This document shows, one piece after another, positions 1 to 51,156 of a DNA stretch of 51,156 bases. The notes under the pieces were generated by a model that was not told where the DNA came from, did not search any database, and saw nothing but the letters and a program-made list of their open reading frames with translations. The first letter of the stretch is position 1. Every line of letters starts with the position of its first letter. The position numbers and the translations under genes are program-made. The DNA lies in the IMG/VR virus record IMGVR_UViG_3300024348_000060, positions 1 through 51,156 of that record; one strand, 5' to 3'. Source of the stretch: a virus.

Positions 1-1242
1 CTCAGGTGTTCTACCAGGAATGTGAAAACCATCTGTCTGTTTACCGTTCTTTAATAAAAATACTATTTCAAATGCATACACTTCATCACGCATGTACCCA
101 CGTAAGTTTGTGGCGTTTAGTTCATCTGAGTAATCTTCTCCTGGTGGTATTCTATATGTTTCCCATTTAAGATTTATGTTGCTTGCAATTGATTGATAGT
201 TAGTTCTATCTATAGACGTAAGATCTTTCCATACAATAACATCTTGAACAGCAGTAACATCATCAGCTATATCGTAATAAGGAAACTTTTCAAATATATC
301 TAATGTAGAAAGTTGTATAGGAGTTTTATCTGCTCCTGTATATGTTATTTCTTTTGAAGATTCTTCAATATTGTATGTACCAATGAGTTCTACTGACGAA
401 ACATTATTTATTGTTTTTATTACAGCTAAATTAAAGTACTGAAATTGACCAGTTAAATCAAGATTAGACACACCTACAACAATAGACTTTCCTACAGTAT
501 AGTTAAAGTTTACAGTTGTCTTAAATTCATCAGCTATAGGAAGAGGATTAGTTACAGAGTAATATGATGTAAGTTCATTACCTCCAACATCTGAATATTG
601 TATTGCAAATTGATATGTACCAGCAATTAAATCACCAACACTATCTACTCTTGAAATATCTAATTGAGGAATAGAAAAGTTAGGCTGTATCTTAAGTTGG
701 TTACAATCCAGCTCACTACCGTATACAGGATCACAACTAGGTGTACCACCTACAAGCTTGTAAGGAATGTTTTCAATATCTAAATAACGTCTTGCATTAA
801 ATCCATCTGTCCAGTATATCTCTGTAGTACAGTTAGTTATTCTGTGTACAACTTTAGGAATAGGATGTTTTACATTAAAGTTTAAACAAGGGGCGTTTAC
901 TAACGTTTGATAATTACAATCGTTATTATCCATAAATCCAATTTCACTATCTCCTGAAATAGGATTAGTTATAAAGAATATATGTTTTCTTTTTTCTGGA
1001 ATATAATATTCTCCAATAAGCTTATAACCTGTTGGTAATGTAAGACATAGTTCATTACCTAGCTCATTCTGATAACTTACAGAATTATCATCAAAGTTTT
1101 CAATAGCAGCATTTAAGGCATAAGTAACCTTACCTGGTCCAACCTGACTAACAGAACTATCCAAGTTTAACCCTGCTTGAGCAGAACCTGGATTCATTTT
1201 GATATTTGATACTTTTTTCTTTTTCTTATTTTTCTTAGCCAT
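1..1242 (-). CDS. Large tail/muzzle-like virion protein, C-terminus cut by window edge
   Basis: The reading frame starts with MAKKNKKKK at 1242, right after the stop region of the next gene, and runs open to base 1, so at least 413 residues are present and the C-terminus is missing. The start is a Lys-rich patch, then beta-rich sequence with scattered Cys residues and no enzyme motif. In crAss-like phages a large tail stabilisation or muzzle protein follows the ring protein and IHF-like genes, which is exactly the order here (IHF-like 2219-2704, ring-like 1248-2216, then this gene). The role as distal tail or muzzle protein is therefore inferred from synteny, not from a motif. Confidence 0.75.
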   Translation of the reverse strand, partial: MAKKNKKKKKVSNIKMNPGSAQAGLNLDSSVSQVGPGKVTYALNAAIENFDDNSVSYQNELGNELCLTLPTGYKLIGEYYIPEKRKHIFFITNPISGDSEIGFMDNNDCNYQTLVNAPCLNFNVKHPIPKVVHRITNCTTEIYWTDGFNARRYLDIENIPYKLVGGTPSCDPVYGSELDCNQLKIQPNFSIPQLDISRVDSVGDLIAGTYQFAIQYSDVGGNELTSYYSVTNPLPIADEFKTTVNFNYTVGKSIVVGVSNLDLTGQFQYFNLAVIKTINNVSSVELIGTYNIEESSKEITYTGADKTPIQLSTLDIFEKFPYYDIADDVTAVQDVIVWKDLTSIDRTNYQSIASNINLKWETYRIPPGEDYSDELNATNLRGYMRDEVYAFEIVFLLKNGKQTDGFHIPGRTPE

Positions 1243-1247
1243 AGTTC

Positions 1248-2216
1248 TTAGTTATTGCGTCTTCTACCGTATCTATTAGTTCGGTTAGGAAGTTCATACT
1301 TATTGAACCTATTTAAATCTTTTTTAATTCTTCTTTGCTTTTCCCAAGATGTTTGTTTCTTAGATTCAGTAAAGGCCATTATCCAAGCTTCATCACTAAG
1401 TTGCTTATAATAAGCTAACTTTGATTGTAACTGATTAAACGTTTCATCATTAGTTTGATTAGTTAACGTTTCAAATACTTTATACTTAATAAAAGCCTCA
1501 ACATATTCTGAAATCCTATAGTTATCTGGTATCATTTGATTACCAGTATCGTCATAATCTGTAGAATAAAAGAGCAAATGGATCACAGCATGTCTAAAGT
1601 TGGTTACAAACTTATTGTCTCTAATATCGAAGCTATCATAGCTTGATGAACCAGGAGTAAACTCACGTACAGGAGGTGCAAAGTTATTCCAATCACTTCT
1701 ATAATTTACATCACATTGTTCTCTTGCAGATATATTACCTGGTCTAAGTAAGTAATCATACCTGTAAGATCTTGCAATCTCATTGTTTGTTTTGTATACA
1801 GCTTGAACAAGCTCAGGCATACACGTACCATCACAAGATGGATGTTGACATGCAGAATTATCACAAGGTGTACCACCAATAGTTAAAGGTGATATTTGAA
1901 TGGTTGTTGCATTTGCAGCTTGAGAATAGAAAGATGTTGCAGAGGGGTAAGGGTTACCTGGAACCTCAGCACACATCCAAGCCTCTCTAACAGCATGAAA
2001 GTTATCTGGTAACCTTGCTTGAAAATCCTCTACAAATAAAACTTGCTCATCTATTTTGTAACTTGTTTTACCTAGCTTATTTAAACATTTGTTCAAATAT
2101 GTTGGAAACAATAAATCATCTACTGCTCCTGTATCAAAGTAACTCTTAAGTTCTTCTTTTACTGTAGCATAGATGGGTTCTGGTGATACAAAATTATATT
2201 TATGATAATATGACAT
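1248..2216 (-). CDS. Neck/ring-type virion protein (crAss R1-like by position)
   Basis: 322-aa protein starting MSYYHKYNFVSPEPIY. The first 90 residues are helical and end in a segment with Arg, Pro, Asp, Asn (LPDNFHAVREAW) that recurs in crAss-like head-to-tail connector proteins. A Cys cluster (PCDNSACQHPSCDGTC, near residue 120) could bind metal or form disulfides. The C-terminus is strongly basic and helical. It lies 2 nt from the IHF-like gene and 5 nt from the large tail gene, so it is co-transcribed with them. Assignment as ring protein rests on gene order and general character. Confidence 0.7.
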   Translation of the reverse strand: MSYYHKYNFVSPEPIYATVKEELKSYFDTGAVDDLLFPTYLNKCLNKLGKTSYKIDEQVLFVEDFQARLPDNFHAVREAWMCAEVPGNPYPSATSFYSQAANATTIQISPLTIGGTPCDNSACQHPSCDGTCMPELVQAVYKTNNEIARSYRYDYLLRPGNISAREQCDVNYRSDWNNFAPPVREFTPGSSSYDSFDIRDNKFVTNFRHAVIHLLFYSTDYDDTGNQMIPDNYRISEYVEAFIKYKVFETLTNQTNDETFNQLQSKLAYYKQLSDEAWIMAFTESKKQTSWEKQRRIKKDLNRFNKYELPNRTNRYGRRRNN

Positions 2217-2218
2217 TT

Positions 2219-2704
2219 CTAAAATCTTTTAGTCCATTCGTTATACATGTGTTGGTATTTTTTATCAGTAGTTACATAATGAGATAGTAATCTAGATGTT
2301 ACTCTTGATGGTTTAAAAAACCAACATGTTGAGTGTCTAAATCTTGCACTATCTCTAAACCACATCCAACCAAAGAAGTAACCTTCTGTATGATAGTTAA
2401 AGTTATAAATATGTTTACCTTTCTCTCTAGTCTTCTTCCAGTCAATAGGTAAATTTATAAAGTCTTTTTCACCATTAGATTTAATTCTTTTTCTTTTCTT
2501 CTTGTTTATTGAAAACTCTCCAAATCCACAAGGCAATCTATGTTTTTCACCTGTCTCTAGAATATGATGTTTAAAATGTTCATTAAACTCATATATAATA
2601 TTTTTCCATTCCTCAAAGGTTAAGTTTACAAGTGGATGAGTCTTACAAAAGTCTTTGTAATTATCTTTACTTGCGCTTCTCCAGTCTACTGCAACTCTTG
2701 GCAT
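2219..2704 (-). CDS. HU/IHF-like structural-block protein
   Basis: 161 aa. The middle (about residues 30-75) has the order helix, helix, then LPCGFGEFSINKKKRK, which resembles the HU/IHF beta arm (consensus GFG.F.) and is followed by very basic residues. The C-terminal 60 residues are aromatic and basic, not part of a normal HU. crAss-like phages carry IHF-like genes in the virion block beside the ring protein gene; that matches the neighbours here. DNA binding is likely; whether it is packaged in the particle is inference. A second HU-like gene is at 21616-21966. Confidence 0.72.
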   Translation of the reverse strand: MPRVAVDWRSASKDNYKDFCKTHPLVNLTFEEWKNIIYEFNEHFKHHILETGEKHRLPCGFGEFSINKKKRKRIKSNGEKDFINLPIDWKKTREKGKHIYNFNYHTEGYFFGWMWFRDSARFRHSTCWFFKPSRVTSRLLSHYVTTDKKYQHMYNEWTKRF

Positions 2705-2709
2705 TTATT

Positions 2710-3435
2710 TTAGTTTGTTGGTTGTGCGTTTGGTGCTTGTCCGTCTATTCCTTCATTACTCATGTCAGACTTAATATTAAAGTACGTCTGTAAGAGCTTC
2801 TGTGAGGTCATAGCTAACGTTTGTTGTTCTAAGTATCCAGGAATGAAAGATTGTTTGTCTAAGGGATTCATACAGTACTCATCTAGCGTGTAGCTTGTAC
2901 CACATTCACAATCTGGATACATTATATCTTTTGGCACATCTTCTTCAAGAAATGCTACAAATCTTACAGAGATTAACAAAGGATTGCTCACATATAAGTA
3001 TCCATTAGATATCCAAAAATAGCTTTCTTTTTTTATGATAGGAAGCTTTAATAAGTTTAAATATCTATTTATAGTAATTTCTTTTATTTTAGTACCATTT
3101 CCTCCCATAGCGTTTATTGAATAAACACCTTGTATTACGTACTGATAATTACCTTCAGACACTTTAGGAATCTTATGTTTTGATCTTGCCACTGTACAAG
3201 GATCAACATAGTCACAACACTCAGAGATAGGAACTTCTATCATTTCTAAACAAGGAATAGTGGTAAATAAAGTATCACTAGCCCATAACCTTCTTAAATT
3301 AGTTTCTCTTTTAATTAAAGTTATTGCATTATTTTTAACTTCAGAGGCTATTGCTCTGTCAGTTATTCGTGCATCAGTAGATAAGATCTTGTGTGTTGAT
3401 CTTACATCTGAAACTAATTTCCTAAGTGTTGACAT
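2710..3435 (-). CDS. Neck/ring-type virion protein
   Basis: 241 aa, helical N-terminus (residues 1-55, many Arg/Lys/Thr), then a beta-rich middle with a Cys pair (SECCDYVDPC) and a second Cys pair near residue 175 (DCECGTSY). No catalytic motif. It is the first of four tightly packed genes (3435 down to the window edge) and its position before the IHF-like gene fits the crAss connector/ring proteins. It sits 2 nt after the metallophosphoesterase stop, so translation is probably coupled. Confidence 0.65.
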   Translation of the reverse strand: MSTLRKLVSDVRSTHKILSTDARITDRAIASEVKNNAITLIKRETNLRRLWASDTLFTTIPCLEMIEVPISECCDYVDPCTVARSKHKIPKVSEGNYQYVIQGVYSINAMGGNGTKIKEITINRYLNLLKLPIIKKESYFWISNGYLYVSNPLLISVRFVAFLEEDVPKDIMYPDCECGTSYTLDEYCMNPLDKQSFIPGYLEQQTLAMTSQKLLQTYFNIKSDMSNEGIDGQAPNAQPTN

Positions 3436-3437
3436 AA

Positions 3438-4682
3438 TTATATTCTTTTTTCAAATTCACAAACTTTACCTTGCTCTTTGTCATATCCTAAAAGCAGTGC
3501 AGCTCGTATAGAGTGTACATATCCACTATCTCTATGCCATCTATCAGCATCTGATAAACTAGGCATCTGTTGTATTCTACAACCTTTTACTTCTTTAGCC
3601 ATATAGTGATGCTTATCACCTGTATGAACTTCTTGGTATTTAGAGTTTCCAAACATCTTTCCCCAAACTGAGTGAGTTGCAAATAGTAATGGTAAAGATT
3701 CTATTTTACAATTTCCATGATGGTAACCAATAAATGTGTTTCCTAAAGTTAATGCTTTTACTGGAGAACTATCTCTTATAAACTCTACATCTTTATCATC
3801 TGAAAAGTAAATATCTAAAGCATGTGCTAAATAGAATGATTTAGTTTTATCATGATTACCTGGAACAAGTACAACAATCACCTTATTAGAATATGTTCTT
3901 TGAATATTAATAGAGTCTATAAGCATTGCAAAGCCTAGTTCATATTCTGAATCATACTCCATAATAGTATCTTGTGGAGTTCCTTGTGTAGTTTGGTTCT
4001 GATAGTTATCTGTATGGAAGAAATCATTTGATATTGGAAATACAACTGTATCTATATTATAGACCTTTGAGGTTTTAACCATTAAGTCTTCAGTCATGTC
4101 GTGAAATAACTTAACACGTTTACCTATATCATTGTTTCCTTCAATGTATCTTTTGGCCAAGTGGAAATCAGAAATAGAAAGCTCTACATCTATTGTATCC
4201 TTACCTGACTCTAATTTAGTTTTGTTTATTTCTATCTTCTTAGGTACGAAGTTTTTTAGAAATATTGAAAAGTCTTCAGCTGTATAATCTGATGGGCCTT
4301 TTCTTTTTGAGAATATAGAAGATGTAAACTTACCACTTGGTAACATCTTAGACCAATAGTTTGTAATTATATATTCTTCTAGATTTATCTTATGAAGCTT
4401 TGCTAATTCTATATGGTCCTTAGGTTCATAATCAGAAGTAACTGTACTTTCAACTGTACCTTTTTCTACATTAACTTTTTTTACAACTTCATTATATCCT
4501 TTTCCTGAATTTGCTTTTGATAAAAACTGATCACCATCACCTTCTCCTTTATCTCGTATCTCTTTAATTAAATCAATAACTTCTTGTTCAGTAATGTTTA
4601 GTTTTTCAGCATAAAACTTTTTACTCTTTTTCCAATGTAATAAATTCTTTAACTTAAGTAGTAGCTGTGGATCGTTTATCAT
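3438..4682 (-). CDS. Metallophosphoesterase with N-terminal helix-turn-helix
   Basis: 414 aa calcineurin-like phosphoesterase. Metal-ligand motifs are in order: DFH at 172-174, ND at 219-220 followed by His223, PGNHD at 274-278, GYHHG at 319-323 and HTGDKHH at 353-359, so the dinuclear metal site looks complete. Residues 1-45 resemble a winged helix (LNITEQEVIDLIKEI). Such enzymes occur in crAss-like phages; substrate (nucleotide, nucleic acid end or other phosphodiester) cannot be read from sequence. The gene is preceded by a terminator pair (4790-4846) and a possible promoter (4705-4736), so it may head its own transcription unit with 2710-3435, 2219-2704, 1248-2216 and the large tail gene. 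Confidence 0.88.
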   Translation of the reverse strand: MINDPQLLLKLKNLLHWKKSKKFYAEKLNITEQEVIDLIKEIRDKGEGDGDQFLSKANSGKGYNEVVKKVNVEKGTVESTVTSDYEPKDHIELAKLHKINLEEYIITNYWSKMLPSGKFTSSIFSKRKGPSDYTAEDFSIFLKNFVPKKIEINKTKLESGKDTIDVELSISDFHLAKRYIEGNNDIGKRVKLFHDMTEDLMVKTSKVYNIDTVVFPISNDFFHTDNYQNQTTQGTPQDTIMEYDSEYELGFAMLIDSINIQRTYSNKVIVVLVPGNHDKTKSFYLAHALDIYFSDDKDVEFIRDSSPVKALTLGNTFIGYHHGNCKIESLPLLFATHSVWGKMFGNSKYQEVHTGDKHHYMAKEVKGCRIQQMPSLSDADRWHRDSGYVHSIRAALLLGYDKEQGKVCEFEKRI

Positions 4683-4704
4683 GGTTTAAAAATTACAAAT
4701 ATCG

Positions 4705-4736
4705 TAAAGATATAAAAATTATTTTGCATATCTCAA
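4705..4736 (-). promoter_or_regulatory. Possible Bacteroidota-type promoter for the 4682-to-1 gene set
   Basis: On the minus strand TTG (4736-4734) is followed after 21 nt by TATCTTTA (4712-4705), one mismatch from the Bacteroidota -7 consensus TAnnTTTG with a -33 TTG. It lies 23 nt before the metallophosphoesterase start and just after a terminator-like pair. The call is by motif and position only. Confidence 0.4.
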
Positions 4737-4789
4737 TAAAATTGACTATAGCTACTTTTATTTATAATTAACTATGTTAGAAATAAAAA

Positions 4790-4846
4790 CTCCCAAGGGA
4801 CTAGCCCTCAGGAGAAAAACCTTGTAAACCAACAAAACAAGGTTTT
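4790..4846 (-). terminator. Double hairpin after the 4861-5343 gene
   Basis: Two consecutive stems: AAAACCTTGT (4816-4825) pairs with ACAAGGTTTT (4837-4846), 10 bp; and CTCC (4790-4793) plus AGGG (4796-4799) pair with CCCT (4805-4808) and GGAG (4811-4814). On the minus strand they follow the stop of the preceding tail gene by about 15 nt. The first stem ends in T residues on the minus strand, consistent with an intrinsic terminator. Confidence 0.6.
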
Positions 4847-4860
4847 AAATATAGTTTATA

Positions 4861-5343
4861 TTAAGTAGCCTTTGCCTGTATTACTACCCATTGAGTTCCG
4901 TCTGACCAAACAGTAACACCATTAAATGGTTTATTTAATGTATAAAATCCAGGATTTATAGCTCCATCTATACGCTCTCCAACAGGTGCCAATACATGAA
5001 CTTTATCGTTAGCAGCTAATGTACCATCTGATATTATTTGTATGTTTCTATATGGAGTGTCTGTAGCTGATGGTAATGTTAAATCATATGTTCCAGAACC
5101 ACCTGACCAACTTAAGTAAATAATATTTTTATCATCAGAGTAAGATGAAGAACCTCCTGATAAAGCTGTTAGTAAAAAAGGTGGCTGATTATTAATTTTA
5201 TTGCTTACCCAAGTAAATAACTCACTTAAAAGTACTTTTTTAGATTTATCTGAAGATACATCTACTATATATAAAGGATCAACATCACTTAAGTCATTTG
5301 ATAATATTGGGTCTAATTCTGTTAACTTATCTCCTATTGCCAT
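4861..5343 (-). CDS. Short tail-fibre-like protein
   Basis: 160 aa. The N-terminus (KLTELDPILSNDLSDVDPLYIVDVSSDKSKK, in two parts: KLTELDP then LYIVDVSSDKSKK) is the adapter-like sequence seen at the start of many phage fibre proteins, where it attaches to the tail. The remainder is beta-rich, Gly/Ser/Thr-rich and ends in WSDGTQWVVI, a typical trimeric-fibre ending. It follows the three related tail genes 5343-6938 and is the last gene before a terminator. Host receptor contact is plausible but not shown. Confidence 0.6.
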   Translation of the reverse strand: MAIGDKLTELDPILSNDLSDVDPLYIVDVSSDKSKKVLLSELFTWVSNKINNQPPFLLTALSGGSSSYSDDKNIIYLSWSGGSGTYDLTLPSATDTPYRNIQIISDGTLAANDKVHVLAPVGERIDGAINPGFYTLNKPFNGVTVWSDGTQWVVIQAKAT

Positions 5344-5633
5344 TATTGTATTTCTATAAAGTTAGTATTTTGTTGTTCTATGGGATCTTCTGTTTGTAAA
5401 AGTAAAGCTGGAATATTTACAGGTATGTCAATTGACACATCACACAACGCTGTTGTAGACAAAGCTCTTATGATAGTAGTACCATCTGGTATATTATCAC
5501 TTGGAAATCCATCTATTAATTGTTGTCTAGAAACATTAGTTTCAAATGCTGATGTATAATTATCTACATCTGAAAATAACAAAAAGTTATTAGCATCTGC
5601 TCCTATGATTAATATTTTTATTATTCCTGTCAT
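5343..5633 (-). CDS. Small tail protein of the 'FSDVDNY' module family
   Basis: 96 aa if started at the ATG at 5633 (MTGIIKILIIG), which lies 1 nt after the preceding stop; a longer 109-aa start at 5672 would overlap that gene. It contains the module F-x-S-D-x-D-x-Y ... P-F/FET ... IPDGTT-IR ... C-D also found in 5635-6711 and 6723-6938. The three consecutive genes are thus paralogues. No enzyme motif; a small beta-sandwich fibre or decoration protein is the simplest view. Confidence 0.6.
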   Translation of the reverse strand: MTGIIKILIIGADANNFLLFSDVDNYTSAFETNVSRQQLIDGFPSDNIPDGTTIIRALSTTALCDVSIDIPVNIPALLLQTEDPIEQQNTNFIEIQ

Positions 5634-5634
5634 A

Positions 5635-6711
5635 CTATAAAGGGTTACATGTAGTGTTTGGGTTACAATCACTTATTGCTTGAACTTGATTAGTTACACC
5701 ATCAAGTTGGAATACTCTAAATGAAGCTCCTGATTGAGTAGTTGTACTAGTGTTTGCATAAGCATACCATCCTGCAACATTAATAGCTCCACTTATTACA
5801 TCTCCCACTGCTAAATTAATAAATGTATTACCACTAAGTGTAGTTACTGATTTAGCTATAGTAAAATTGTTTTGACAGAAGTTTGAACAACTTGCTTGAA
5901 CAGCTGTAGCTGAAAAGAATAGTCCAGGAGTAACAGCAGCTGATACAGAGTTAATAAAATAAAACTCTTGTGTACCACCTTCCATAGTGTAAGGTGTTGT
6001 CATTGGAGTTATTAATTCGTCTACACAACTTGGACAAATATCATTTGGTTGATACCATACATTATTTAATGCCATTTTGTTTGAAAACTCCCAAGTTCCT
6101 GATCTTTGGTTAGTTAATGTTGCATTTACAATTGATCCAACACTTACAATTATTTGACCAGCCTCAAAATTATCAAATTGACTTATTGTGCTACTTACAG
6201 TTGGGACACCATCAACAGTTATTGAAAGATCAAGTATACCAAGTTCTGAAGGAGTGTTAGTTTGAAGTGACCATTTAAGTATTCCTAATGGGTTTGTGGT
6301 AGTAGTTGTGGTAGTTGGAGGTATTGTGGTTGTTGTTGTGGTTGTACTGCTACTGCTACTGGTTGTTGTTGTGGTAGTTGGTGGAACTGTAGTAGTAGTG
6401 GTAGTAGTAGGGGGTATAGTAGTAGTACTTGTTGTTGTACTTGTACTTGTACTAGAACTAGTTGTTGTAGTGGTTGTTGGTTGACATATGTTTTTTAATT
6501 CTATAAATGTCTTACATGATCCACTAGATTGAACTCTTACATAGTCTGTTCCAACAGGAGGTGTAGTTATGTATCCAGGTGCTACAAATTCAGAAGCAAG
6601 GATTCCTGTTTCAAAAGGTACTGCATACCCATCTACATCTGAATATAAATCAAATGGTCCCACTGAAGAACCTGCTGGTATGACTAATGATATCTGTATT
6701 TCTGGTTGCAT
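5635..6711 (-). CDS. Tail protein with Thr/Ser/Pro-rich linker
   Basis: 358 aa in three parts: residues about 1-78 are the repeated module (DLYSDVDGYAVPFET ... SGSCKTFIELK); about 79-140 are almost only Thr, Ser and Pro (blocks of T7-9 broken by IPP and VPP); about 141-358 are a beta-rich domain with four Cys (CPSC, SCSNFC). The linker is coded by repetitive DNA at 6296-6480, which could expand or contract by slippage. Proteins of this layout are fibres or host-glycan-binding appendages; O-glycosylation of the Thr tract is possible. Function inferred. Confidence 0.65.
   Translation of the reverse strand: MQPEIQISLVIPAGSSVGPFDLYSDVDGYAVPFETGILASEFVAPGYITTPPVGTDYVRVQSSGSCKTFIELKNICQPTTTTTTSSSTSTSTTTSTTTIPPTTTTTTTVPPTTTTTTSSSSSTTTTTTTIPPTTTTTTTNPLGILKWSLQTNTPSELGILDLSITVDGVPTVSSTISQFDNFEAGQIIVSVGSIVNATLTNQRSGTWEFSNKMALNNVWYQPNDICPSCVDELITPMTTPYTMEGGTQEFYFINSVSAAVTPGLFFSATAVQASCSNFCQNNFTIAKSVTTLSGNTFINLAVGDVISGAINVAGWYAYANTSTTTQSGASFRVFQLDGVTNQVQAISDCNPNTTCNPL
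6296..6480 (-). repeat. Low-complexity GTT/GTG-type tract encoding a Thr/Ser/Pro linker
   Basis: About 185 bp made of irregular repeats of GTTGTT, GTAGTAGTA and GTGGTAGTTGG on the plus strand, reading as ACA/ACT/ACC Thr codons on the minus strand. Codon choice is mixed, so it is not a perfect microsatellite. The plus-strand open frame of poly-Val is a shadow of this tract. Confidence 0.85.
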
Positions 6712-6722
6712 ATGCTTTTGTT

Positions 6723-6938
6723 TTATGCTAGTTGTATATCTATATAATTAACGCAATCTCCAAGAGCTTGAACTCTCACCTCTGTAGCATTATCAGGAAC
6801 AGTAATCTCAGTTCCTTGTAATAAAAAAGCTACAGGTATATTTGAACTTATAGGAGTTAGAAAACTATCACTATCTGAATAAATATCAAATAAAGAAGTA
6901 TCTGTTCCCGCTGTTGTTAATGTTATTTCTACTGTCAT
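6723..6938 (-). CDS. Small tail protein, single 'IYSDSDSF' module
   Basis: 71 aa consisting of only the module shared with the two following genes: FDIYSDSDSF, then a hydrophobic middle, TEITVPDNATEVRVQ and GDCVNYIDI. It ends 11 nt before the 5635-6711 gene and its start overlaps the stop of 6935-7141 (ATGA type). Likely a small beta domain in the tail or a decoration protein. Confidence 0.6.
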   Translation of the reverse strand: MTVEITLTTAGTDTSLFDIYSDSDSFLTPISSNIPVAFLLQGTEITVPDNATEVRVQALGDCVNYIDIQLA

Positions 6939-7141
6939 TTTTTTAGATTCTTTGTCTTGTACTTACAGAAAAAAGATTTAAAATATTTTATCCAGCTCCC
7001 ATCATAAACTTTATTTACAACATTGACTTTCAACATTGATCCGTAGTATACAATTGTTATTAGGGCTACTAATGTAGCTAGTAATTCGTTTCCTGCCATT
7101 ATCATAAGTGAAATTAATGCTAGTTCTATTTTATAGTACAT
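6935..7141 (-). CDS. Small membrane protein (one or two segments)
   Basis: 68 aa. Residues about 5-35 are a hydrophobic stretch (LALISLMIMAG, LLATLVALITIVYYG), the tail is basic and Lys-rich (KYKTKNLKK). Together with the next gene (7147-7389) this makes two adjacent small membrane proteins inside the tail block, a layout that would suit lysis functions, but no holin motif is recognisable. Confidence 0.55.
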   Translation of the reverse strand: MYYKIELALISLMIMAGNELLATLVALITIVYYGSMLKVNVVNKVYDGSWIKYFKSFFCKYKTKNLKK

Positions 7142-7146
7142 GTTTA

Positions 7147-7389
7147 TTATTTTTTTTTGTTACCTAGATTACCTAGTGTATTTTGAACAATTTTTGCAAA
7201 TGCAATTATCTCACCCCATAAAAAAATAATTCCTAATCCAGTAAACACTGTATTGTTTAATCCCCAGTGCATATTATCATCTGTTATTAATAACGCTGAT
7301 AATGCTGGAGCATATAAACCAATTAGTAAACAAATGTGGCCTAAAATTACAGCTAACCACTTTTTATATTTTTCTACGAATGATGACAT
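7147..7389 (-). CDS. Small two-helix membrane protein, holin candidate
   Basis: 80 aa when started at the ATG at 7389 (MSSFVEKYKKW), which has the A/T-rich leader typical of this genome; an upstream start at 7461 would overlap the small Cys-rich gene. Two hydrophobic segments (about residues 12-36 and 44-68) with a charged start and a Lys-rich end fit a class-II holin or other small inner-membrane protein. Function inferred from topology and the adjacent membrane gene. Confidence 0.55.
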   Translation of the reverse strand: MSSFVEKYKKWLAVILGHICLLIGLYAPALSALLITDDNMHWGLNNTVFTGLGIIFLWGEIIAFAKIVQNTLGNLGNKKK

Positions 7390-7396
7390 TTTATTA

Positions 7397-7534
7397 TTAT
7401 TTTTTACATGAACAATTACTCGGTGGTGTCTCACCTCTAATATACATAGTTTGACACCCACAAGGCCAATTTAAAACAACTTTCTCGCATTTAGGATTTA
7501 CAGGTAAAAATGCATCCTTGTTACATCCTATCAT
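7397..7534 (-). CDS. Cys-rich 45-aa protein
   Basis: Starts at 7534 with an ATGA overlap of the tail-collar stop (7531-7533) and ends at 7397. The protein MIGCNKDAFLPVNPK... has six Cys (positions 4, 16, 25, 27, 41, 43), the last two as CSC, and no hydrophobic segment. The stop/start overlap and identical leader style support a real gene. Possible roles are a disulfide-linked virion plug or a metal-binding peptide; not recognised. Confidence 0.55.
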   Translation of the reverse strand: MIGCNKDAFLPVNPKCEKVVLNWPCGCQTMYIRGETPPSNCSCKK

Positions 7535-8613
7535 ACTGGAATATGAATTATATAATAAACTCCTGTTCCTGGTTGATAGTTAGGGTGTCCTTGATTACCA
7601 CCTGTTGAATTAACTATAACACCGTGCGAATGTGTTCCAGCAGGCTCAGTTTCTGTAATATCAAGAGAGTTAATATCACTAGTAGTGGTAAGTCTTTGTG
7701 CTGATCCAAGACCAGAAGAGATTGATGGAACAGGATTTTCAAATCCATGTACATGATTTGGTACAGGGTTTGTTGAAGCAGTGTGTGTATGAGAAGGAAG
7801 CTCAGACTCATTTAAAATTACTTGATTCGATCCCTTAGATTCATTTAAATTATATCCTGGATTACCATTAATTCCTGGCTTTACTGCATTGTTAAGTCCT
7901 GCCCCACCCATTCCTGAAGTAGTACCAACTAATACTCTCCCTCTTAAATCAGGAGTACCATTAAAACCGTTACATAAAAATATTCTATTCCAGTCCCCTA
8001 TACCAGCTCCAGAAGCATCAAAGTTGCTAAGTGGACCTGCATATCCAGTAATTGAAAAAGGTGTCATAGAGTTGCTTACTAGTTGTTGACTAGGGTCTGT
8101 TGCTAAGTAATTTGCTATGTAAGTATTTACATCTGTTATTTTTACATATGTTGAATCTACTAAAGCTTCAAAAGTAGCTAAGCCTTCAGAAGTTGCACAT
8201 AATTTATCTATTACAAGCTGTAATACTGCATGTGTATCACTACTGTCTATAGTAGCAGAAAATAAACAATTTAATTCATAAGGTGTATTTGGATTTTGTG
8301 TTTCAAGAATTGTAATTCTAGAATCTAAACTACATGCAACTTTAATTAATGTATTTAGATAATCATCTAAATTATAAGGACCTACTGCTGGTAAGTTATC
8401 TTGTATTAGATTACAAACGTTCTCTTGTGAAATTACAGGAAAAATAGTTCCACCAGTAGATATAGAGAGTAAGAAGTTAAGTATCTTCTCCTCAACACTA
8501 AGTAGTGTATCCCCAGTACTTATTCCTAATATAGGAAAGTCTTCACCTGTGTATCTAACACATTTATCTGATGTAATCTCTACACATCCATTAAAACAAT
8601 TTTGACAAGGCAT
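7531..8613 (-). CDS. Tail-collar-domain fibre protein
   Basis: 360 aa. The C-terminal half is a phage tail-collar domain as in short tail fibres and microcystin-dependent-protein-type adhesins: G-T-P-D-L-R-G-R-V-L-V-G, then GMGGAG, a His-rich loop (LPSHTHT, NHVHG, THSHG) and the ending NYQPGTGVYYIIHIPV. The His/Thr residues usually hold metal in such trimers. The N-terminal 60 residues contain Cys pairs and resemble the start of other virion proteins in this block. Likely a receptor-binding or fibre protein of the tail. Confidence 0.8.
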   Translation of the reverse strand: MPCQNCFNGCVEITSDKCVRYTGEDFPILGISTGDTLLSVEEKILNFLLSISTGGTIFPVISQENVCNLIQDNLPAVGPYNLDDYLNTLIKVACSLDSRITILETQNPNTPYELNCLFSATIDSSDTHAVLQLVIDKLCATSEGLATFEALVDSTYVKITDVNTYIANYLATDPSQQLVSNSMTPFSITGYAGPLSNFDASGAGIGDWNRIFLCNGFNGTPDLRGRVLVGTTSGMGGAGLNNAVKPGINGNPGYNLNESKGSNQVILNESELPSHTHTASTNPVPNHVHGFENPVPSISSGLGSAQRLTTTSDINSLDITETEPAGTHSHGVIVNSTGGNQGHPNYQPGTGVYYIIHIPV

Positions 8614-8640
8614 ATTTTTTAATTTTATTATTAATTATTG

Positions 8641-9018
8641 TTAAGTAGGAATAACACATGTTATTTCCCCACTTGTAATTGCACAACTTATTGTTGTTGT
8701 ACTGGTAGTAGTTGGTATACATACTTGATTTACTTTAGGACATCTTAATTCGCATCCTGCAGTTAATCTAATAACTTTACCAGCAATATCTTCTACAGAA
8801 AAATGTTCTGCGTAATCTGGATTATTCTGTTTGTTTATAAGAATATCTCTGTATGCTAATAGTTGAGTAAGTTCATAACTAGGTACACAGGCGTTTAACA
8901 TGAATACAACATTGTTGTACATATTATAACTCAACTCTGCAAGTTTGCAATCTATCCTTTTAAGTAGATCTGCTATGTCGCCACAATTCTCACAATTTGT
9001 AAACTTACTTTCTAACAT
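8641..9018 (-). CDS. Small virion protein with C-terminal Cys/Thr-rich tail
   Basis: 125 aa. N-terminal helix with CENCGDIADLLKRIDCKL, then a helical middle, and a C-terminus with CELRCPKVNQVC followed by PTTTSTTTI and CAITSGEITCVIP. The Thr tract after Cys is shared with the capsid-block protein at 9791-10933 and with 5635-6711. No enzyme motif. Probably part of the tail or head decoration; exact role unknown. Confidence 0.55.
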   Translation of the reverse strand: MLESKFTNCENCGDIADLLKRIDCKLAELSYNMYNNVVFMLNACVPSYELTQLLAYRDILINKQNNPDYAEHFSVEDIAGKVIRLTAGCELRCPKVNQVCIPTTTSTTTISCAITSGEITCVIPT

Positions 9019-9026
9019 ACTATTTT

Positions 9027-9119
9027 TTATTTTTTGGAACCGTTACAGTAAGTGCATAAGCCATTTGTTAATTGGCACCCACACCCTACTTTTGCCCCAC
9101 AATTTGCACACTGAGCCAT
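9027..9119 (-). CDS. 30-aa zinc-ribbon-like microprotein
   Basis: Runs from the ATG at 9119 to TAA at 9027, filling the gap between 8641-9018 and 9121-9699 with 1-8 nt spacing. The peptide has CANCG, then CGC, and finally LCTYC: six Cys in a CxxC...CxC...CxxC order. Tight packing between co-directional genes supports translation. Metal binding is likely; function not recognised. Confidence 0.5.
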   Translation of the reverse strand: MAQCANCGAKVGCGCQLTNGLCTYCNGSKK

Positions 9120-9120
9120 A

Positions 9121-9699
9121 TTATCTAAAGTTTACTAAATAGTTAGTCCCTTGACATCCACATCCACACTTGTTAAGGTGATGTAACATCTTATTTGCTT
9201 GATCGTATAAACGCATAGCTTCTTTGTCTGCACAGTTGTTAGCAGCAGCTATAGCACCTTGAATAAAGAAATTAATCGTATTAAGGTTTACACTTGTTTG
9301 TTTTGCTAGTTCGCCATCACATTGCATAAGATCTAACTTTAAAAAAGCTTCATTAAACTTTTCCTGTAAGTTAGCAGTACGTAATATTGTTTTCTTTACT
9401 GATATAGTAGTTGGTGGAATTAACTCATTTATCTCTATAGTATATTCTAGGCAATATATGCCATCAGGAATATTTTGTTTACACCCTGCTTCAGTTATTC
9501 CTAAATCATCAGAACCATAAACATTTGTTCCATTTACTACAAAAGGTAAAACCACCTCATCAAAGCCTGGTGGTGTAATTGTAATAGTTGGATTAAATGC
9601 TACTGGGGGATCTGTAGGATAATATGAAGCATCTGTAACAATAAGGTATAGAGGGTTGTTATTACACCCAGTTACTAAATCTAAATTATACTCTGTCAT
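9121..9699 (-). CDS. Virion protein, beta N-domain plus helical C-domain
   Basis: 192 aa. The first 110 residues are beta-rich (ITITPPGFDEVVLPF), the rest is helical and carries Cys residues that end in CGCGCQG, like the ending seen in some crAss-like tail proteins. It begins after a strong terminator (9724-9764) and has its own A/T-rich leader. Tail or neck role is inferred from location. Confidence 0.6.
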   Translation of the reverse strand: MTEYNLDLVTGCNNNPLYLIVTDASYYPTDPPVAFNPTITITPPGFDEVVLPFVVNGTNVYGSDDLGITEAGCKQNIPDGIYCLEYTIEINELIPPTTISVKKTILRTANLQEKFNEAFLKLDLMQCDGELAKQTSVNLNTINFFIQGAIAAANNCADKEAMRLYDQANKMLHHLNKCGCGCQGTNYLVNFR

Positions 9700-9704
9700 G
9701 TGCT

Positions 9705-9764
9705 TAATTTTTTATTTTAAATAAAATGCCAGAAAATGAGAATCCATCTCACCCTCTGGCATTT
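9705..9764 (-). terminator. Intrinsic terminator after the 9791-10933 gene
   Basis: AAATGCCAGA (9724-9733) is complementary to TCTGGCATTT (9755-9764), a 10-bp stem with an inner TGAGA/TCTCA pair. Read on the minus strand the stem is followed by a T/A-rich run (TTTTATTTAAAATAAAAAAT). This is one of the clearest terminators in the window and would reduce expression from the capsid region into the tail genes. Confidence 0.8.
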
Positions 9765-9790
9765 ATTATATATCTACTTGTCTAATTTCC

Positions 9791-10933
9791 TTATGGAAGT
9801 TGAGTTGTAGTTGTACTAGTAGTTGGACAAACTGCACCATACTGAACACCATTATAGTTATCTACAATATTATTAATCATGTCATCAGAAAGAACACCTT
9901 GTGGAATTGCAATAATCACTGTTTGATCTTGCATGATATAGTCTCCCCATTGATAAGCTGACTTATCAATTTCGTTAAACTTAATAGTAATCGTGTCATA
10001 AATAACACCATGTGTTACATGAGATTCAAAGTTTTGATTAAAACCTTTCATTCTTAGTAAAGACTTTAAGTAACCAGCTTGGTAACTGTAATAGTTCTTT
10101 TCTAATTGAGCGATTTCATCAGAAGTACCTCTTGGAAAAGAAGACTCTTGAACTTTTGTAGCAACTGCTACAATATCACAATTGTCTGCTACTATGAAAT
10201 CTGCAGTTGTTGCAGGTCCAGCGTAAACAAATGTTTCAAAACGCATTTTATCAAACTCAAAAGGATCAGCTGCTACATCACATGGTTGACCATATTTAGT
10301 TACTGGCTTACCTGTAATTACTAATTTTGCAGTAGCATCATCTCCTACTCTTTCAAATGTATAGAAAGAATTAAAGCTAATGTTGTCTGGGTTATTACCT
10401 GGAGCTTGTTGCTCTAGTTTTGCAATAAATTGATCAATTAATGCTGGTACATCAACGTCTGTACATGGATCACCTCCACATTCGCAACATGGTGCATTTA
10501 CAGTTACTGAACGTGTGAATCCGTTAAAGTAAAGAGTATCGATGTAAGATGAGTGAGCACGTAACGTTAAAGTTACTACTTCACCACATTGTACATTCCA
10601 TCCATCTACTTCAGTAATTTGGTTAAGTGCTGTTGCACAACCTTTTACAGAATATAATTCAGTAATGTTTGCATTTGATGCTGGTGTGTAAGAATTTCTA
10701 ACAGCTATCTTACCAGATCTTTTAGATCCTTGAAGGTAAGTGTTTCTTCTACCTTGTGCAACATAGAAGTATGCCTCATCATTGAGATCATCGTCTGTTG
10801 GGTCAAATGCTGAGTAAGCTGGTGTAAAAAATCCAACTTGACCAGGTGTCAAGTCTTGTGTTGATCCAGAGCTAGGGAGAGTTGTCTGCCCTACTGGGAC
10901 TACAAATAATGTAGTCAATGAAAAATCCGCCAT
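9791..10933 (-). CDS. Abundant-type head or tail protein with Thr-rich C-terminus
   Basis: 380 aa, no enzyme motif. Beta-rich start (LTTLFVVPVGQTTLP), central Cys-rich insert (PCCECGGDPC, about residue 150), and a C-terminal CPTTSTTTTQ. It has its own leader and is closed by a strong terminator, and its codons are richer in G/C than the surrounding tail genes, features seen for highly expressed structural genes. Candidates are an auxiliary capsid, head-fibre or tail-tube protein; I cannot decide between them. Confidence 0.65.
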   Translation of the reverse strand: MADFSLTTLFVVPVGQTTLPSSGSTQDLTPGQVGFFTPAYSAFDPTDDDLNDEAYFYVAQGRRNTYLQGSKRSGKIAVRNSYTPASNANITELYSVKGCATALNQITEVDGWNVQCGEVVTLTLRAHSSYIDTLYFNGFTRSVTVNAPCCECGGDPCTDVDVPALIDQFIAKLEQQAPGNNPDNISFNSFYTFERVGDDATAKLVITGKPVTKYGQPCDVAADPFEFDKMRFETFVYAGPATTADFIVADNCDIVAVATKVQESSFPRGTSDEIAQLEKNYYSYQAGYLKSLLRMKGFNQNFESHVTHGVIYDTITIKFNEIDKSAYQWGDYIMQDQTVIIAIPQGVLSDDMINNIVDNYNGVQYGAVCPTTSTTTTQLP

Positions 10934-10960
10934 TTTATTATATATTTAAGGGGTTATTAA

Positions 10961-11692
10961 TTATTCGTTTGTTTGTATCCTGAACTGTGCATTTTGTACA
11001 GCAGCAACATTTTCAGTATACATTGCTAGGTTCTGAACTGTTAAATCTAAAAGTTCATCCTCTAAGTAATCATTTAGTTCAGAATCTGCATTTACTGAAG
11101 GGGTACCATCAAATTGAATGTAACCCTCTTTGTTAATGTATACAGGATATCTGAGATACATTATATTAACAGTTGTAGGTGTAAATGTACCATCTGTATA
11201 AACACTCATTACATCCGAGCTAATAGCATTTAGAGTTTCTTGATACTCAAAGCTTGGCTTATAATGATCATTATTTAATAATATTGATAGATCTCCGTGT
11301 TTACTAAGATCTTCGTTAATCCAAATAATTCTATCTTTACACTTACCTTTGTTTGCTAAAACATAACTATCTACATAAAATAGATACTTAGGTTCTAACA
11401 CTGTTGTATCAGCAGACCATTTATTTATTGCTGGATTAGATTCAGTAAGAGGTAACGGTTGATTAGTATAATCCATAATTAGATTTTCTAAATCTTCATA
11501 CCTCTTCTTAAAAGAATCCATCCCCAATCTACTTGGGACTGAAAAGCCATCAACTTTTTGTTTTATCAACTTAATCTGAGCTTCATTCAAAGCTAAGATT
11601 TTATCTTCTAGTTGAATTTGCTGATGCTCGTTAGTCGATAGTTTATTTAGTCTTTGATCTATTTTATATAATAAACTATCTACAGATATCAT
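10961..11692 (-). CDS. Neck/ring-type protein
   Basis: 243 aa. The first 55 residues are a coiled-coil-like helix (KIDQRLNKLSTNEHQQIQLEDK), the rest mixed with an acidic C-terminus. It resembles the helical-plus-beta adaptor proteins that follow the capsid gene in crAss-like phages and shares general character with 1248-2216 and 2710-3435. Located between the post-capsid protein and the 9791-10933 protein. Role by synteny. Confidence 0.6.
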   Translation of the reverse strand: MISVDSLLYKIDQRLNKLSTNEHQQIQLEDKILALNEAQIKLIKQKVDGFSVPSRLGMDSFKKRYEDLENLIMDYTNQPLPLTESNPAINKWSADTTVLEPKYLFYVDSYVLANKGKCKDRIIWINEDLSKHGDLSILLNNDHYKPSFEYQETLNAISSDVMSVYTDGTFTPTTVNIMYLRYPVYINKEGYIQFDGTPSVNADSELNDYLEDELLDLTVQNLAMYTENVAAVQNAQFRIQTNE

Positions 11693-11720
11693 ACCTAACT
11701 TTTTTTAGTAAAACTAGATA

Positions 11721-12689
11721 CTATACAGCAGCTAGTTTTTTAGATTTAAGTTTTCCTTCTAACACTAATAACTCATCTTGGTTATCTTCGTTAATTAAAA
11801 ACTTTACTAATTCTTCTTCATCTTTTGCTATTTCATATTCTCCTTCATAAACTACGCCACTTGGCTTAATTCTGTAAATTGAATGTTGGATAGCTTGTTT
11901 AACTAAATCCTTAATATGGAGTAAATCATCTTTCATGTTAGCAAATCTGTTAAACACTTCTACAGGATTTAATCCTCTAAAGTTACCAGATTTAACCTCT
12001 GCTTGTTTTAGCAAAGTATCTACTTGATTATAAACAGTTTCCTCTTTCGTGTCACTGCTAATAGGAAGTCCTAAAAGTCTTGCAACTTTTCGTTTCTTCT
12101 CAATGCTCATAGTATCAAAGCTAATAATAGCTCTGTTGATAAGCTGCTTCTTCTTGTAAACAAGTGCAGTTTCAATCTCATCATCTACTATGTAATACTG
12201 TGTATCTGCTGGAAACTCTCCTCGTTCCCAAGCTTGATAACTAGATGCAATAGTTGGATGTACTCTTAACCATGCAAATGCTAGTTCTTGAAAAGTTTGA
12301 CTTAAGTCGAACAAGTTATCACCGTCTAACAGTTTAACAGGTTTAACATGTAAGTCATCATTTGTACCAGTTGATTTCCCATAGTTCCAAAATTGTGCTC
12401 TTGGTCCTAAGTCAACATCTCCAATTTCATTTTGAAGTCTATCTCTAAGTTCCGTAACTCTTTCTACTTCAAGCTCTCTTTCTGTTGGATCTTGAATACG
12501 TTTAATGTAAGAAGCTGTAGGATCTAATCCTGTTCTATACTTACCGTCTAATTCTTTATAAGGATACTTAAAAACTCCTGTTCCAGGGATTCTACTTAAT
12601 CCTTGGTTAGCAAGTCCGCTATCCATAGTTTGCAACTGAGAACTATTGTACTCTCTCTTAATTGTAGAGACTTTTCCTATTTTACCCAT
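11721..12689 (-). CDS. Post-capsid virion protein
   Basis: 322 aa, immediately after the capsid gene in transcription order. Mixed N-terminus, a motif-free middle, and near residues 190-215 a short helix-loop (KKRKVARLLGLPISSDT) that resembles a SAP/HeH-type fold. The C-terminus is acidic and ends in a Lys-rich tail. A structural or head-completion role is inferred from location. Confidence 0.6.
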   Translation of the reverse strand: MGKIGKVSTIKREYNSSQLQTMDSGLANQGLSRIPGTGVFKYPYKELDGKYRTGLDPTASYIKRIQDPTERELEVERVTELRDRLQNEIGDVDLGPRAQFWNYGKSTGTNDDLHVKPVKLLDGDNLFDLSQTFQELAFAWLRVHPTIASSYQAWERGEFPADTQYYIVDDEIETALVYKKKQLINRAIISFDTMSIEKKRKVARLLGLPISSDTKEETVYNQVDTLLKQAEVKSGNFRGLNPVEVFNRFANMKDDLLHIKDLVKQAIQHSIYRIKPSGVVYEGEYEIAKDEEELVKFLINEDNQDELLVLEGKLKSKKLAAV

Positions 12690-12723
12690 AATGTAGTTTA
12701 ATTAATTTTTGGTTTATTCTTGT

Positions 12724-12801
12724 AGAGTGTCCTGATCAAACAGATAGGATCTAGTCCGACACTCTGGTATTTATGAGAAAGCAACCTCCCTCTAAGGAGG
12801 G
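12724..12801 (-). other. Paired hairpins between capsid gene and next gene
   Basis: AGAGTGTC (12724-12731) pairs with GACACTCT (12758-12765), 8 bp, and CCTCC (12785-12789) with GGAGG (12796-12800), 5 bp. The 162-nt gap (12690-12851) follows the capsid stop on the minus strand. There is no long T run, so it is more likely an mRNA-processing, stability or attenuator element than a simple terminator. Confidence 0.5.
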
Positions 12802-12851
12802 ACAGGGTGTGTGAGGAAGGAGCTTCTCTGTAATATTTACTATTACGTTTA

Positions 12852-14408
12852 TTAGAATTGTGGAATCTCTTCGATCAACACAGTTCTTGATAAATCTTCA
12901 ATGAAAACATCGCAACGATCTTTCATCCAGATTTCGTATCCTGGGAATTTATTAGCAGAGCTCATTCCTTGAGATTTTGCAAATCCTAAGTGATGACGAG
13001 TTCCATCAATATAACCCCAAGTCATAGAAGGTGCACCCTTCATACGTACCTCACGGATGTTGTTGATCATTGAACCATCAGATTCAGGAGATACATCAAA
13101 TACCATAAATACAGGAGTAGACTTCTTGTTTTGTCCAAATTCTAAGTTAGTTTGTGGTAAATCTAACTCTTTCAAGTGTACAAGTTCTACACGTCCAGTC
13201 TCACGAGTTACCATCGCATCAAATGCAAAGTTGTAAGTGATTGACTGTCCTTCTCCTTGTAGATATCTGTTTCCAGAATCTGCCATGAAAGTTAATCCAG
13301 AGTTTAATGCATCATCTTTTAAAGCTTGTTGGAATACATCGAATCCAGCTTCATTAGTATACATCTTAACTCGTCTATCTTTAACATCCACTCGTCTGTA
13401 GAATAAATCTCCAAATACTGAACGTATTAAGTTAGCAGAAAATTCTCCACGGTTGTATTGTACTAGGTTACCGTTATTACGCATTCTGTGATATACACCA
13501 GCAGATGTACGCTTTAACTCTTGTCTAGAACCATTAGTCTTAACGGTACCAGGCTTAGCCCAGATCATACGCTTAACTTTAAGTTCAATCATAGACTTAC
13601 GCATCCAGAACTCAACGAAAGGTTCCCATTTAACATCATTACGAGTTAGTGGTAACTGATTACGTCTTTGTGGAGCATATACTAAGATATCCAAAGCTTG
13701 ACCTGAATTGTCTCTCAACATTTTATCATCAGCCCATTCTGTAATTTTGTGCTCATAACCATATCCTGAACCTAATGATTCAAACATTGTTATTTTCTCA
13801 CCTAATCTAGGAAGACCTAATAAATCTTGATCAAATTCTCCAATTGCAGCATCGATCAATTCTAGCTCAATACCTGGCTGTAAGAATGTAGATGATATAA
13901 AGTCTACTGTTGGATTATCACTTACTAGTGTAACTGTATATAACCAACCAGCATTCCAAGGCTGTGGATCTTTTATCACATATAGACGTGGTCCATATTG
14001 ACGTGTTCCTACAGAAATGATAGCATTTTTAGAAAATTCATTTGTATCTAATACAAGTTGAAATTCTTGACCATCAATACCTGGCTTAGCTAGGTCTGTT
14101 GTAGTTTCTGGAATATCAATGATTTTTGGAAATTTGTATGGTACAGCGATGTCCCATTTCCAAGAGTCACTATTCGTATCAATGAAGTACGGTGTGCTCT
14201 TATTAATCATATCTAGAAAATCATTGCTATACAATGATGATTGAGTATACAGACTGATAATTTTCTTATCATAATCTGCAGGCTCTGTTGAGTGGAAGCT
14301 TTCCAAGTGATTTGCATCTGTTAGTTTCCCTACAGCACGCTTATCCATGGACGCAACTCTCGCATAAGTAAAACCAGTTAATCCTGGTATAGTTTGAACT
14401 TTTGACAT
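12852..14408 (-). CDS. Major capsid protein (crAss-like)
   Basis: 518 aa, close to the usual crAss-like capsid length. It follows portal and scaffold-like genes and precedes the ring genes. The sequence lacks enzyme motifs, is rich in aromatic and basic residues, and has phrases seen in crAss-like capsids (YTQSSLYSNDFLDMINKS, VKMYTNEAGFDVFQQA, MTWGYIDGTRHHLGF). G/C-ending codons are more frequent than in the early genes, in line with high expression. A short A/T-rich leader with TTAATAA precedes the start. The HK97 fold is expected from the family, not visible from sequence. Confidence 0.85.
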   Translation of the reverse strand: MSKVQTIPGLTGFTYARVASMDKRAVGKLTDANHLESFHSTEPADYDKKIISLYTQSSLYSNDFLDMINKSTPYFIDTNSDSWKWDIAVPYKFPKIIDIPETTTDLAKPGIDGQEFQLVLDTNEFSKNAIISVGTRQYGPRLYVIKDPQPWNAGWLYTVTLVSDNPTVDFISSTFLQPGIELELIDAAIGEFDQDLLGLPRLGEKITMFESLGSGYGYEHKITEWADDKMLRDNSGQALDILVYAPQRRNQLPLTRNDVKWEPFVEFWMRKSMIELKVKRMIWAKPGTVKTNGSRQELKRTSAGVYHRMRNNGNLVQYNRGEFSANLIRSVFGDLFYRRVDVKDRRVKMYTNEAGFDVFQQALKDDALNSGLTFMADSGNRYLQGEGQSITYNFAFDAMVTRETGRVELVHLKELDLPQTNLEFGQNKKSTPVFMVFDVSPESDGSMINNIREVRMKGAPSMTWGYIDGTRHHLGFAKSQGMSSANKFPGYEIWMKDRCDVFIEDLSRTVLIEEIPQF

Positions 14409-14441
14409 GTTATTCGTTTATTAATTATTAATTACTGATTA

Positions 14442-15716
14442 TTATAAAAACCACTTTGATGAGGCTTTAGATCCTTTTTTTGTTGACCTGTTACTTTTAT
14501 CTTTTGTAACTTGTCTTGCAACTTCCCCAAATAATTTGTTTGTCTGCTTAGACGCACCTTTTCTTTGTATAGTAGATAACGTAGGATCTTTTTCTAACAT
14601 TTTCATTAAAAGTCCAATTTTTACTTTCATTTCGTGATTCTCAGGTCTTTTCATATCTAAAATAGCACGATCAAAGTCTGTAAGTGTTTCTCCAGCAGGA
14701 GTTTTCCACTTATCTACTAATAGGAAATCTTGTAGTTCATTTGCTAGGTTAGAGTTTATTGGTATTCCATCAAACTCTTTTTCTTTTACCTTATCTGATA
14801 ATATAGACTGAACATTTTGTACATACTGATTTCTAATTTCAGTTTTTTGTTCTTGAATCTGTTGAGCTTCAATGTCTAATTTTTCAAGTTTTTTAGCTTC
14901 TTTTTTAACTAACACTTTATGATGTCTTGTAGCTACAGTATCTAAATCACCATAGTCTTGCAATCTTTCAATTTCTTTACTTATGTCTTCTGGTTCAAAC
15001 CCTTGATCAGCTAATGCTTGTTTCATTATAGATACTTGGTTTTGTTCTTGAGATAAATCCATTTCTGAAAAACTCACAACCTTACCGTATGCTCCAAAGT
15101 ACTCTTTAGGATCTACACCTTTTACAAATATAGAATCAAATGCATTTTGGTAATCTTCTCCGAATTGACTAATAAAGTTTTGAACTAATTCAGATGCTCC
15201 TTTTTTCTTTTCAGCATTGAATCTTTCTAAAAACTCTTCTGGTGTACTAATGGAAACTTCTTCATCTTCTTCTTTATTAAATACTCCTAAGTTAAATAGG
15301 TCATTTGATAAAGCAGTAAACTTATTATCATCTTCACTATCATCATCATCATCATCAGCATCATCTAAATCCCTACTCGCTTTAGTTAAAGCATCGTTTG
15401 GAGGATCTACCTGAATATCATCATCTTCATCATCTTCTTCACTATCAGTTAAGAAGTCAGCGATTAATGATTCTCCTGATTGTTTTTCTTCATCAGTTTT
15501 ACCATCTACACTATTAGGAGGTGTGATATCTTTTCCTCTTGGAGGATTATCGTTTGTTTCTACCTTTGGGGTATCTATTTCATTTACTATAGGTGTAACA
15601 TCTTCAGGATTACCTGATGCAGTTTCTGGAGCCATTAAATCATTCAACAGTTGAGCATCACCTGCTCCTGTTTCCATAGTATTTTGTATACCAAAAGGAT
15701 TACTCTTGTCAGACAT
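14442..15716 (-). CDS. Acidic scaffold-like protein
   Basis: 424 aa between portal and capsid genes, the place of scaffolding proteins. Residues about 75-140 are extremely acidic (runs such as DSEEDDEDDD and DADDDDDDSEDD), the middle is coiled-coil-like with many Gln/Glu/Lys, and the C-terminal 45 residues are basic (KSNRSTKKGSKASSKW). This acidic-helical-basic order is typical of scaffolds whose basic tail contacts capsid protein. Alternatively it could be a cargo protein injected with the DNA. Confidence 0.65.
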   Translation of the reverse strand: MSDKSNPFGIQNTMETGAGDAQLLNDLMAPETASGNPEDVTPIVNEIDTPKVETNDNPPRGKDITPPNSVDGKTDEEKQSGESLIADFLTDSEEDDEDDDIQVDPPNDALTKASRDLDDADDDDDDSEDDNKFTALSNDLFNLGVFNKEEDEEVSISTPEEFLERFNAEKKKGASELVQNFISQFGEDYQNAFDSIFVKGVDPKEYFGAYGKVVSFSEMDLSQEQNQVSIMKQALADQGFEPEDISKEIERLQDYGDLDTVATRHHKVLVKKEAKKLEKLDIEAQQIQEQKTEIRNQYVQNVQSILSDKVKEKEFDGIPINSNLANELQDFLLVDKWKTPAGETLTDFDRAILDMKRPENHEMKVKIGLLMKMLEKDPTLSTIQRKGASKQTNKLFGEVARQVTKDKSNRSTKKGSKASSKWFL

Positions 15717-15840
15717 ATGTAGTTGTGTTTTATTAAAAATTGGTTTATTTGAATAAAATTAGAATAACACTACGTATCTACAAAGGATATTTCACTTTTT
15801 TGTAAAATATTTATGCATAATATAGCATTAACTTTTTTGG

Positions 15841-15859
15841 TAACTAACTGTGTTAGTTA
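15841..15859 (-). other. Hairpin over the portal stop codon
   Basis: TAACTAA (15841-15847) pairs with TTAGTTA (15853-15859), 7 bp, and the portal stop lies in the stem. The 136-nt gap that follows to the scaffold gene has no other feature apart from A/T-rich leader sequence. The stem could slow readthrough or protect the 3' end. Confidence 0.4.
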
Positions 15860-18435
15860 TTTTTTCTTCCCTTTGCGTTCATTTTAGCAACAGCTAAATC
15901 GTTTGCTTGGTTATCTCTAGCTAGTGATATTTTTTCTCTTTCAATTTGTAACTTTTGCTGAGCTAAACTGTTCTTAGAATTTATATCAGCCATTTTGCTA
16001 TCAAAATTCTTTTGAGCAACTTTTTGTTGCATACCAAGCTTTTCTATCTCTAGCACATCTGGACTTCCAGAATTATCTAAATCTTCACTTGTTGTACCTT
16101 CTTTTGAAGCTGCATTTATCATAGCAATTTCTTTTTTGTTAAGACGGTCAAGTTCATTCTGATAGTTTTCATTAGCTTGTTCCGCAGCAGCTAATTGCTG
16201 TGCTTGTTGCATTTGAGCTTCAGCTATTTTACCTTGTTGCTCCATTTGAGCTTGTTGTTGCTGTTGAGCTGCTTGCTGCTGTTGCAATTGCTGATCTCTT
16301 AAATCCTTGAAAGTTTTCTTCATCTCTCTCATAGACTTAGTGCTATAAAGTTCAATGATATCATATAGACTTCCACCATTTTGAATAAGTGCTTGAGATA
16401 ATTGTCTAAGCTCATTAAACATTTGTGTATCTTCTGGTCTATTTGTTGGAAATACTTTTAAGTCACGAAGCTTTAAGTCTGATCCGTTAACTTGAACAAA
16501 AGAAGATTCTCCTTCTGATGTTATGTAAGATAACGTAGATTGTGGTTTAGAGCTTTGTATTTTTAAAGACGCATCTATTATTGCCTGATATAACTGACCT
16601 GTTACATACTCGTGTGCAACGAATAGAGGCTCTGTCTGAGAGTAACTCTGTTGCATAGCAGTATTTGTACCTGTGGCTGTTTCTGATGCAGATACGGAAC
16701 CCATACGCTGTCTAGACATACCTATTAGTTCCCAACATTCTATCTTCATTTGTTGAGCTAAGTTGTAACGAGATTGTATTTCCTGTGTACGTGTAAGATC
16801 TAAAGATGTAAATTGGTTAAATGAGCTTGGTGCTTTTAGATTCTCTGGACTATCATCAATAAATACAACACCACGTTCTCTAGCTTCCATTTCCCAAATA
16901 TCTAATGCATCTTGTGCATCACCATCTTTAGGAACTGGTATATGTCTAAGTGACATTAATTGAACCTTACCAACTTCTTTCTCTAAAAGCTTATATAATT
17001 GGTTCATACAAACATTGTATATAGTTTGGAAAGGTTTCATTAAATCAACTAATGATCTCGCTTCTGTATTTTTTACTTCATAAGTAGTTCCAATAATAGG
17101 GCAGTAATCTAGTAATGTATAAGGTTTTACGTGATATATGTCTGGACCAATTTTAGTTCCTTGGTACCATTGATTAACCCATCCCCACTCTAAAGATATC
17201 TGTGTAGGCATGTTTCCTGACTTGTAATCCTCAGTAACTAAAGCTGATTGCTCGTTACCCATTTCATCTTCATAAATAAGCTTTCCTATTTTTCTTTTAG
17301 ATATCCAGTAACTTCTTACAACTACATATTTATATCCAAATGAAGATACGTTACTTGTAAGTCCTAAGAAATCACGAAGGCCATCGTTATTCTCCTTCAT
17401 TTCACTTTCTATAATCATTCGTGTCTGTAACACTAATGGATCATACGTATCATAAATTACAGAGTCTTGTCCAGGTGTAACATCAGGATTTCCAAGGTTA
17501 GATTCTCTTACATTAATTAGACCATAGTCTTGTAATGAACTTCTTAAGTGATCTATCTCAGTTTTAGTTAAGTCTGGAAACGCTTCTATTATTTCTGATA
17601 TTTCCATAACCTCCACAGTACCAGCAGCATATGCTCCTCTACTTCTACCTGAAGGGTCTGAAATATATTTTTTATCTGGTGTAGTAAGAAACCAAGTATT
17701 TTTTGGATTAGCAACTTCTACATTAAATCCTGTTTTAGAATTATCTTCATAGAGATGATAAAACTCTCTTGCAGATATAAGCAAGTCTCTAAATGCATCT
17801 TCACTTTGTTCTTTTAAATGAAAGTCTGCTTTATTACAAGTAAGTGTATGATTTGCCCATTTTTCTGCAACAGATGTGTAAGAATCAAGTTCTTCTTTGA
17901 CTTGTTCCATTGTAATCTTTTCAATATCTTCCATTGCAAGTTCTTCACCAGACATAGCTGCTTTAGCCATGACTTGCTGTTTAACTTGATTGATTACATA
18001 AGCTTTTAATGTATCAGTCTTAAACTGTAACTCCTGAGCTTTACTGTCATCATCAAAAGCTTTAACTCTGTAAGCATCAGGTCTTTTACTTATCTCACCA
18101 ACAAGTTCGTTAACTGGTGTAGTGATAATTGAATAATGCTTTACATATCCAGGAAGAGATAAGTCTTTTTCTAGCATATCTGTAAAACTCTTAACCTCAG
18201 GCTCATCTATAGCAAAGTCTTCTCTTCTTAGAATACCTTTCATTAAATCATAGTTAGGTACAAACGTATCTCTATTCTTAATGTATTCTGCATAAGCTTT
18301 GTTAGAAAAATAGTCCATGGTATTTTTTACCCAACTATCATCTTTCTTTTGCTTTTTTGTTTTAAACTGATCAGGGAAAATGTTTAAATAAGCATATCTA
18401 ATGTTTTCCTCTTTTGTATATCTAATAATGGCCAT
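15853..18435 (-). CDS. Portal protein (crAss-like)
   Basis: 860 aa, overlapping the TerL stop by one base. The protein begins with MAIIRYTKEENIRYAYLNIFP and has a mixed alpha/beta body of about 650 residues with a stretch near residues 420-560 (YHVKPYTLLDYCPIIGTTYE, QTIYNVCMNQLYKLLEKEVG) typical of crAss-like portals. Residues about 715-850 are a Gln-rich coiled coil (QQLQQQQAAQQQQQ). Twelve copies would form the DNA gate at one capsid vertex and dock TerL during packaging. Position between TerL and scaffold supports the call. Confidence 0.9.
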   Translation of the reverse strand: MAIIRYTKEENIRYAYLNIFPDQFKTKKQKKDDSWVKNTMDYFSNKAYAEYIKNRDTFVPNYDLMKGILRREDFAIDEPEVKSFTDMLEKDLSLPGYVKHYSIITTPVNELVGEISKRPDAYRVKAFDDDSKAQELQFKTDTLKAYVINQVKQQVMAKAAMSGEELAMEDIEKITMEQVKEELDSYTSVAEKWANHTLTCNKADFHLKEQSEDAFRDLLISAREFYHLYEDNSKTGFNVEVANPKNTWFLTTPDKKYISDPSGRSRGAYAAGTVEVMEISEIIEAFPDLTKTEIDHLRSSLQDYGLINVRESNLGNPDVTPGQDSVIYDTYDPLVLQTRMIIESEMKENNDGLRDFLGLTSNVSSFGYKYVVVRSYWISKRKIGKLIYEDEMGNEQSALVTEDYKSGNMPTQISLEWGWVNQWYQGTKIGPDIYHVKPYTLLDYCPIIGTTYEVKNTEARSLVDLMKPFQTIYNVCMNQLYKLLEKEVGKVQLMSLRHIPVPKDGDAQDALDIWEMEARERGVVFIDDSPENLKAPSSFNQFTSLDLTRTQEIQSRYNLAQQMKIECWELIGMSRQRMGSVSASETATGTNTAMQQSYSQTEPLFVAHEYVTGQLYQAIIDASLKIQSSKPQSTLSYITSEGESSFVQVNGSDLKLRDLKVFPTNRPEDTQMFNELRQLSQALIQNGGSLYDIIELYSTKSMREMKKTFKDLRDQQLQQQQAAQQQQQAQMEQQGKIAEAQMQQAQQLAAAEQANENYQNELDRLNKKEIAMINAASKEGTTSEDLDNSGSPDVLEIEKLGMQQKVAQKNFDSKMADINSKNSLAQQKLQIEREKISLARDNQANDLAVAKMNAKGRKNN

Positions 18436-20453
18436 TATGAGAATATTTTATGTTTAGAGCTGCTAAATACACCTCTAGATTTTGTAAATAATTTGTTTTT
18501 CTTGTTCTTATTCATAGCTGTTAATCTAACATCGTCCTGTGCTCCCACCTTTCCAATAATTGGATCTAGTTTCATAGCAAGTCCTATAGCTAACTCAGCT
18601 GCAATAATTCTATCAAAGTTACCTGTTTCATTATACTGAATCATTTCTTCTAGTAATAATGGATCAAGTATTTTAGCCATACCTTTAGTACTAGATATAA
18701 CCTCACCATCTTCGTTAACTTCAGAAGCTATAATTTCTTCTGAATACTTTTTAAGACATCCATGTAGGAAGTCTCTAATCTTTTCTGATGATCTGTGTAT
18801 ACCAAAGTCACGTCTTACAGTAGTATTTGGTACAATTTCTTTTAACCAATCTGGTTGTCTTTCTAAATATTGACTATCTCCTTTAGCGATCATGTGATCA
18901 ATAAAAGATATCTCATCATTCTCACACAATGCTCTTGCGTTAAAGTATTTGATGAGGTAACGAGCTTGGTTCTCCCAAGTTTCTTTTTTATCAGGACGTG
19001 CACAGTAACTTGCTACAAACATATCCTGGTATTTTTCACCAGCTATGGCATGCATCCTTTTATATATGTATACAGAACCTAATGAGCTACTGTATGCAGA
19101 TTTACCTTGTCTATATGGATCCACTCCAGCTACATATAAGCCATATGGTGGATTATCTATAGGAAATTCATATATCACTACAGGAGCATCTTTTAAGTCT
19201 GTATGCTTTAACGGAAAGTTGCTTATAGGCATCTTATCTGTAAAATCATGCTTCACTCCTTCCCCATCATCATATAGTATAACAGGTGTACCTGTTCTTT
19301 CTCCTTGTAACAGTCTAGTTTTTTGACGCTTTGCAGCTTCTAAGTCAAATATGTTTGTATCCTCATTTAAGAATATATCATCTACCTCTTGTGGATAGTA
19401 CATCTTTTCTTTTAGATAAGCTAATCTATCCCCAGCCTTCTTTAACCTTTCTAGATTATCATTTGTAATCTTATCAGCCTTTTCCTTATTAGATACCATC
19501 ATAGGTATTTCATGTAAGGGCGAATCTTTTGGTTTATCTAAAAATGTGCCAAGGTTACTATCTTCTTTTGCTTCCATCCTGTAATCATGGCCAATAAATA
19601 ACCCATGAATACGCTTATCATCTTTAGCGTTGTTATATGTAAGAAAGTTAAAGTTCTCTACATCAAACATTAAGGACTTTGCATCCATAAATTTTTTCAT
19701 GTCCCCACCTGTACCTGTAAGTATAGGACTACAACCCCAACCAAATGGTGTTGTGAATCCTGGAATAGCTGCCTGTAAACCTCTTAAGAAGTTACCTTTA
19801 CCTATCTCATCAATGATCAACCTTCTAGGCTTTGTACCTGCAATAGCCTCTTCATTGTTACCATCATCTAAGTTACGAATAAGTATCTGTGAGAATGGCA
19901 TTCTTTCACCAGCTCTAGTTTTAATACCTAACGTAACCTGATTCTTCCAGTTATCTTCTACTCTTTGCCACCTCCAAGCTTTAGGTAAGAAGTTTAAGCC
20001 TTTATCAATCTTATCTGTAATAAGTTTTATATCAGGAGAGTTTAGTCCTGCAATAACATTTTGTGAATTCTCATCAAACGTAGCTCCTTGTGCAATATAA
20101 CTTGCTTCAATAACAGACTTTGCTAAACGTCTAATTCCTAGTATAACTAGTCCTTTCTTTTCTTTCTGTGCCCTATCTATCTCATTAGTTACAAGCCACT
20201 CATTATCTCTCAGTAATGGATTTGCGTACTTCTGGTTAATTCTACCAAAATCATCTATGATATCTACTTCTGTATGCCAAGCATTTAAATGCCAGTATAA
20301 GAAAGGGTTAATATAAGTACCATCCATCATACAACCGTTCATACTCAGCTCTTTATGAAAATCAAAGAACTCATCATACTCTTCAGAGTCCTCATCTGGG
20401 ACTCTTTTCTGGTTAATGAACCATTCGTTATAGCTTACATTATGTAGTTTCAT
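18435..20453 (-). CDS. terL: Terminase large subunit
   Basis: 672 aa. ATPase motifs: a Walker A-like GIRRLAKS at 106-113, Walker B LIIDE at 212-216 followed by IGKGN, and a C-terminal RNase H-like nuclease start YVAGVDPYRQGK near residue 440. The usual Gly before Lys-Ser is Ala here (RRLAKS). It packages DNA into the prohead with the portal, whose gene overlaps by one base. Length is within the crAss-like range. Confidence 0.92.
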   Translation of the reverse strand: MKLHNVSYNEWFINQKRVPDEDSEEYDEFFDFHKELSMNGCMMDGTYINPFLYWHLNAWHTEVDIIDDFGRINQKYANPLLRDNEWLVTNEIDRAQKEKKGLVILGIRRLAKSVIEASYIAQGATFDENSQNVIAGLNSPDIKLITDKIDKGLNFLPKAWRWQRVEDNWKNQVTLGIKTRAGERMPFSQILIRNLDDGNNEEAIAGTKPRRLIIDEIGKGNFLRGLQAAIPGFTTPFGWGCSPILTGTGGDMKKFMDAKSLMFDVENFNFLTYNNAKDDKRIHGLFIGHDYRMEAKEDSNLGTFLDKPKDSPLHEIPMMVSNKEKADKITNDNLERLKKAGDRLAYLKEKMYYPQEVDDIFLNEDTNIFDLEAAKRQKTRLLQGERTGTPVILYDDGEGVKHDFTDKMPISNFPLKHTDLKDAPVVIYEFPIDNPPYGLYVAGVDPYRQGKSAYSSSLGSVYIYKRMHAIAGEKYQDMFVASYCARPDKKETWENQARYLIKYFNARALCENDEISFIDHMIAKGDSQYLERQPDWLKEIVPNTTVRRDFGIHRSSEKIRDFLHGCLKKYSEEIIASEVNEDGEVISSTKGMAKILDPLLLEEMIQYNETGNFDRIIAAELAIGLAMKLDPIIGKVGAQDDVRLTAMNKNKKNKLFTKSRGVFSSSKHKIFS

Positions 20454-20786
20454 TTATTTTCTAGTCTTGGCAAACTTTTTTGCCATTTGACCTAATTCTT
20501 GACCACCTCTTGTCTCAAGCTTCTTTTTCTCTTCCTTCTCACGTAGCTTATTTACTTGGTCTAACAATGCTAAGTAATTCTTCATCATATCTTGAAGATA
20601 TTTACCTTGTTGTTCAACTGTTGCTACAAGTGAAGGAACTGATCCAGATTTAGTTTCTTTGTAAGTGATTCTATCCTTAAGTTCATGTAAAGGATTGTCT
20701 TCAATATACTTTTGCCAGTTACTTATTTGACTTTCAGCCCAATCAAGTTCTGCGTTAATGTATGTAGTTTTTTTTGCTGTTGCCAT
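20454..20786 (-). CDS. Helical protein next to TerL, small-terminase candidate
   Basis: 110 aa, all-helical: an N-terminal helix with Trp pairs (LDWAESQISNWQKYI), a coiled coil (residues 60-95) and a basic tail (KKFAKTRK). It abuts the TerL start with no gap. Small terminase subunits are short, helical, oligomeric and encoded just before TerL, but no DNA-binding helix-turn-helix can be seen, so the assignment is tentative. Confidence 0.5.
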   Translation of the reverse strand: MATAKKTTYINAELDWAESQISNWQKYIEDNPLHELKDRITYKETKSGSVPSLVATVEQQGKYLQDMMKNYLALLDQVNKLREKEEKKKLETRGGQELGQMAKKFAKTRK

Positions 20787-20789
20787 ATG

Positions 20790-21059
20790 TTAATCTTCGT
20801 ATTCATTAAAGCCTACATTATAAAGATTCTTCCCATCCATAAGTATACTTTCTATGTCATCTTCCTGATGTGGAATATCCATATCTAAACTAGCTTGATA
20901 GTTGATTAAATTATTATGTAGTTCTTTATCTGAGGTTGCCCATAGGTCATTCATGTTTTTTGAATCGATAGCTGTAGCTATATGCTTACCTAGGGATATT
21001 GCTGGATGTGATGTTTTTAACTCAGTTAATGTAGTTAAAATTTTTTCGTAGAATTTCAT
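20790..21059 (-). CDS. Small hypothetical protein
   Basis: 89 aa, helical, with an acidic C-terminus (MDIPHQEDDIESILMDG). It overlaps 21056-21346 by 4 nt (ATGA type) and is 3 nt before 20454-20786, so it belongs to the terminase operon. Not recognised. Confidence 0.6.
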   Translation of the reverse strand: MKFYEKILTTLTELKTSHPAISLGKHIATAIDSKNMNDLWATSDKELHNNLINYQASLDMDIPHQEDDIESILMDGKNLYNVGFNEYED

Positions 21060-21346
21060 ATTAGATCATTTATATCTTCATCAGTTAGTTTTTTACTTAT
21101 CTCAATTTGAGGAAGGAAATCTGATATACCTTCTTGATCCTGTTCTAGTTCTAATTCTATTTCTGGTTGTTTGGAATAATACTCAGGTTTAATTGTCACC
21201 TTTATTCTATCACTTTCACCTTTAATCTCGTTTTCTTCTCCTTCTATGTCAATAAAGTCCACACCCTCTTCAAACAATTCTGCTAATATTTGCATCATTG
21301 CTGTTATTGGTATTTTGTTAAGTTTTAGAGTTCTTTTTTTCGACAT
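21056..21346 (-). CDS. Small acidic hypothetical protein
   Basis: 96 aa, acidic with a short beta-like segment (DRIKVTIKPEYYSKQPEIELELE) and an N-terminal helix (ITAMMQILAELFEEG). Overlaps both neighbours. No motif recognised; co-transcribed with the terminase genes. Confidence 0.55.
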   Translation of the reverse strand: MSKKRTLKLNKIPITAMMQILAELFEEGVDFIDIEGEENEIKGESDRIKVTIKPEYYSKQPEIELELEQDQEGISDFLPQIEISKKLTDEDINDLI

Positions 21347-21626
21347 TCTCTTTTAATTTTGCCTCTTCTTCAGATGACATTTCTGCTTTCCACTTGCCTG
21401 TAGGGCATTCACAAGATAAGCATTTTGTTTTTGCTGACAGTGTACAACCACAATTTACACAATGTGCATCTGGTCTAACTGACTTATAATTCTTTGAATG
21501 AAACTTACAACTCTCACAAATAGATGTCCTTTCAGTAGATACTTTTTCTATCTCCTTTTTAAGGTGTGCTGGGGGTATTAAATTATTCCTCCAACCTTCT
21601 ACTATTTGTCCAAATTTAGTCTTCAT
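21318..21626 (-). CDS. Zinc-ribbon-like protein
   Basis: 102 aa with Cys at 37, 40, 56, 59, 61, 69, 72 and 74 (CESC, CVNCGC, CLSCEC), a probable two-zinc cluster, followed by an acidic Lys/Glu tail. The N-terminal 30 residues are helical. Similar small zinc proteins occur upstream of terminase genes in crAss-like phages; a transcription or packaging accessory role is inferred. Confidence 0.65.
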   Translation of the reverse strand: MKTKFGQIVEGWRNNLIPPAHLKKEIEKVSTERTSICESCKFHSKNYKSVRPDAHCVNCGCTLSAKTKCLSCECPTGKWKAEMSSEEEAKLKENVEKKNSKT

Positions 21627-21966
21627 TATTTAACTTTGACTTTAACGAATTAATTGTTAGTGTTAATGTACTAATTTTATTTTTAATCCAAGCCTCTTTT
21701 TTAGTTTGTTCTATTCCTTCAGCAACATCTTTTTCATAACCCTCTTTAAACCTTTGAAGCTTCACTAATCTCTGATTAGCTTTTCTTACATTAAAGGTGA
21801 ACTTACCAAACCCACTTATCTCAACAGTATTGTTGTCTTTTAAAGCGTCATGTGCACCATTGAACTGATGCATCACTACTTGGTTAATTACCTTTTCCGA
21901 GATAATCTTATCCCTCGATATCTGCTTGACTATCTTCTCCGTTAATGTCAACTTCTTTGACCTCAT
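21616..21966 (-). CDS. HU/IHF-family DNA-binding protein
   Basis: 116 aa. Two N-terminal helices (SRDKIISEKVINQVVMHQF), then VEISGFGKFTF at 48-58, the conserved HU/IHF turn, then basic arm residues. The C-terminal extension (residues 75-116) is helical and Lys/Asn-rich. DNA-bending function is well founded for the family. It overlaps the winged-helix gene by about 59 nt, so the two are translated together. Confidence 0.85.
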   Translation of the reverse strand: MRSKKLTLTEKIVKQISRDKIISEKVINQVVMHQFNGAHDALKDNNTVEISGFGKFTFNVRKANQRLVKLQRFKEGYEKDVAEGIEQTKKEAWIKNKISTLTLTINSLKSKLNNED

Positions 21967-22312
21967 GTGTAAGCTTGATTACTAAATTTAAATTTTTTTT
22001 GAAATCCAATACAATCACTGGATTCACTTCTATCTTTCCATCATTCTTTAAGAAGATGAATTGCTTCTTTAACTTAGATACAATATTATTAATAGTGGCT
22101 GTTGTTGTATTATACTTTTCACAGAACTCTGTTCTATGGTTAGCATATGATATACTTCCTTTAACTGCTGTAAAGGCAACAAGCTCTATTTCCCTTTTAG
22201 TAAGGTGCAAATTGTTTATTGCAGATAGTATGCTATAATACTTTTCTGCCAATGCATACTCATTAACTTGAGTGCTCTGTAGTTGTTGTACTATTTGTGT
22301 TGGTTGTTTCAT
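21908..22312 (-). CDS. Winged-helix regulator at the head of the virion operon
   Basis: 134 aa. Residues about 35-85 look like a helix-turn-helix (LTKREIELVAF, then FCEKYNTTTATINNIVSKLKK) of the type found in phage late regulators. It is the first gene of the minus-strand operon beside the divergent intergenic region, so it could control that promoter. The C-terminus is acidic. Confidence 0.65.
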   Translation of the reverse strand: MKQPTQIVQQLQSTQVNEYALAEKYYSILSAINNLHLTKREIELVAFTAVKGSISYANHRTEFCEKYNTTTATINNIVSKLKKQFIFLKNDGKIEVNPVIVLDFKKNLNLVIKLTHEVKEVDINGEDSQADIEG

Positions 22313-22583
22313 ATTTAGTTACTGTTTGTATATCCTTACCTAGGAATGTGAACAATCATGACTAGCCCACCCACCCCCAAAGGTATACAATTTTTTTGTA
22401 GCCAACCAAATTTTTAAAAAAAACTTTTTAGACATGCCCCCACCCACCGTGTGGGTAGCAAAGGAGACCCCTACCAATTGAAGACCCCCCAAAAAAAATG
22501 CAGGTTGGCTGTACCCCCCTTATAATGAGGGGAATCAGTACATTAAATAAAACTGCGTTTTAATTTAATAAATACGGATAATT
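22313..22583. promoter_or_regulatory. Divergent intergenic region with nested G/C dyads
   Basis: 271 nt between the minus virion operon and the plus early genes. AGCCAACC (22400-22407) is complementary to GGTTGGCT (22503-22510); inside lies ACCCAC/GTGGGT (22442-22456, 3-nt loop); CCCCT/AGGGG (22516-22532) carries TATAATG in its loop. AGCCCACCC (22364-22372) is also complementary to GGGTGGGCT at 23317-23325, beyond the next gene. G/C tracts are rare elsewhere in this AT-rich DNA. Bidirectional promoter, replication origin or cos/pac-like site are all possible. Confidence 0.55.
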
Positions 22584-23216
22584 ATGGCTACAAAAGCTGA
22601 ATTACAGGCATCATTAGATGCAAACGGAGTAGATTATACTCAATCTATGAACATGACTACATTGCAATCTTTGCTTGACAAGCATGAGGCTGATGCTTCT
22701 GATGTTGGAGGCTTTGAGGATTTGCTTGGAGAAGAGCGTGAGCTTGCAGACCGAAATATTAGTGGAACTTTTCAGCAGTATGTTGATGCTGTTGGTAAAG
22801 CTAATGGATACAAGAATCCAACTGCCTTTCCAACTGATAATGCTATTGATGCTAACAGTACGACAAGATTTCAATTGGAAATTGGAGATGCTGATGCAAT
22901 GGTTACTAACGCAAAGGGTATCAAGTCCTTTAAGAACTCTAAAAGGATAACCTGTTCTGAGGGTGTTAGCAAAATGCTCAAAGCAGGAGATATTGGTTAC
23001 TCTGAAATTGGTGCGTTTCCTGTTGCTTGGAGAATGATTGCTTCACAAGACCCTCTTACCAAGCTTTATTCTGATTCAAAGGTTTATTTTGTTGAGCGTC
23101 CACAACGAGTACAAACTAACGACAGGTTTGCTCAAGGAGGTTTCTCGAAAGATACTGTTATCAACGAAAGCTTTGAGGAATCTAGAACGACAATTAGTAC
23201 GCTAAGATTAGGGTAA
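22584..23216 (+). CDS. Early or head protein with N-terminal HeH/SAP-like helices
   Basis: 210 aa starting at the ATG after AATAAATACGGATAATT. Residues 1-36 (KAELQASLDANGVDY, TTLQSLLDKHEAD) resemble a helix-extended-loop-helix/SAP-like unit found at the start or end of many phage structural proteins; the remaining 170 residues are mixed with no motif. It is flanked by the G/C dyads on the left and a strong hairpin on the right, and is an isolated cistron. Codon use is balanced and G/C-ending, unlike the small genes downstream, which suggests strong expression. Confidence 0.7.
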   Translation: MATKAELQASLDANGVDYTQSMNMTTLQSLLDKHEADASDVGGFEDLLGEERELADRNISGTFQQYVDAVGKANGYKNPTAFPTDNAIDANSTTRFQLEIGDADAMVTNAKGIKSFKNSKRITCSEGVSKMLKAGDIGYSEIGAFPVAWRMIASQDPLTKLYSDSKVYFVERPQRVQTNDRFAQGGFSKDTVINESFEESRTTISTLRLG

Positions 23217-23223
23217 ACTGTTG

Positions 23224-23276
23224 GAGAGACTATGTGGCAGGGTGTAACAACACTCTGTCACGATTCTCTTATTTTG
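23224..23276 (+). terminator. Terminator-like hairpin after 22584-23216
   Basis: GTGGCAGGGTGT (23234-23245) pairs with ACACTCTGTCAC (23250-23261) over 12 positions with two mismatches and an AACA loop; GAGA/TCTC extends the base, and TTATTTT follows. It closes the isolated 210-aa gene. Confidence 0.65.
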
Positions 23277-23295
23277 AGTTTTAAAATTCATACAT

Positions 23296-23325
23296 AGGGT
23301 GGGTTGTGATTAAGTAGGGTGGGCT
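23296..23325 (+). repeat. G-rich direct repeats AGGGTGGG
   Basis: AGGGTGGG occurs at 23296-23303 and 23316-23323, 20 nt apart. The second copy extends to GGGTGGGCT, the exact complement of AGCCCACCC at 22364-22372, so the 22584-23216 gene lies between long-range inverted arms. Confidence 0.6.
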
Positions 23326-23490
23326 TTACATATATTACCTAAACTCTGTCCTTAATATATACATTCTTTGTATGTAATGTAGTGTACGTCTTAACACTAA
23401 CAGTTTATTCTCCTTATTTTCCTTGTTATGAAAAACATATTCAAGAAGATACATATAGCATTAACTCAAACATTTGCTCTATGTGTATTA

Positions 23491-23750
23491 TAACTTTCTT
23501 CTCTATGCTTATTATAAGTTAGGGAGCTCTAAAACATATTAAAATTGTAATGTAGGCACTTTCTGATCTGTTAACTGACGAGTTAACGCGTTTGTAGCAA
23601 CGTTATTGGATTAAAGACTACCAGACTCTCACAAGGTGTGAGTTAGTTGTACACTGCTTTGGGCAGATATTGTAACACAAAGAGGTGTCTGCATTACATA
23701 TTTTTAACTTTCTTCTCTATATATATTATTATTAGGGGAGCTATAAAAAC
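23491..23750 (+). repeat. Imperfect direct repeats, promoter-like or RNA element
   Basis: TAACTTTCTTCTCTAT occurs at 23491-23506 and 23705-23720, each followed by a TATTATnA-rich segment, an AGGGGAGCT-like block and AAAAC, about 45 nt in all and roughly 80 percent alike. A partial third copy (GCTCTATGTGTATTATAA) directly precedes the first. Regular position before the next gene set suggests a shared promoter or processing signal. Confidence 0.55.
23563..23695 (+). ncRNA. Possible structured RNA between the direct repeats
   Basis: No ORF in 23217-23781 (565 nt). Between the two repeats stand three clean stems: GTTAACT/AGTTAAC (23570-23587, GACG loop), CTCACA/TGTGAG (23628-23642, 3-nt loop) and GCAGA/TCTGC (23663-23692). 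The repeats on either side would then be its promoter and that of the next gene. Evidence is folding on paper only. Confidence 0.35.
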
Positions 23751-23781
23751 TTAAAGCTGAAGAGCATTGTACTATTATATT

Positions 23782-23973
23782 ATGTTTCCAAGTTTACCAA
23801 GACAAGTATTCACTACAGAAAAAGGTTCTATCTCAATGATACATCCTTGTGAGTTTACAAATAACGAATATGAAATATATTCTCTTGAGGGAGATTTATT
23901 TGATGACGTAGAGAGATATCCATATCATAAAGAAGTTATGGAAAGAATTAATAACCTTTTAAAACTAGATTAG
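23782..23973 (+). CDS. Small phage protein MFPSLPR family
   Basis: 63 aa if started at MFPSLPRQVF (23782); an ATG five codons upstream is possible but gives MYYYI with no added conservation. Beta-rich with the ending ERINNLLKLD, a form seen in small proteins of Bacteroidota phages. First of a run of short plus-strand genes. Function unknown. Confidence 0.6.
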   Translation: MFPSLPRQVFTTEKGSISMIHPCEFTNNEYEIYSLEGDLFDDVERYPYHKEVMERINNLLKLD

Positions 23974-23975
23974 AT

Positions 23976-24356
23976 ATGAAAGATTTTATAACTACAGGTT
24001 TTCATAAACCTACGCTAACAACTTTTGAAGATCCTAGATTGAAAGTGCTAGAGCAAGACAATGGTAATACATGGACTGTTAGTTTCTATGTAGGAACAGA
24101 GTTAATTGATACTATCAACATGGAGTACTTAAAGCTTTATGTTGTTCATAAAGGTGTTTTGAACTTACCTGTTTACGAGTCTTATGACAATAAATATGTT
24201 GGTACTGTTGGAGAGAGAATATCTGAAGAATTAACTTCTAAATTAGATATGAAATTTATATCACAGACATCATCAGATGAAAAAGGAAACTATACCATGA
24301 CTTGGAAAGACAAGAATGGTAATACAGTAATAACAGAACATAATCTATTTAATTGA
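23976..24356 (+). CDS. Hypothetical protein
   Basis: 126 aa, mixed alpha/beta, no motif. It starts 3 nt after the previous stop and ends 4 nt before the next small gene. Not recognised. Confidence 0.65.
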   Translation: MKDFITTGFHKPTLTTFEDPRLKVLEQDNGNTWTVSFYVGTELIDTINMEYLKLYVVHKGVLNLPVYESYDNKYVGTVGERISEELTSKLDMKFISQTSSDEKGNYTMTWKDKNGNTVITEHNLFN

Positions 24357-24360
24357 TAGT

Positions 24361-24483
24361 ATGTTCTTTGAAGATGCACAAGATGCTTGGGAGTTATTTA
24401 GAATATCTCCTGAGCTAACATGCACTTGTGATGAGGTTCATACTTGTCAGCAGTGTTATGAAGAAGATAAGAATAATAAATAA
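24361..24483 (+). CDS. 40-aa Cys-rich protein
   Basis: MFFEDAQDAWELFRI then a Cys cluster CTCDEVHTCQQC with four Cys and one His, consistent with a single zinc knuckle. It starts 5 nt after the previous stop. Small size but clear gene spacing; function unknown. Confidence 0.55.
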   Translation: MFFEDAQDAWELFRISPELTCTCDEVHTCQQCYEEDKNNK

Positions 24484-24488
24484 AGTAA

Positions 24489-24610
24489 AGTCTAAAAGCA
24501 ATAATAACCTCACTTGTAAAACAAGGGTAGATACCATAACAATTGGTTGAGTGAGTAAAGAATCAGGGGAATAAGGTTATGCGTTAAAACCTGAATGTTT
24601 GTTATAGACT
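24489..24610 (+). ncRNA. Possible structured RNA / leader of the 24648 gene
   Basis: Stems are largely nested: AGTCTA (24489-24494) with TAGACT (24605-24610), ATAACC (24504-24509) with GGTTAT (24575-24580), CTCACT (24509-24514) with AGTGAG (24550-24555), and CTTGT/ACAAG (24513-24525). They cover most of the 164-nt gap. A similar gap lies before 27028, so both may be leaders or small RNAs. Confidence 0.45.
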
Positions 24611-24647
24611 AAATAATTAAATAATTAAATAAATAAATACAAGTGTT

Positions 24648-25157
24648 ATGGCATATAATATTAGAGTAAACAAATTGTTAAAAGGATTGAATGTATCATT
24701 AGAAGATTTTAGATTCTACATGAGTAATGATGAAATCAATCCTACTAGTAAGATTAACGTTATTACTAATGGAGACATAGTTTATAATCCTAAACTGATG
24801 ACTACACAAGAACTAGTTAAGTTGAGAGAGTCATTATTGAAGGACATCGAAACTAAAGAGATTTGTAGGTTATACAAAGCATTAGATGAAGCTAAAGGTG
24901 AGGTTCTTAAAATAGAAGAAGCTATCAAGAGTATTGAAGAAAGATATCTTGACGATGTACCAGGACCTTGGAGTCCTGATTGGTTGGAGGAAAAGATTGA
25001 TGAGGTTGATATAGATGAGTTGGTTAAGGAACAACGTGAAAAAACAGCAGAAGCAGCACTAGAAGATCTTAAAAGAAGGATGGAGAAAGAAAATGAAAAT
25101 AAAATTTGGAGTCCTGATTGGTTGAAAGAGGACGAAAAACCCATTAATACAATTTAA
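24648..25157 (+). CDS. Helical hypothetical protein with repeated WSPDWL motif
   Basis: 169 aa. Residues 1-55 mixed, 56-105 helical, and then WSPDWLEEKIDE and, about 50 residues later, WSPDWLKEDEK, an internal repeat separated by a charged helix. Preceded by the TAAATAAATAC leader. Unknown role. Confidence 0.65.
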   Translation: MAYNIRVNKLLKGLNVSLEDFRFYMSNDEINPTSKINVITNGDIVYNPKLMTTQELVKLRESLLKDIETKEICRLYKALDEAKGEVLKIEEAIKSIEERYLDDVPGPWSPDWLEEKIDEVDIDELVKEQREKTAEAALEDLKRRMEKENENKIWSPDWLKEDEKPINTI

Positions 25158-25162
25158 TAGTT

Positions 25163-25462
25163 ATGGGACAGTCAATCATAGAACAAATAGAAATAATAAA
25201 GAACCAAAGATTCATTAATAAATACATACAAATGGCAGATCAAAATTTAATTACAGGTTACAGAGTGAAAGACAAATCACTAAATGCTCACTACAATAGA
25301 AATTCTAACTGGTTAGCAGAAAAAAAGATACCAAGTGTTACATTTACCACTAACAATAATATAGCATTAAGCGATGATAGTGACATCTCGTATCTATATG
25401 ATGATAGAATAGATGAACTACACCAAGCTTACCAAGAAACTAACGAACACCTAGAACAATAA
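25163..25462 (+). CDS. Hypothetical protein
   Basis: 99 aa, charged, helical at both ends, no motif. Starts 5 nt after the previous gene. Not recognised. Confidence 0.6.
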   Translation: MGQSIIEQIEIIKNQRFINKYIQMADQNLITGYRVKDKSLNAHYNRNSNWLAEKKIPSVTFTTNNNIALSDDSDISYLYDDRIDELHQAYQETNEHLEQ

Positions 25463-25466
25463 AATT

Positions 25467-25730
25467 ATGAACACGTCAAAAGCAGTACTAGTATTTATAT
25501 CAATATATTTCATACAATGGATTATATTATCAGGAATTGTAACATTTGCATCAGGCATGTTATTTAAAGAGGCTATTGTTACTACACCAGTAGGAGTATT
25601 TATGATTCTCTTTGGATGGATTATACCTTGTATAGTAGCATTAGACTATCAGGAATGGTCAAATAAGAAAAGCATAGACAACGAGTGGCAAAGAAGAGTG
25701 ACTAAATGGAATAAAACTGAAATTAAATAA
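25467..25730 (+). CDS. Small membrane protein
   Basis: 87 aa with two hydrophobic helices (about residues 7-30 and 40-60) and a basic, Trp-containing tail (NEWQRRVTKWNK). Probably inner-membrane. Nothing ties it to lysis; superinfection exclusion is possible. Confidence 0.6.
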   Translation: MNTSKAVLVFISIYFIQWIILSGIVTFASGMLFKEAIVTTPVGVFMILFGWIIPCIVALDYQEWSNKKSIDNEWQRRVTKWNKTEIK

Positions 25731-25733
25731 CAA

Positions 25734-25946
25734 ATGGTAATAGAAAGAAAAAGTATCCTATCAGGCAAAACATCTAGTATGGACTTACCAATTACACAGT
25801 TACAATATGACTTGTGGAGAAATGGTATGCTAATACAAGATGTTATGCCTGAAATAGGCGTAGAGCAAAGAGAGTTTTTAATAACAGGAATGACTTCAGA
25901 AGAACAGATGTCATTCTTTAATAGAGAAGAAGATGATAGCAGGTAA
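25734..25946 (+). CDS. Hypothetical protein
   Basis: 70 aa starting after CAA at 25734 (MVIERKSILSGK). The middle DLPITQLQYDLWRNGMLIQD and ending LITGMTSEEQMSFFN resemble small phage proteins of unknown function. Overlaps the next gene by 14 nt. Confidence 0.6.
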   Translation: MVIERKSILSGKTSSMDLPITQLQYDLWRNGMLIQDVMPEIGVEQREFLITGMTSEEQMSFFNREEDDSR

Positions 25947-26130
25947 ATTTACTAGTTACACATGGGTTTATAAAGTTATTACTAGCTGTGAAACAGACGC
26001 TCAACTAGAGAATGCTGAAAACCTAATCACTAACTTTGATAAGTTATATAAAGATGGTCACTTAAGAAAAGTATTAGCAACTCACTTAATGGATAGATGG
26101 ATGTATAGTTTATTAAATCACAAATTGTAA
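25933..26130 (+). CDS. Hypothetical protein
   Basis: 65 aa helical protein (QLENAENLITNFDKLY). Start ATG overlaps the previous ORF; the stop overlaps the next start as TAATG. Unknown function. Confidence 0.55.
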   Translation: MIAGKFTSYTWVYKVITSCETDAQLENAENLITNFDKLYKDGHLRKVLATHLMDRWMYSLLNHKL

Positions 26131-26294
26131 TGGAAGAAGAAATATTTGAATACTTAGATGCACTACGTGATAGTGGGGAGACTAATATGTTTGGAGCAGG
26201 ACCATATTTACAAGCAGAGTTTGGATTAACACCAAATGAAGCTAGGAAGTATGTAAATGACTGGTTCAAACATAAACAGAAAAATCAAGAATAA
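26130..26294 (+). CDS. Small phage protein with MFGAGPYLQ motif
   Basis: 54 aa, start at 26130 overlapping the previous stop (TAATG). The body EYLDALRDSGETNMFGAGPYLQ, in parts, and FGLTPNEARKYVNDWF match a well-spread small phage protein with unknown function. Its short length hides it from ORF filters. Confidence 0.65.
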   Translation: MEEEIFEYLDALRDSGETNMFGAGPYLQAEFGLTPNEARKYVNDWFKHKQKNQE

Positions 26295-26317
26295 TTAATA
26301 ATTAAAACCAAGTAAAA

Positions 26318-26782
26318 ATGAAAAAAGTAGTATTAGTATTAGGAGCAATTGTATTATCATGTCAAATGAATGCACAAAAGTTATGGAAAGATGAGGTGGA
26401 TGACTTTACAGGTGATATAAAGAAGTTTACAAACTATTATAATGTAGCTACAACAAATGTAGGTACGTTAAAAGTGTCAGCAATTAGACTGAATGATTTT
26501 TATTATATAAAGATGAAGTCTACATCTGATTTAGGATGTTCTGGAGCAAGTGACAACTATGCCATTATTAAGTTTACAGACGGAACAACACTTAAATTAG
26601 ATAAAGATTATTCTGACATAGATTGTTCAGACTCAACACCATCTTTATTTACTTTGAATGCGAATAGTCCTTTGTTTACTAAAGAGATAGAGAAGATTAG
26701 ATTCAAACAATCTAAATACTATACTGATGGTGTAACATCAGGAACATATAGTTTAGCTCAGATACTAGAAGCAACTAAATAA
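26318..26782 (+). CDS. Secreted/periplasmic protein with signal peptide
   Basis: 154 aa. Residues 1-20 are a signal peptide (MKKVVLVLGAIVLSCQMNAQ) with cleavage likely after NA, the usual Bacteroidota form. The mature part is beta-rich with three Cys and no motif. A phage protein sent to the envelope may block receptors or modify the surface. Possibly host-derived. Confidence 0.7.
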   Translation: MKKVVLVLGAIVLSCQMNAQKLWKDEVDDFTGDIKKFTNYYNVATTNVGTLKVSAIRLNDFYYIKMKSTSDLGCSGASDNYAIIKFTDGTTLKLDKDYSDIDCSDSTPSLFTLNANSPLFTKEIEKIRFKQSKYYTDGVTSGTYSLAQILEATK

Positions 26783-26798
26783 ATTTAATATGATACGT

Positions 26799-26963
26799 GT
26801 CTAAGTAATTTTAGACTAGTGTGACACACATGAAGTGAAGTAGAGTAATTATCTATAGTGTCTAACCAACCAATGAGTATGTTGGTAGGAGTTGATCTCT
26901 CCTAATAATCAAATGATTTATTTCTAACCAAGAAACCCTAGAAGGGATTGGGACAGCCATGTC
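26799..26963 (+). ncRNA. Possible multi-hairpin RNA before 27028
   Basis: The 245-nt gap has GTCTAA/TTAGAC (26799-26816), ACCAAC/GTTGGT (26865-26886), AGGAG/CTCCT (26887-26903), CCCT/AGGG (26936-26946) and GACA/TGTC (26952-26963). Four of five loops are 3-10 nt. Followed by the TTAATAAATAAATAC leader of the next gene. A small RNA or leader. Confidence 0.45.
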
Positions 26964-27027
26964 AGTTGTAGTTGAATAAAATAGACTGATATTTTTAAAT
27001 AAATTAATAAATAAATACATATAGATT

Positions 27028-27600
27028 ATGGGAATGGACGTTAGTGGACTAGATCCAAAAATAAAAGGTAAAAAGCCTGAATATCCTGAGAACTACGAAG
27101 AGTTGTCAGATAAAGCACAACAAGCTTATTGGGATGAGGTTAATTATTTCCATGAAACTAATCCTGGTGTGTACTTCAGAGCAAGTAATTGGGGATGGAG
27201 ACCAATAGCAGAGTTATGTATACATGCTATTCAGAACTCAGGATTAAATTTTGGAGATATTAGTTGGCATCATAATGATGGTGATGGGCTAAAAACTCAA
27301 GAACATTGTCACTTACTTGCAAATGCAATTGAGTACATAACAGAAGAAGAAGAGAATCTTCAAGAAGATGATGATATGATGCACCTATGTTATGGATCAT
27401 GGGGAGATATGACTGGTAATAAAGTTGATGAATCAAAAGTAGATGAATTAAATGCAATCTATCCTTATGGTACTATCATTTTTGGATCAGTAGTTAATGA
27501 TGATGGTAGTATTTATACACCAAGTCACGGAACAAGTTTAGTAAGAATCAGAGAGTTTGTTGCATTCCTAAGAGAATGTGGTGGTTTCGCAATATGGTAA
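27028..27600 (+). CDS. MGMDVxG-family phage protein
   Basis: 190 aa beginning MGMDVSGLDPK, with YFRASNWGWRPI near residue 50; this start and the FRxNxWxWRP phrase mark a family of unknown function widespread in phages and bacteria. An acidic loop (EEEENLQEDDD) and GTSLVRIREFVAFLRECGG follow. No catalytic residues can be named. Confidence 0.7.
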   Translation: MGMDVSGLDPKIKGKKPEYPENYEELSDKAQQAYWDEVNYFHETNPGVYFRASNWGWRPIAELCIHAIQNSGLNFGDISWHHNDGDGLKTQEHCHLLANAIEYITEEEENLQEDDDMMHLCYGSWGDMTGNKVDESKVDELNAIYPYGTIIFGSVVNDDGSIYTPSHGTSLVRIREFVAFLRECGGFAIW

Positions 27601-27606
27601 AATTTT

Positions 27607-27744
27607 ATGAAAAATTATAAGCAAGCAAAGAGTAAAGTTAAGAAGAGAATAAAGTCATACAAGATACTAGTGTGGGCAACATTAGGTTTCTCAGGAGCAA
27701 TGATAATTGTTCTATTGTATAATTTAATATCTAACTTAATATGA
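27607..27744 (+). CDS. 45-aa basic single-span membrane protein
   Basis: Lys-rich start (YKQAKSKVKKRIKSYK) and one hydrophobic segment (ILVWATLGFSGAMIIVLLY). Ends with ATGA overlap with the next gene, which supports coupled translation. Function unknown. Confidence 0.55.
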   Translation: MKNYKQAKSKVKKRIKSYKILVWATLGFSGAMIIVLLYNLISNLI

Positions 27745-27923
27745 GCGTAGAATATTGTCACGAACATCATCATTATTATGATCAGGACTTTGTAGAGAGT
27801 TGTGAACACTGTGATGAAGAAGAAGAAGAACAAGAAGAAAACGAATGTAAACATTGTCGTGTAGAAGATGTGAGCTACAAAGGATATTGTAGTAGAGCAT
27901 GTTACTTATATGATAACGAATAA
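27741..27923 (+). CDS. Cys/His-rich acidic protein
   Basis: 60 aa with CHEHHHYY, CEHCDEEEEEQEE, CKHC and CSRAC: enough ligands for two zincs around a poly-Glu stretch. Probably a small zinc protein. Function unknown. Confidence 0.6.
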   Translation: MSVEYCHEHHHYYDQDFVESCEHCDEEEEEQEENECKHCRVEDVSYKGYCSRACYLYDNE

Positions 27924-27930
27924 AATAGAT

Positions 27931-28098
27931 ATGATAGATACAAAACTTATGTTTTTACAAACAATATTTATATTAGGACTCAGCTTCCTCTTCCACTGTT
28001 TAGTGTGGGAGAATGATTGGGTTAAGTCAGGATATTGGAAAATCTTCTGGGCTATAGTGATAACTGGATTATGTTTCTTAATTTTGTTACCATGGTAA
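27931..28098 (+). CDS. Small two-span membrane protein
   Basis: 55 aa if started at 27931 (MIDTKLMFLQ) after the previous stop; an ATG at 27910 overlaps that gene. Two hydrophobic segments (about 5-20 and 35-53) around a Trp-rich loop (WENDWVKSGYWKIFW). Function unknown. Confidence 0.5.
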   Translation: MIDTKLMFLQTIFILGLSFLFHCLVWENDWVKSGYWKIFWAIVITGLCFLILLPW

Positions 28099-28111
28099 AA
28101 CCCAAAAAGAT

Positions 28112-28333
28112 ATGATAAAGAAAGAATGGCTGTTCATGCAGACACCAAAAGAGAAGGCAATACAGCTTGTTAAGGTATTTAATGTTGCAGATCATCATCT
28201 CAAAACAAAAGATGCAATGTTGTGTGCTAAAATACACATCAATCTTATACTAGAGAGCGAGATACTAAAACCATCTAACAACCTAGTGATAGAATACTAT
28301 CAAGAAGTACTAAACGAAATAGAAAAGCTATAA
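28112..28333 (+). CDS. PKEKA...CAKIHIN small protein
   Basis: 73 aa with TPKEKAIQLVKVF, CAKIHINLIL and the ending EYYQEVLNEIEKL. The same three blocks appear in the frameshifted copy at 36566-36731, so the accessory array lies between two members of one family. Helical; function unknown. Confidence 0.6.
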   Translation: MIKKEWLFMQTPKEKAIQLVKVFNVADHHLKTKDAMLCAKIHINLILESEILKPSNNLVIEYYQEVLNEIEKL

Positions 28334-28335
28334 TT

Positions 28336-28515
28336 ATGAACGAAGCAGAAAAATTATTAGAAAAGTTTGCAAAAAAGAATATGATTGAATGGAATCAGAA
28401 ATCTTTTAAAAGAACACACAGCAGATTGCACAAAAGTATAATCGAAGCAATGAACGAAGCCTTACGCATACCAAGTGTTAGCAACATTACTTTCAATTAC
28501 AATGCAATACTGTAA
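28336..28515 (+). CDS. Hypothetical protein just before the array
   Basis: 59 aa basic helical protein (KFAKKNMIEWNQKSFKR) starting 2 nt after 28333. Near its end AGTGTTAGC (28477-28485) looks like a decayed GTT-side box of the array; its stop is followed at once by the first AAC-side box. Confidence 0.5.
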   Translation: MNEAEKLLEKFAKKNMIEWNQKSFKRTHSRLHKSIIEAMNEALRIPSVSNITFNYNAIL

Positions 28516-28517
28516 TT

Positions 28518-28612
28518 GCATATAACAACAAAGGCTATAAACTGTAGCCTTATACAAATACAGTTTAATGTAGCACTATGATAGCTATGGTTTTATAGCC
28601 TTTGTTGTAGTG
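28518..28612 (+). repeat. attC-like site 1, no ORF
   Basis: 95 nt. ACAACAAAGGCTATAAA (28525-28541) is an exact 17-bp inverted repeat of TTTATAGCCTTTGTTGT (28592-28608). R'' is GCATATAAC, L'' GGCTAT (28533-28538), L' ATAGCC (28595-28600), R' GTTGTAGTG (28604-28612). Length and layout match a classical attC hairpin. It is the left border of the array. Confidence 0.65.
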
Positions 28613-28629
28613 TGTTAATTAATTAGAAA

Positions 28630-28770
28630 ATGGTACAAATAACATACGAAACAAAAGAACTAGGATTTTGGACAATAATTGCAACTTGGAAAAAAGGACT
28701 AGGTGGATATGTAGATAGCGAAGGTTTCTTGCTTAATGTAGAGGATGCACTTTGGATTGAAAAAGTGTAA
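28630..28770 (+). CDS. Cassette ORF, 46 aa
   Basis: MVQITYETKELGFWTIIATW, a small beta-like protein with Trp/Gly-rich middle (KKGLGGYVDSEGF). Lies wholly between R' (28604) and R'' (28771), the classical place of a cassette gene. Function unknown. Confidence 0.55.
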   Translation: MVQITYETKELGFWTIIATWKKGLGGYVDSEGFLLNVEDALWIEKV

Positions 28771-28907
28771 TGCACTAAAACTGATTTATATAAGAATAGT
28801 AGCCCAGCAAACAGGCAAAAAGTTTGAATAAATAAATTAATAGGTGAGTAATAGCCACAAATAAGACACTGCAACAGGCTATTATTTTTATACGTTGTTG
28901 TAGTGCG
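28771..28907 (+). repeat. attC-like site 2, no ORF
   Basis: R'' TGCACTAAAAC (28771-28781) and R' GTTGTAGTGCG (28897-28907) share GCACTA/TAGTGC. Inside, AATAGCC (28850-28856) pairs with GGCTATT (28877-28883), and TTATATAAG is near-complementary to TTTATAC. About 137 nt without a gene, so this is a real spacer-type site. Confidence 0.55.
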
Positions 28908-28917
28908 TTTTAAAATT

Positions 28918-29169
28918 ATGAAAACAGTTTATAAAATGGCAATAGCCTTTATATTATGTGTAGTTGCAATAACTTACCTTTTAAGTAGTGTAGTAAAAGA
29001 CGTTTCTAAAGAAATTGATAATACAGAAAATAAGTACAAAAAACACATTGGGAAAAAGCACGTAATAGATAAAGACACGTTGACTATAGTTGACTACTCT
29101 ATTTTTAATGAAAACTTTACTTTAAGCGATGGAAGAAAGGTAAGTTATATATTGATAGGCAAGAACTAA
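28918..29169 (+). CDS. Cassette ORF, 83 aa, membrane-anchored or secreted
   Basis: Start chosen at MKTVYKMAIAF (28918), preceded by TTTTAAAATT; the longer start at 28903 would lie inside the R' arm. Residues 5-24 form a hydrophobic segment (MAIAFILCVVAITYLLSS), then a charged domain. Ends at the R'' box 29171. Function unknown. Confidence 0.55.
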   Translation: MKTVYKMAIAFILCVVAITYLLSSVVKDVSKEIDNTENKYKKHIGKKHVIDKDTLTIVDYSIFNENFTLSDGRKVSYILIGKN

Positions 29170-29170
29170 A

Positions 29171-29193
29171 TGTACTAAAACTTAAAAGTGTAT
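29171..29193 (+). repeat. R''-L'' arms of site 3
   Basis: TGTACTAAAAC followed by TTAAAAGTGTAT; the R'' arm is complementary to the R' arm at 28897 (TACTA/TAGTG partly), L'' is the common GTGTAT. A matching L'-R' downstream is not clear: the GTTGGGG at 29258 is a weak candidate, so this site may be decayed. Confidence 0.4.
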
Positions 29194-29294
29194 GAAAAGT
29201 GCGTGTTTAAGAACTGAAATTAGCAAATAAGCACAAAAAATAAACCCTTTTTTAGCGTTGGGGATTAAATGCTATAACTTAAATAAATAGTAAA

Positions 29295-29600
29295 ATGAAT
29301 AAAATGGATTTAGACAGACCAATGCAAGCGGAACAAAAACCTACATTAATGTTGGCTTATGACAGACTTGTTACAAAAGCACGAAAGTTAGAAGAAGTGC
29401 AAGAATTAAGCGAAAGGTTAAACAGAAAGTTTGATAGAACAGACGATAGACCTGTTGCATTAAATGAATCTCTTAAAGAACCAAGAGACGTTGAGCAACC
29501 AAACATTATCGAACTTTTTGATGAAGTAGCAGAAAGGCTTGAATATGCTATAAACAAAATTGGTAAAAATACCGAGCGCGTTATACAAATGATAGAATAA
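29295..29600 (+). CDS. Helical protein, 101 aa
   Basis: MNKMDLDRPMQAEQKPTLM then helices with many Arg/Glu (RLVTKARKLEEVQELSERL) and a C-terminal helix EVAERLEYAINKIGKN. This protein resembles small helical phage proteins. No array box inside; it sits between decayed boxes and the RNA locus. Confidence 0.6.
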   Translation: MNKMDLDRPMQAEQKPTLMLAYDRLVTKARKLEEVQELSERLNRKFDRTDDRPVALNESLKEPRDVEQPNIIELFDEVAERLEYAINKIGKNTERVIQMIE

Positions 29601-29613
29601 AAGCGTTGGCAGA

Positions 29614-29702
29614 AAAAGTAGTTAAACCTAACACATGCAAATAGTATGGTAGTGGGTGCAGGTTAAAGTTGAGTCCATATAACAATATACTTGACTACTT
29701 TT
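29614..29702 (+). ncRNA. Hairpin domain directly before the tRNA
   Basis: AAAAGTAGT (29614-29622) is exactly complementary to ACTACTTTT (29694-29702), 9 bp, closing an 89-nt domain with TTAA-CCT/AGGTTAA inside. It also contains CCTAAC...AGTATGGTAGTG, resembling an R''-L'' arm. It abuts the tRNA by 5 nt and may be part of one long transcript with 29815-30445. Confidence 0.45.
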
Positions 29703-29707
29703 AAAAC

Positions 29708-29802
29708 AGAGAGTTGGCGGAATTGGCTAAACGCTATACCGTAAACGGTTAGAGGCAAAAGGAAATAAGTCCTTCTTACAGGTTCGAATCCTGTACTCTC
29801 TA
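29708..29802 (+). tRNA. Class-II (Leu-type) tRNA with abnormal anticodon arm
   Basis: Acceptor AGAGAGT (29708-29714) pairs with ACTCTCT (29795-29801), D-arm GCG...CGC with AATTGG, variable arm AAGGA/TCCTT, T-arm ACAGG-TTCGAAT-CCTGT, discriminator A29802. By length and D-loop it is like tRNA-Leu. Aligned as usual, the anticodon would be TAA (29742-29744) but position 33 is G and two of five stem pairs fail; an alternative stem ACCG/CGGT with loop TAAA is better. No encoded CCA. Either a degenerate tRNA-Leu(UAA) or a tRNA-like element of the RNA that follows. Confidence 0.65.
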
Positions 29803-29814
29803 CAAATAAAGATT

Positions 29815-30445
29815 AAACTCTTTGCTTGAAGATAAACAGTAAGGTTATAAATTGTTAATGAAGACACGCCATGCTATAACAATATGCTTATAGTCTGACG
29901 ACTTACAAACTACATTTCAGAGTAGTTGTTATTTATTGGAAACAGTCTGCGTACTGTCCACATAAACTGAATAGTGGAGCAAAGAGTTTTTTAAAAAATA
30001 GGTTAAACATTGAATACCTTTGTGAGTAAATAAAGTAAGAAAGCTCGTACTGACTCTTAACTGAGAGGTACATGTATAATAGAAAGCAGGTGAAGCTCCT
30101 GAAATTTATTCACATAAAGATACTAATCCTGAGCACAGGATGTTATAGCTGAAAACCCTTTGGAAACAATGTGGGAAGACGAAACTAAATGAAGGTTTTA
30201 TAATGGAGTAATCCTAGATGTGTTGTTCCCTTGAGAAAGGAATTCTATGGCTGATAAGAGAGTAAGCATTAAAGACTCTACAACACAAATGAGTTCTCAG
30301 CAAGTAGTTATTAATAATAAAGCCTAGAGTCCTGACGGATATATTGAAATCTTTAGGTATAACTACGTGACCCTACTCTTATTAGTAAGACATTAAACAC
30401 ATCCAGGACTGAGGTGCACTGGAGCTAATAAGAAAGAGGGTGCTA
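29815..30445 (+). ncRNA. Large ornate noncoding RNA, GOLLD/ROOL-like candidate
   Basis: No ORF for about 700 nt after the tRNA, yet there are many stems: AAACTCTTTGCT (29815-29826) with AGCAAAGAGTTT (29978-29989), 12 bp; inside CTATAA/TTATAG (29874-29893), AACTAC/GTAGTT (29908-29927), TCCAC/GTGGA (29957-29978); then ATCCTG/CAGGAT (30126-30141, AGCA loop); TGTGTTGT/ACAACACA (30219-30287) with TTCC/GGAA and AGAGT/ACTCT inside; and a 3' pseudoknot in which AGTCCTG (30328-30334)/CAGGACT (30404-30410) interlocks with ACCCT...CTTATTAG (30370-30385)/CTAATAAG...AGGGT (30425-30441). Giant phage RNAs GOLLD and ROOL lie next to tRNAs and look like this; which class, if any, cannot be decided here. Confidence 0.65.
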
Positions 30446-30502
30446 AATAAAGTATGTACTACTATTGCAAATTAAAAGCATTACTTAGCGTACAATCTGG
30501 AT

Positions 30503-30520
30503 GGTTAAGGTTAGTTGCGT
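30503..30520 (+). repeat. L'' box and TTAGTTGCG box after the large RNA
   Basis: GGTTAA (30503-30508) followed by TTAGTTGCGTG. Its partner L' TTAACC (30677-30682) lies in the next ORF, 3 nt before GTTGTAGGG (30686). R'' is degenerate (TACAATC instead of AAC). So the tRNA-RNA locus looks like the content of an array unit. Confidence 0.45.
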
Positions 30521-30550
30521 GAAATATTAATGAATTAAATAAATACAAAA

Positions 30551-30805
30551 ATGAAAGAATTAACAAACTTAGAATTATTAATGGAGTATATGGAACAAAA
30601 CCAATACTTTATAGGAAACGACCTTTTAGCAAAATATAACGAACTTTTGCAAAAAGAAAAGCAAGAGCAATTAACTTTAACCGATGTTGTAGGGCAAAGC
30701 GAACAGTTAGTTTGCCCTGAGTGTAAAAGTACTGATTGCAAAACGGCAATACATACTGACTATAAGGAATGTAACAAGTGTTACCATTATTGGGAGGCAA
30801 GATAA
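30551..30805 (+). CDS. Composite cassette ORF, zinc-ribbon C-terminus
   Basis: 84 aa. Residues 1-45 helical (KELTNLELLMEYMEQNQYF); the code for residues 44-48 is the L'-R' site (TTAACCGATGTTGTAGGG); residues 49-84 carry CPECKSTDC...CNKCYHYW, a zinc ribbon. R'' GCTTACAAC follows the stop. So N- and C-terminal halves lie on different units. The start of the C-terminal part (QSEQLVC) is repeated in 36244-36525. Confidence 0.6.
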   Translation: MKELTNLELLMEYMEQNQYFIGNDLLAKYNELLQKEKQEQLTLTDVVGQSEQLVCPECKSTDCKTAIHTDYKECNKCYHYWEAR

Positions 30806-30807
30806 TT

Positions 30808-30828
30808 GCTTACAACTTAAAAGTGTAT
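30808..30828 (+). repeat. R''-L'' arms GCTTACAAC / GTGTAT
   Basis: TACAAC (30811-30816) complements GTTGTA at 30686; L'' GTGTAT (30823-30828) complements L' ATACAC at 31003-31008 across the next ORF. Confidence 0.55.
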
Positions 30829-30849
30829 GAATTTTAAAAATTACGGATT

Positions 30850-30990
30850 ATGAAAAACAGAATTAAAGAATTAGAACAAAAGATACAAAAGGAAATTTGG
30901 AGAATACAAATGATTGATTACCCAACACCTAACACAAATAATGAATTACATAAAATGCAGAAAGAACTTAAAGAGTTGAAAAGCAAGTGA
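30850..30990 (+). CDS. Cassette ORF, 46-aa helical protein
   Basis: MKNRIKELEQKIQKEIWRIQ, a coiled coil broken by PTPNTNN and resumed with KELKELKSK. Lies between L'' 30823 and L' 31003, that is in the place of the attC spacer. Function unknown. Confidence 0.5.
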   Translation: MKNRIKELEQKIQKEIWRIQMIDYPTPNTNNELHKMQKELKELKSK

Positions 30991-31002
30991 TTTTTATTTT
31001 TT

Positions 31003-31053
31003 ATACACGTTGTTGGCATCATCGTTTTAATGTGTGCCAACTTATTTGTATAT
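31003..31053 (+). repeat. Array junction: L'-R'-short core-R''-L''
   Basis: L' ATACAC, R' GTTGGCA (31012-31018), core ATCGTTTTAATG, R'' TGCCAAC (31035-31041), L'' GTATAT (31048-31053). The R arms form a 7-bp local hairpin; L'' pairs with ATATAC at 31317. The unit between GTT and AAC is only about 30 nt and has no gene. Confidence 0.6.
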
Positions 31054-31090
31054 GAGTAGTAAAATAAAACGGTAAATTAAAAACAGAATT

Positions 31091-31300
31091 ATGAAAAATA
31101 GAGAATACTTTTGGACTATGAAAAATGGCGAAAAAATAAATGTTGATAATATGACAGAAAGCCATTTAAGAAACGTACTTAAACTAATAATTAGAAGAAG
31201 TGAAGAAGTACAAGACACTTGCCCTAAAAATATTGAAGATGCACTTGATATGTCTTGCTACGATAATACGCCATTTTGTGATGATTGGATGTGGAAGTAG
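31091..31300 (+). CDS. Cassette ORF, WTMKxGxxIxVDNMTESHLRN family
   Basis: 69 aa. The first 35 residues (YFWTMKNGEKINVDNMTESH, then LRNVLKLIIRR) are nearly identical to the ORF at 35378-35542, then the sequences diverge to CPKNIEDALDMSCYDN here. Paralogues in two separate units. The conserved part looks like a small beta-helix domain; function unknown. Confidence 0.6.
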   Translation: MKNREYFWTMKNGEKINVDNMTESHLRNVLKLIIRRSEEVQDTCPKNIEDALDMSCYDNTPFCDDWMWK

Positions 31301-31316
31301 TTTTATTTTATTACTT

Positions 31317-31367
31317 ATATACGTTGTTGTATGTCTTTTTTAATTACTTACAACTGAGAATGGCTAT
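31317..31367 (+). repeat. Array junction with tiny unit
   Basis: L' ATATAC (31317-31322), R' GTTGTATG (31326-31333), core TCTTTTTTAATT, R'' ACTTACAAC (31346-31354), L'' GGCTAT (31362-31367). L'' pairs with ATAGCC at 31463. The same core recurs at 33220, 34230 and 35249. Confidence 0.6.
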
Positions 31368-31462
31368 GGGTAGTGCCATCAAACTACCTTAACTTTAAAA
31401 ATATAACTATGTATTTAGGAATAGATGAACTTAGTGATATAACAGAGTTTTAGGCATTACTT

Positions 31463-31598
31463 ATAGCCTATGTTATTGTTAGTATGGTGCGATTGAAAGG
31501 GATAATGTTTCAGCAATTACCTTAGTAAATTATAGATGGTCGCTGAACGTAATGGATAGGCATCTAGCACCATATTAACTCTAACTTACCGCAGATAA
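31463..31598 (+). repeat. ORF-less unit holding a hairpin element
   Basis: L' ATAGCC (31463-31468), R' GTTATTG (31472), then GTTAGTATGGTGC (31478-31490) complementary to GCACCATATTAAC (31567-31579) with one mismatch; TTCAGC/GCTGAA lies inside. The unit ends with CTCTAAC and L'' AGATAA (31593-31598), which pairs with TTATCT at 31765. Upstream, a 14-codon ORF (31408-31452) fills the spacer. The content may be a small RNA instead of a protein gene. Confidence 0.45.
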
Positions 31599-31632
31599 GG
31601 ATTGATTTTTAACAAATAAATAAAACAAAATA

Positions 31633-31890
31633 ATGATTAAAGAATTAGAAAATAAAATAGGGCAACTGCAATACGAAATTAGTTTGCTAGGACTTGACCA
31701 AGAAGATTTAACAGGTGTAACTATAAGAACAGATGAATTAAAAGACCTTGTTAAAAATTTATCTTTATCTAGTGTTAGCCAACATCGTGAACTGTTAATT
31801 GACTTTAGTAAAAAAATAATGTTTGGTGAAGATTGGACACCACCATTACCATACGAACAGATGGTTGATGACTATTTAAAAGGCAATTAA
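31633..31890 (+). CDS. Composite cassette ORF, SVSQxRELL C-module
   Basis: 85 aa. Residues 1-45 helical; the L'-R' site codes SLSSVSQ (TTATCT, AGTGTTAGCC); the C-terminal 40 residues SQHRELLIDFSKKI...YEQMVDDYLK are the same type as in 32731-33000 and 34276-34479, which have different N-termini. R'' GGCTAAC follows the stop by 4 nt. Function unknown. Confidence 0.6.
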   Translation: MIKELENKIGQLQYEISLLGLDQEDLTGVTIRTDELKDLVKNLSLSSVSQHRELLIDFSKKIMFGEDWTPPLPYEQMVDDYLKGN

Positions 31891-31894
31891 TTGT

Positions 31895-32028
31895 GGCTAA
31901 CTTAAAAGTGTATGATTAGTAGCGTTTAAGTACGCAAAAACATTGAGTAAGTAAATACATTAATTAACAAGTAATAGCCTTATAAATTGCACCTGAATAG
32001 CTATTATTTTTATACATTGTTAGGGTGC
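31895..32028 (+). repeat. attC-like site, no ORF
   Basis: R'' GGCTAAC (31895-31901, complementary to GTTAGCC at 31774), L'' GTGTAT (31908-31913), TTAGTAGCG, GCGTTTAAGTACGC hairpin, AGTAATAGCC/GGCTATTA-like pair, L' ATACA (32012-32016), R' GTTAGGGTGC (32019-32028). About 134 nt; closely alike to site 28771-28907. Confidence 0.6.
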
Positions 32029-32038
32029 GTTATTGATT

Positions 32039-32293
32039 ATGAAAGAAAAAATATTAAAAGAAATAGCAAAAGAAGTAAAAGAAAATGGTGGTTCAAATAG
32101 TTATGATACTTGGGGTAACACAGAACGGTCTAAAAAATATAAAGACTTAAAATTTCACTTAATAGACCAAAATAAAAACGCATTTAAAGTTGATGACGAA
32201 ATATTTGTAATTGTATTTAGACACTCTAACGGAATTACTGCTATGAATGGTACTCCTGACAGTATTTCAGTTAAAAAGTTGAGGCTGCTTTAA
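32039..32293 (+). CDS. Cassette ORF, 84 aa
   Basis: MKEKILKEIAKEVKENGG, Lys/Glu-rich helix then beta strands (NAFKVDDEIFVIVFRHSNG). Start taken at 32039, not the TTG at 32033. It lies fully between R' GTTAGGGTGC and R'' GCACCCTAAC, a classical cassette with a 10-bp arm match. Function unknown. Confidence 0.6.
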   Translation: MKEKILKEIAKEVKENGGSNSYDTWGNTERSKKYKDLKFHLIDQNKNAFKVDDEIFVIVFRHSNGITAMNGTPDSISVKKLRLL

Positions 32294-32294
32294 T

Positions 32295-32317
32295 GCACCC
32301 TAACTGTATTTGGGTAT
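32295..32317 (+). repeat. R''-L'' arms GCACCCTAAC / GGGTAT
   Basis: R'' (32295-32304) is the perfect complement of R' at 32019-32028. L'' GGGTAT (32312-32317) is the complement of ATACCC at 32486-32491 within the following ORF. TTAGTGGCGTG follows. One of the best covarying pairs in the array. Confidence 0.65.
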
Positions 32318-32353
32318 GTTTAGTGGCGTGAAATAATAATAAACTTAATAGAT

Positions 32354-32668
32354 ATGAAAGAACAAAGAGATACACCAAGACCGACAATGAGCGATGAAGA
32401 AATGGTTAAAGACTATCCTCGTTTAGCGAGAGAATACACTTTATTACACCAAGATTATAGAGAAGCAATAAGAAAGCCATTAACTATACCCGTTGTTAGC
32501 TTTAGTCTTTTTGACAAGGTTTATATGGATAGCCCTTTTGGAAGATACATAGGTATTGTAAAAGGTGTAGAAGAAAGTAAGGTAATAATAGAAAGTCATA
32601 GCCCAACAGGTAACGGTATGATGTTGGCAGGTTATGATTTAAGCAACAATGATTGGCAAAAATATTAA
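32354..32668 (+). CDS. Composite cassette ORF with C-terminal beta domain
   Basis: 104 aa. Residues 1-44 are a charged helix (MKEQRDTPRPTMSDEEMVKD); ATACCC and GTTAGC code for TIPVVS; residues 50-104 look like a small SH3-type barrel (DKVYMDSPFGRYIGIVKGVE ... KVIIES). GCTAAC (32670-32675) closes the unit with a 6-bp match. Function unknown. Confidence 0.55.
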   Translation: MKEQRDTPRPTMSDEEMVKDYPRLAREYTLLHQDYREAIRKPLTIPVVSFSLFDKVYMDSPFGRYIGIVKGVEESKVIIESHSPTGNGMMLAGYDLSNNDWQKY

Positions 32669-32669
32669 C

Positions 32670-32686
32670 GCTAACGGTTGAGTATA
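32670..32686 (+). repeat. R''-L'' arms GCTAAC / GTATA
   Basis: GCTAAC complements GTTAGC at 32495. L'' GTATA (32682-32686) complements TATAC at 32858-32862 in the next ORF. Confidence 0.5.
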
Positions 32687-32730
32687 AGGAAAGTAATTTT
32701 ACGGATAAATAAACTATAAATTAAAACAAG

Positions 32731-33000
32731 ATGGATTTAAAACACAAATTAAAAGATTTAGTAATGTCTGAATTTGCTTATGACCTAAGTAAATACGAAG
32801 ATGAAGGAGAGGCAAAAGTTAATAATGTAACAGGGAACTTATTAAAATTATTTTCTTTATACATTGTTAGCCAAGGAACTGAACTGTTGCCTGATTTTTT
32901 ATATAAGGATACTTACGGAACAAAAATAGGTTTTCACGGAGATACAGAAGTTAGCGAAGAATGGAATAATTACCTTAAAAAATTAGGTAATTGTGGCTAA
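32731..33000 (+). CDS. Composite cassette ORF, IVSQxTELL C-module
   Basis: 89 aa. N-terminal helices (MDLKHKLKDLVMSEFAYDLS), then SLYIVSQ encoded by TATACATTGTTAGCC, then a C-module like those of 31633-31890 and 34276-34479 but with a GTKIGFHGDTEVSEEW insert. The stop codon overlaps the R'' box GGCTAAC (32995-33001). Confidence 0.55.
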   Translation: MDLKHKLKDLVMSEFAYDLSKYEDEGEAKVNNVTGNLLKLFSLYIVSQGTELLPDFLYKDTYGTKIGFHGDTEVSEEWNNYLKKLGNCG

Positions 33001-33013
33001 CTTTAAAGTATAT
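32995..33013 (+). repeat. R''-L'' arms GGCTAAC / GTATAT
   Basis: GGCTAAC pairs with GTTAGCC at 32866-32872; GTATAT (33008-33013) pairs with ATATAC at 33203-33208 across the next ORF. Confidence 0.55.
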
Positions 33014-33053
33014 GAAACGAACGAATTAATAACAAAACTTAATAAATAAAACA

Positions 33054-33194
33054 ATGAACATAGCTATTTTAATATCAATTATTCTTGTAATAATAAATCA
33101 ATTTATTTTAAGCAAGAACCAAAGTACAATAACAGGCAACCAAAAGAAAATAGCGGAAACGCTTGATGAAATTAATAAAGAAGTACATAGGTAG
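33054..33194 (+). CDS. Cassette ORF, 46-aa membrane protein
   Basis: Hydrophobic N-terminus (NIAILISIILVIINQFIL), then a polar helix (NQKKIAETLDEINKE). Lies between L'' and L', in the spacer position. Function unknown. Confidence 0.5.
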   Translation: MNIAILISIILVIINQFILSKNQSTITGNQKKIAETLDEINKEVHR

Positions 33195-33202
33195 TTTGTT
33201 TT

Positions 33203-33251
33203 ATATACATTGTTGTATGTTTTTTTAATTGCATACAACTTAAAAGTGTAT
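33203..33251 (+). repeat. Array junction with tiny unit
   Basis: L' ATATAC (33203-33208), R' GTTGTATG (33212-33219), core TTTTTTTAATT, R'' GCATACAAC (33231-33239; 8-bp match), L'' GTGTAT (33246-33251), then TTAGTAGCGG. L'' pairs with ATACAC at 33419. Confidence 0.6.
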
Positions 33252-33288
33252 GATTAGTAGCGGAAAAATTAACAATAAATTTATAAAA

Positions 33289-33525
33289 ATGGAAGAAATA
33301 ATTAACGGACTTAAACAAATAAAAACAAGAGTTGATAGTGGAACAATAACCACTGTAAACGGAACAGAAACTTTATTATCTAAACAGCTTGCAAGTATGC
33401 TTGAAAAAGCTATTAATTATACACGTTGTTGTGAGGAGTTCTTTTGCGAATATGAGGATTTAGAATATTCTTCCAAAAAATGCAAGGAACAATGTGATGG
33501 TTGTAAATGGATTGAAAACCTTTAG
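33289..33525 (+). CDS. Composite cassette ORF, INYTRCC type
   Basis: 78 aa from the ATG at 33289 (MEEIINGLKQIKTRVDSG); a longer start at 33250 lies in the L'' box. Residues around 45-50 (INYTRCC) are the L'-R' site ATACAC/GTTGTG; the C-terminus has four Cys (KKCKEQCDGCKW), perhaps a zinc site. The same INYTRCC join occurs in 34759-35013 with an unrelated C-terminus. Confidence 0.55.
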   Translation: MEEIINGLKQIKTRVDSGTITTVNGTETLLSKQLASMLEKAINYTRCCEEFFCEYEDLEYSSKKCKEQCDGCKWIENL

Positions 33526-33536
33526 CAAAATAATTA

Positions 33537-33675
33537 CTACCAACTTAAAATGATAAACGCAGTACCGTAATGCTCCGCACTTATGAAAGAGAGTCGACAG
33601 CAGAATATAAGTGCTAGCTTTGCCACTAACGGAATAGCTGTTTTAGCGGTATTGTCGTTTATCTATTGTTGTAAA
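33537..33675 (+). repeat. attC-like long hairpin, no ORF
   Basis: GATAAACG (33552-33559) pairs with CGTTTATC (33656-33663), continued by CAGTACCG with CGGTATTG; GCACTTAT/ATAAGTGC forms an inner 8-bp stem. It ends in R' GTTGTAAA (33668-33675). About 139 nt of near full-length fold, like a VCR-type attC. R'' CTACCAAC is weak. Confidence 0.6.
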
Positions 33676-33745
33676 GTCGTTTTAATGTTTTACAACGGAA
33701 GCAGACATAAAAACGTTTTTAATGTTTTATGTGTGCTGTTGTAAG
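33668..33745 (+). repeat. Tiny unit followed by a 58-nt attC-like hairpin
   Basis: R' GTTGTAAA with R'' TTTACAAC (33689-33696), core GTCGTTTTAATG. Then AGCAGACATAAAA pairs with TTTTATGTGTGCT around TTTTTAATG, ending in R' GTTGTAAG (33738-33745). The smallest site of the array. Confidence 0.6.
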
Positions 33746-33776
33746 TAGTACGGAATATTAACTAAAATTAAATAAA

Positions 33777-33971
33777 ATGACTAATAAAATACAAGAATTA
33801 AAAACCGCTTTACAAAATGAACTTAAAAAAGAATTAAGCAATGAAACAGTAAAAGTAACACTTACTTTGAATAGTTATGGTTTTTATACACAGATAGAAG
33901 AAAGGACAGCCGAAAGTCTTAAAACTGACAATGTAAGTATGCGAAACCTTAATGGTAAATGGATAAAGTAG
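33777..33971 (+). CDS. Cassette ORF, 64 aa
   Basis: MTNKIQELKTALQNELKKEL, a helix, followed by a beta part (VKVTLTLNSYGFYTQIEERT). Entirely between R' GTTGTAAG and R'' CTTACAAC (33977-33984; 8-bp match): a classical cassette. Function unknown. Confidence 0.6.
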   Translation: MTNKIQELKTALQNELKKELSNETVKVTLTLNSYGFYTQIEERTAESLKTDNVSMRNLNGKWIK

Positions 33972-33976
33972 TATTA

Positions 33977-33996
33977 CTTACAACGTATTTGGGTAT
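33977..33996 (+). repeat. R''-L'' arms CTTACAAC / GGGTAT
   Basis: R'' pairs perfectly with GTTGTAAG (33738). L'' GGGTAT (33991-33996) versus L' ATAGCC (34213-34218) has one mismatch, so this pair is weaker. GAATAGTGCG follows. Confidence 0.5.
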
Positions 33997-34032
33997 GAAT
34001 AGTGCGATTTAATAACTAAAAAATATAATATT

Positions 34033-34203
34033 ATGGGATATGTACCTTATGGAAACGAATGGAAAGCGATGTTAAAAAGACATTCTTTTAAGCAATTATT
34101 TGAAATGTTTGGAATTGAACGCGAAAAAGAAAATAAAGAAGATTACATTCTAAAAATTAGAGAAGAATTGCTTTTTAGGAGAGCGAATTTAACCGAGAAC
34201 TAA
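34033..34203 (+). CDS. Cassette ORF, 56 aa
   Basis: MGYVPYGNEWKAMLKRHSFK, then a charged helix. Lies in the L''-L' interval. Not recognised. Confidence 0.5.
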   Translation: MGYVPYGNEWKAMLKRHSFKQLFEMFGIEREKENKEDYILKIREELLFRRANLTEN

Positions 34204-34212
34204 GCATTATTT

Positions 34213-34264
34213 ATAGCCTTTGTTATGTGCTTTTTTAATTGCATCATAACTTAAACAGATAAAA
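34213..34264 (+). repeat. Array junction with tiny unit
   Basis: L' ATAGCC, R' GTTATGTGC (34222-34230), core TTTTTTAATT, R'' GCATCATAAC (34241-34250; GTTATG/CATAAC), L'' AGATAAA (34258-34264), which faces TTTAT at 34358-34362. Confidence 0.5.
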
Positions 34265-34275
34265 CAAGTAACGAT

Positions 34276-34479
34276 ATGAAAGATAAAATTAATGAAATTT
34301 GCAATAAATTAAATAGAGAGCAATTAAGTGTTTATGGTGCTACTAATGAGTTATTTGATTTATACAGTGTTAGCCAACAACGTGAACTGTTAGAGGGGTT
34401 TGTAGATTGGTTTAATATTAACGATAAAACACAAGCTATATTAAGTGAGCGAATAGAGGAATATTTAAAAACCCTCTAA
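34276..34479 (+). CDS. Composite cassette ORF, SVSQQRELL C-module
   Basis: 67 aa. N-terminal helix (MKDKINEICNKLNREQLS), LYSVSQ coded by the site TATACAGTGTTAGCC, then RELLEGFVDWFNIND and ERIEEYLKTL. The C-module aligns with 31633-31890 and 32731-33000. R'' GGCTAAC (34484-34490) matches GTTAGCC (34369-34375). Confidence 0.6.
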   Translation: MKDKINEICNKLNREQLSVYGATNELFDLYSVSQQRELLEGFVDWFNINDKTQAILSERIEEYLKTL

Positions 34480-34483
34480 TTGT

Positions 34484-34501
34484 GGCTAACGGTTTGGCTA
34501 T
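34484..34501 (+). repeat. R''-L'' arms GGCTAAC / GGCTAT
   Basis: R'' pairs with GTTAGCC at 34369; L'' GGCTAT (34496-34501) pairs with ATAGCC at 34667-34672 across the next ORF. Confidence 0.6.
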
Positions 34502-34526
34502 GGATAGATTTTTAACGATTAAGAAA

Positions 34527-34670
34527 ATGAAACAATATTTAGAACTACTAAAGAACGCATTTGCTTTAAATAGTATAATGGCAATATTTGACGATGATGC
34601 TCATAGAATAGTAAGCAAAAGAGGTGAAGCTATTTTAAAAGATAAGGGCAAGTTAAAAAATTATTTATAG
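34527..34670 (+). CDS. Cassette ORF, 47 aa
   Basis: Start at MKQYLELLKNAF (34527) after AAGAAA; the open frame could begin at GTG 34482 but that overlaps the R''/L'' boxes. Helical with IMAIFDDDAHRIVSKRGE. The stop lies inside the L' box. Function unknown. Confidence 0.45.
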   Translation: MKQYLELLKNAFALNSIMAIFDDDAHRIVSKRGEAILKDKGKLKNYL

Positions 34671-34714
34671 CCTTTGTTGTGTTCTCGTTTTAATGTTTTA
34701 CAACGGTTAGTGTA
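34667..34714 (+). repeat. Array junction with tiny unit
   Basis: L' ATAGCC (34667-34672), R' GTTGTG (34676-34681), core CTCGTTTTAATG, R'' TTTTACAAC (34696-34704), L'' GTGTA (34710-34714), then TTAGTAGCGTG. L'' pairs with TACAC at 34890. Confidence 0.55.
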
Positions 34715-34758
34715 AGATTAGTAGCGTGAAAAATTAACAGAATTAAATAGATAAAACA

Positions 34759-35013
34759 ATGAACAAAAGAGCAAGAAAACATTTAGAAATGGCATTAGGT
34801 GGAAATATGAATATAGCAACTTTAAAACCATTAGCCTTAATTGAGATAATGATAGACTTTGCAAAAAAAGAAGTATCGGCTATTAATTATACACGTTGTT
34901 GTAAAAGCGATAGCGAACTGTTAAAGGTTTTAGGCGAACACATAGCTGAACAATTTGACCATAAGGCAGAAGATGTTATTGAACAATTAGAATGGAAATT
35001 TAAAAACCTTTAA
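34759..35013 (+). CDS. Composite cassette ORF, INYTRCC type
   Basis: 84 aa. N-terminal helices (RARKHLEMALGGNMNIATLK), the junction INYTRCC from TATACACGTTGTTGT, and a C-terminal helix (ELLKVLGEHIAEQF). R' GTTGTAAA (34898) and R'' TTTACAAC (35017) match over 8 bp. Function unknown. Confidence 0.55.
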   Translation: MNKRARKHLEMALGGNMNIATLKPLALIEIMIDFAKKEVSAINYTRCCKSDSELLKVLGEHIAEQFDHKAEDVIEQLEWKFKNL

Positions 35014-35016
35014 TTG

Positions 35017-35037
35017 TTTACAACGAGTTACGGCTAT
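35017..35037 (+). repeat. R''-L'' arms TTTACAAC / GGCTAT
   Basis: R'' matches GTTGTAAA at 34898-34905. L'' GGCTAT (35032-35037) only partly matches the next L' (TATAGG at 35231), four base pairs. GAGTAG follows. Confidence 0.5.
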
Positions 35038-35060
35038 GAGTAGAAAATAAAACGGATAAA

Positions 35061-35216
35061 ATGAAAGATATAAAAAACAAGTTAGAGAATTACAAAGAAG
35101 AACTGAGTAGACAAAAAGCCGCAAGACTAAAGAAAGGTGATACCACTAAAGGAAAGCACATTAGAAAGTTAGAGGCAAAGGTTAAACTATATCAAGGCTT
35201 TTTAAACGCTGAGTAG
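35061..35216 (+). CDS. Cassette ORF, 51-aa basic helical protein
   Basis: MKDIKNKLENYKEELSRQKA, coiled-coil-like with a basic loop (RLKKGDTTKGKHIRK). In the L''-L' interval. Function unknown. Confidence 0.5.
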   Translation: MKDIKNKLENYKEELSRQKAARLKKGDTTKGKHIRKLEAKVKLYQGFLNAE

Positions 35217-35231
35217 TTTTATTTATTACTT

Positions 35232-35281
35232 ATAGGTGTTGTTGTATGTCTTTTTTAATTTCATACAACGAACGAGTATAT
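35232..35281 (+). repeat. Array junction with tiny unit
   Basis: R' GTTGTATG (35241-35248), core TCTTTTTTAATT, R'' CATACAAC (35262-35269; 8-bp match), L'' GTATAT (35276-35281). The following spacer has TAAGCC/GGCTTA (around 35291 and 35332), a further inner stem. Confidence 0.55.
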
Positions 35282-35377
35282 GGTTTTGTAAGCCGTAGCA
35301 GAAATTTACTATTAAAAACGAATATTAATTGGCTTATAAACTATATATAGTGTTATATGCTTTTAAACTTAAAAACT

Positions 35378-35542
35378 ATGAAATACTATTGGACGATGAA
35401 AGACGGTAAAAAAATAGATGTAGATAATATGACTGAATCACATTTAAGAAACGTCTTAAAAATGATACTAAGAAACCAAAAAGAAAGAATAGAGGCTGAA
35501 ATGACAGAAGCTTCATTTAATGAATACAACCTTTGGAAGTAA
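35378..35542 (+). CDS. Cassette ORF, WTMKDGKKIDVDNMTESHLRN family
   Basis: 54 aa from the ATG at 35378; an upstream ATG at 35357 lies in the R' arm. Same conserved start as 31091-31300, different end (RIEAEMTEASFNEYNLWK). R' GTTATATGC (35352-35360) and R'' GCATATAAC (35545-35553) are perfect 9-bp complements around it, a classical cassette. Confidence 0.6.
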   Translation: MKYYWTMKDGKKIDVDNMTESHLRNVLKMILRNQKERIEAEMTEASFNEYNLWK

Positions 35543-35544
35543 TT

Positions 35545-35678
35545 GCATATAACGTGTTTGTATATGATATGTTGCGTATAAGTAAGCGTAAAAATTGAGT
35601 AAGTAAAAGAGTAAATAAATAACAATTAACCTTTAATGTTAGACATAACAGCAATAGATTATATACGTTGTTATGCAC
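35545..35678 (+). repeat. attC-like site, no ORF
   Basis: R'' GCATATAAC, L'' GTATAT (35560-35565), GATATGTTGCG, about 95 nt of A/T-rich spacer, L' ATATAC (35661-35666), R' GTTATGCAC (35670-35678). Confidence 0.6.
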
Positions 35679-35688
35679 TGTAAAAATT

Positions 35689-35826
35689 ATGTATTATAGA
35701 GAAAAAATTATAGATGGTGTATATTATTGTAAACACACACCAAAAGGAGAATGGACCGCGTTAAGTAACAAAGTGTTAACAAGCAAGATTATAGCTTTAC
35801 AAAAGTTAGTAGATGAAGCGTATTAA
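35689..35826 (+). CDS. Cassette ORF, 45 aa
   Basis: MYYREKIIDGVYYCKHTPKG, beta-like with a C-terminal helix (IIALQKLVDEAY). Between R' GTTATGCAC and R'' GTGCCTAAC (35840-35848; 8 of 9 match). Classical cassette position. Function unknown. Confidence 0.55.
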   Translation: MYYREKIIDGVYYCKHTPKGEWTALSNKVLTSKIIALQKLVDEAY

Positions 35827-35839
35827 AATAATTTTTATT

Positions 35840-35862
35840 GTGCCTAACGGAATGCAGATAAA
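35840..35862 (+). repeat. R''-L'' arms GTGCCTAAC / GATAAA
   Basis: Pairs with GTTATGCAC at 35670 except one base. L'' GATAAA (35857-35862) faces TTTAT (36024-36028). TTAGTTGCGG follows. Confidence 0.5.
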
Positions 35863-35904
35863 ATTAGTTGCGGTGAATTATAAACAGAATTAAATAAAAA
35901 GACA

Positions 35905-36183
35905 ATGAACATACAAGACAAAATGCAAGAAATACACCATAAATACGGTGTTACAGAAAAAGCCAATTATGAAATACAATTATTTGTAGAAACCTTATTA
36001 AAAGAGCAGAAAGAGCAATTAAGTTTATGTGGTGTTGGCATTAGTGCCTATCTAATGGATATTGACAATGAAGCGACAATTGTAGTAGCTAATAATATAT
36101 CTGATGCCTTGGATAAAGCGCATAATGTGGCAGAAAAAGACTATGAAATGACTTACTCTAAAAGTTTACCTGTATTGCATTAA
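35905..36183 (+). CDS. Composite cassette ORF, 92 aa
   Basis: N-terminal helices (MNIQDKMQEIHHKYGVTEKA), junction LSLCGVGISA from TTTATGTGGTGTTGGCATTA, then a C-module ISAYLMDIDNEATIVVANNI with EKDYEMTYSKS. R' GTTGGCATTA (36034-36043) and R'' TAATGCCAAC (36181-36190) match over 10 bp and the stop codon is inside R''. Function unknown. Confidence 0.6.
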   Translation: MNIQDKMQEIHHKYGVTEKANYEIQLFVETLLKEQKEQLSLCGVGISAYLMDIDNEATIVVANNISDALDKAHNVAEKDYEMTYSKSLPVLH

Positions 36184-36205
36184 TGCCAACTTAAACGTAT
36201 AACAT
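36181..36205 (+). repeat. R''-L'' arms TAATGCCAAC / GTATAACAT
   Basis: R'' as above. L'' GTATAACAT (36197-36205) is the perfect complement of ATGTTATAC (36395-36403), nine base pairs across 190 nt of coding sequence. The best L-pair of the array. Confidence 0.65.
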
Positions 36206-36243
36206 TAGTCTTTTTAACGGATTTAACACTAAAACTTTATAAA

Positions 36244-36525
36244 ATGGAAATGAGCGAACAACAGATAAAAGCAATGGTAATAATGAATATTATTGATAAT
36301 TGCACAATGGAACTTGACAATACAGGACAAGAGCGATACTGTTTGAATGGGCAACAATTTGGCAAATGTGTAGATGCATTAGTTAAAAATATTAATGTTA
36401 TACATTGTTGTATGGGCGAAGCCGAACAGTTGGTTTGCGATAATAAATGCGAATGGACAAGATACCCTAAAAATGGTATTTGGTATGATGGATGTGTAAA
36501 ATGTGGAAAAGAAGTAGCAGACTAA
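36244..36525 (+). CDS. Composite cassette ORF with Cys-rich C-terminus
   Basis: 93 aa. Helical N-part (MEMSEQQIKAMVIMNIID), junction INVIHCC from ATGTTATACATTGTTGTATG, then AEQLVCDNKCEW...DGCVKCGKE, a zinc-ribbon-like end related at its start (QLVC) to 30551-30805. Last complete ORF of the array. Function unknown. Confidence 0.6.
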   Translation: MEMSEQQIKAMVIMNIIDNCTMELDNTGQERYCLNGQQFGKCVDALVKNINVIHCCMGEAEQLVCDNKCEWTRYPKNGIWYDGCVKCGKEVAD

Positions 36526-36527
36526 TT

Positions 36528-36548
36528 GCATACAACACCGTATAACAT
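36528..36548 (+). repeat. Right-end R''-L'' arms of the array
   Basis: GCATACAAC (36528-36536) complements GTTGTATG at 36407-36414. L'' GTATAACAT (36540-36548) repeats that of the previous unit, but no L'-R' follows before the next genes, so this marks the right border. Confidence 0.55.
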
Positions 36549-36565
36549 CAACTAATAAATAAACT

Positions 36566-36731
36566 ATGACACCAAAAGATAAAGCAAAAGAGTTAGTAGA
36601 AAAAATGTTAGGAGACAACAGCTAAACAATGTGCATTAATTTGTGTAGATGAGATAGTGAAAAATACTTTGCAAGTTTCACAAGTCTTGGATTATTGGCA
36701 AGAAGTTAAACAAGAAATAGAAAAGCTATGA
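36566..36731 (+). pseudogene. Frameshifted PKDKA...CALICVDE small gene
   Basis: The frame from ATG 36566 (MTPKDKAKELVEKMLGDNS) stops at TAA 36623-36625 after 19 codons. Moving one base gives TTAKQCALICVDEIVKNT and the ending YWQEVKQEIEKL up to TGA 36731. Together they match 28112-28333 and the usual layout of this family, so one extra base near 36617-36620 breaks it. A programmed frameshift is not excluded, but no slippery run is seen. Confidence 0.6.
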
Positions 36732-36838
36732 AAAAGAAAATAATACAAAAGTTGCAACAAATGTGTGACAAATTACCTAAGGGTAAAGAAAGAAAAAGTA
36801 TATTTAAAAAATTAGTAAAACTTAAAACAGAAAAATAG
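36728..36838 (+). CDS. 36-aa Lys-rich peptide
   Basis: MKKKIIQKLQQMCDKLPKGK then RKSIFKKLVKLKTEK. ATGA overlap at the left and the next gene starts at 36839 directly after its stop. Very basic; function unknown. Confidence 0.4.
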   Translation: MKKKIIQKLQQMCDKLPKGKERKSIFKKLVKLKTEK

Positions 36839-37141
36839 ATGGATTATTTTGAATTAGAGTGTGCAGTAGAACTATGGGCTGAAGAAAAAGAGATATTTGA
36901 CAAAGCTACACCAATGGCACAAGCATTGAAGACATTAGAAGAGACAACAGAACTCTGTACAGCTATCAATAAGAACGATAGACCAGAGATAATAGATGCA
37001 ATGGGTGATATAATGGTAACATTGATTATCCAAGCTCACATGCAAGATATAAGCCTTGAGCAATGTCTTGAATCAGCTTATAATGTAATCAATAAGCGTA
37101 CAGGTAAAATGATTGATGGACAATTTGTAAAAGATGAATAA
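36839..37141 (+). CDS. MazG-like nucleotide pyrophosphohydrolase
   Basis: 100 aa all-alpha NTP-PPase: EETTE at 34-38, E50 to D53 and D57 (EIIDAMGD), the E-E-x-x-E plus E-x-x-D metal-binding pattern. It would hydrolyse nucleoside triphosphates to monophosphates, for example to clean up dUTP or alarmone-like nucleotides during infection. Single-domain length fits phage MazG forms. Stop overlaps the next start (TAATG). Confidence 0.8.
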   Translation: MDYFELECAVELWAEEKEIFDKATPMAQALKTLEETTELCTAINKNDRPEIIDAMGDIMVTLIIQAHMQDISLEQCLESAYNVINKRTGKMIDGQFVKDE

Positions 37142-37938
37142 TGGTAACATTTATTATTTCTATAAAGCACTACGATAATTCTCATTGTTATGAGAACACT
37201 TGGAAGCTACTAGAGAACACATTAGATTCTATAAATAACCAAAGCGATAGTGACTACAACATTATTGTTGTTAGTAATAAAACTTTGAGAGATTATCCAG
37301 GTGTTAATTTTATAGAATTAGATTGGGAAGCACCAACAATTGATGATTGGCAGATAAGTGATGAAACTGTTGACAAGGCTAACTGTGTTCAAATGAATAA
37401 TATAAGATTAGATAGAGGAACTAAGCATGTGATGGCTCTTAGAGAAGCTAGACAAATGACTAATGATGATCACTTTGTAATGTTTGTTGATGGGGATGAT
37501 TTCATTCACAAAGATGTAGCATTGTTTGCTAACAATAACTTACATGCTGACATGATCAGAGTGTACAATGGTATTAAACTAGGTGTAGACAATACATATA
37601 AATTCAGAGATAGATTTAACTACATATGTGGAACCTGTAACATTATAAAGATTAATGCAATAGCAGACCCTATTAACTTTGGAATCATACAAAATGATAC
37701 TCAGGAAGAAGTTTTAAAAAGTGTTGATGATTATTATTTGAAAATGATATTAGGTTCTCATAAGTTTATGTATAAACATTTTGTAGAATATAATGAATTA
37801 ATAGGAGTGGATATACCCTTTCCTGCAGCTGTTTATAATTGTTCACATAATGAGCAACATTCTGGACAAGTTGATGAGGTTCATTCATCAAAATTAACAA
37901 ACGAACAAATTAAAAACTTTAATATAAAATATATATGA
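37141..37938 (+). CDS. GT-A-fold glycosyltransferase
   Basis: 265 aa. Nucleotide-sugar fold at the start (VTFIISIKHYDN, NIIVVSNK), DGDD at 117-120 as the metal-binding DxD, and a C-terminal part with DIPFPAAVYNCSHNEQHSGQ. Donor and acceptor unknown. First of four glycan-related genes (37141-39865) transcribed together; likely modifies host surface polysaccharide or virion glycans. Confidence 0.8.
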   Translation: MVTFIISIKHYDNSHCYENTWKLLENTLDSINNQSDSDYNIIVVSNKTLRDYPGVNFIELDWEAPTIDDWQISDETVDKANCVQMNNIRLDRGTKHVMALREARQMTNDDHFVMFVDGDDFIHKDVALFANNNLHADMIRVYNGIKLGVDNTYKFRDRFNYICGTCNIIKINAIADPINFGIIQNDTQEEVLKSVDDYYLKMILGSHKFMYKHFVEYNELIGVDIPFPAAVYNCSHNEQHSGQVDEVHSSKLTNEQIKNFNIKYI

Positions 37939-37998
37939 CAGCTCATTACGCACAAACAAATAGTTTACTCATTGCAATAACTGTAAATTACATATACA

Positions 37999-38580
37999 AT
38001 GATAAATCACGAACATAAGTTTCTGTTTCTACACTTACCAAAAACAGGAGGTACATCTATCAATAAGTTTTTTAATGATAAGTTTGATAACAATGAACGT
38101 GACTTTGGTCATCCTTATTTATCAGACTATAAATGTAATAACTTTGATGATTACTTCAAGTTTACAGTAGTTAGAAATCCATATGATAGGTTAGTTAGTG
38201 CATTCTTCTACATGAAAGAATACTCTAATTTTCAATCTGATATTAATTTTAGAAAGAAATGGAAATTAGAACATGACACGTTTGAATCTTTTGTTATAGA
38301 AAAACTTCCTATCATAGTAGGTAATAAGAATACTAGACCTAGACACTTTAAACCACAAGTAGAGTTTGGTACAACTGGTTTAGATTACATAGGAAGCTTT
38401 CTTACTATGCAGGATGATATGAACTTCATATGTGATAAGATAGGTATTGAGAGTCAAGATTTACCACATGTAAACTCATCTAATCACAAGAGATACGATG
38501 AGTATTACAATAAAGAACTATTAGATATAGTTGAAACACTTTACATTAACGATTTCAATAACTACAATCACTTATTCTAA
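37999..38580 (+). CDS. Sulfotransferase-family protein 1
   Basis: 193 aa. PKTGGTSI at 14-21 is the 5'-phosphosulfate loop for PAPS and VRNPYDRLVSAFF near 58-70 the 3'-phosphate loop. Family: carbohydrate sulfotransferase-type (sulfotransferase family 2). It would transfer sulfate to a glycan. The gene ends as the next begins. A sulfate donor (PAPS) must come from the host. Confidence 0.85.
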   Translation: MINHEHKFLFLHLPKTGGTSINKFFNDKFDNNERDFGHPYLSDYKCNNFDDYFKFTVVRNPYDRLVSAFFYMKEYSNFQSDINFRKKWKLEHDTFESFVIEKLPIIVGNKNTRPRHFKPQVEFGTTGLDYIGSFLTMQDDMNFICDKIGIESQDLPHVNSSNHKRYDEYYNKELLDIVETLYINDFNNYNHLF

Positions 38581-39242
38581 TGAAGATATTTTATATAAAC
38601 TTACAAGAAAGAACTGATAGAAAAGAGTACATGGAAAAGATGCTCACTGATCTAAATTTAGAATACGAACGTTTTGATGCTGTTAGAGTTTCTCCTGAGA
38701 TAATCAAAAGTAAATATAAGTCATTCTACGATAATTGTGTTCCCAGATTTAAGAAGTATATAAATAGTAAAGATGAAGGTGTTATAAAAAGAGGTATTGG
38801 TGCATTTGGTTGTTACATGTCACACATAAAGATTCATCAACTTATGGAAAAAGAAAATAGTTCTCCATACATAATACTAGAAGATGATGTTATTATAACA
38901 CAATCTACACTAGATGAACTATATATGCTGATGACTGAACTAAAAGATGATTGGGACATAATACGAAGTACTTGGTATTCTATTGATAAACTAAATAAGA
39001 TGAAGGGTGTTAATTTTGAATCAAAATTTGCTAAAAATAGTAGCTACGTACATCATGGATATGGAGGAACTCATTTTACAGTGTTTAACGATGCTAAAAG
39101 AATAATGAGTTACTTATTAAATGAACATTTATTTAGTATAGATGCTGTGTATTGTACAGATCATTTAAATGTTTATCAAAGAAAATTAGACGTAAATATT
39201 TACCCATTTAAATCAGACATACCAAAAAACGAAGAATCATGA
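38580..39242 (+). CDS. GT25-family glycosyltransferase
   Basis: 220 aa. INLQERTDRKEYM at 6-18, GCYMSHIKIHQ near 77-87 and ILEDDVI near 99-105, the signature of the LPS-biosynthesis GT25 family. It overlaps its neighbours by 1 and 4 nt. Likely adds a hexose to a surface glycan together with 37141-37938. Confidence 0.85.
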   Translation: MKIFYINLQERTDRKEYMEKMLTDLNLEYERFDAVRVSPEIIKSKYKSFYDNCVPRFKKYINSKDEGVIKRGIGAFGCYMSHIKIHQLMEKENSSPYIILEDDVIITQSTLDELYMLMTELKDDWDIIRSTWYSIDKLNKMKGVNFESKFAKNSSYVHHGYGGTHFTVFNDAKRIMSYLLNEHLFSIDAVYCTDHLNVYQRKLDVNIYPFKSDIPKNEES

Positions 39243-39865
39243 TAAACCATAAGTACAAATACATTTACACAAAAGTTGCTAAAGCAGGAAGTACATCAAT
39301 ACAAAAAATGCTTAAGGAAAATAGTGATGAAAAAGATTTAAGTCACTTAGGTCATTGGCATTTAGCAGATGATATAGATGAAGATACTAAAAACTATTTT
39401 AAGTTTACATTTGTTAGGAATCCATGGGATAGAGCTGTTTCTTATTACCATTACAAAAAAAAGACAGAAAAACAAAACAATAAGATATCATACTTTACTA
39501 AGTTCACATTTGAACAATTTCTATTAGAACCACATAGGTTTATAAAAGAATACAATTGGGCAGAAAATAGTCCACATTTAGAAAAGCTAGTCAAAGAAGT
39601 ACATTGGTATGATAACCAAATAGATTGGTTAGTAAATGACAAAGGAGTACCATTAGTAGACTATGTAGGTAAGTTAGAAAACTTAAATAAAGAGTTTCCT
39701 ATGATATGTAATAGACTAGGTATGCCTAATGTACCAGTTAAGCATGTGAATAAATCAAGTCACAAACACTACACTAAGTACTATACTAGTAATGAGATGA
39801 TTGAGGCTGTTGAAAAACTATGGGCAAGAGACATTGCATTATATAATTACAAGTACGGAGAATGA
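39239..39865 (+). CDS. Sulfotransferase-family protein 2
   Basis: 208 aa. KAGSTSI at 15-21 and VRNPWDRAVSYY at 59-70; related to 37999-38580 but only distantly. It begins with MINHKYKYIYTKVAK, as the first one begins MINHEHKFLFLHLPK, so they are likely old duplicates. Same proposed role in glycan sulfation. Confidence 0.85.
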   Translation: MINHKYKYIYTKVAKAGSTSIQKMLKENSDEKDLSHLGHWHLADDIDEDTKNYFKFTFVRNPWDRAVSYYHYKKKTEKQNNKISYFTKFTFEQFLLEPHRFIKEYNWAENSPHLEKLVKEVHWYDNQIDWLVNDKGVPLVDYVGKLENLNKEFPMICNRLGMPNVPVKHVNKSSHKHYTKYYTSNEMIEAVEKLWARDIALYNYKYGE

Positions 39866-39924
39866 AAAAGATTTTAAAAGCCTATTGGCAATTACTAATA
39901 AGTGGGCACAAACCCATCAACTAA
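39862..39924 (+). CDS. 20-aa peptide ORF
   Basis: MKKILKAYWQLLISGHKPIN with an ATGA overlap after the sulfotransferase. It may be a coupled microprotein or the leftover C-terminus of a lost gene. Weak evidence. Confidence 0.25.
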   Translation: MKKILKAYWQLLISGHKPIN

Positions 39925-39933
39925 ATATTAAAC

Positions 39934-40401
39934 ATGTTTATACAAGCTCAAATACAATTTAGACATTACAACCCTACTAAGTTAGAAGTAGGCATGTTGT
40001 TCTTAGATCACATACATCCAGGACATCCTGATAAGGAACGAGTAGAGGTGTGGAGAATCACAGAAAATCATTTTCATGAAACTATAACTGATGAAATCTT
40101 AATAGAAGAGAATGGTTTTCCTGTACAGTGTTTTATAATAGCTGAAGGATTAATTATAACGCCTGATGAAATAGGAACTTTTGTATTAATTAATGAGGAG
40201 GAAGATGAAGAGGCATACATAGAGTTTGATGTTACAGAGATGAACTTCATACTAAAAGAGTTTGATGGTTGGTTAGATATTTTAATAGATGAAGATACTC
40301 TAGATGATATACTAATAGAACCTATCTATGATGAAGAGAACAATAACAAAGTAATACTAAAATTCACTGATGATGAAGAATACATCGATGAAGAAGAATA
40401 A
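39934..40401 (+). CDS. Acidic hypothetical protein
   Basis: 155 aa, beta-rich and strongly acidic (INEEEDEEAYIEFD; ending DDEEYIDEEE). Begins MFIQAQIQFRHYNPTKLEVGM. It might mimic DNA charge, but no known family is recognised. Followed by a clear terminator. Confidence 0.65.
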   Translation: MFIQAQIQFRHYNPTKLEVGMLFLDHIHPGHPDKERVEVWRITENHFHETITDEILIEENGFPVQCFIIAEGLIITPDEIGTFVLINEEEDEEAYIEFDVTEMNFILKEFDGWLDILIDEDTLDDILIEPIYDEENNNKVILKFTDDEEYIDEEE

Positions 40402-40411
40402 ATAACGACAT

Positions 40412-40444
40412 AATAGAATGAGGGACATTCTATTCTTTTTTAAT
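40412..40444 (+). terminator. Intrinsic terminator
   Basis: AATAGAATG (40412-40420), loop AGGGA, CATTCTATT (40426-40434): nine perfect pairs, then CTTTTTTAATT. It separates the acidic gene from the replication genes. Confidence 0.85.
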
Positions 40445-40461
40445 TAATAAATACAATTACA

Positions 40462-40881
40462 ATGCAAGTACAAGCAAGAACGTACGTAAGGTACACAAAC
40501 AGAAGAGTAAACCAAATGAAACAAGGTTTAAGAGCAGGAACAGCTAGAAAAGAACTAGCTAAAACATTATCCAAAGAATGGAATGTTGAAATGAATCCTG
40601 TATACCAAAAGATTCATAAGGTGGCAGCAGACTTAAAAGCTTTTAAGGCTAGAAAGAAACTAGAAAGAGCTCATAGAGGTAAGCTTACAGAAAGTAAGTT
40701 TGTTAAGAATGAATTAATCATTAGTCATACTAAAAATCCAATGGTAAGCACAATTAACCTTGTTAAGAAAACAGATGGTATAGAGTTATCTGGTGACGCT
40801 CTAAAAGTTTATAATAAACTAAAAAAGGAACCAACAAAAATAGTATTACACGATGACCATGTGAGATATTATTTTAATTAA
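40462..40881 (+). CDS. Basic hypothetical protein
   Basis: 139 aa, basic helical N-part (RYTNRRVNQMKQGLRAG, KAFKARKKLERAHRGK), then a beta/helix end (TKIVLHDDHVRYYFN). Its TTAATAAATAC leader and position suggest a DNA- or RNA-binding replication accessory. Not recognised. Confidence 0.6.
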   Translation: MQVQARTYVRYTNRRVNQMKQGLRAGTARKELAKTLSKEWNVEMNPVYQKIHKVAADLKAFKARKKLERAHRGKLTESKFVKNELIISHTKNPMVSTINLVKKTDGIELSGDALKVYNKLKKEPTKIVLHDDHVRYYFN

Positions 40882-40882
40882 G

Positions 40883-40937
40883 TATATTTGGAGAGCAAAA
40901 TGGTTAATGGGTGTAAAACCCTGTTAGCCATTTCTCT
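40883..40937 (+). promoter_or_regulatory. TATATTTG box and leader hairpin before the DNA polymerase
   Basis: TATATTTG (40883-40890) matches the Bacteroidota -7 box exactly. It is followed by a hairpin: AGAG/CTCT, AAATGGTTA (40898-40906) with TAGCCATTT (40925-40933) and GGGT/ACCC at the top. The transcript start would fall at or in this hairpin, so it may control stability or translation of the polymerase mRNA. No TTG -33 box is clear. Confidence 0.45.
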
Positions 40938-40960
40938 TCTAATTTAAACAGGACAACTAA

Positions 40961-42922
40961 ATGAGGGACAATAATATTATCTATGACATAGAGACTATGC
41001 AGGAGTGCTTTATAGTGGTGTGTATGAAGCCTGAACAAACTCCCAAAAGTTTTGTAGTCAGTAGATGGAAGAATCAACTTGATTCATTTGTAAAATACAC
41101 TGAAGAAAATAAAGATGTTTATTGGGTAGGTTATAATAACTTACGCTTTGATGCTCAGGTAGTTGAGTGGGTACTTAGAAATTGTGAGTACTGGCATGAA
41201 CTATCTGGACTAGAGATATGTGCAAAGATTGCACAGAAAGCTCAAGATGTAATCCACGATGCTAACTTTGATGTGTTCCCTGAATACAGAGATTATGAAC
41301 TATCATTAAAACAGTTAGACTTATTTAAGATACATCATTACGATAATAAGAACAGGCGTGTTAGCCTGAAGAGATTAGAGTTTGAGATGGACATGGAGAA
41401 CATTGAAGAGATGCCTATTCATTATGCCAAAACTGACCTAACAAGAGACGAAGTGTACCAATCTTTATTGTACTGCTTCAATGATGTAGATGCAACTTAT
41501 GAATTCTACAAAGTAACACTAGGTAATACAGATCATCCATTATACAAAGGTAACAATCAGATTCAACTCAGAAATGATATTGAAAAAGAGTTTGGCATAC
41601 CGTGTCTGAACTATTCTGATAGTAAGATAGGTGATGAGATGATTAAGAAGTATTACTGTGAAGAGAAAGGGATTACTATTAAAGACCTTCCTAGGAAAGG
41701 ATATTTTAGAAAGACTATTGAGCTTAAGAAATGTGTAGCACATTACGTAAAGTTTGAGACTAAACATCTAAAAGACTTTCTTAAACAGATCAAAGGAACA
41801 ACGCTTGGTTTGCAAGACGACTTTAAGGAACATTTACATTTTTATGATAATGTATATGGTTTTGGTAAGGGTGGTCTTCATACAGAACAGAAGCCAAAGA
41901 TCTTTGAAGCTGATGATGAGTATGAAATTATTGACTGGGATGTAGCAAGTTATTATCCTGCTATTATAATCAACAGTGGTAAGTTTCCTGCACATTTAGG
42001 AAAAGCCTTCTTAAATGGCTATAAGAGGATGTTTGAGCGTAGGTTAGAACTTAAACCTTTAGCTAAGACAGATAGAAAAATCAAAGGAATCGTAGGAGCA
42101 CTTAAACTTGCAGTTAATTCTGTGTATGGTAAGTCATCTGATATGCTTTCATGGATATACGATAGGCAATTAACTATGTTCACCACAATTACTGGAGAAC
42201 TTAGTTTAATGATGCTTATTGAACAATATGAACTAAGCGATATCAAAGTGATCTCTGCTAACACAGACGGTGTTACAGTTAAAGTGAGAAAAGACTTGAT
42301 TCCTAAAATGCATGAGATTAATGAGTGGTGGTGTGAGGTTACCCAATACATATTGGAGAGAACTGATTACAGTAAACTTATATTCACAAGTGTAAATGAT
42401 TACATAGCTATCATGCCTGATGGATACATTAAGAAGAAAGGTGACTTCCTAACAGATTTTGAATTACACAAAAATAAGTCTGCTAGGATAGTCCCTATTG
42501 CTTTAGAAAAGTACTACATTGATGGAATACCTGTAAGTGAGACCATTAGGAATCACAAGAATCTTTATGATTTCTGTATTAGAAGAAAGACAAGTAAAGA
42601 TTTTAACTACGAAGGTGTTAATCCAAAGACCAACAAGCAAACTCAGTATGATAAGCTCATTAGATATTACGTAAGTAAAGAAGGTGAGAAGATATTCAAA
42701 GTTAAGAAAGATGATTCCCAAAGTACAGCTCCTAGTAGAAGTCAAGTAGAAGCTGGTGAATGGGTGTGTCAAGTTTGTAACTATCTAGAGAGTGAAAGCC
42801 CTACAGATAATGTAAACTTTGATTATTATATAGACAGAGCAGAAGGTATGTTGGTTAAGGTTCTTACTGGAGGTAAGCGTAAAAGAAACACCGTTATACC
42901 TAATCAAATTAAATTATTTTAA
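40961..42922 (+). CDS. Family-B DNA polymerase with 3'-5' exonuclease
   Basis: 653 aa. Exonuclease motifs: DIE at 9-11, NNLRFD at 59-64, YCFND at 171-175. Polymerase motifs: A DVASYYP at 327-333, B K382...NSVYG at 386-390, C NTDG at 434-437. All catalytic acids are present. The protein is compact like the protein-primed or crAss-type PolB. It replicates the phage DNA with the helicase, primase and SSB-like proteins encoded downstream. Confidence 0.95.
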   Translation: MRDNNIIYDIETMQECFIVVCMKPEQTPKSFVVSRWKNQLDSFVKYTEENKDVYWVGYNNLRFDAQVVEWVLRNCEYWHELSGLEICAKIAQKAQDVIHDANFDVFPEYRDYELSLKQLDLFKIHHYDNKNRRVSLKRLEFEMDMENIEEMPIHYAKTDLTRDEVYQSLLYCFNDVDATYEFYKVTLGNTDHPLYKGNNQIQLRNDIEKEFGIPCLNYSDSKIGDEMIKKYYCEEKGITIKDLPRKGYFRKTIELKKCVAHYVKFETKHLKDFLKQIKGTTLGLQDDFKEHLHFYDNVYGFGKGGLHTEQKPKIFEADDEYEIIDWDVASYYPAIIINSGKFPAHLGKAFLNGYKRMFERRLELKPLAKTDRKIKGIVGALKLAVNSVYGKSSDMLSWIYDRQLTMFTTITGELSLMMLIEQYELSDIKVISANTDGVTVKVRKDLIPKMHEINEWWCEVTQYILERTDYSKLIFTSVNDYIAIMPDGYIKKKGDFLTDFELHKNKSARIVPIALEKYYIDGIPVSETIRNHKNLYDFCIRRKTSKDFNYEGVNPKTNKQTQYDKLIRYYVSKEGEKIFKVKKDDSQSTAPSRSQVEAGEWVCQVCNYLESESPTDNVNFDYYIDRAEGMLVKVLTGGKRKRNTVIPNQIKLF

Positions 42923-42924
42923 CA

Positions 42925-43215
42925 ATGCAGAAAAGAGCTAAGATAAATAGAAAGAACATAGCAAAACATCTGATGAGGTATCAACTAAATCTTGTAGCAA
43001 AGGATTTAGATAATGCCTTGGATGATAATTGGGCTCAGTGGACACTTACTGAGGAACAATACGAGCAGTTTAGACAATATTCTATAAAGACACTAAAGAA
43101 AGTATTTAAGTTTAATACAAATAAAGCAAAAGATACATTCATGTGGTTTTATAGACACTTTGGACTAAGTATAGATGATAAAAATAATAATAATAAAAAC
43201 AAAGATGATGAATAA
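42925..43215 (+). CDS. Hypothetical replication-block protein
   Basis: 96 aa, helical, basic start (MQKRAKINRKNIAKHLMR) and an Asn/Lys/Asp-rich end (DDKNNNNKNKDDE). Starts 2 nt after the polymerase. Unknown. Confidence 0.65.
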   Translation: MQKRAKINRKNIAKHLMRYQLNLVAKDLDNALDDNWAQWTLTEEQYEQFRQYSIKTLKKVFKFNTNKAKDTFMWFYRHFGLSIDDKNNNNKNKDDE

Positions 43216-43372
43216 ACCACCTATAGGATTGAAACCTAAAAAATACCATTCATTAGAACGACTTAATGAAGTACGTTCTGCTATTGTAAGATATTACGAT
43301 AATGAATTACCTATTCCTGTTGAATGGATTAAAGAATACAATGAATTATTAAACCAAAACAGAAACAGATGA
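43208..43372 (+). CDS. Small MNKPPIGLKPKK-type protein
   Basis: 54 aa if started at the second ATG of ATGATG (43208). Helical, ending VEWIKEYNELLNQNRN. This kind of small protein (GLKPKxxHxxxRxxEI...A) is common in Bacteroidota phages next to replication genes. Function unknown. Confidence 0.65.
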   Translation: MNKPPIGLKPKKYHSLERLNEVRSAIVRYYDNELPIPVEWIKEYNELLNQNRNR

Positions 43373-43590
43373 GTAAACTAATTAATGAGGACTGGGAACA
43401 TGCAGCTCATGCTAATGATGAGATGTATAGGGGGCACAGAGAGTATATTATGAGGATGGAATATGAAGAGTGGGAACACGAACAAGAAATAAAGAACAAG
43501 AAACCTGCAATTATAACATTAGAAAAGCCAACAAATGAAACTCCACATAAGCCCAAAGATATTCAAAGAGATAATAAAGAAGAGTTATAA
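43369..43590 (+). CDS. Hypothetical charged protein
   Basis: 73 aa, Glu/His/Arg-rich (DWEHAAHANDEMYRGHREY) with a Lys/Pro-rich end. ATGA overlap with the previous gene, 56-nt overlap with the next. Unknown. Confidence 0.55.
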   Translation: MSKLINEDWEHAAHANDEMYRGHREYIMRMEYEEWEHEQEIKNKKPAIITLEKPTNETPHKPKDIQRDNKEEL

Positions 43591-44164
43591 CCTAGACTCT
43601 GTTTATCTTTTGAAGTTAATTGAAGATGGGCAGGACATAGCACCTCTATATGAAGACAGTATGAAGATTAGCTCTCTCTATCAAGGACTTATAAGAAAAG
43701 GCTTGATAAGTAGAGATGATGAGAAGATTACTATAGAAGGTAAAGACTTATTGGACTTTGTAAATTCAGATAATGACACACCTTCTCCTAAAATGATAAA
43801 GCGTAAACCTGTAGTTACTGAGTTTGAAGAATGGTGGAAGAACTATCCTTCAACAGACTCATTTACATACAAACACAAAACGTTTAAAGGTAGTAGGTCT
43901 TTACGTAGAGCTAAGAATGATTGTAAGATAAAATTCAAAGCAATACTTAATGAGGGAGACTATACAGCTCAACAGTTGATAGACGCTCTAAAGTATGAGG
44001 TGAAAGTTAAAATGGAACGTTCTATTAGAGAAGGTAAGAATCTAATGAGTTACATGCAAGGCTCTGTTCCATATTTAAATCAAAGAACATTTGAAGGTTT
44101 CATAGAACTTATGGAATCAGAGAAAGATAAACCAGAACAACAAAAAGGATCAACAGACATATGA
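43535..44164 (+). CDS. Helicase-loader or initiator-like protein
   Basis: 209 aa. Residues 1-70 resemble a winged helix (KISSLYQGLIRKGLISRDDEK), residues 90-200 are helical with EEWWKNYPSTDSF, the kind of domain found in phage replication initiators that sit just before a DnaB-type helicase gene, as here (4-nt overlap). The helicase-loading role is inferred. Confidence 0.6.
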   Translation: MKLHISPKIFKEIIKKSYNLDSVYLLKLIEDGQDIAPLYEDSMKISSLYQGLIRKGLISRDDEKITIEGKDLLDFVNSDNDTPSPKMIKRKPVVTEFEEWWKNYPSTDSFTYKHKTFKGSRSLRRAKNDCKIKFKAILNEGDYTAQQLIDALKYEVKVKMERSIREGKNLMSYMQGSVPYLNQRTFEGFIELMESEKDKPEQQKGSTDI

Positions 44165-45225
44165 GTTTTGAATTATTAAAAGAAGAGGTGAGAAAAGGCC
44201 TTGAAGGAAAGAATGGTGGAATACCAATGGGTTTCAACAGACTTAATAGATATGTAGGTATTAGAAAGTCTATGTATTACTTAGTAGGTGGTTTAACAGG
44301 TTCAGGTAAGACTAGTTTTATTGATGATGCCTTTGTGCTTAATCCAGTAGATTGGGTTATGTCTCCTGAAGGACAAGCATCAGGAATTAAGATAAAGATA
44401 TGGTATAGGTCTATGGAGCGTAGTAGAACCTACAAGCTTGCAAAGTGGACATCTCGTAGAATATTCTTAGACCATGGTGTTACCATAGGTGTAAATAAAC
44501 TACTAGGTTGGACTGAGCAAATGAATGAAGAGGAACATAAGTTGTTTCTTTCTTATGAGGACTATATGAATAAGTTATCAGACATAATAACTATCATTGA
44601 TGGACCAGAGAACCCAGTAGGAGTTGCTAAAGAATTAAAAGCTTATGCCTTAGAACGTGGTGAGATAGTACAGCAGGATAAATACAATAAGATATATATT
44701 CCTGATGACCCAAATGAAATAACTATTGTTGTTATTGACCATATTGGTTTGCTCAAAACTACTAAGGATCAACCAACTAAGAAACAAGCTATTGATAAGA
44801 TGTCTGATGAGTTACGATATGCTCGTGACTTCTATGGATATTCTCCAGTAGTAGTTAGTCAGTTTAATAGGTCTATTGCTAATCCTTCTAGGATAAAGAA
44901 TGGAGATGTTGAGCCTCAGTTGGAAGATTTTGCAGACAGTTCAACTACTCAGAACGATGCTGATGTAGTTATGGCTTTGTTTGACCCTATGAGATACAAT
45001 GTAGAAGATCCTTCTGGTTATGATCTAGACAGACTAAGAGATGACTATGGTGCTAAGTTCTTTAGAAGTTTGCGTCTTATCAAGAATAGTTATGGTGAAG
45101 ATGATATTAGGATAGGTCTTGCATTTCTAGGTCAGCTAGGTATGTTTAAAGAGCTACCAAAACGTAAACACATAACTGACTCTGATTATGTTTCAGTGAC
45201 AAATAAAACATTCTTTCTATCATGA
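44161..45225 (+). CDS. DnaB-type replicative helicase (SF4), short form
   Basis: 354 aa RecA-fold ATPase: Walker A GLTGSGKT at 44-51, Walker B VVIDH at 190-194, sensor-like VVVSQFNR near 228-235. The usual N-terminal DnaB domain is missing, as in many phage versions. It should form a hexamer unwinding DNA ahead of the polymerase. Overlaps the loader-like gene by 4 nt. Confidence 0.9.
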   Translation: MSFELLKEEVRKGLEGKNGGIPMGFNRLNRYVGIRKSMYYLVGGLTGSGKTSFIDDAFVLNPVDWVMSPEGQASGIKIKIWYRSMERSRTYKLAKWTSRRIFLDHGVTIGVNKLLGWTEQMNEEEHKLFLSYEDYMNKLSDIITIIDGPENPVGVAKELKAYALERGEIVQQDKYNKIYIPDDPNEITIVVIDHIGLLKTTKDQPTKKQAIDKMSDELRYARDFYGYSPVVVSQFNRSIANPSRIKNGDVEPQLEDFADSSTTQNDADVVMALFDPMRYNVEDPSGYDLDRLRDDYGAKFFRSLRLIKNSYGEDDIRIGLAFLGQLGMFKELPKRKHITDSDYVSVTNKTFFLS

Positions 45226-45392
45226 CAGAACCTGTAGAGCTATTAGAGCAAAGAATTAATGAGATTAGAGCAATGTTAGTAAAAGCAAAGAAGAACCAAC
45301 TATCAGGTAAAGAAGTAAAAGATTTACAAAAGTTACATGATAGGTATTACGTATGTATTCAATCAATTAAACAGAAAATAAAGATACTATGA
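45222..45392 (+). CDS. Small coiled-coil protein
   Basis: 56 aa helical (MTEPVELLEQRINEIRAMLV, then KEVKDLQKLHDRYY). Overlaps both neighbours with ATGA. Unknown. Confidence 0.6.
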   Translation: MTEPVELLEQRINEIRAMLVKAKKNQLSGKEVKDLQKLHDRYYVCIQSIKQKIKIL

Positions 45393-45550
45393 GTACTAAA
45401 AACATAAATAACAAAGAGATAGCAAAGGACATTTATGTAAACAAAGGTAAGATTATGGCCAATAAATTTTGGCTATTTAATTATAACCCAATTACTGGAT
45501 TTCCTCCAGAGAGAATATTGTATCATAGACCTAAACCCAAAGACAAATGA
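45389..45550 (+). CDS. Small hypothetical protein
   Basis: 53 aa, basic and aromatic (KFWLFNYNPITGFPPERILY). ATGA overlaps on both sides make it part of a coupled operon. Unknown. Confidence 0.55.
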   Translation: MSTKNINNKEIAKDIYVNKGKIMANKFWLFNYNPITGFPPERILYHRPKPKDK

Positions 45551-46626
45551 CATTAAGAGATAAAAGACAAGCAGAGTTTGCTAATACATGGTGGAACCAT
45601 GGTAAGTATGGGATATTAAACTTGTGTCCTAGATTTGGAAAGATTAGAACTACAATTAACATCCTAAAGAAGATGGAGGATAACTGTAAGATTCTTATTG
45701 CTTATCCAGACAAGAAGATAAAAGACTCCTGGGAAGAAGACTTTGAAGAGATGAAGTATGTGAATGATAACATTACATACACAACACATCTATCAATACA
45801 TAAACATTCAGGAACTGAGTTTGACATAGTTGTTATTGATGAGATACATTTACTATCAGAAGCACAAATAGGTGCATGTGTAGATTTGTTTTCTCAGAAT
45901 GATCATATACTAGGATTAACAGGTACACTATCTAAATATACTAAGCGTGATTTATCACAAGACTTAGGACTAGAAGTGTTAGCTGAGTATCCTATTGAGA
46001 CAGCTATTGAAGAAGGTGTTATTGTAGATTATCAGATAACCGTAATTAAAGTACCGTTAGACGATGTAACACCTATACAATTCAAGAAAGGAAAAAAGAC
46101 TGAGTTTAAGCAATTCAAAGCTTACAGTTATATAATAAATAAAATGATGTATGCAGGTGGAAACACTATGTTTATGAGACTTGCAAGAATGCGTCTTATT
46201 CAAAACTCAATAGCAAAGCTAAATGTAACAAAGAAAATACTAAGAGATCATCATGACGAGCGCATCCTTGTATTTTGTGGAATAACTAAAATAGCTGATG
46301 CTCTGGGAATACCATCACACCATAGTAAATCAAAAGATAAAGATGCCTTTAAAAGATTTGCTGAAGGAGAGGGTACACACATGGCTGTAGTGAAGATTGG
46401 TAACACAGGAATCACATACAAGCCTCTGAACAAGGTAATAATTAATTACTTTGACAGCAATGCAGAAAACTTAGCTCAAAAGATCAATAGATGTATGGCC
46501 ATGGAGTACAATACTCCTGATAAGAAAGCAGACATTTACATCATCTGTTCTACTGAGAAAGTTGAGGAAAAATGGTTGAAGAAAGCACTAGAGTTCTTCG
46601 ATGAAAACAAGATAATATACGCTTAA
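45547..46626 (+). CDS. SF2 DEAD/DEAH-type helicase
   Basis: 359 aa. Motif I PRFGKIRT at 28-35 (Ile where Thr is usual after Lys), motif II DEIH at 98-101, motif III LTGTLS at 124-129, motif VI QKINRCMA in the C-terminal part. Similar short SF2 helicases occur in phages for replication restart or branch migration. Activity should be checked given the odd motif I. Confidence 0.85.
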   Translation: MTLRDKRQAEFANTWWNHGKYGILNLCPRFGKIRTTINILKKMEDNCKILIAYPDKKIKDSWEEDFEEMKYVNDNITYTTHLSIHKHSGTEFDIVVIDEIHLLSEAQIGACVDLFSQNDHILGLTGTLSKYTKRDLSQDLGLEVLAEYPIETAIEEGVIVDYQITVIKVPLDDVTPIQFKKGKKTEFKQFKAYSYIINKMMYAGGNTMFMRLARMRLIQNSIAKLNVTKKILRDHHDERILVFCGITKIADALGIPSHHSKSKDKDAFKRFAEGEGTHMAVVKIGNTGITYKPLNKVIINYFDSNAENLAQKINRCMAMEYNTPDKKADIYIICSTEKVEEKWLKKALEFFDENKIIYA

Positions 46627-46632
46627 TATTCG

Positions 46633-46640
46633 TATATTTG
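46633..46640 (+). promoter_or_regulatory. TATATTTG promoter box
   Basis: Exact match to the Bacteroidota -7 consensus, 32 nt before the Sak4-like gene and next to a TTAATAAATAC leader. No clear -33 TTG. Confidence 0.45.
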
Positions 46641-46671
46641 TAAACTGAATTATTAATAAATACAACTAAAA

Positions 46672-47340
46672 ATGAGTTCAAAATTAATTGGAATTGTTGG
46701 TGAAACTGGGACAGGGAAATCAACAGCTATTAAACATTTAAACCCTGAAGAAACGTACATTATAAACGTTGCTAAAAAGGAATTACCTTTTAAGGGAAGT
46801 GAAAAACTGTATAATGCAGAAAACAAAAACTACAAGGAAGTAGATGATCCTGTAAAAGTAACAAGGTTGCTAAGAACTTTATCTGAAAAAGCTCCACAGA
46901 TCAAGAATATTGTGATAGAAGATAGTAATTATCTTATGGGTTTTAGAATGGTGGACAAAGCTACAGAAACAGGCTTTACTAAATTTAGTGTTATGGCTAA
47001 AGATATGGTAGACATGTTTAGAACAGCTAGAACACTTAGAGATGATCTTGTTATCTTTTATTTCTCACATCCTGAAACTATTGAAGACAGTGGTGAAATA
47101 ATAGGATACAAAATTAAAACTGCAGGTAAGCTTATTGACAATCAAGTATTGTTAGAAGGTTTACTAACAGTGTGTTTATACACAAATGTAGAAGACACAA
47201 AAGATGGTGCTAATTATAGTTTCTTGACTAATAGATATAGAAAGAGACCTGCAAAAAGCCCAGACGGTATGTTTGAAGAAATCAAAGTACCAAACAATCT
47301 GCAACTTGTAAAAGATGCAATAGTAGAGTATTATCAGTAA
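46672..47340 (+). CDS. Sak4-like RecA-fold ATPase
   Basis: 222 aa. Walker A GETGTGKS at 10-17, Walker B-like IKNIVIEDSN near 84-93, and a Ser/His end of strand (VIFYFSHPE). Layout and size fit the Sak4-type single-strand annealing/recombination ATPases of phages, commonly paired with an SSB, which follows. A minimal AAA-type NTPase is the alternative. Confidence 0.75.
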   Translation: MSSKLIGIVGETGTGKSTAIKHLNPEETYIINVAKKELPFKGSEKLYNAENKNYKEVDDPVKVTRLLRTLSEKAPQIKNIVIEDSNYLMGFRMVDKATETGFTKFSVMAKDMVDMFRTARTLRDDLVIFYFSHPETIEDSGEIIGYKIKTAGKLIDNQVLLEGLLTVCLYTNVEDTKDGANYSFLTNRYRKRPAKSPDGMFEEIKVPNNLQLVKDAIVEYYQ

Positions 47341-47374
47341 TTAATAAATATGTATAATTTAAAATTAAAAACAA

Positions 47375-48250
47375 ATGAGTGCAATTGGAGGTAAAGTAAG
47401 AGAACAGAGTAGTAATGACAATAACTACGAAAAGAAAGTAGGAATCTTTGAAGCTAATGTTGTAGCAATCAATCCAACAGCTGAAGAATACAGTAGTATT
47501 CTAGGTAGAGAGATTAGTCCAGACAGTAAAGCCACAGAATATCTAGGTGAGACTAGAGATGGAAACACATATCTACGTATAGATGTATGGTTACAAGAAG
47601 TTAAGAATCAAGATAACTTTAAAGTGAGTTTCTTTCTAGAAGACAAACAACGTCAGAACAGAGATGGAACAAAGAACCAATATATCAATAGTGTTGGTAC
47701 TACATCTTGGGCTGATGATGAGTCTAATTTATATGACTGGTTTACAAAAGACCGTGATTTTCGTGTAGCTTATGTAGGTGAGGAAGATTTATATAACTTT
47801 ATGCAGAAGTGGCTATCTAAGCTAGACTATCGTGATGTTGAAACAGAACTACAACTTGACTGGAAAAAGTTGATGAGAGGTGATGTAAGAGACCTTAAGA
47901 GTCAAATTGGTGGTGATTATTGTGACACTGTTGTTTCAATGGCTACAGTAGTAGTTAGAGAGCGCGATGGTGAATCTAAAGAGTACCAGGGTATCTATAA
48001 CAAAGGTTTCTTATCTGGATGGGCTATGAAGTTCTTTAGAGCTGTAGATTATACAGACAAAAGAGTTGTAGAGTCTCTTAAATCTAAGAAGTCTAAAGAG
48101 CTAAAACAACACGAAAGGTTTATAGTTCAAGTGAGTGGTGAGTATGGTTGTAAAGACTATTACATCCTCAAAGAAATGGAAAGCTATAATCCTGATGACA
48201 ACCTAGTTGCTTCAGACAAACATATCTCAGATGATGGAGATGATTATTAG
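47375..48250 (+). CDS. Single-strand DNA-binding-like protein
   Basis: 291 aa with a beta-rich body and an acidic end (ISDDGDDY). Acidic tails are typical of phage SSB proteins that recruit partners. It follows the Sak4-like ATPase and precedes the primase. No clear OB signature can be read, so the call depends on context. Closed by a strong terminator. Confidence 0.6.
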   Translation: MSAIGGKVREQSSNDNNYEKKVGIFEANVVAINPTAEEYSSILGREISPDSKATEYLGETRDGNTYLRIDVWLQEVKNQDNFKVSFFLEDKQRQNRDGTKNQYINSVGTTSWADDESNLYDWFTKDRDFRVAYVGEEDLYNFMQKWLSKLDYRDVETELQLDWKKLMRGDVRDLKSQIGGDYCDTVVSMATVVVRERDGESKEYQGIYNKGFLSGWAMKFFRAVDYTDKRVVESLKSKKSKELKQHERFIVQVSGEYGCKDYYILKEMESYNPDDNLVASDKHISDDGDDY

Positions 48251-48270
48251 TAAATAAATAAGTTTAATAA

Positions 48271-48303
48271 GAGCTCTCTTCAGAAATGTTGAGAGCTTTT
48301 TTA
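48271..48303 (+). terminator. Intrinsic terminator after the SSB-like gene
   Basis: AGCTCTC (48271-48277) and GAGAGCT (48290-48296) form 7 perfect pairs, then a run of T residues (48296-48302). Confidence 0.85.
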
Positions 48304-48315
48304 ATTTAATAAAGA

Positions 48316-49329
48316 ATGATTAAAGGAAATAAAAAACAACAACTAAGTAAATCGTTTATTCTTTCCAAAATATCTTCATATGATGTCTTTAAGTTTTATA
48401 TGCCTAATAATAATTGGCAAGTGAATGTAGTTACACATTCTCCTTTCAGAGATGAGAGAACTCCTTCCTTCCTTATAGGTACCAAAGATTCAGTAGACTC
48501 ATTAAGTTTTATTGACTTTGGAGATACTAAATTTAAAGGTGACTGTTTCACATTTGTAATGCAGTTATATAACATTTCTAATTTTGTTGATGTCTTGAAA
48601 AAGATTGATGTAGATTTTGGACTAGGTGTTACTAAAGGTTCAGATACAGGTAAGTATAAGAAGATCATAACCAACTATGTCAAACCAGAGATAAAAGCTA
48701 AAGACTATTCTTTTATTCAGGTGAAGACTAGAAAGTTTACAAATTTAGAACTCTCTTATTGGAATGATTATTATCAAGATGTAGATGATCTAAAAGCTAA
48801 CAATGTGCACTCTATTGCTGAAGTGTATCTAAACAAGAAGCGTATTGTACTAAATGACAATGAGCTCAGGTTTGGTTATCTATATGATGGTAATTGGAAA
48901 ATCTATAGACCTTTCTCAGATAGAAAATGGAAATGGATGCCTAATAACGTACCTATCACAGCAATGGACGGAATGGATGATATCAAAGATTGCCATACAG
49001 CTTTCATTACTAAGAGTAAGAAGGATTATATGGTGATGAAAAAGATATTCCCAACTGTTTGTGCTGTACAGAACGAAGGTGTAGCATGTTTCTCTTATGA
49101 CAATGTTGAATACATTACTGATAATTCAGAGAAGCAGATATTATCTTTCGATTCAGATACTACAGGTGTGAACAATAGTATAGACATTACCAACATGTTT
49201 GGTTTTGATTATTGCAATGTTCCTAAGAAGTATCTACCAGAAGGTATTAATGATTGGGCTGATCTTGCAAAAGGTCACGGACTTAGAGTAATAGAAGATT
49301 ATTTAATAAATAAATCAATACTAAAATGA
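48316..49329 (+). CDS. DnaG-type primase
   Basis: 337 aa. SPFRDERTPSF at 42-52 and GDCFTFVMQL at 75-84 are the CHC2-like module, but the zinc Cys/His are missing. TOPRIM-like parts: TKSKKDYMVMKKI near 232-244, NEGVACFS near 253-260, FDSD at 278-281. Primes the polymerase at the fork. Overlaps the next gene by 4 nt. Confidence 0.8.
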   Translation: MIKGNKKQQLSKSFILSKISSYDVFKFYMPNNNWQVNVVTHSPFRDERTPSFLIGTKDSVDSLSFIDFGDTKFKGDCFTFVMQLYNISNFVDVLKKIDVDFGLGVTKGSDTGKYKKIITNYVKPEIKAKDYSFIQVKTRKFTNLELSYWNDYYQDVDDLKANNVHSIAEVYLNKKRIVLNDNELRFGYLYDGNWKIYRPFSDRKWKWMPNNVPITAMDGMDDIKDCHTAFITKSKKDYMVMKKIFPTVCAVQNEGVACFSYDNVEYITDNSEKQILSFDSDTTGVNNSIDITNMFGFDYCNVPKKYLPEGINDWADLAKGHGLRVIEDYLINKSILK

Positions 49330-49616
49330 ATAAAGAAATAATAAAAAAGTTAGAATTAGTTCTTGAAGACTTAAAAATGTTAAAAGCTGGAACTTGGGTA
49401 CCTGATGATGAATCATGTGATTCAAGCATAAGTAACATAGAAGATGTTATATCAGACCTCAGTATGAGCATTAAACCTCTTGAATATGATATCAAGAACA
49501 ACATCGAGTGGTTATATACCACTACAGAAGATGAAGTACAATGCATTGGTGTAGAAAACTTAGAAGGTATACTACGACAATATATCAATGAAGATCTTTC
49601 AATATCACTAGAATAA
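49326..49616 (+). CDS. Hypothetical helical protein
   Basis: 96 aa, Leu-rich helices (MNKEIIKKLELVLEDLKMLK), acidic. Overlaps the primase by 4 nt. Unknown. Confidence 0.6.
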   Translation: MNKEIIKKLELVLEDLKMLKAGTWVPDDESCDSSISNIEDVISDLSMSIKPLEYDIKNNIEWLYTTTEDEVQCIGVENLEGILRQYINEDLSISLE

Positions 49617-49637
49617 TTAATCAATAAATCAATAAAA

Positions 49638-50420
49638 ATGAAAAGTACAATTAAATCAGGAAGTGCAGAAGCGTTACAAATAATGTTAAATGCATCAGTG
49701 CCAGAACAGACAAAAACTTACAAACCAGTAAGTCATCAAGAACTAATGGACCTTACATTAGAAAGCATTCATCAATCAGGTTATGAACTTGCAAGTCAAG
49801 AGTATAGTGTAGCTGAAGATGGTGGTGTTGCTAATGGTAAGTATACCATTTCTAATGTTGCTGATAGTGAAATGCAACTACAAGTAGCTTGGCAGAATAG
49901 CTATAACAAGAAAGTGAGCTTAAAGTTTGCTCTTGGTACCAGGATAATGATTTGTGCTAACGGAATGGTTAGTGGAAACTATGGTAGTTTTAAGAGTAAG
50001 CATGTAGGTGATGTGCAAACAGTAGCACCTGCAAGTATTGTAGAATATATTAAGAAAGGATCATCTGCATTCTCATCATTACAAAGAGATAGAGATTTAT
50101 TTAAGCAGTATGAAGCTACTGACCAAGTTCAAGCAGAGCTACTAGGTAGAATGTTTATTCAGGATGACCTTATAACTTCTACACAACTTAACATCATTAA
50201 GAGAGAGTTGATTAATCCAACTCATAACTATGGTGCTGATGGAAGTTTGTGGGAATTGTATAACCATGCAACATTTGCATTAAAAGGTTCACATCCTTCT
50301 AGATGGATGTCTGCACACTCAGAGTTGCATACATTCTTTAGTAACATTATAGCTCCATCACCTGCTATAATAGATGCACCTTCTTTTGTAACAGCTGATA
50401 ACCAAATAGAGATGTTTTAA
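49638..50420 (+). CDS. DUF932-like protein
   Basis: 260 aa. FALGTRIMICANGMVSGNYG near 96-115 and HNYGADGSLWELYNHATFAL near 201-220 are characteristic of the DUF932 group of phage and plasmid proteins. No enzymatic residues are established for this group. It is preceded by an AATCAATAAATCAATAAAA leader. Confidence 0.75.
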   Translation: MKSTIKSGSAEALQIMLNASVPEQTKTYKPVSHQELMDLTLESIHQSGYELASQEYSVAEDGGVANGKYTISNVADSEMQLQVAWQNSYNKKVSLKFALGTRIMICANGMVSGNYGSFKSKHVGDVQTVAPASIVEYIKKGSSAFSSLQRDRDLFKQYEATDQVQAELLGRMFIQDDLITSTQLNIIKRELINPTHNYGADGSLWELYNHATFALKGSHPSRWMSAHSELHTFFSNIIAPSPAIIDAPSFVTADNQIEMF

Positions 50421-50422
50421 TT

Positions 50423-50641
50423 ATGAAAGTGCAAGATCATATAAACGTATTACTTCAGATTGTTAAGAATAATCCAGAAGTAGCTGATTATCCATGTATA
50501 TATAGTACAGACGATGAAGGTAACTCTCATCATAAAGTTATATATACACCTACAGTAATGAGGGTGCAATCATTTGATAATCAATATCTCGAAATAGAAG
50601 ATTGTGAACCAACAGAGGGTAACTCTCTCTGTATAAACTAA
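50423..50641 (+). CDS. Hypothetical protein
   Basis: 72 aa, starts 2 nt after the previous stop (MKVQDHINVLLQIVKNNPEV). Ends DCEPTEGNSLCIN. Similar small proteins stand next to DUF932 genes in phages. Unknown. Confidence 0.6.
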   Translation: MKVQDHINVLLQIVKNNPEVADYPCIYSTDDEGNSHHKVIYTPTVMRVQSFDNQYLEIEDCEPTEGNSLCIN

Positions 50642-50647
50642 GTAAAT

Positions 50648-51156
50648 ATGAAATGGGATAATTTTAAATCTAAATTCCACCCATCGTGGCATAGTAAAAT
50701 GAAACCATTTGTAGAGAGTAAAGAATGTGATGATATATATGCATTCTTGAAAAAGGAGAGTAAGAGGGGCAAGCAAATTGCTCCTCTGTCTTCTAATGTC
50801 TATAGATGTTTTCAGGAAACTAAACTAGATGAGGTGAAAGCAGTAATTATAGGTATGTGTCCATATCACACCTTTAAGTACAATTTACCAGTAGCAGATG
50901 GTTTGTTAATGGGATGTTCTATTACAGAATATTTACAGCCATCTTTAGATAACTTTTACAGATCTATTGAAAAAGAATTTCATAGAGGGCTTAGTTTAAG
51001 TTATGATCCAACGCCTGATGTAGCTTATTTAGCTAACCAGGGTGTACTGATGCTTAATGTAGCACTAACTACAGAGAAGAACAAAGCAGGCAGTCACATA
51101 GCATTATGGGAACCCTTCACAAAGTATTTGTTTGAAGAAGTTCTTAATCCGCTAGG
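50648..51156 (+). CDS. Uracil-DNA glycosylase-like protein, cut by window edge
   Basis: 169 residues visible, C-terminus beyond the window. VIIGMCPYHTF at 67-76 aligns with the UNG motif GQDPYH, but Gln-Asp is replaced by Met-Cys, so the water-activating Asp is missing. VADGLLMGCS and GVLMLNVALTT with GSH near the visible end match the fold (LLLN...G.H). It may bind uracil DNA without normal catalysis or use another acid. The second His motif is not in view. Confidence 0.75.
   Translation, partial: MKWDNFKSKFHPSWHSKMKPFVESKECDDIYAFLKKESKRGKQIAPLSSNVYRCFQETKLDEVKAVIIGMCPYHTFKYNLPVADGLLMGCSITEYLQPSLDNFYRSIEKEFHRGLSLSYDPTPDVAYLANQGVLMLNVALTTEKNKAGSHIALWEPFTKYLFEEVLNPL

Follow-up and report, generated by a model that had tools for sequence, protein, structure and literature searches.

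Does the run of about 20 tiny gene cassettes at positions 28518-36548 of a 51-kb phage record (the whole stretch analysed here, called the window) represent an integron-type array, and if so, where are its cassettes exchanged and by which enzyme? The box names R', R'', L', L'' and G|TT used below are those of a preliminary description of this DNA and are read on the plus strand.

Two sets of arms covary along the array. R' pairs with R'' inside each unit, with a summed contiguous pairing of 117 over 16 units where shuffled partners give 70 ± 6.8 (0 of 20,000 permutations), and L'' of one unit pairs with L' of the next, with a sum of 84 over 15 pairs compared with 67.6 ± 3.5 (0 of 20,000 permutations). 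On the same 13 units, L'' scores 71 with the next unit's L' and 49 with the L' of its own unit. Since the arms were chosen beforehand by eye and motif, these permutations address partner specificity and not the choice of sites. A motif-free scan with a generic attC detector gave a weaker excess (15 candidates versus 6.9 ± 3.0 in shuffles) and was set aside as too loose; the window's own sites also served to train the position-weight matrices. The two arm sets proposed in the preliminary description therefore hold, permuted arms pairing less well, and include its pairs at 32019/32295-32304 (10 bp), 35352/35545-35553 (9 bp) and 36034/36181-36190 (10 bp). Its figure of about 25 units is slightly generous, as 15-16 are clean, several more are degenerate, and 29240-30530, with its tRNA and structured region, does not form a normal unit.

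The sites have the layout of attC. The R' and R'' boxes carry AAC/GTT with variable bases that match inside one cassette, the inner L'' and L' arms pair inside the same attC, and folding is better on the labelled plus strand, the attC bottom strand, in 12 of 13 window sites and 63 of 68 bacterial sites. Some sites are about 200 bases long and may fold poorly. The feature is thus confirmed as an attC-type arm layout and the array, on the evidence of arm covariation and matrix-detected sites, as a CALIN, a cluster of attC sites without an integrase, spanning 28518-36536 with the attC top strand on minus and the open reading frames (ORFs), small as previously noted, on plus.

Arm covariation by itself fits exchange at either the labelled R' or the labelled R'', and the position of exchange was read from comparisons between viral arrays. 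Across 31 matches (62 ends), 13 ends fall within 3 bases of an AAC in both sequences, compared with 0.81 expected and a maximum of 5 in 2,000 random shifts, while 2 of the 62 fall at the labelled G|TT. A 327-base cassette bounded by AAC on both sides is shared at 99.7% identity by two viral loci (L108 and L112) whose flanks are unrelated. Two clean insertions or deletions, also with edges at AAC, separate the lytic sister phages P12002L and P12002S, and one of them is a cassette of 914 bases that encodes a methyltransferase. Cassettes are thus gained, lost and exchanged at G^TT in related phage arrays, whose units are not invariant, and from these breakpoints the exchange point is assigned to the AAC of the labelled R'' box, which is G^TT on the minus strand. 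The expectation of gain and loss at a GTT stands, but on the other strand and not at the labelled G|TT.

This assignment leaves the ORFs whole inside their cassettes and makes minus the attC top strand, so that the ORFs of the phage face the other way from genes in canonical cassettes, a point missed by the preliminary description. The gene is inverted relative to attC in 68 of 72 phage cassettes, whereas 66 of 69 Flavobacteriaceae chromosomal cassettes have the canonical orientation; in CALINs the gene usually points the same way as the attC top strand, although this is not strictly a defining trait. The inverted orientation in phage cassettes appears to be new.

The array begins with a short attC-type site without an ORF (28518-28612, minus strand), in which L'' GGCTATA at 28533 pairs with the L' TATAGCC ahead of R' at 28604. 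All further features are on the plus strand. Cassette ORFs of 46 aa (28631-28771, from sequence) and 83 aa (28918-29169, with an N-terminal membrane segment) follow, and the irregular part holds a 101-aa ORF (29295-29600), a tRNA gene (29708-29803; ARAGORN, Rfam RF00005) and a conserved, probably non-coding stretch (30197-30453) with 69% identity to Cellulophaga phage phi14:2 (Crassvirales) and no match in Rfam. Folding of the structured stretch 29990-30520 is not unusually good (z = -1.4). After an 84-aa cassette ORF (30551-30805) come a whole AAC-to-AAC cassette at 30817-31041, of which 30826-31041 is 98% identical to a viral contig (locus L118), and a second at 31042-31354 (ORF 31091-31300), of which 31046-31330 is 82% identical to another viral locus (L121). 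A further cassette ORF, 31633-31890, crosses the labelled G|TT at 31774.

Arm pairing delimits the remaining whole AAC-to-AAC cassettes: 31902-32304, with ORF 32039-32293 between R' at 32019 and R'' at 32304; 32305-32675, whose ORF 32354-32668 crosses the labelled G|TT at 32495; 32676-33001, whose ORF 32731-33000 crosses that at 32866; 33002-33239, with a short ORF of 46 aa; 34491-34704; 34705-35024, whose ORF 34759-35013 crosses that at 34898; 35025-35269 (ORF 35061-35216); 35270-35553 (ORF 35357-35542); and the last, 36191-36536 (ORF 36244-36525). The middle part of an attC at 35560-35691 matches Tenacibaculum phage JQ (3830-3960) with 90% identity from L'' onward. Searches of the window's cassette proteins against Pfam and PHROGs gave no convincing function.

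Core proteins of the carrier match the PHROGs families for portal (phrog_6547, 322 bits), major capsid protein (phrog_11589, 133 bits), TerL (phrog_6681, 246 bits) and DNA polymerase (phrog_1252, 470 bits), and its TerL is 31% identical to those of Cellulophaga phages phi4:1 and phi17:2 and 27% identical to those of uncultured gut phages cr118 and cr130. By these protein similarities the carrier is a crAss-like phage (Crassvirales), as first described, and it probably infects marine bacteria of the Flavobacteriaceae. Pfam PF03237 was dropped as a test of viral origin because it fails to match even the window's TerL. The earlier observation that no integrase is present also stands, for the 51-kb window, a linear and probably incomplete virus fragment, and for 24 array-bearing phage records, many of them fragments. 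In three relatives (L002, L005 and L006), one of them at 93-98% DNA identity, the array is absent from the syntenic place, and comparison with the empty site in L002 places the edges of the inserted segment at a direct repeat, GAAATAGAAAAGCTAT, at 28316-28331 (left copy) and 36714-36729 (right copy). In the window phage's own lineage the array is either there as a whole or missing; near relatives lack it and none carries a different one, so cassette turnover is seen in other phages only.

Flavobacteriaceae chromosomes hold complete integrons with a XerA-like tyrosine recombinase. Of 200 Flavobacteriaceae genomes, 99 have the attC motif and 97 a strong A1 recombinase (Fisher p = 2e-8), and in at least 13 genomes the motif lies about 15 kb or less 3′ of the recombinase gene on the opposite strand. 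The arrays sit 3′ of this gene with an attI adjacent. In 6 of 8 genomes, attI and the first cassette have R' boxes that agree at 9-10 of 10 bases. The best family match of the recombinase is NF040815 (XerA; 222-225 bits, cut-off 220), while its scores to TIGR02249 (IntI; 200-207 bits) are below the cut-off of 265. TIGR02249 positions of about 180-238 are unmatched, and in one genome (G013) the two matched parts lie just 18 residues apart, so that the additional IntI-specific domain around patch III is missing. Its best solved relatives are PDB 4a8e and 5hxy. Integrons with a XerA-like recombinase that lacks the IntI-specific domain appear to be new. A narrow DNA pattern of the site matched 0 bacterial genomes, and a looser one matched 16, all Flavobacteriaceae or Bacteroidia. 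Host genomes were rejected as a direct source of the window's cassettes: a search of 399 Flavobacteriaceae genomes gave just 2 weak matches, so no direct exchange between the arrays of host and phage is seen.

It is very probable that this is a mobile integron-type cassette array (CALIN) in a crAss-like phage, shuffled most likely by the host's recombinase. The analysis shows arms that covary, one strand that folds better than the other, cassettes shared exactly and indels between phages, near relatives in which the array is missing, and integrons in Flavobacteriaceae chromosomes. Each cassette would run from just past one labelled R'' AAC to the next AAC and carry one small plus-strand gene. 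The attC hairpin is predicted to form best on the window's plus strand, with exchange at G^TT of the minus strand, and shuffling would most likely take place during infection, through the XerA-like recombinase that Flavobacteriaceae chromosomes encode next to attC arrays of this type. The host enzyme would then act on phage sites, presumably as single-stranded DNA, and the small cassette genes may benefit the phage. We also favour, with less assurance, a wider reading in which the integrons of Flavobacteriaceae, run by a XerA-like recombinase that lacks the IntI-specific domain, form a distinct class, and their phages maintain a pool of their own, made up of miniature cassettes whose genes are inverted and often lie within attC, and which are swapped among phages via the host enzyme.

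The main competing explanation, which we consider improbable, is that cassettes are exchanged by homologous or annealing recombination between short conserved repeats, with no site-specific recombinase. The window does encode a Sak4-like annealing protein (46672-47340), and the conserved boxes supply a few bases of junction homology, such as TAACGT at a P12002 junction. Annealing would be expected to prefer the longer, better conserved L'R' box TATACACGTTGTTG, yet only 2 edges fall there and 13 lie in the shorter labelled R'' box, at its AAC; arm covariation, moreover, is held cassette by cassette, as hairpin recognition needs.

Two further readings are very unlikely. Cassettes bounded at the labelled G|TT, as first proposed, with ORFs split by or fused across the exchange point, are compatible with arm covariation by itself, but this reading is largely refuted by the breaks of shared cassettes and indels at AAC, and several ORFs cross the labelled G|TT. 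In the other, the arms are RNA hairpins that terminate or process transcripts between the small genes, and no recombination takes place. Several ORFs are indeed separated by R'-R'' hairpins (loops of 12-15 bases), but L'' pairs with an L' about 200 bases on, across an ORF, and in bacteria the same sites adjoin a recombinase and attI. Travel of cassettes between phages as units rules out RNA hairpins as the sole explanation, a secondary RNA role being possible.

The mobile-array reading extends known systems. CALINs have been described in the virulent phages Polaribacter phage P12002L, Tetrasphaera TJE1 and Pseudoalteromonas PH101, and in E. coli IntI1 recombined P12002L attC2 into attI1 (Qi et al. 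2023, PMC9892861). As in the window, these are attC clusters without an integrase, and the P12002L sites are of the window's kind; that report, however, names no crAss-like phage, details a TJE1 array of 3 attC sites compared with about 20 here, and does not describe inverted genes, cassettes common to different phages or the indels between P12002L and P12002S. IntI integrons (class 1, Vibrio superintegrons) share the R''/L''/L'/R' architecture, the G^TT boundary and the better-folding bottom strand with the array, and with the host version an attI beside the recombinase gene. Unlike them, the host recombinase described here is XerA-like without the IntI-specific domain, its gene lies at the array start and is mostly co-directional with the cassettes, and phage genes are inverted relative to attC. 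XerA in archaea has been described as a chromosome dimer resolvase (PMC8371274), whereas here, in distinction from XerA-type recombinases (NCBIfam NF040815), the gene adjoins attI and a cassette array.

Integron activity has been tied to the IntI-specific domain, and host recombinases that lack it test how much of IntI folded attC sites need. Such enzymes may explain why integrons were reported to be rare in Bacteroidetes (IntegronFinder 2.0, PMC9024848), though the attC motif occurs in half of the 200 sampled Flavobacteriaceae genomes. Should host integrons indeed rearrange the genes of phages, a lytic phage could replace its accessory genes singly without a recombinase of its own, which would open a path to fast change in the small genes of a very abundant group of phages.

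The arms labelled R', R'', L' and L'' on the + strand of the array at 28518-36548 are present in the sequence where the preliminary description had placed them, and permuted partners pair less well than the real arms. Pairing of R' with R'' within units scored 117 against 70 +/- 6.8, and pairing of L'' with L' of the next unit scored 84 against 67.6 +/- 3.5, with neither value reached by chance in 20,000 partner permutations. Across 13 units, L'' paired better with the next L' than with the one in the same unit (71 vs. 49); for example, GGGTAT (L'', 32312) pairs with ATACCC (L', 32486) instead of the ATACAT in the same unit. A motif-free scan for paired arms gave a weaker signal than the permutation test, indicating that the signal resides in partner matching rather than in the sheer count of inverted repeats. 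The array also contains a tRNA gene (29708-29803), assigned anticodon AAA (Phe) by ARAGORN, whose 96 bases and long variable arm look more like the Leu or Ser type. The adjoining stretch (29990-30520) is probably non-coding, with no Rfam family and a folding z of -1.4, and positions 30197-30453 are 69% identical to positions 3110-3367 of the crAss-like Cellulophaga phage phi14:2.

Searches with an array-derived pattern identified 25 viral loci and 16 bacterial loci, the latter all in Flavobacteriaceae or Bacteroidia. The viral arrays share cassette-sized blocks of 80-330 bases with edges at AAC, including a block common to loci L108 and L112 (99.7% over 329 aligned bases), blocks common to L111/L113 and L117/L118, and window positions 30826-31041, which are 98% identical to an AAC-edged block in L118. 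Match ends fall at AAC in both sequences in 13/62 cases (0.81 expected; maximum 5 in 2,000 shifts) but at the labelled G|TT, previously proposed as the exchange point, in only 2/62, so that proposal does not hold. AAC-edged insertions of 1,094 and 914 bases distinguish two lytic sister phages of Polaribacter, P12002L and P12002S, whose compared blocks show 99.2-99.9% identity. The P12002L junction GCAGGTAAC|GTTTGG has the P12002S counterpart GCAGGTAAC|GTACTTG...GTTGCTAAC|GTTTGG, and the second insert has an 88% homologue elsewhere in the P12002L array. These insertions and the cassettes common to viral arrays bear out the anticipated gain and loss of units between related phages. Since AAC on the + strand reads GTT on the minus strand, exchange corresponds to the canonical G^TT with the minus strand as the attC top strand, and ORFs crossing the labelled G|TT remain intact within one cassette. 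The isolated Tenacibaculum phage JQ has an array of this type at 413-4700, in which DNA methyltransferase genes are present. A 71 kb viral contig (G024; loci L163-L166) has arrays at both ends (0.4-12.6 kb and 65.5-71.1 kb); this arrangement suggests a single ~18 kb array in a circularly permuted phage genome.

Nearly all Flavobacteriaceae sites measure 115-122 bases from R'' to R' (median 119). The labelled minus strand carries 66 of 69 cassette ORFs in these arrays, whereas in phages 68 of 72 are on the labelled + strand. Single-strand folding is better for the labelled + strand in 63/68 bacterial sites (Wilcoxon p = 2e-12) and 12/13 window sites, as expected for an attC bottom strand. Together, ORF strand and folding asymmetry indicate that phage genes are inverted relative to attC. 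Many window cassettes have their ORF within the attC itself, between L'' and L'.

The carrier is a linear virus record of 51,156 bases with phage-family matches for its portal, capsid, terminase and polymerase proteins. Its description as crAss-like agrees with the terminase, for which crAss-like phages, isolated Cellulophaga phages among them, give matches of about 27-31% identity; identity to one Leptolyngbya phage record is 39%. A 65 kb viral contig (G018; loci L170-L171) encodes the same portal family as the window (phrog_6547, 479 bits) and also carries a small array of this type. The near relative L002, 93-98% identical to the window over most of its length, fuses window position 28331 directly to 36712 at the common repeat GAAATAGAAAAGCTAT. 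The two array-flanking genes are 9.2 kb apart in the window, 2.4 kb in L005, 2.3 kb in L006 and 1.0 kb in L002; L005 and L006 have no site cluster between them, and none of 80 loci fetched by polymerase similarity has a comparable cluster. By these comparisons the array is an insertion whose presence varies within this phage group, either gained in the window or lost in others; the direct repeat at its edges would also allow loss in relatives. The right edge (36566-36730) carries a broken paralogue of the left-edge gene (28112-28333), a possible point of array insertion or loss. Genes at 37141-37938 and 38006-39865 are also missing from L002, so the window phage has variable insertions besides the array.

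The motif TTATAYACGTTGTTR occurs in 99/200 Flavobacteriaceae genomes (439 matches, against about ten for a reversed control pattern), and 97/200 encode a strong recombinase relative (E <= 1e-100); the two co-occur above expectation (Fisher p = 2e-8, with genome size as a confounder). A copy of the motif is found 3' of the recombinase gene, on the opposite strand and no more than about 15 kb away, in G137, G200, G230, G051, G097, G182, G076, G176, G140, G114, G154, G129 and G212. Lower-scoring relatives near attC motifs in G178 (C2:492520-493341) and G221 (C4:196315-197400) have the other relative orientation, like classical divergent integrons. The recombinase with an integron-specific insert that had been anticipated was found in part: a tyrosine recombinase is present beside bacterial arrays, but it lacks the insert. 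In 15/15 genomes reached via bacterial loci, the IntI model matched in two parts with about 180-238 of the profile missing (54 bases separate the matched parts in G013). Among curated families, NF040815 recomb_XerA_Arch scores best (225 and 222 bits against a cut-off of 220), and TIGR02249 IntI scores 200 and 207 bits, below its cut-off of 265. XerA proteins are the nearest relatives of solved structure, followed by IntI4. In several genomes the array lies 3' of the recombinase gene, and the bases after a GTT downstream of its stop codon equal the first cassette's R' at 9-10/10 positions in 6/8 genomes, indicating an attI followed by the first cassette. The recombinase gene is often the last on its contig or close to the end (G004, G006, G007, G012, G015 and others), as if repetitive arrays break assemblies. 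The additional domain of IntI has been described as a defining feature and a necessary one (PMC9668308). There are records of integrons in Bacteroidota (PMC8618304), but IntegronFinder 2.0 found little beyond Salinibacter in complete Bacteroidetes genomes; no paper on Flavobacteriaceae integrons with such a XerA-like recombinase was found in the open-licence literature, where absence proves little.

Phage CALINs, clusters of attC sites without an integrase, are already known (PMC9892861). The recombinase alignment had no members in 24 array-bearing viral records, including complete phage JQ, a search without its own positive control, although in bacteria this alignment detected the gene in 126/200 genomes. 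In line with the earlier observation that the window lacks an integrase, tblastn with the host recombinase found none in the window or P12002L; one weak 78-residue match in phage JQ (E = 0.002) is probably due to chance. Direct host-phage cassette exchange was not seen, window cassettes giving two weak matches in 399 genomes, and the phage cassettes therefore look like their own pool. IntI1 recombined P12002L attC2 with attI1 in E. coli, where the bottom strand was active and the top strand yielded no clones (PMC9892861). Most simply, the host recombinase would act on phage DNA and move the phage cassettes.
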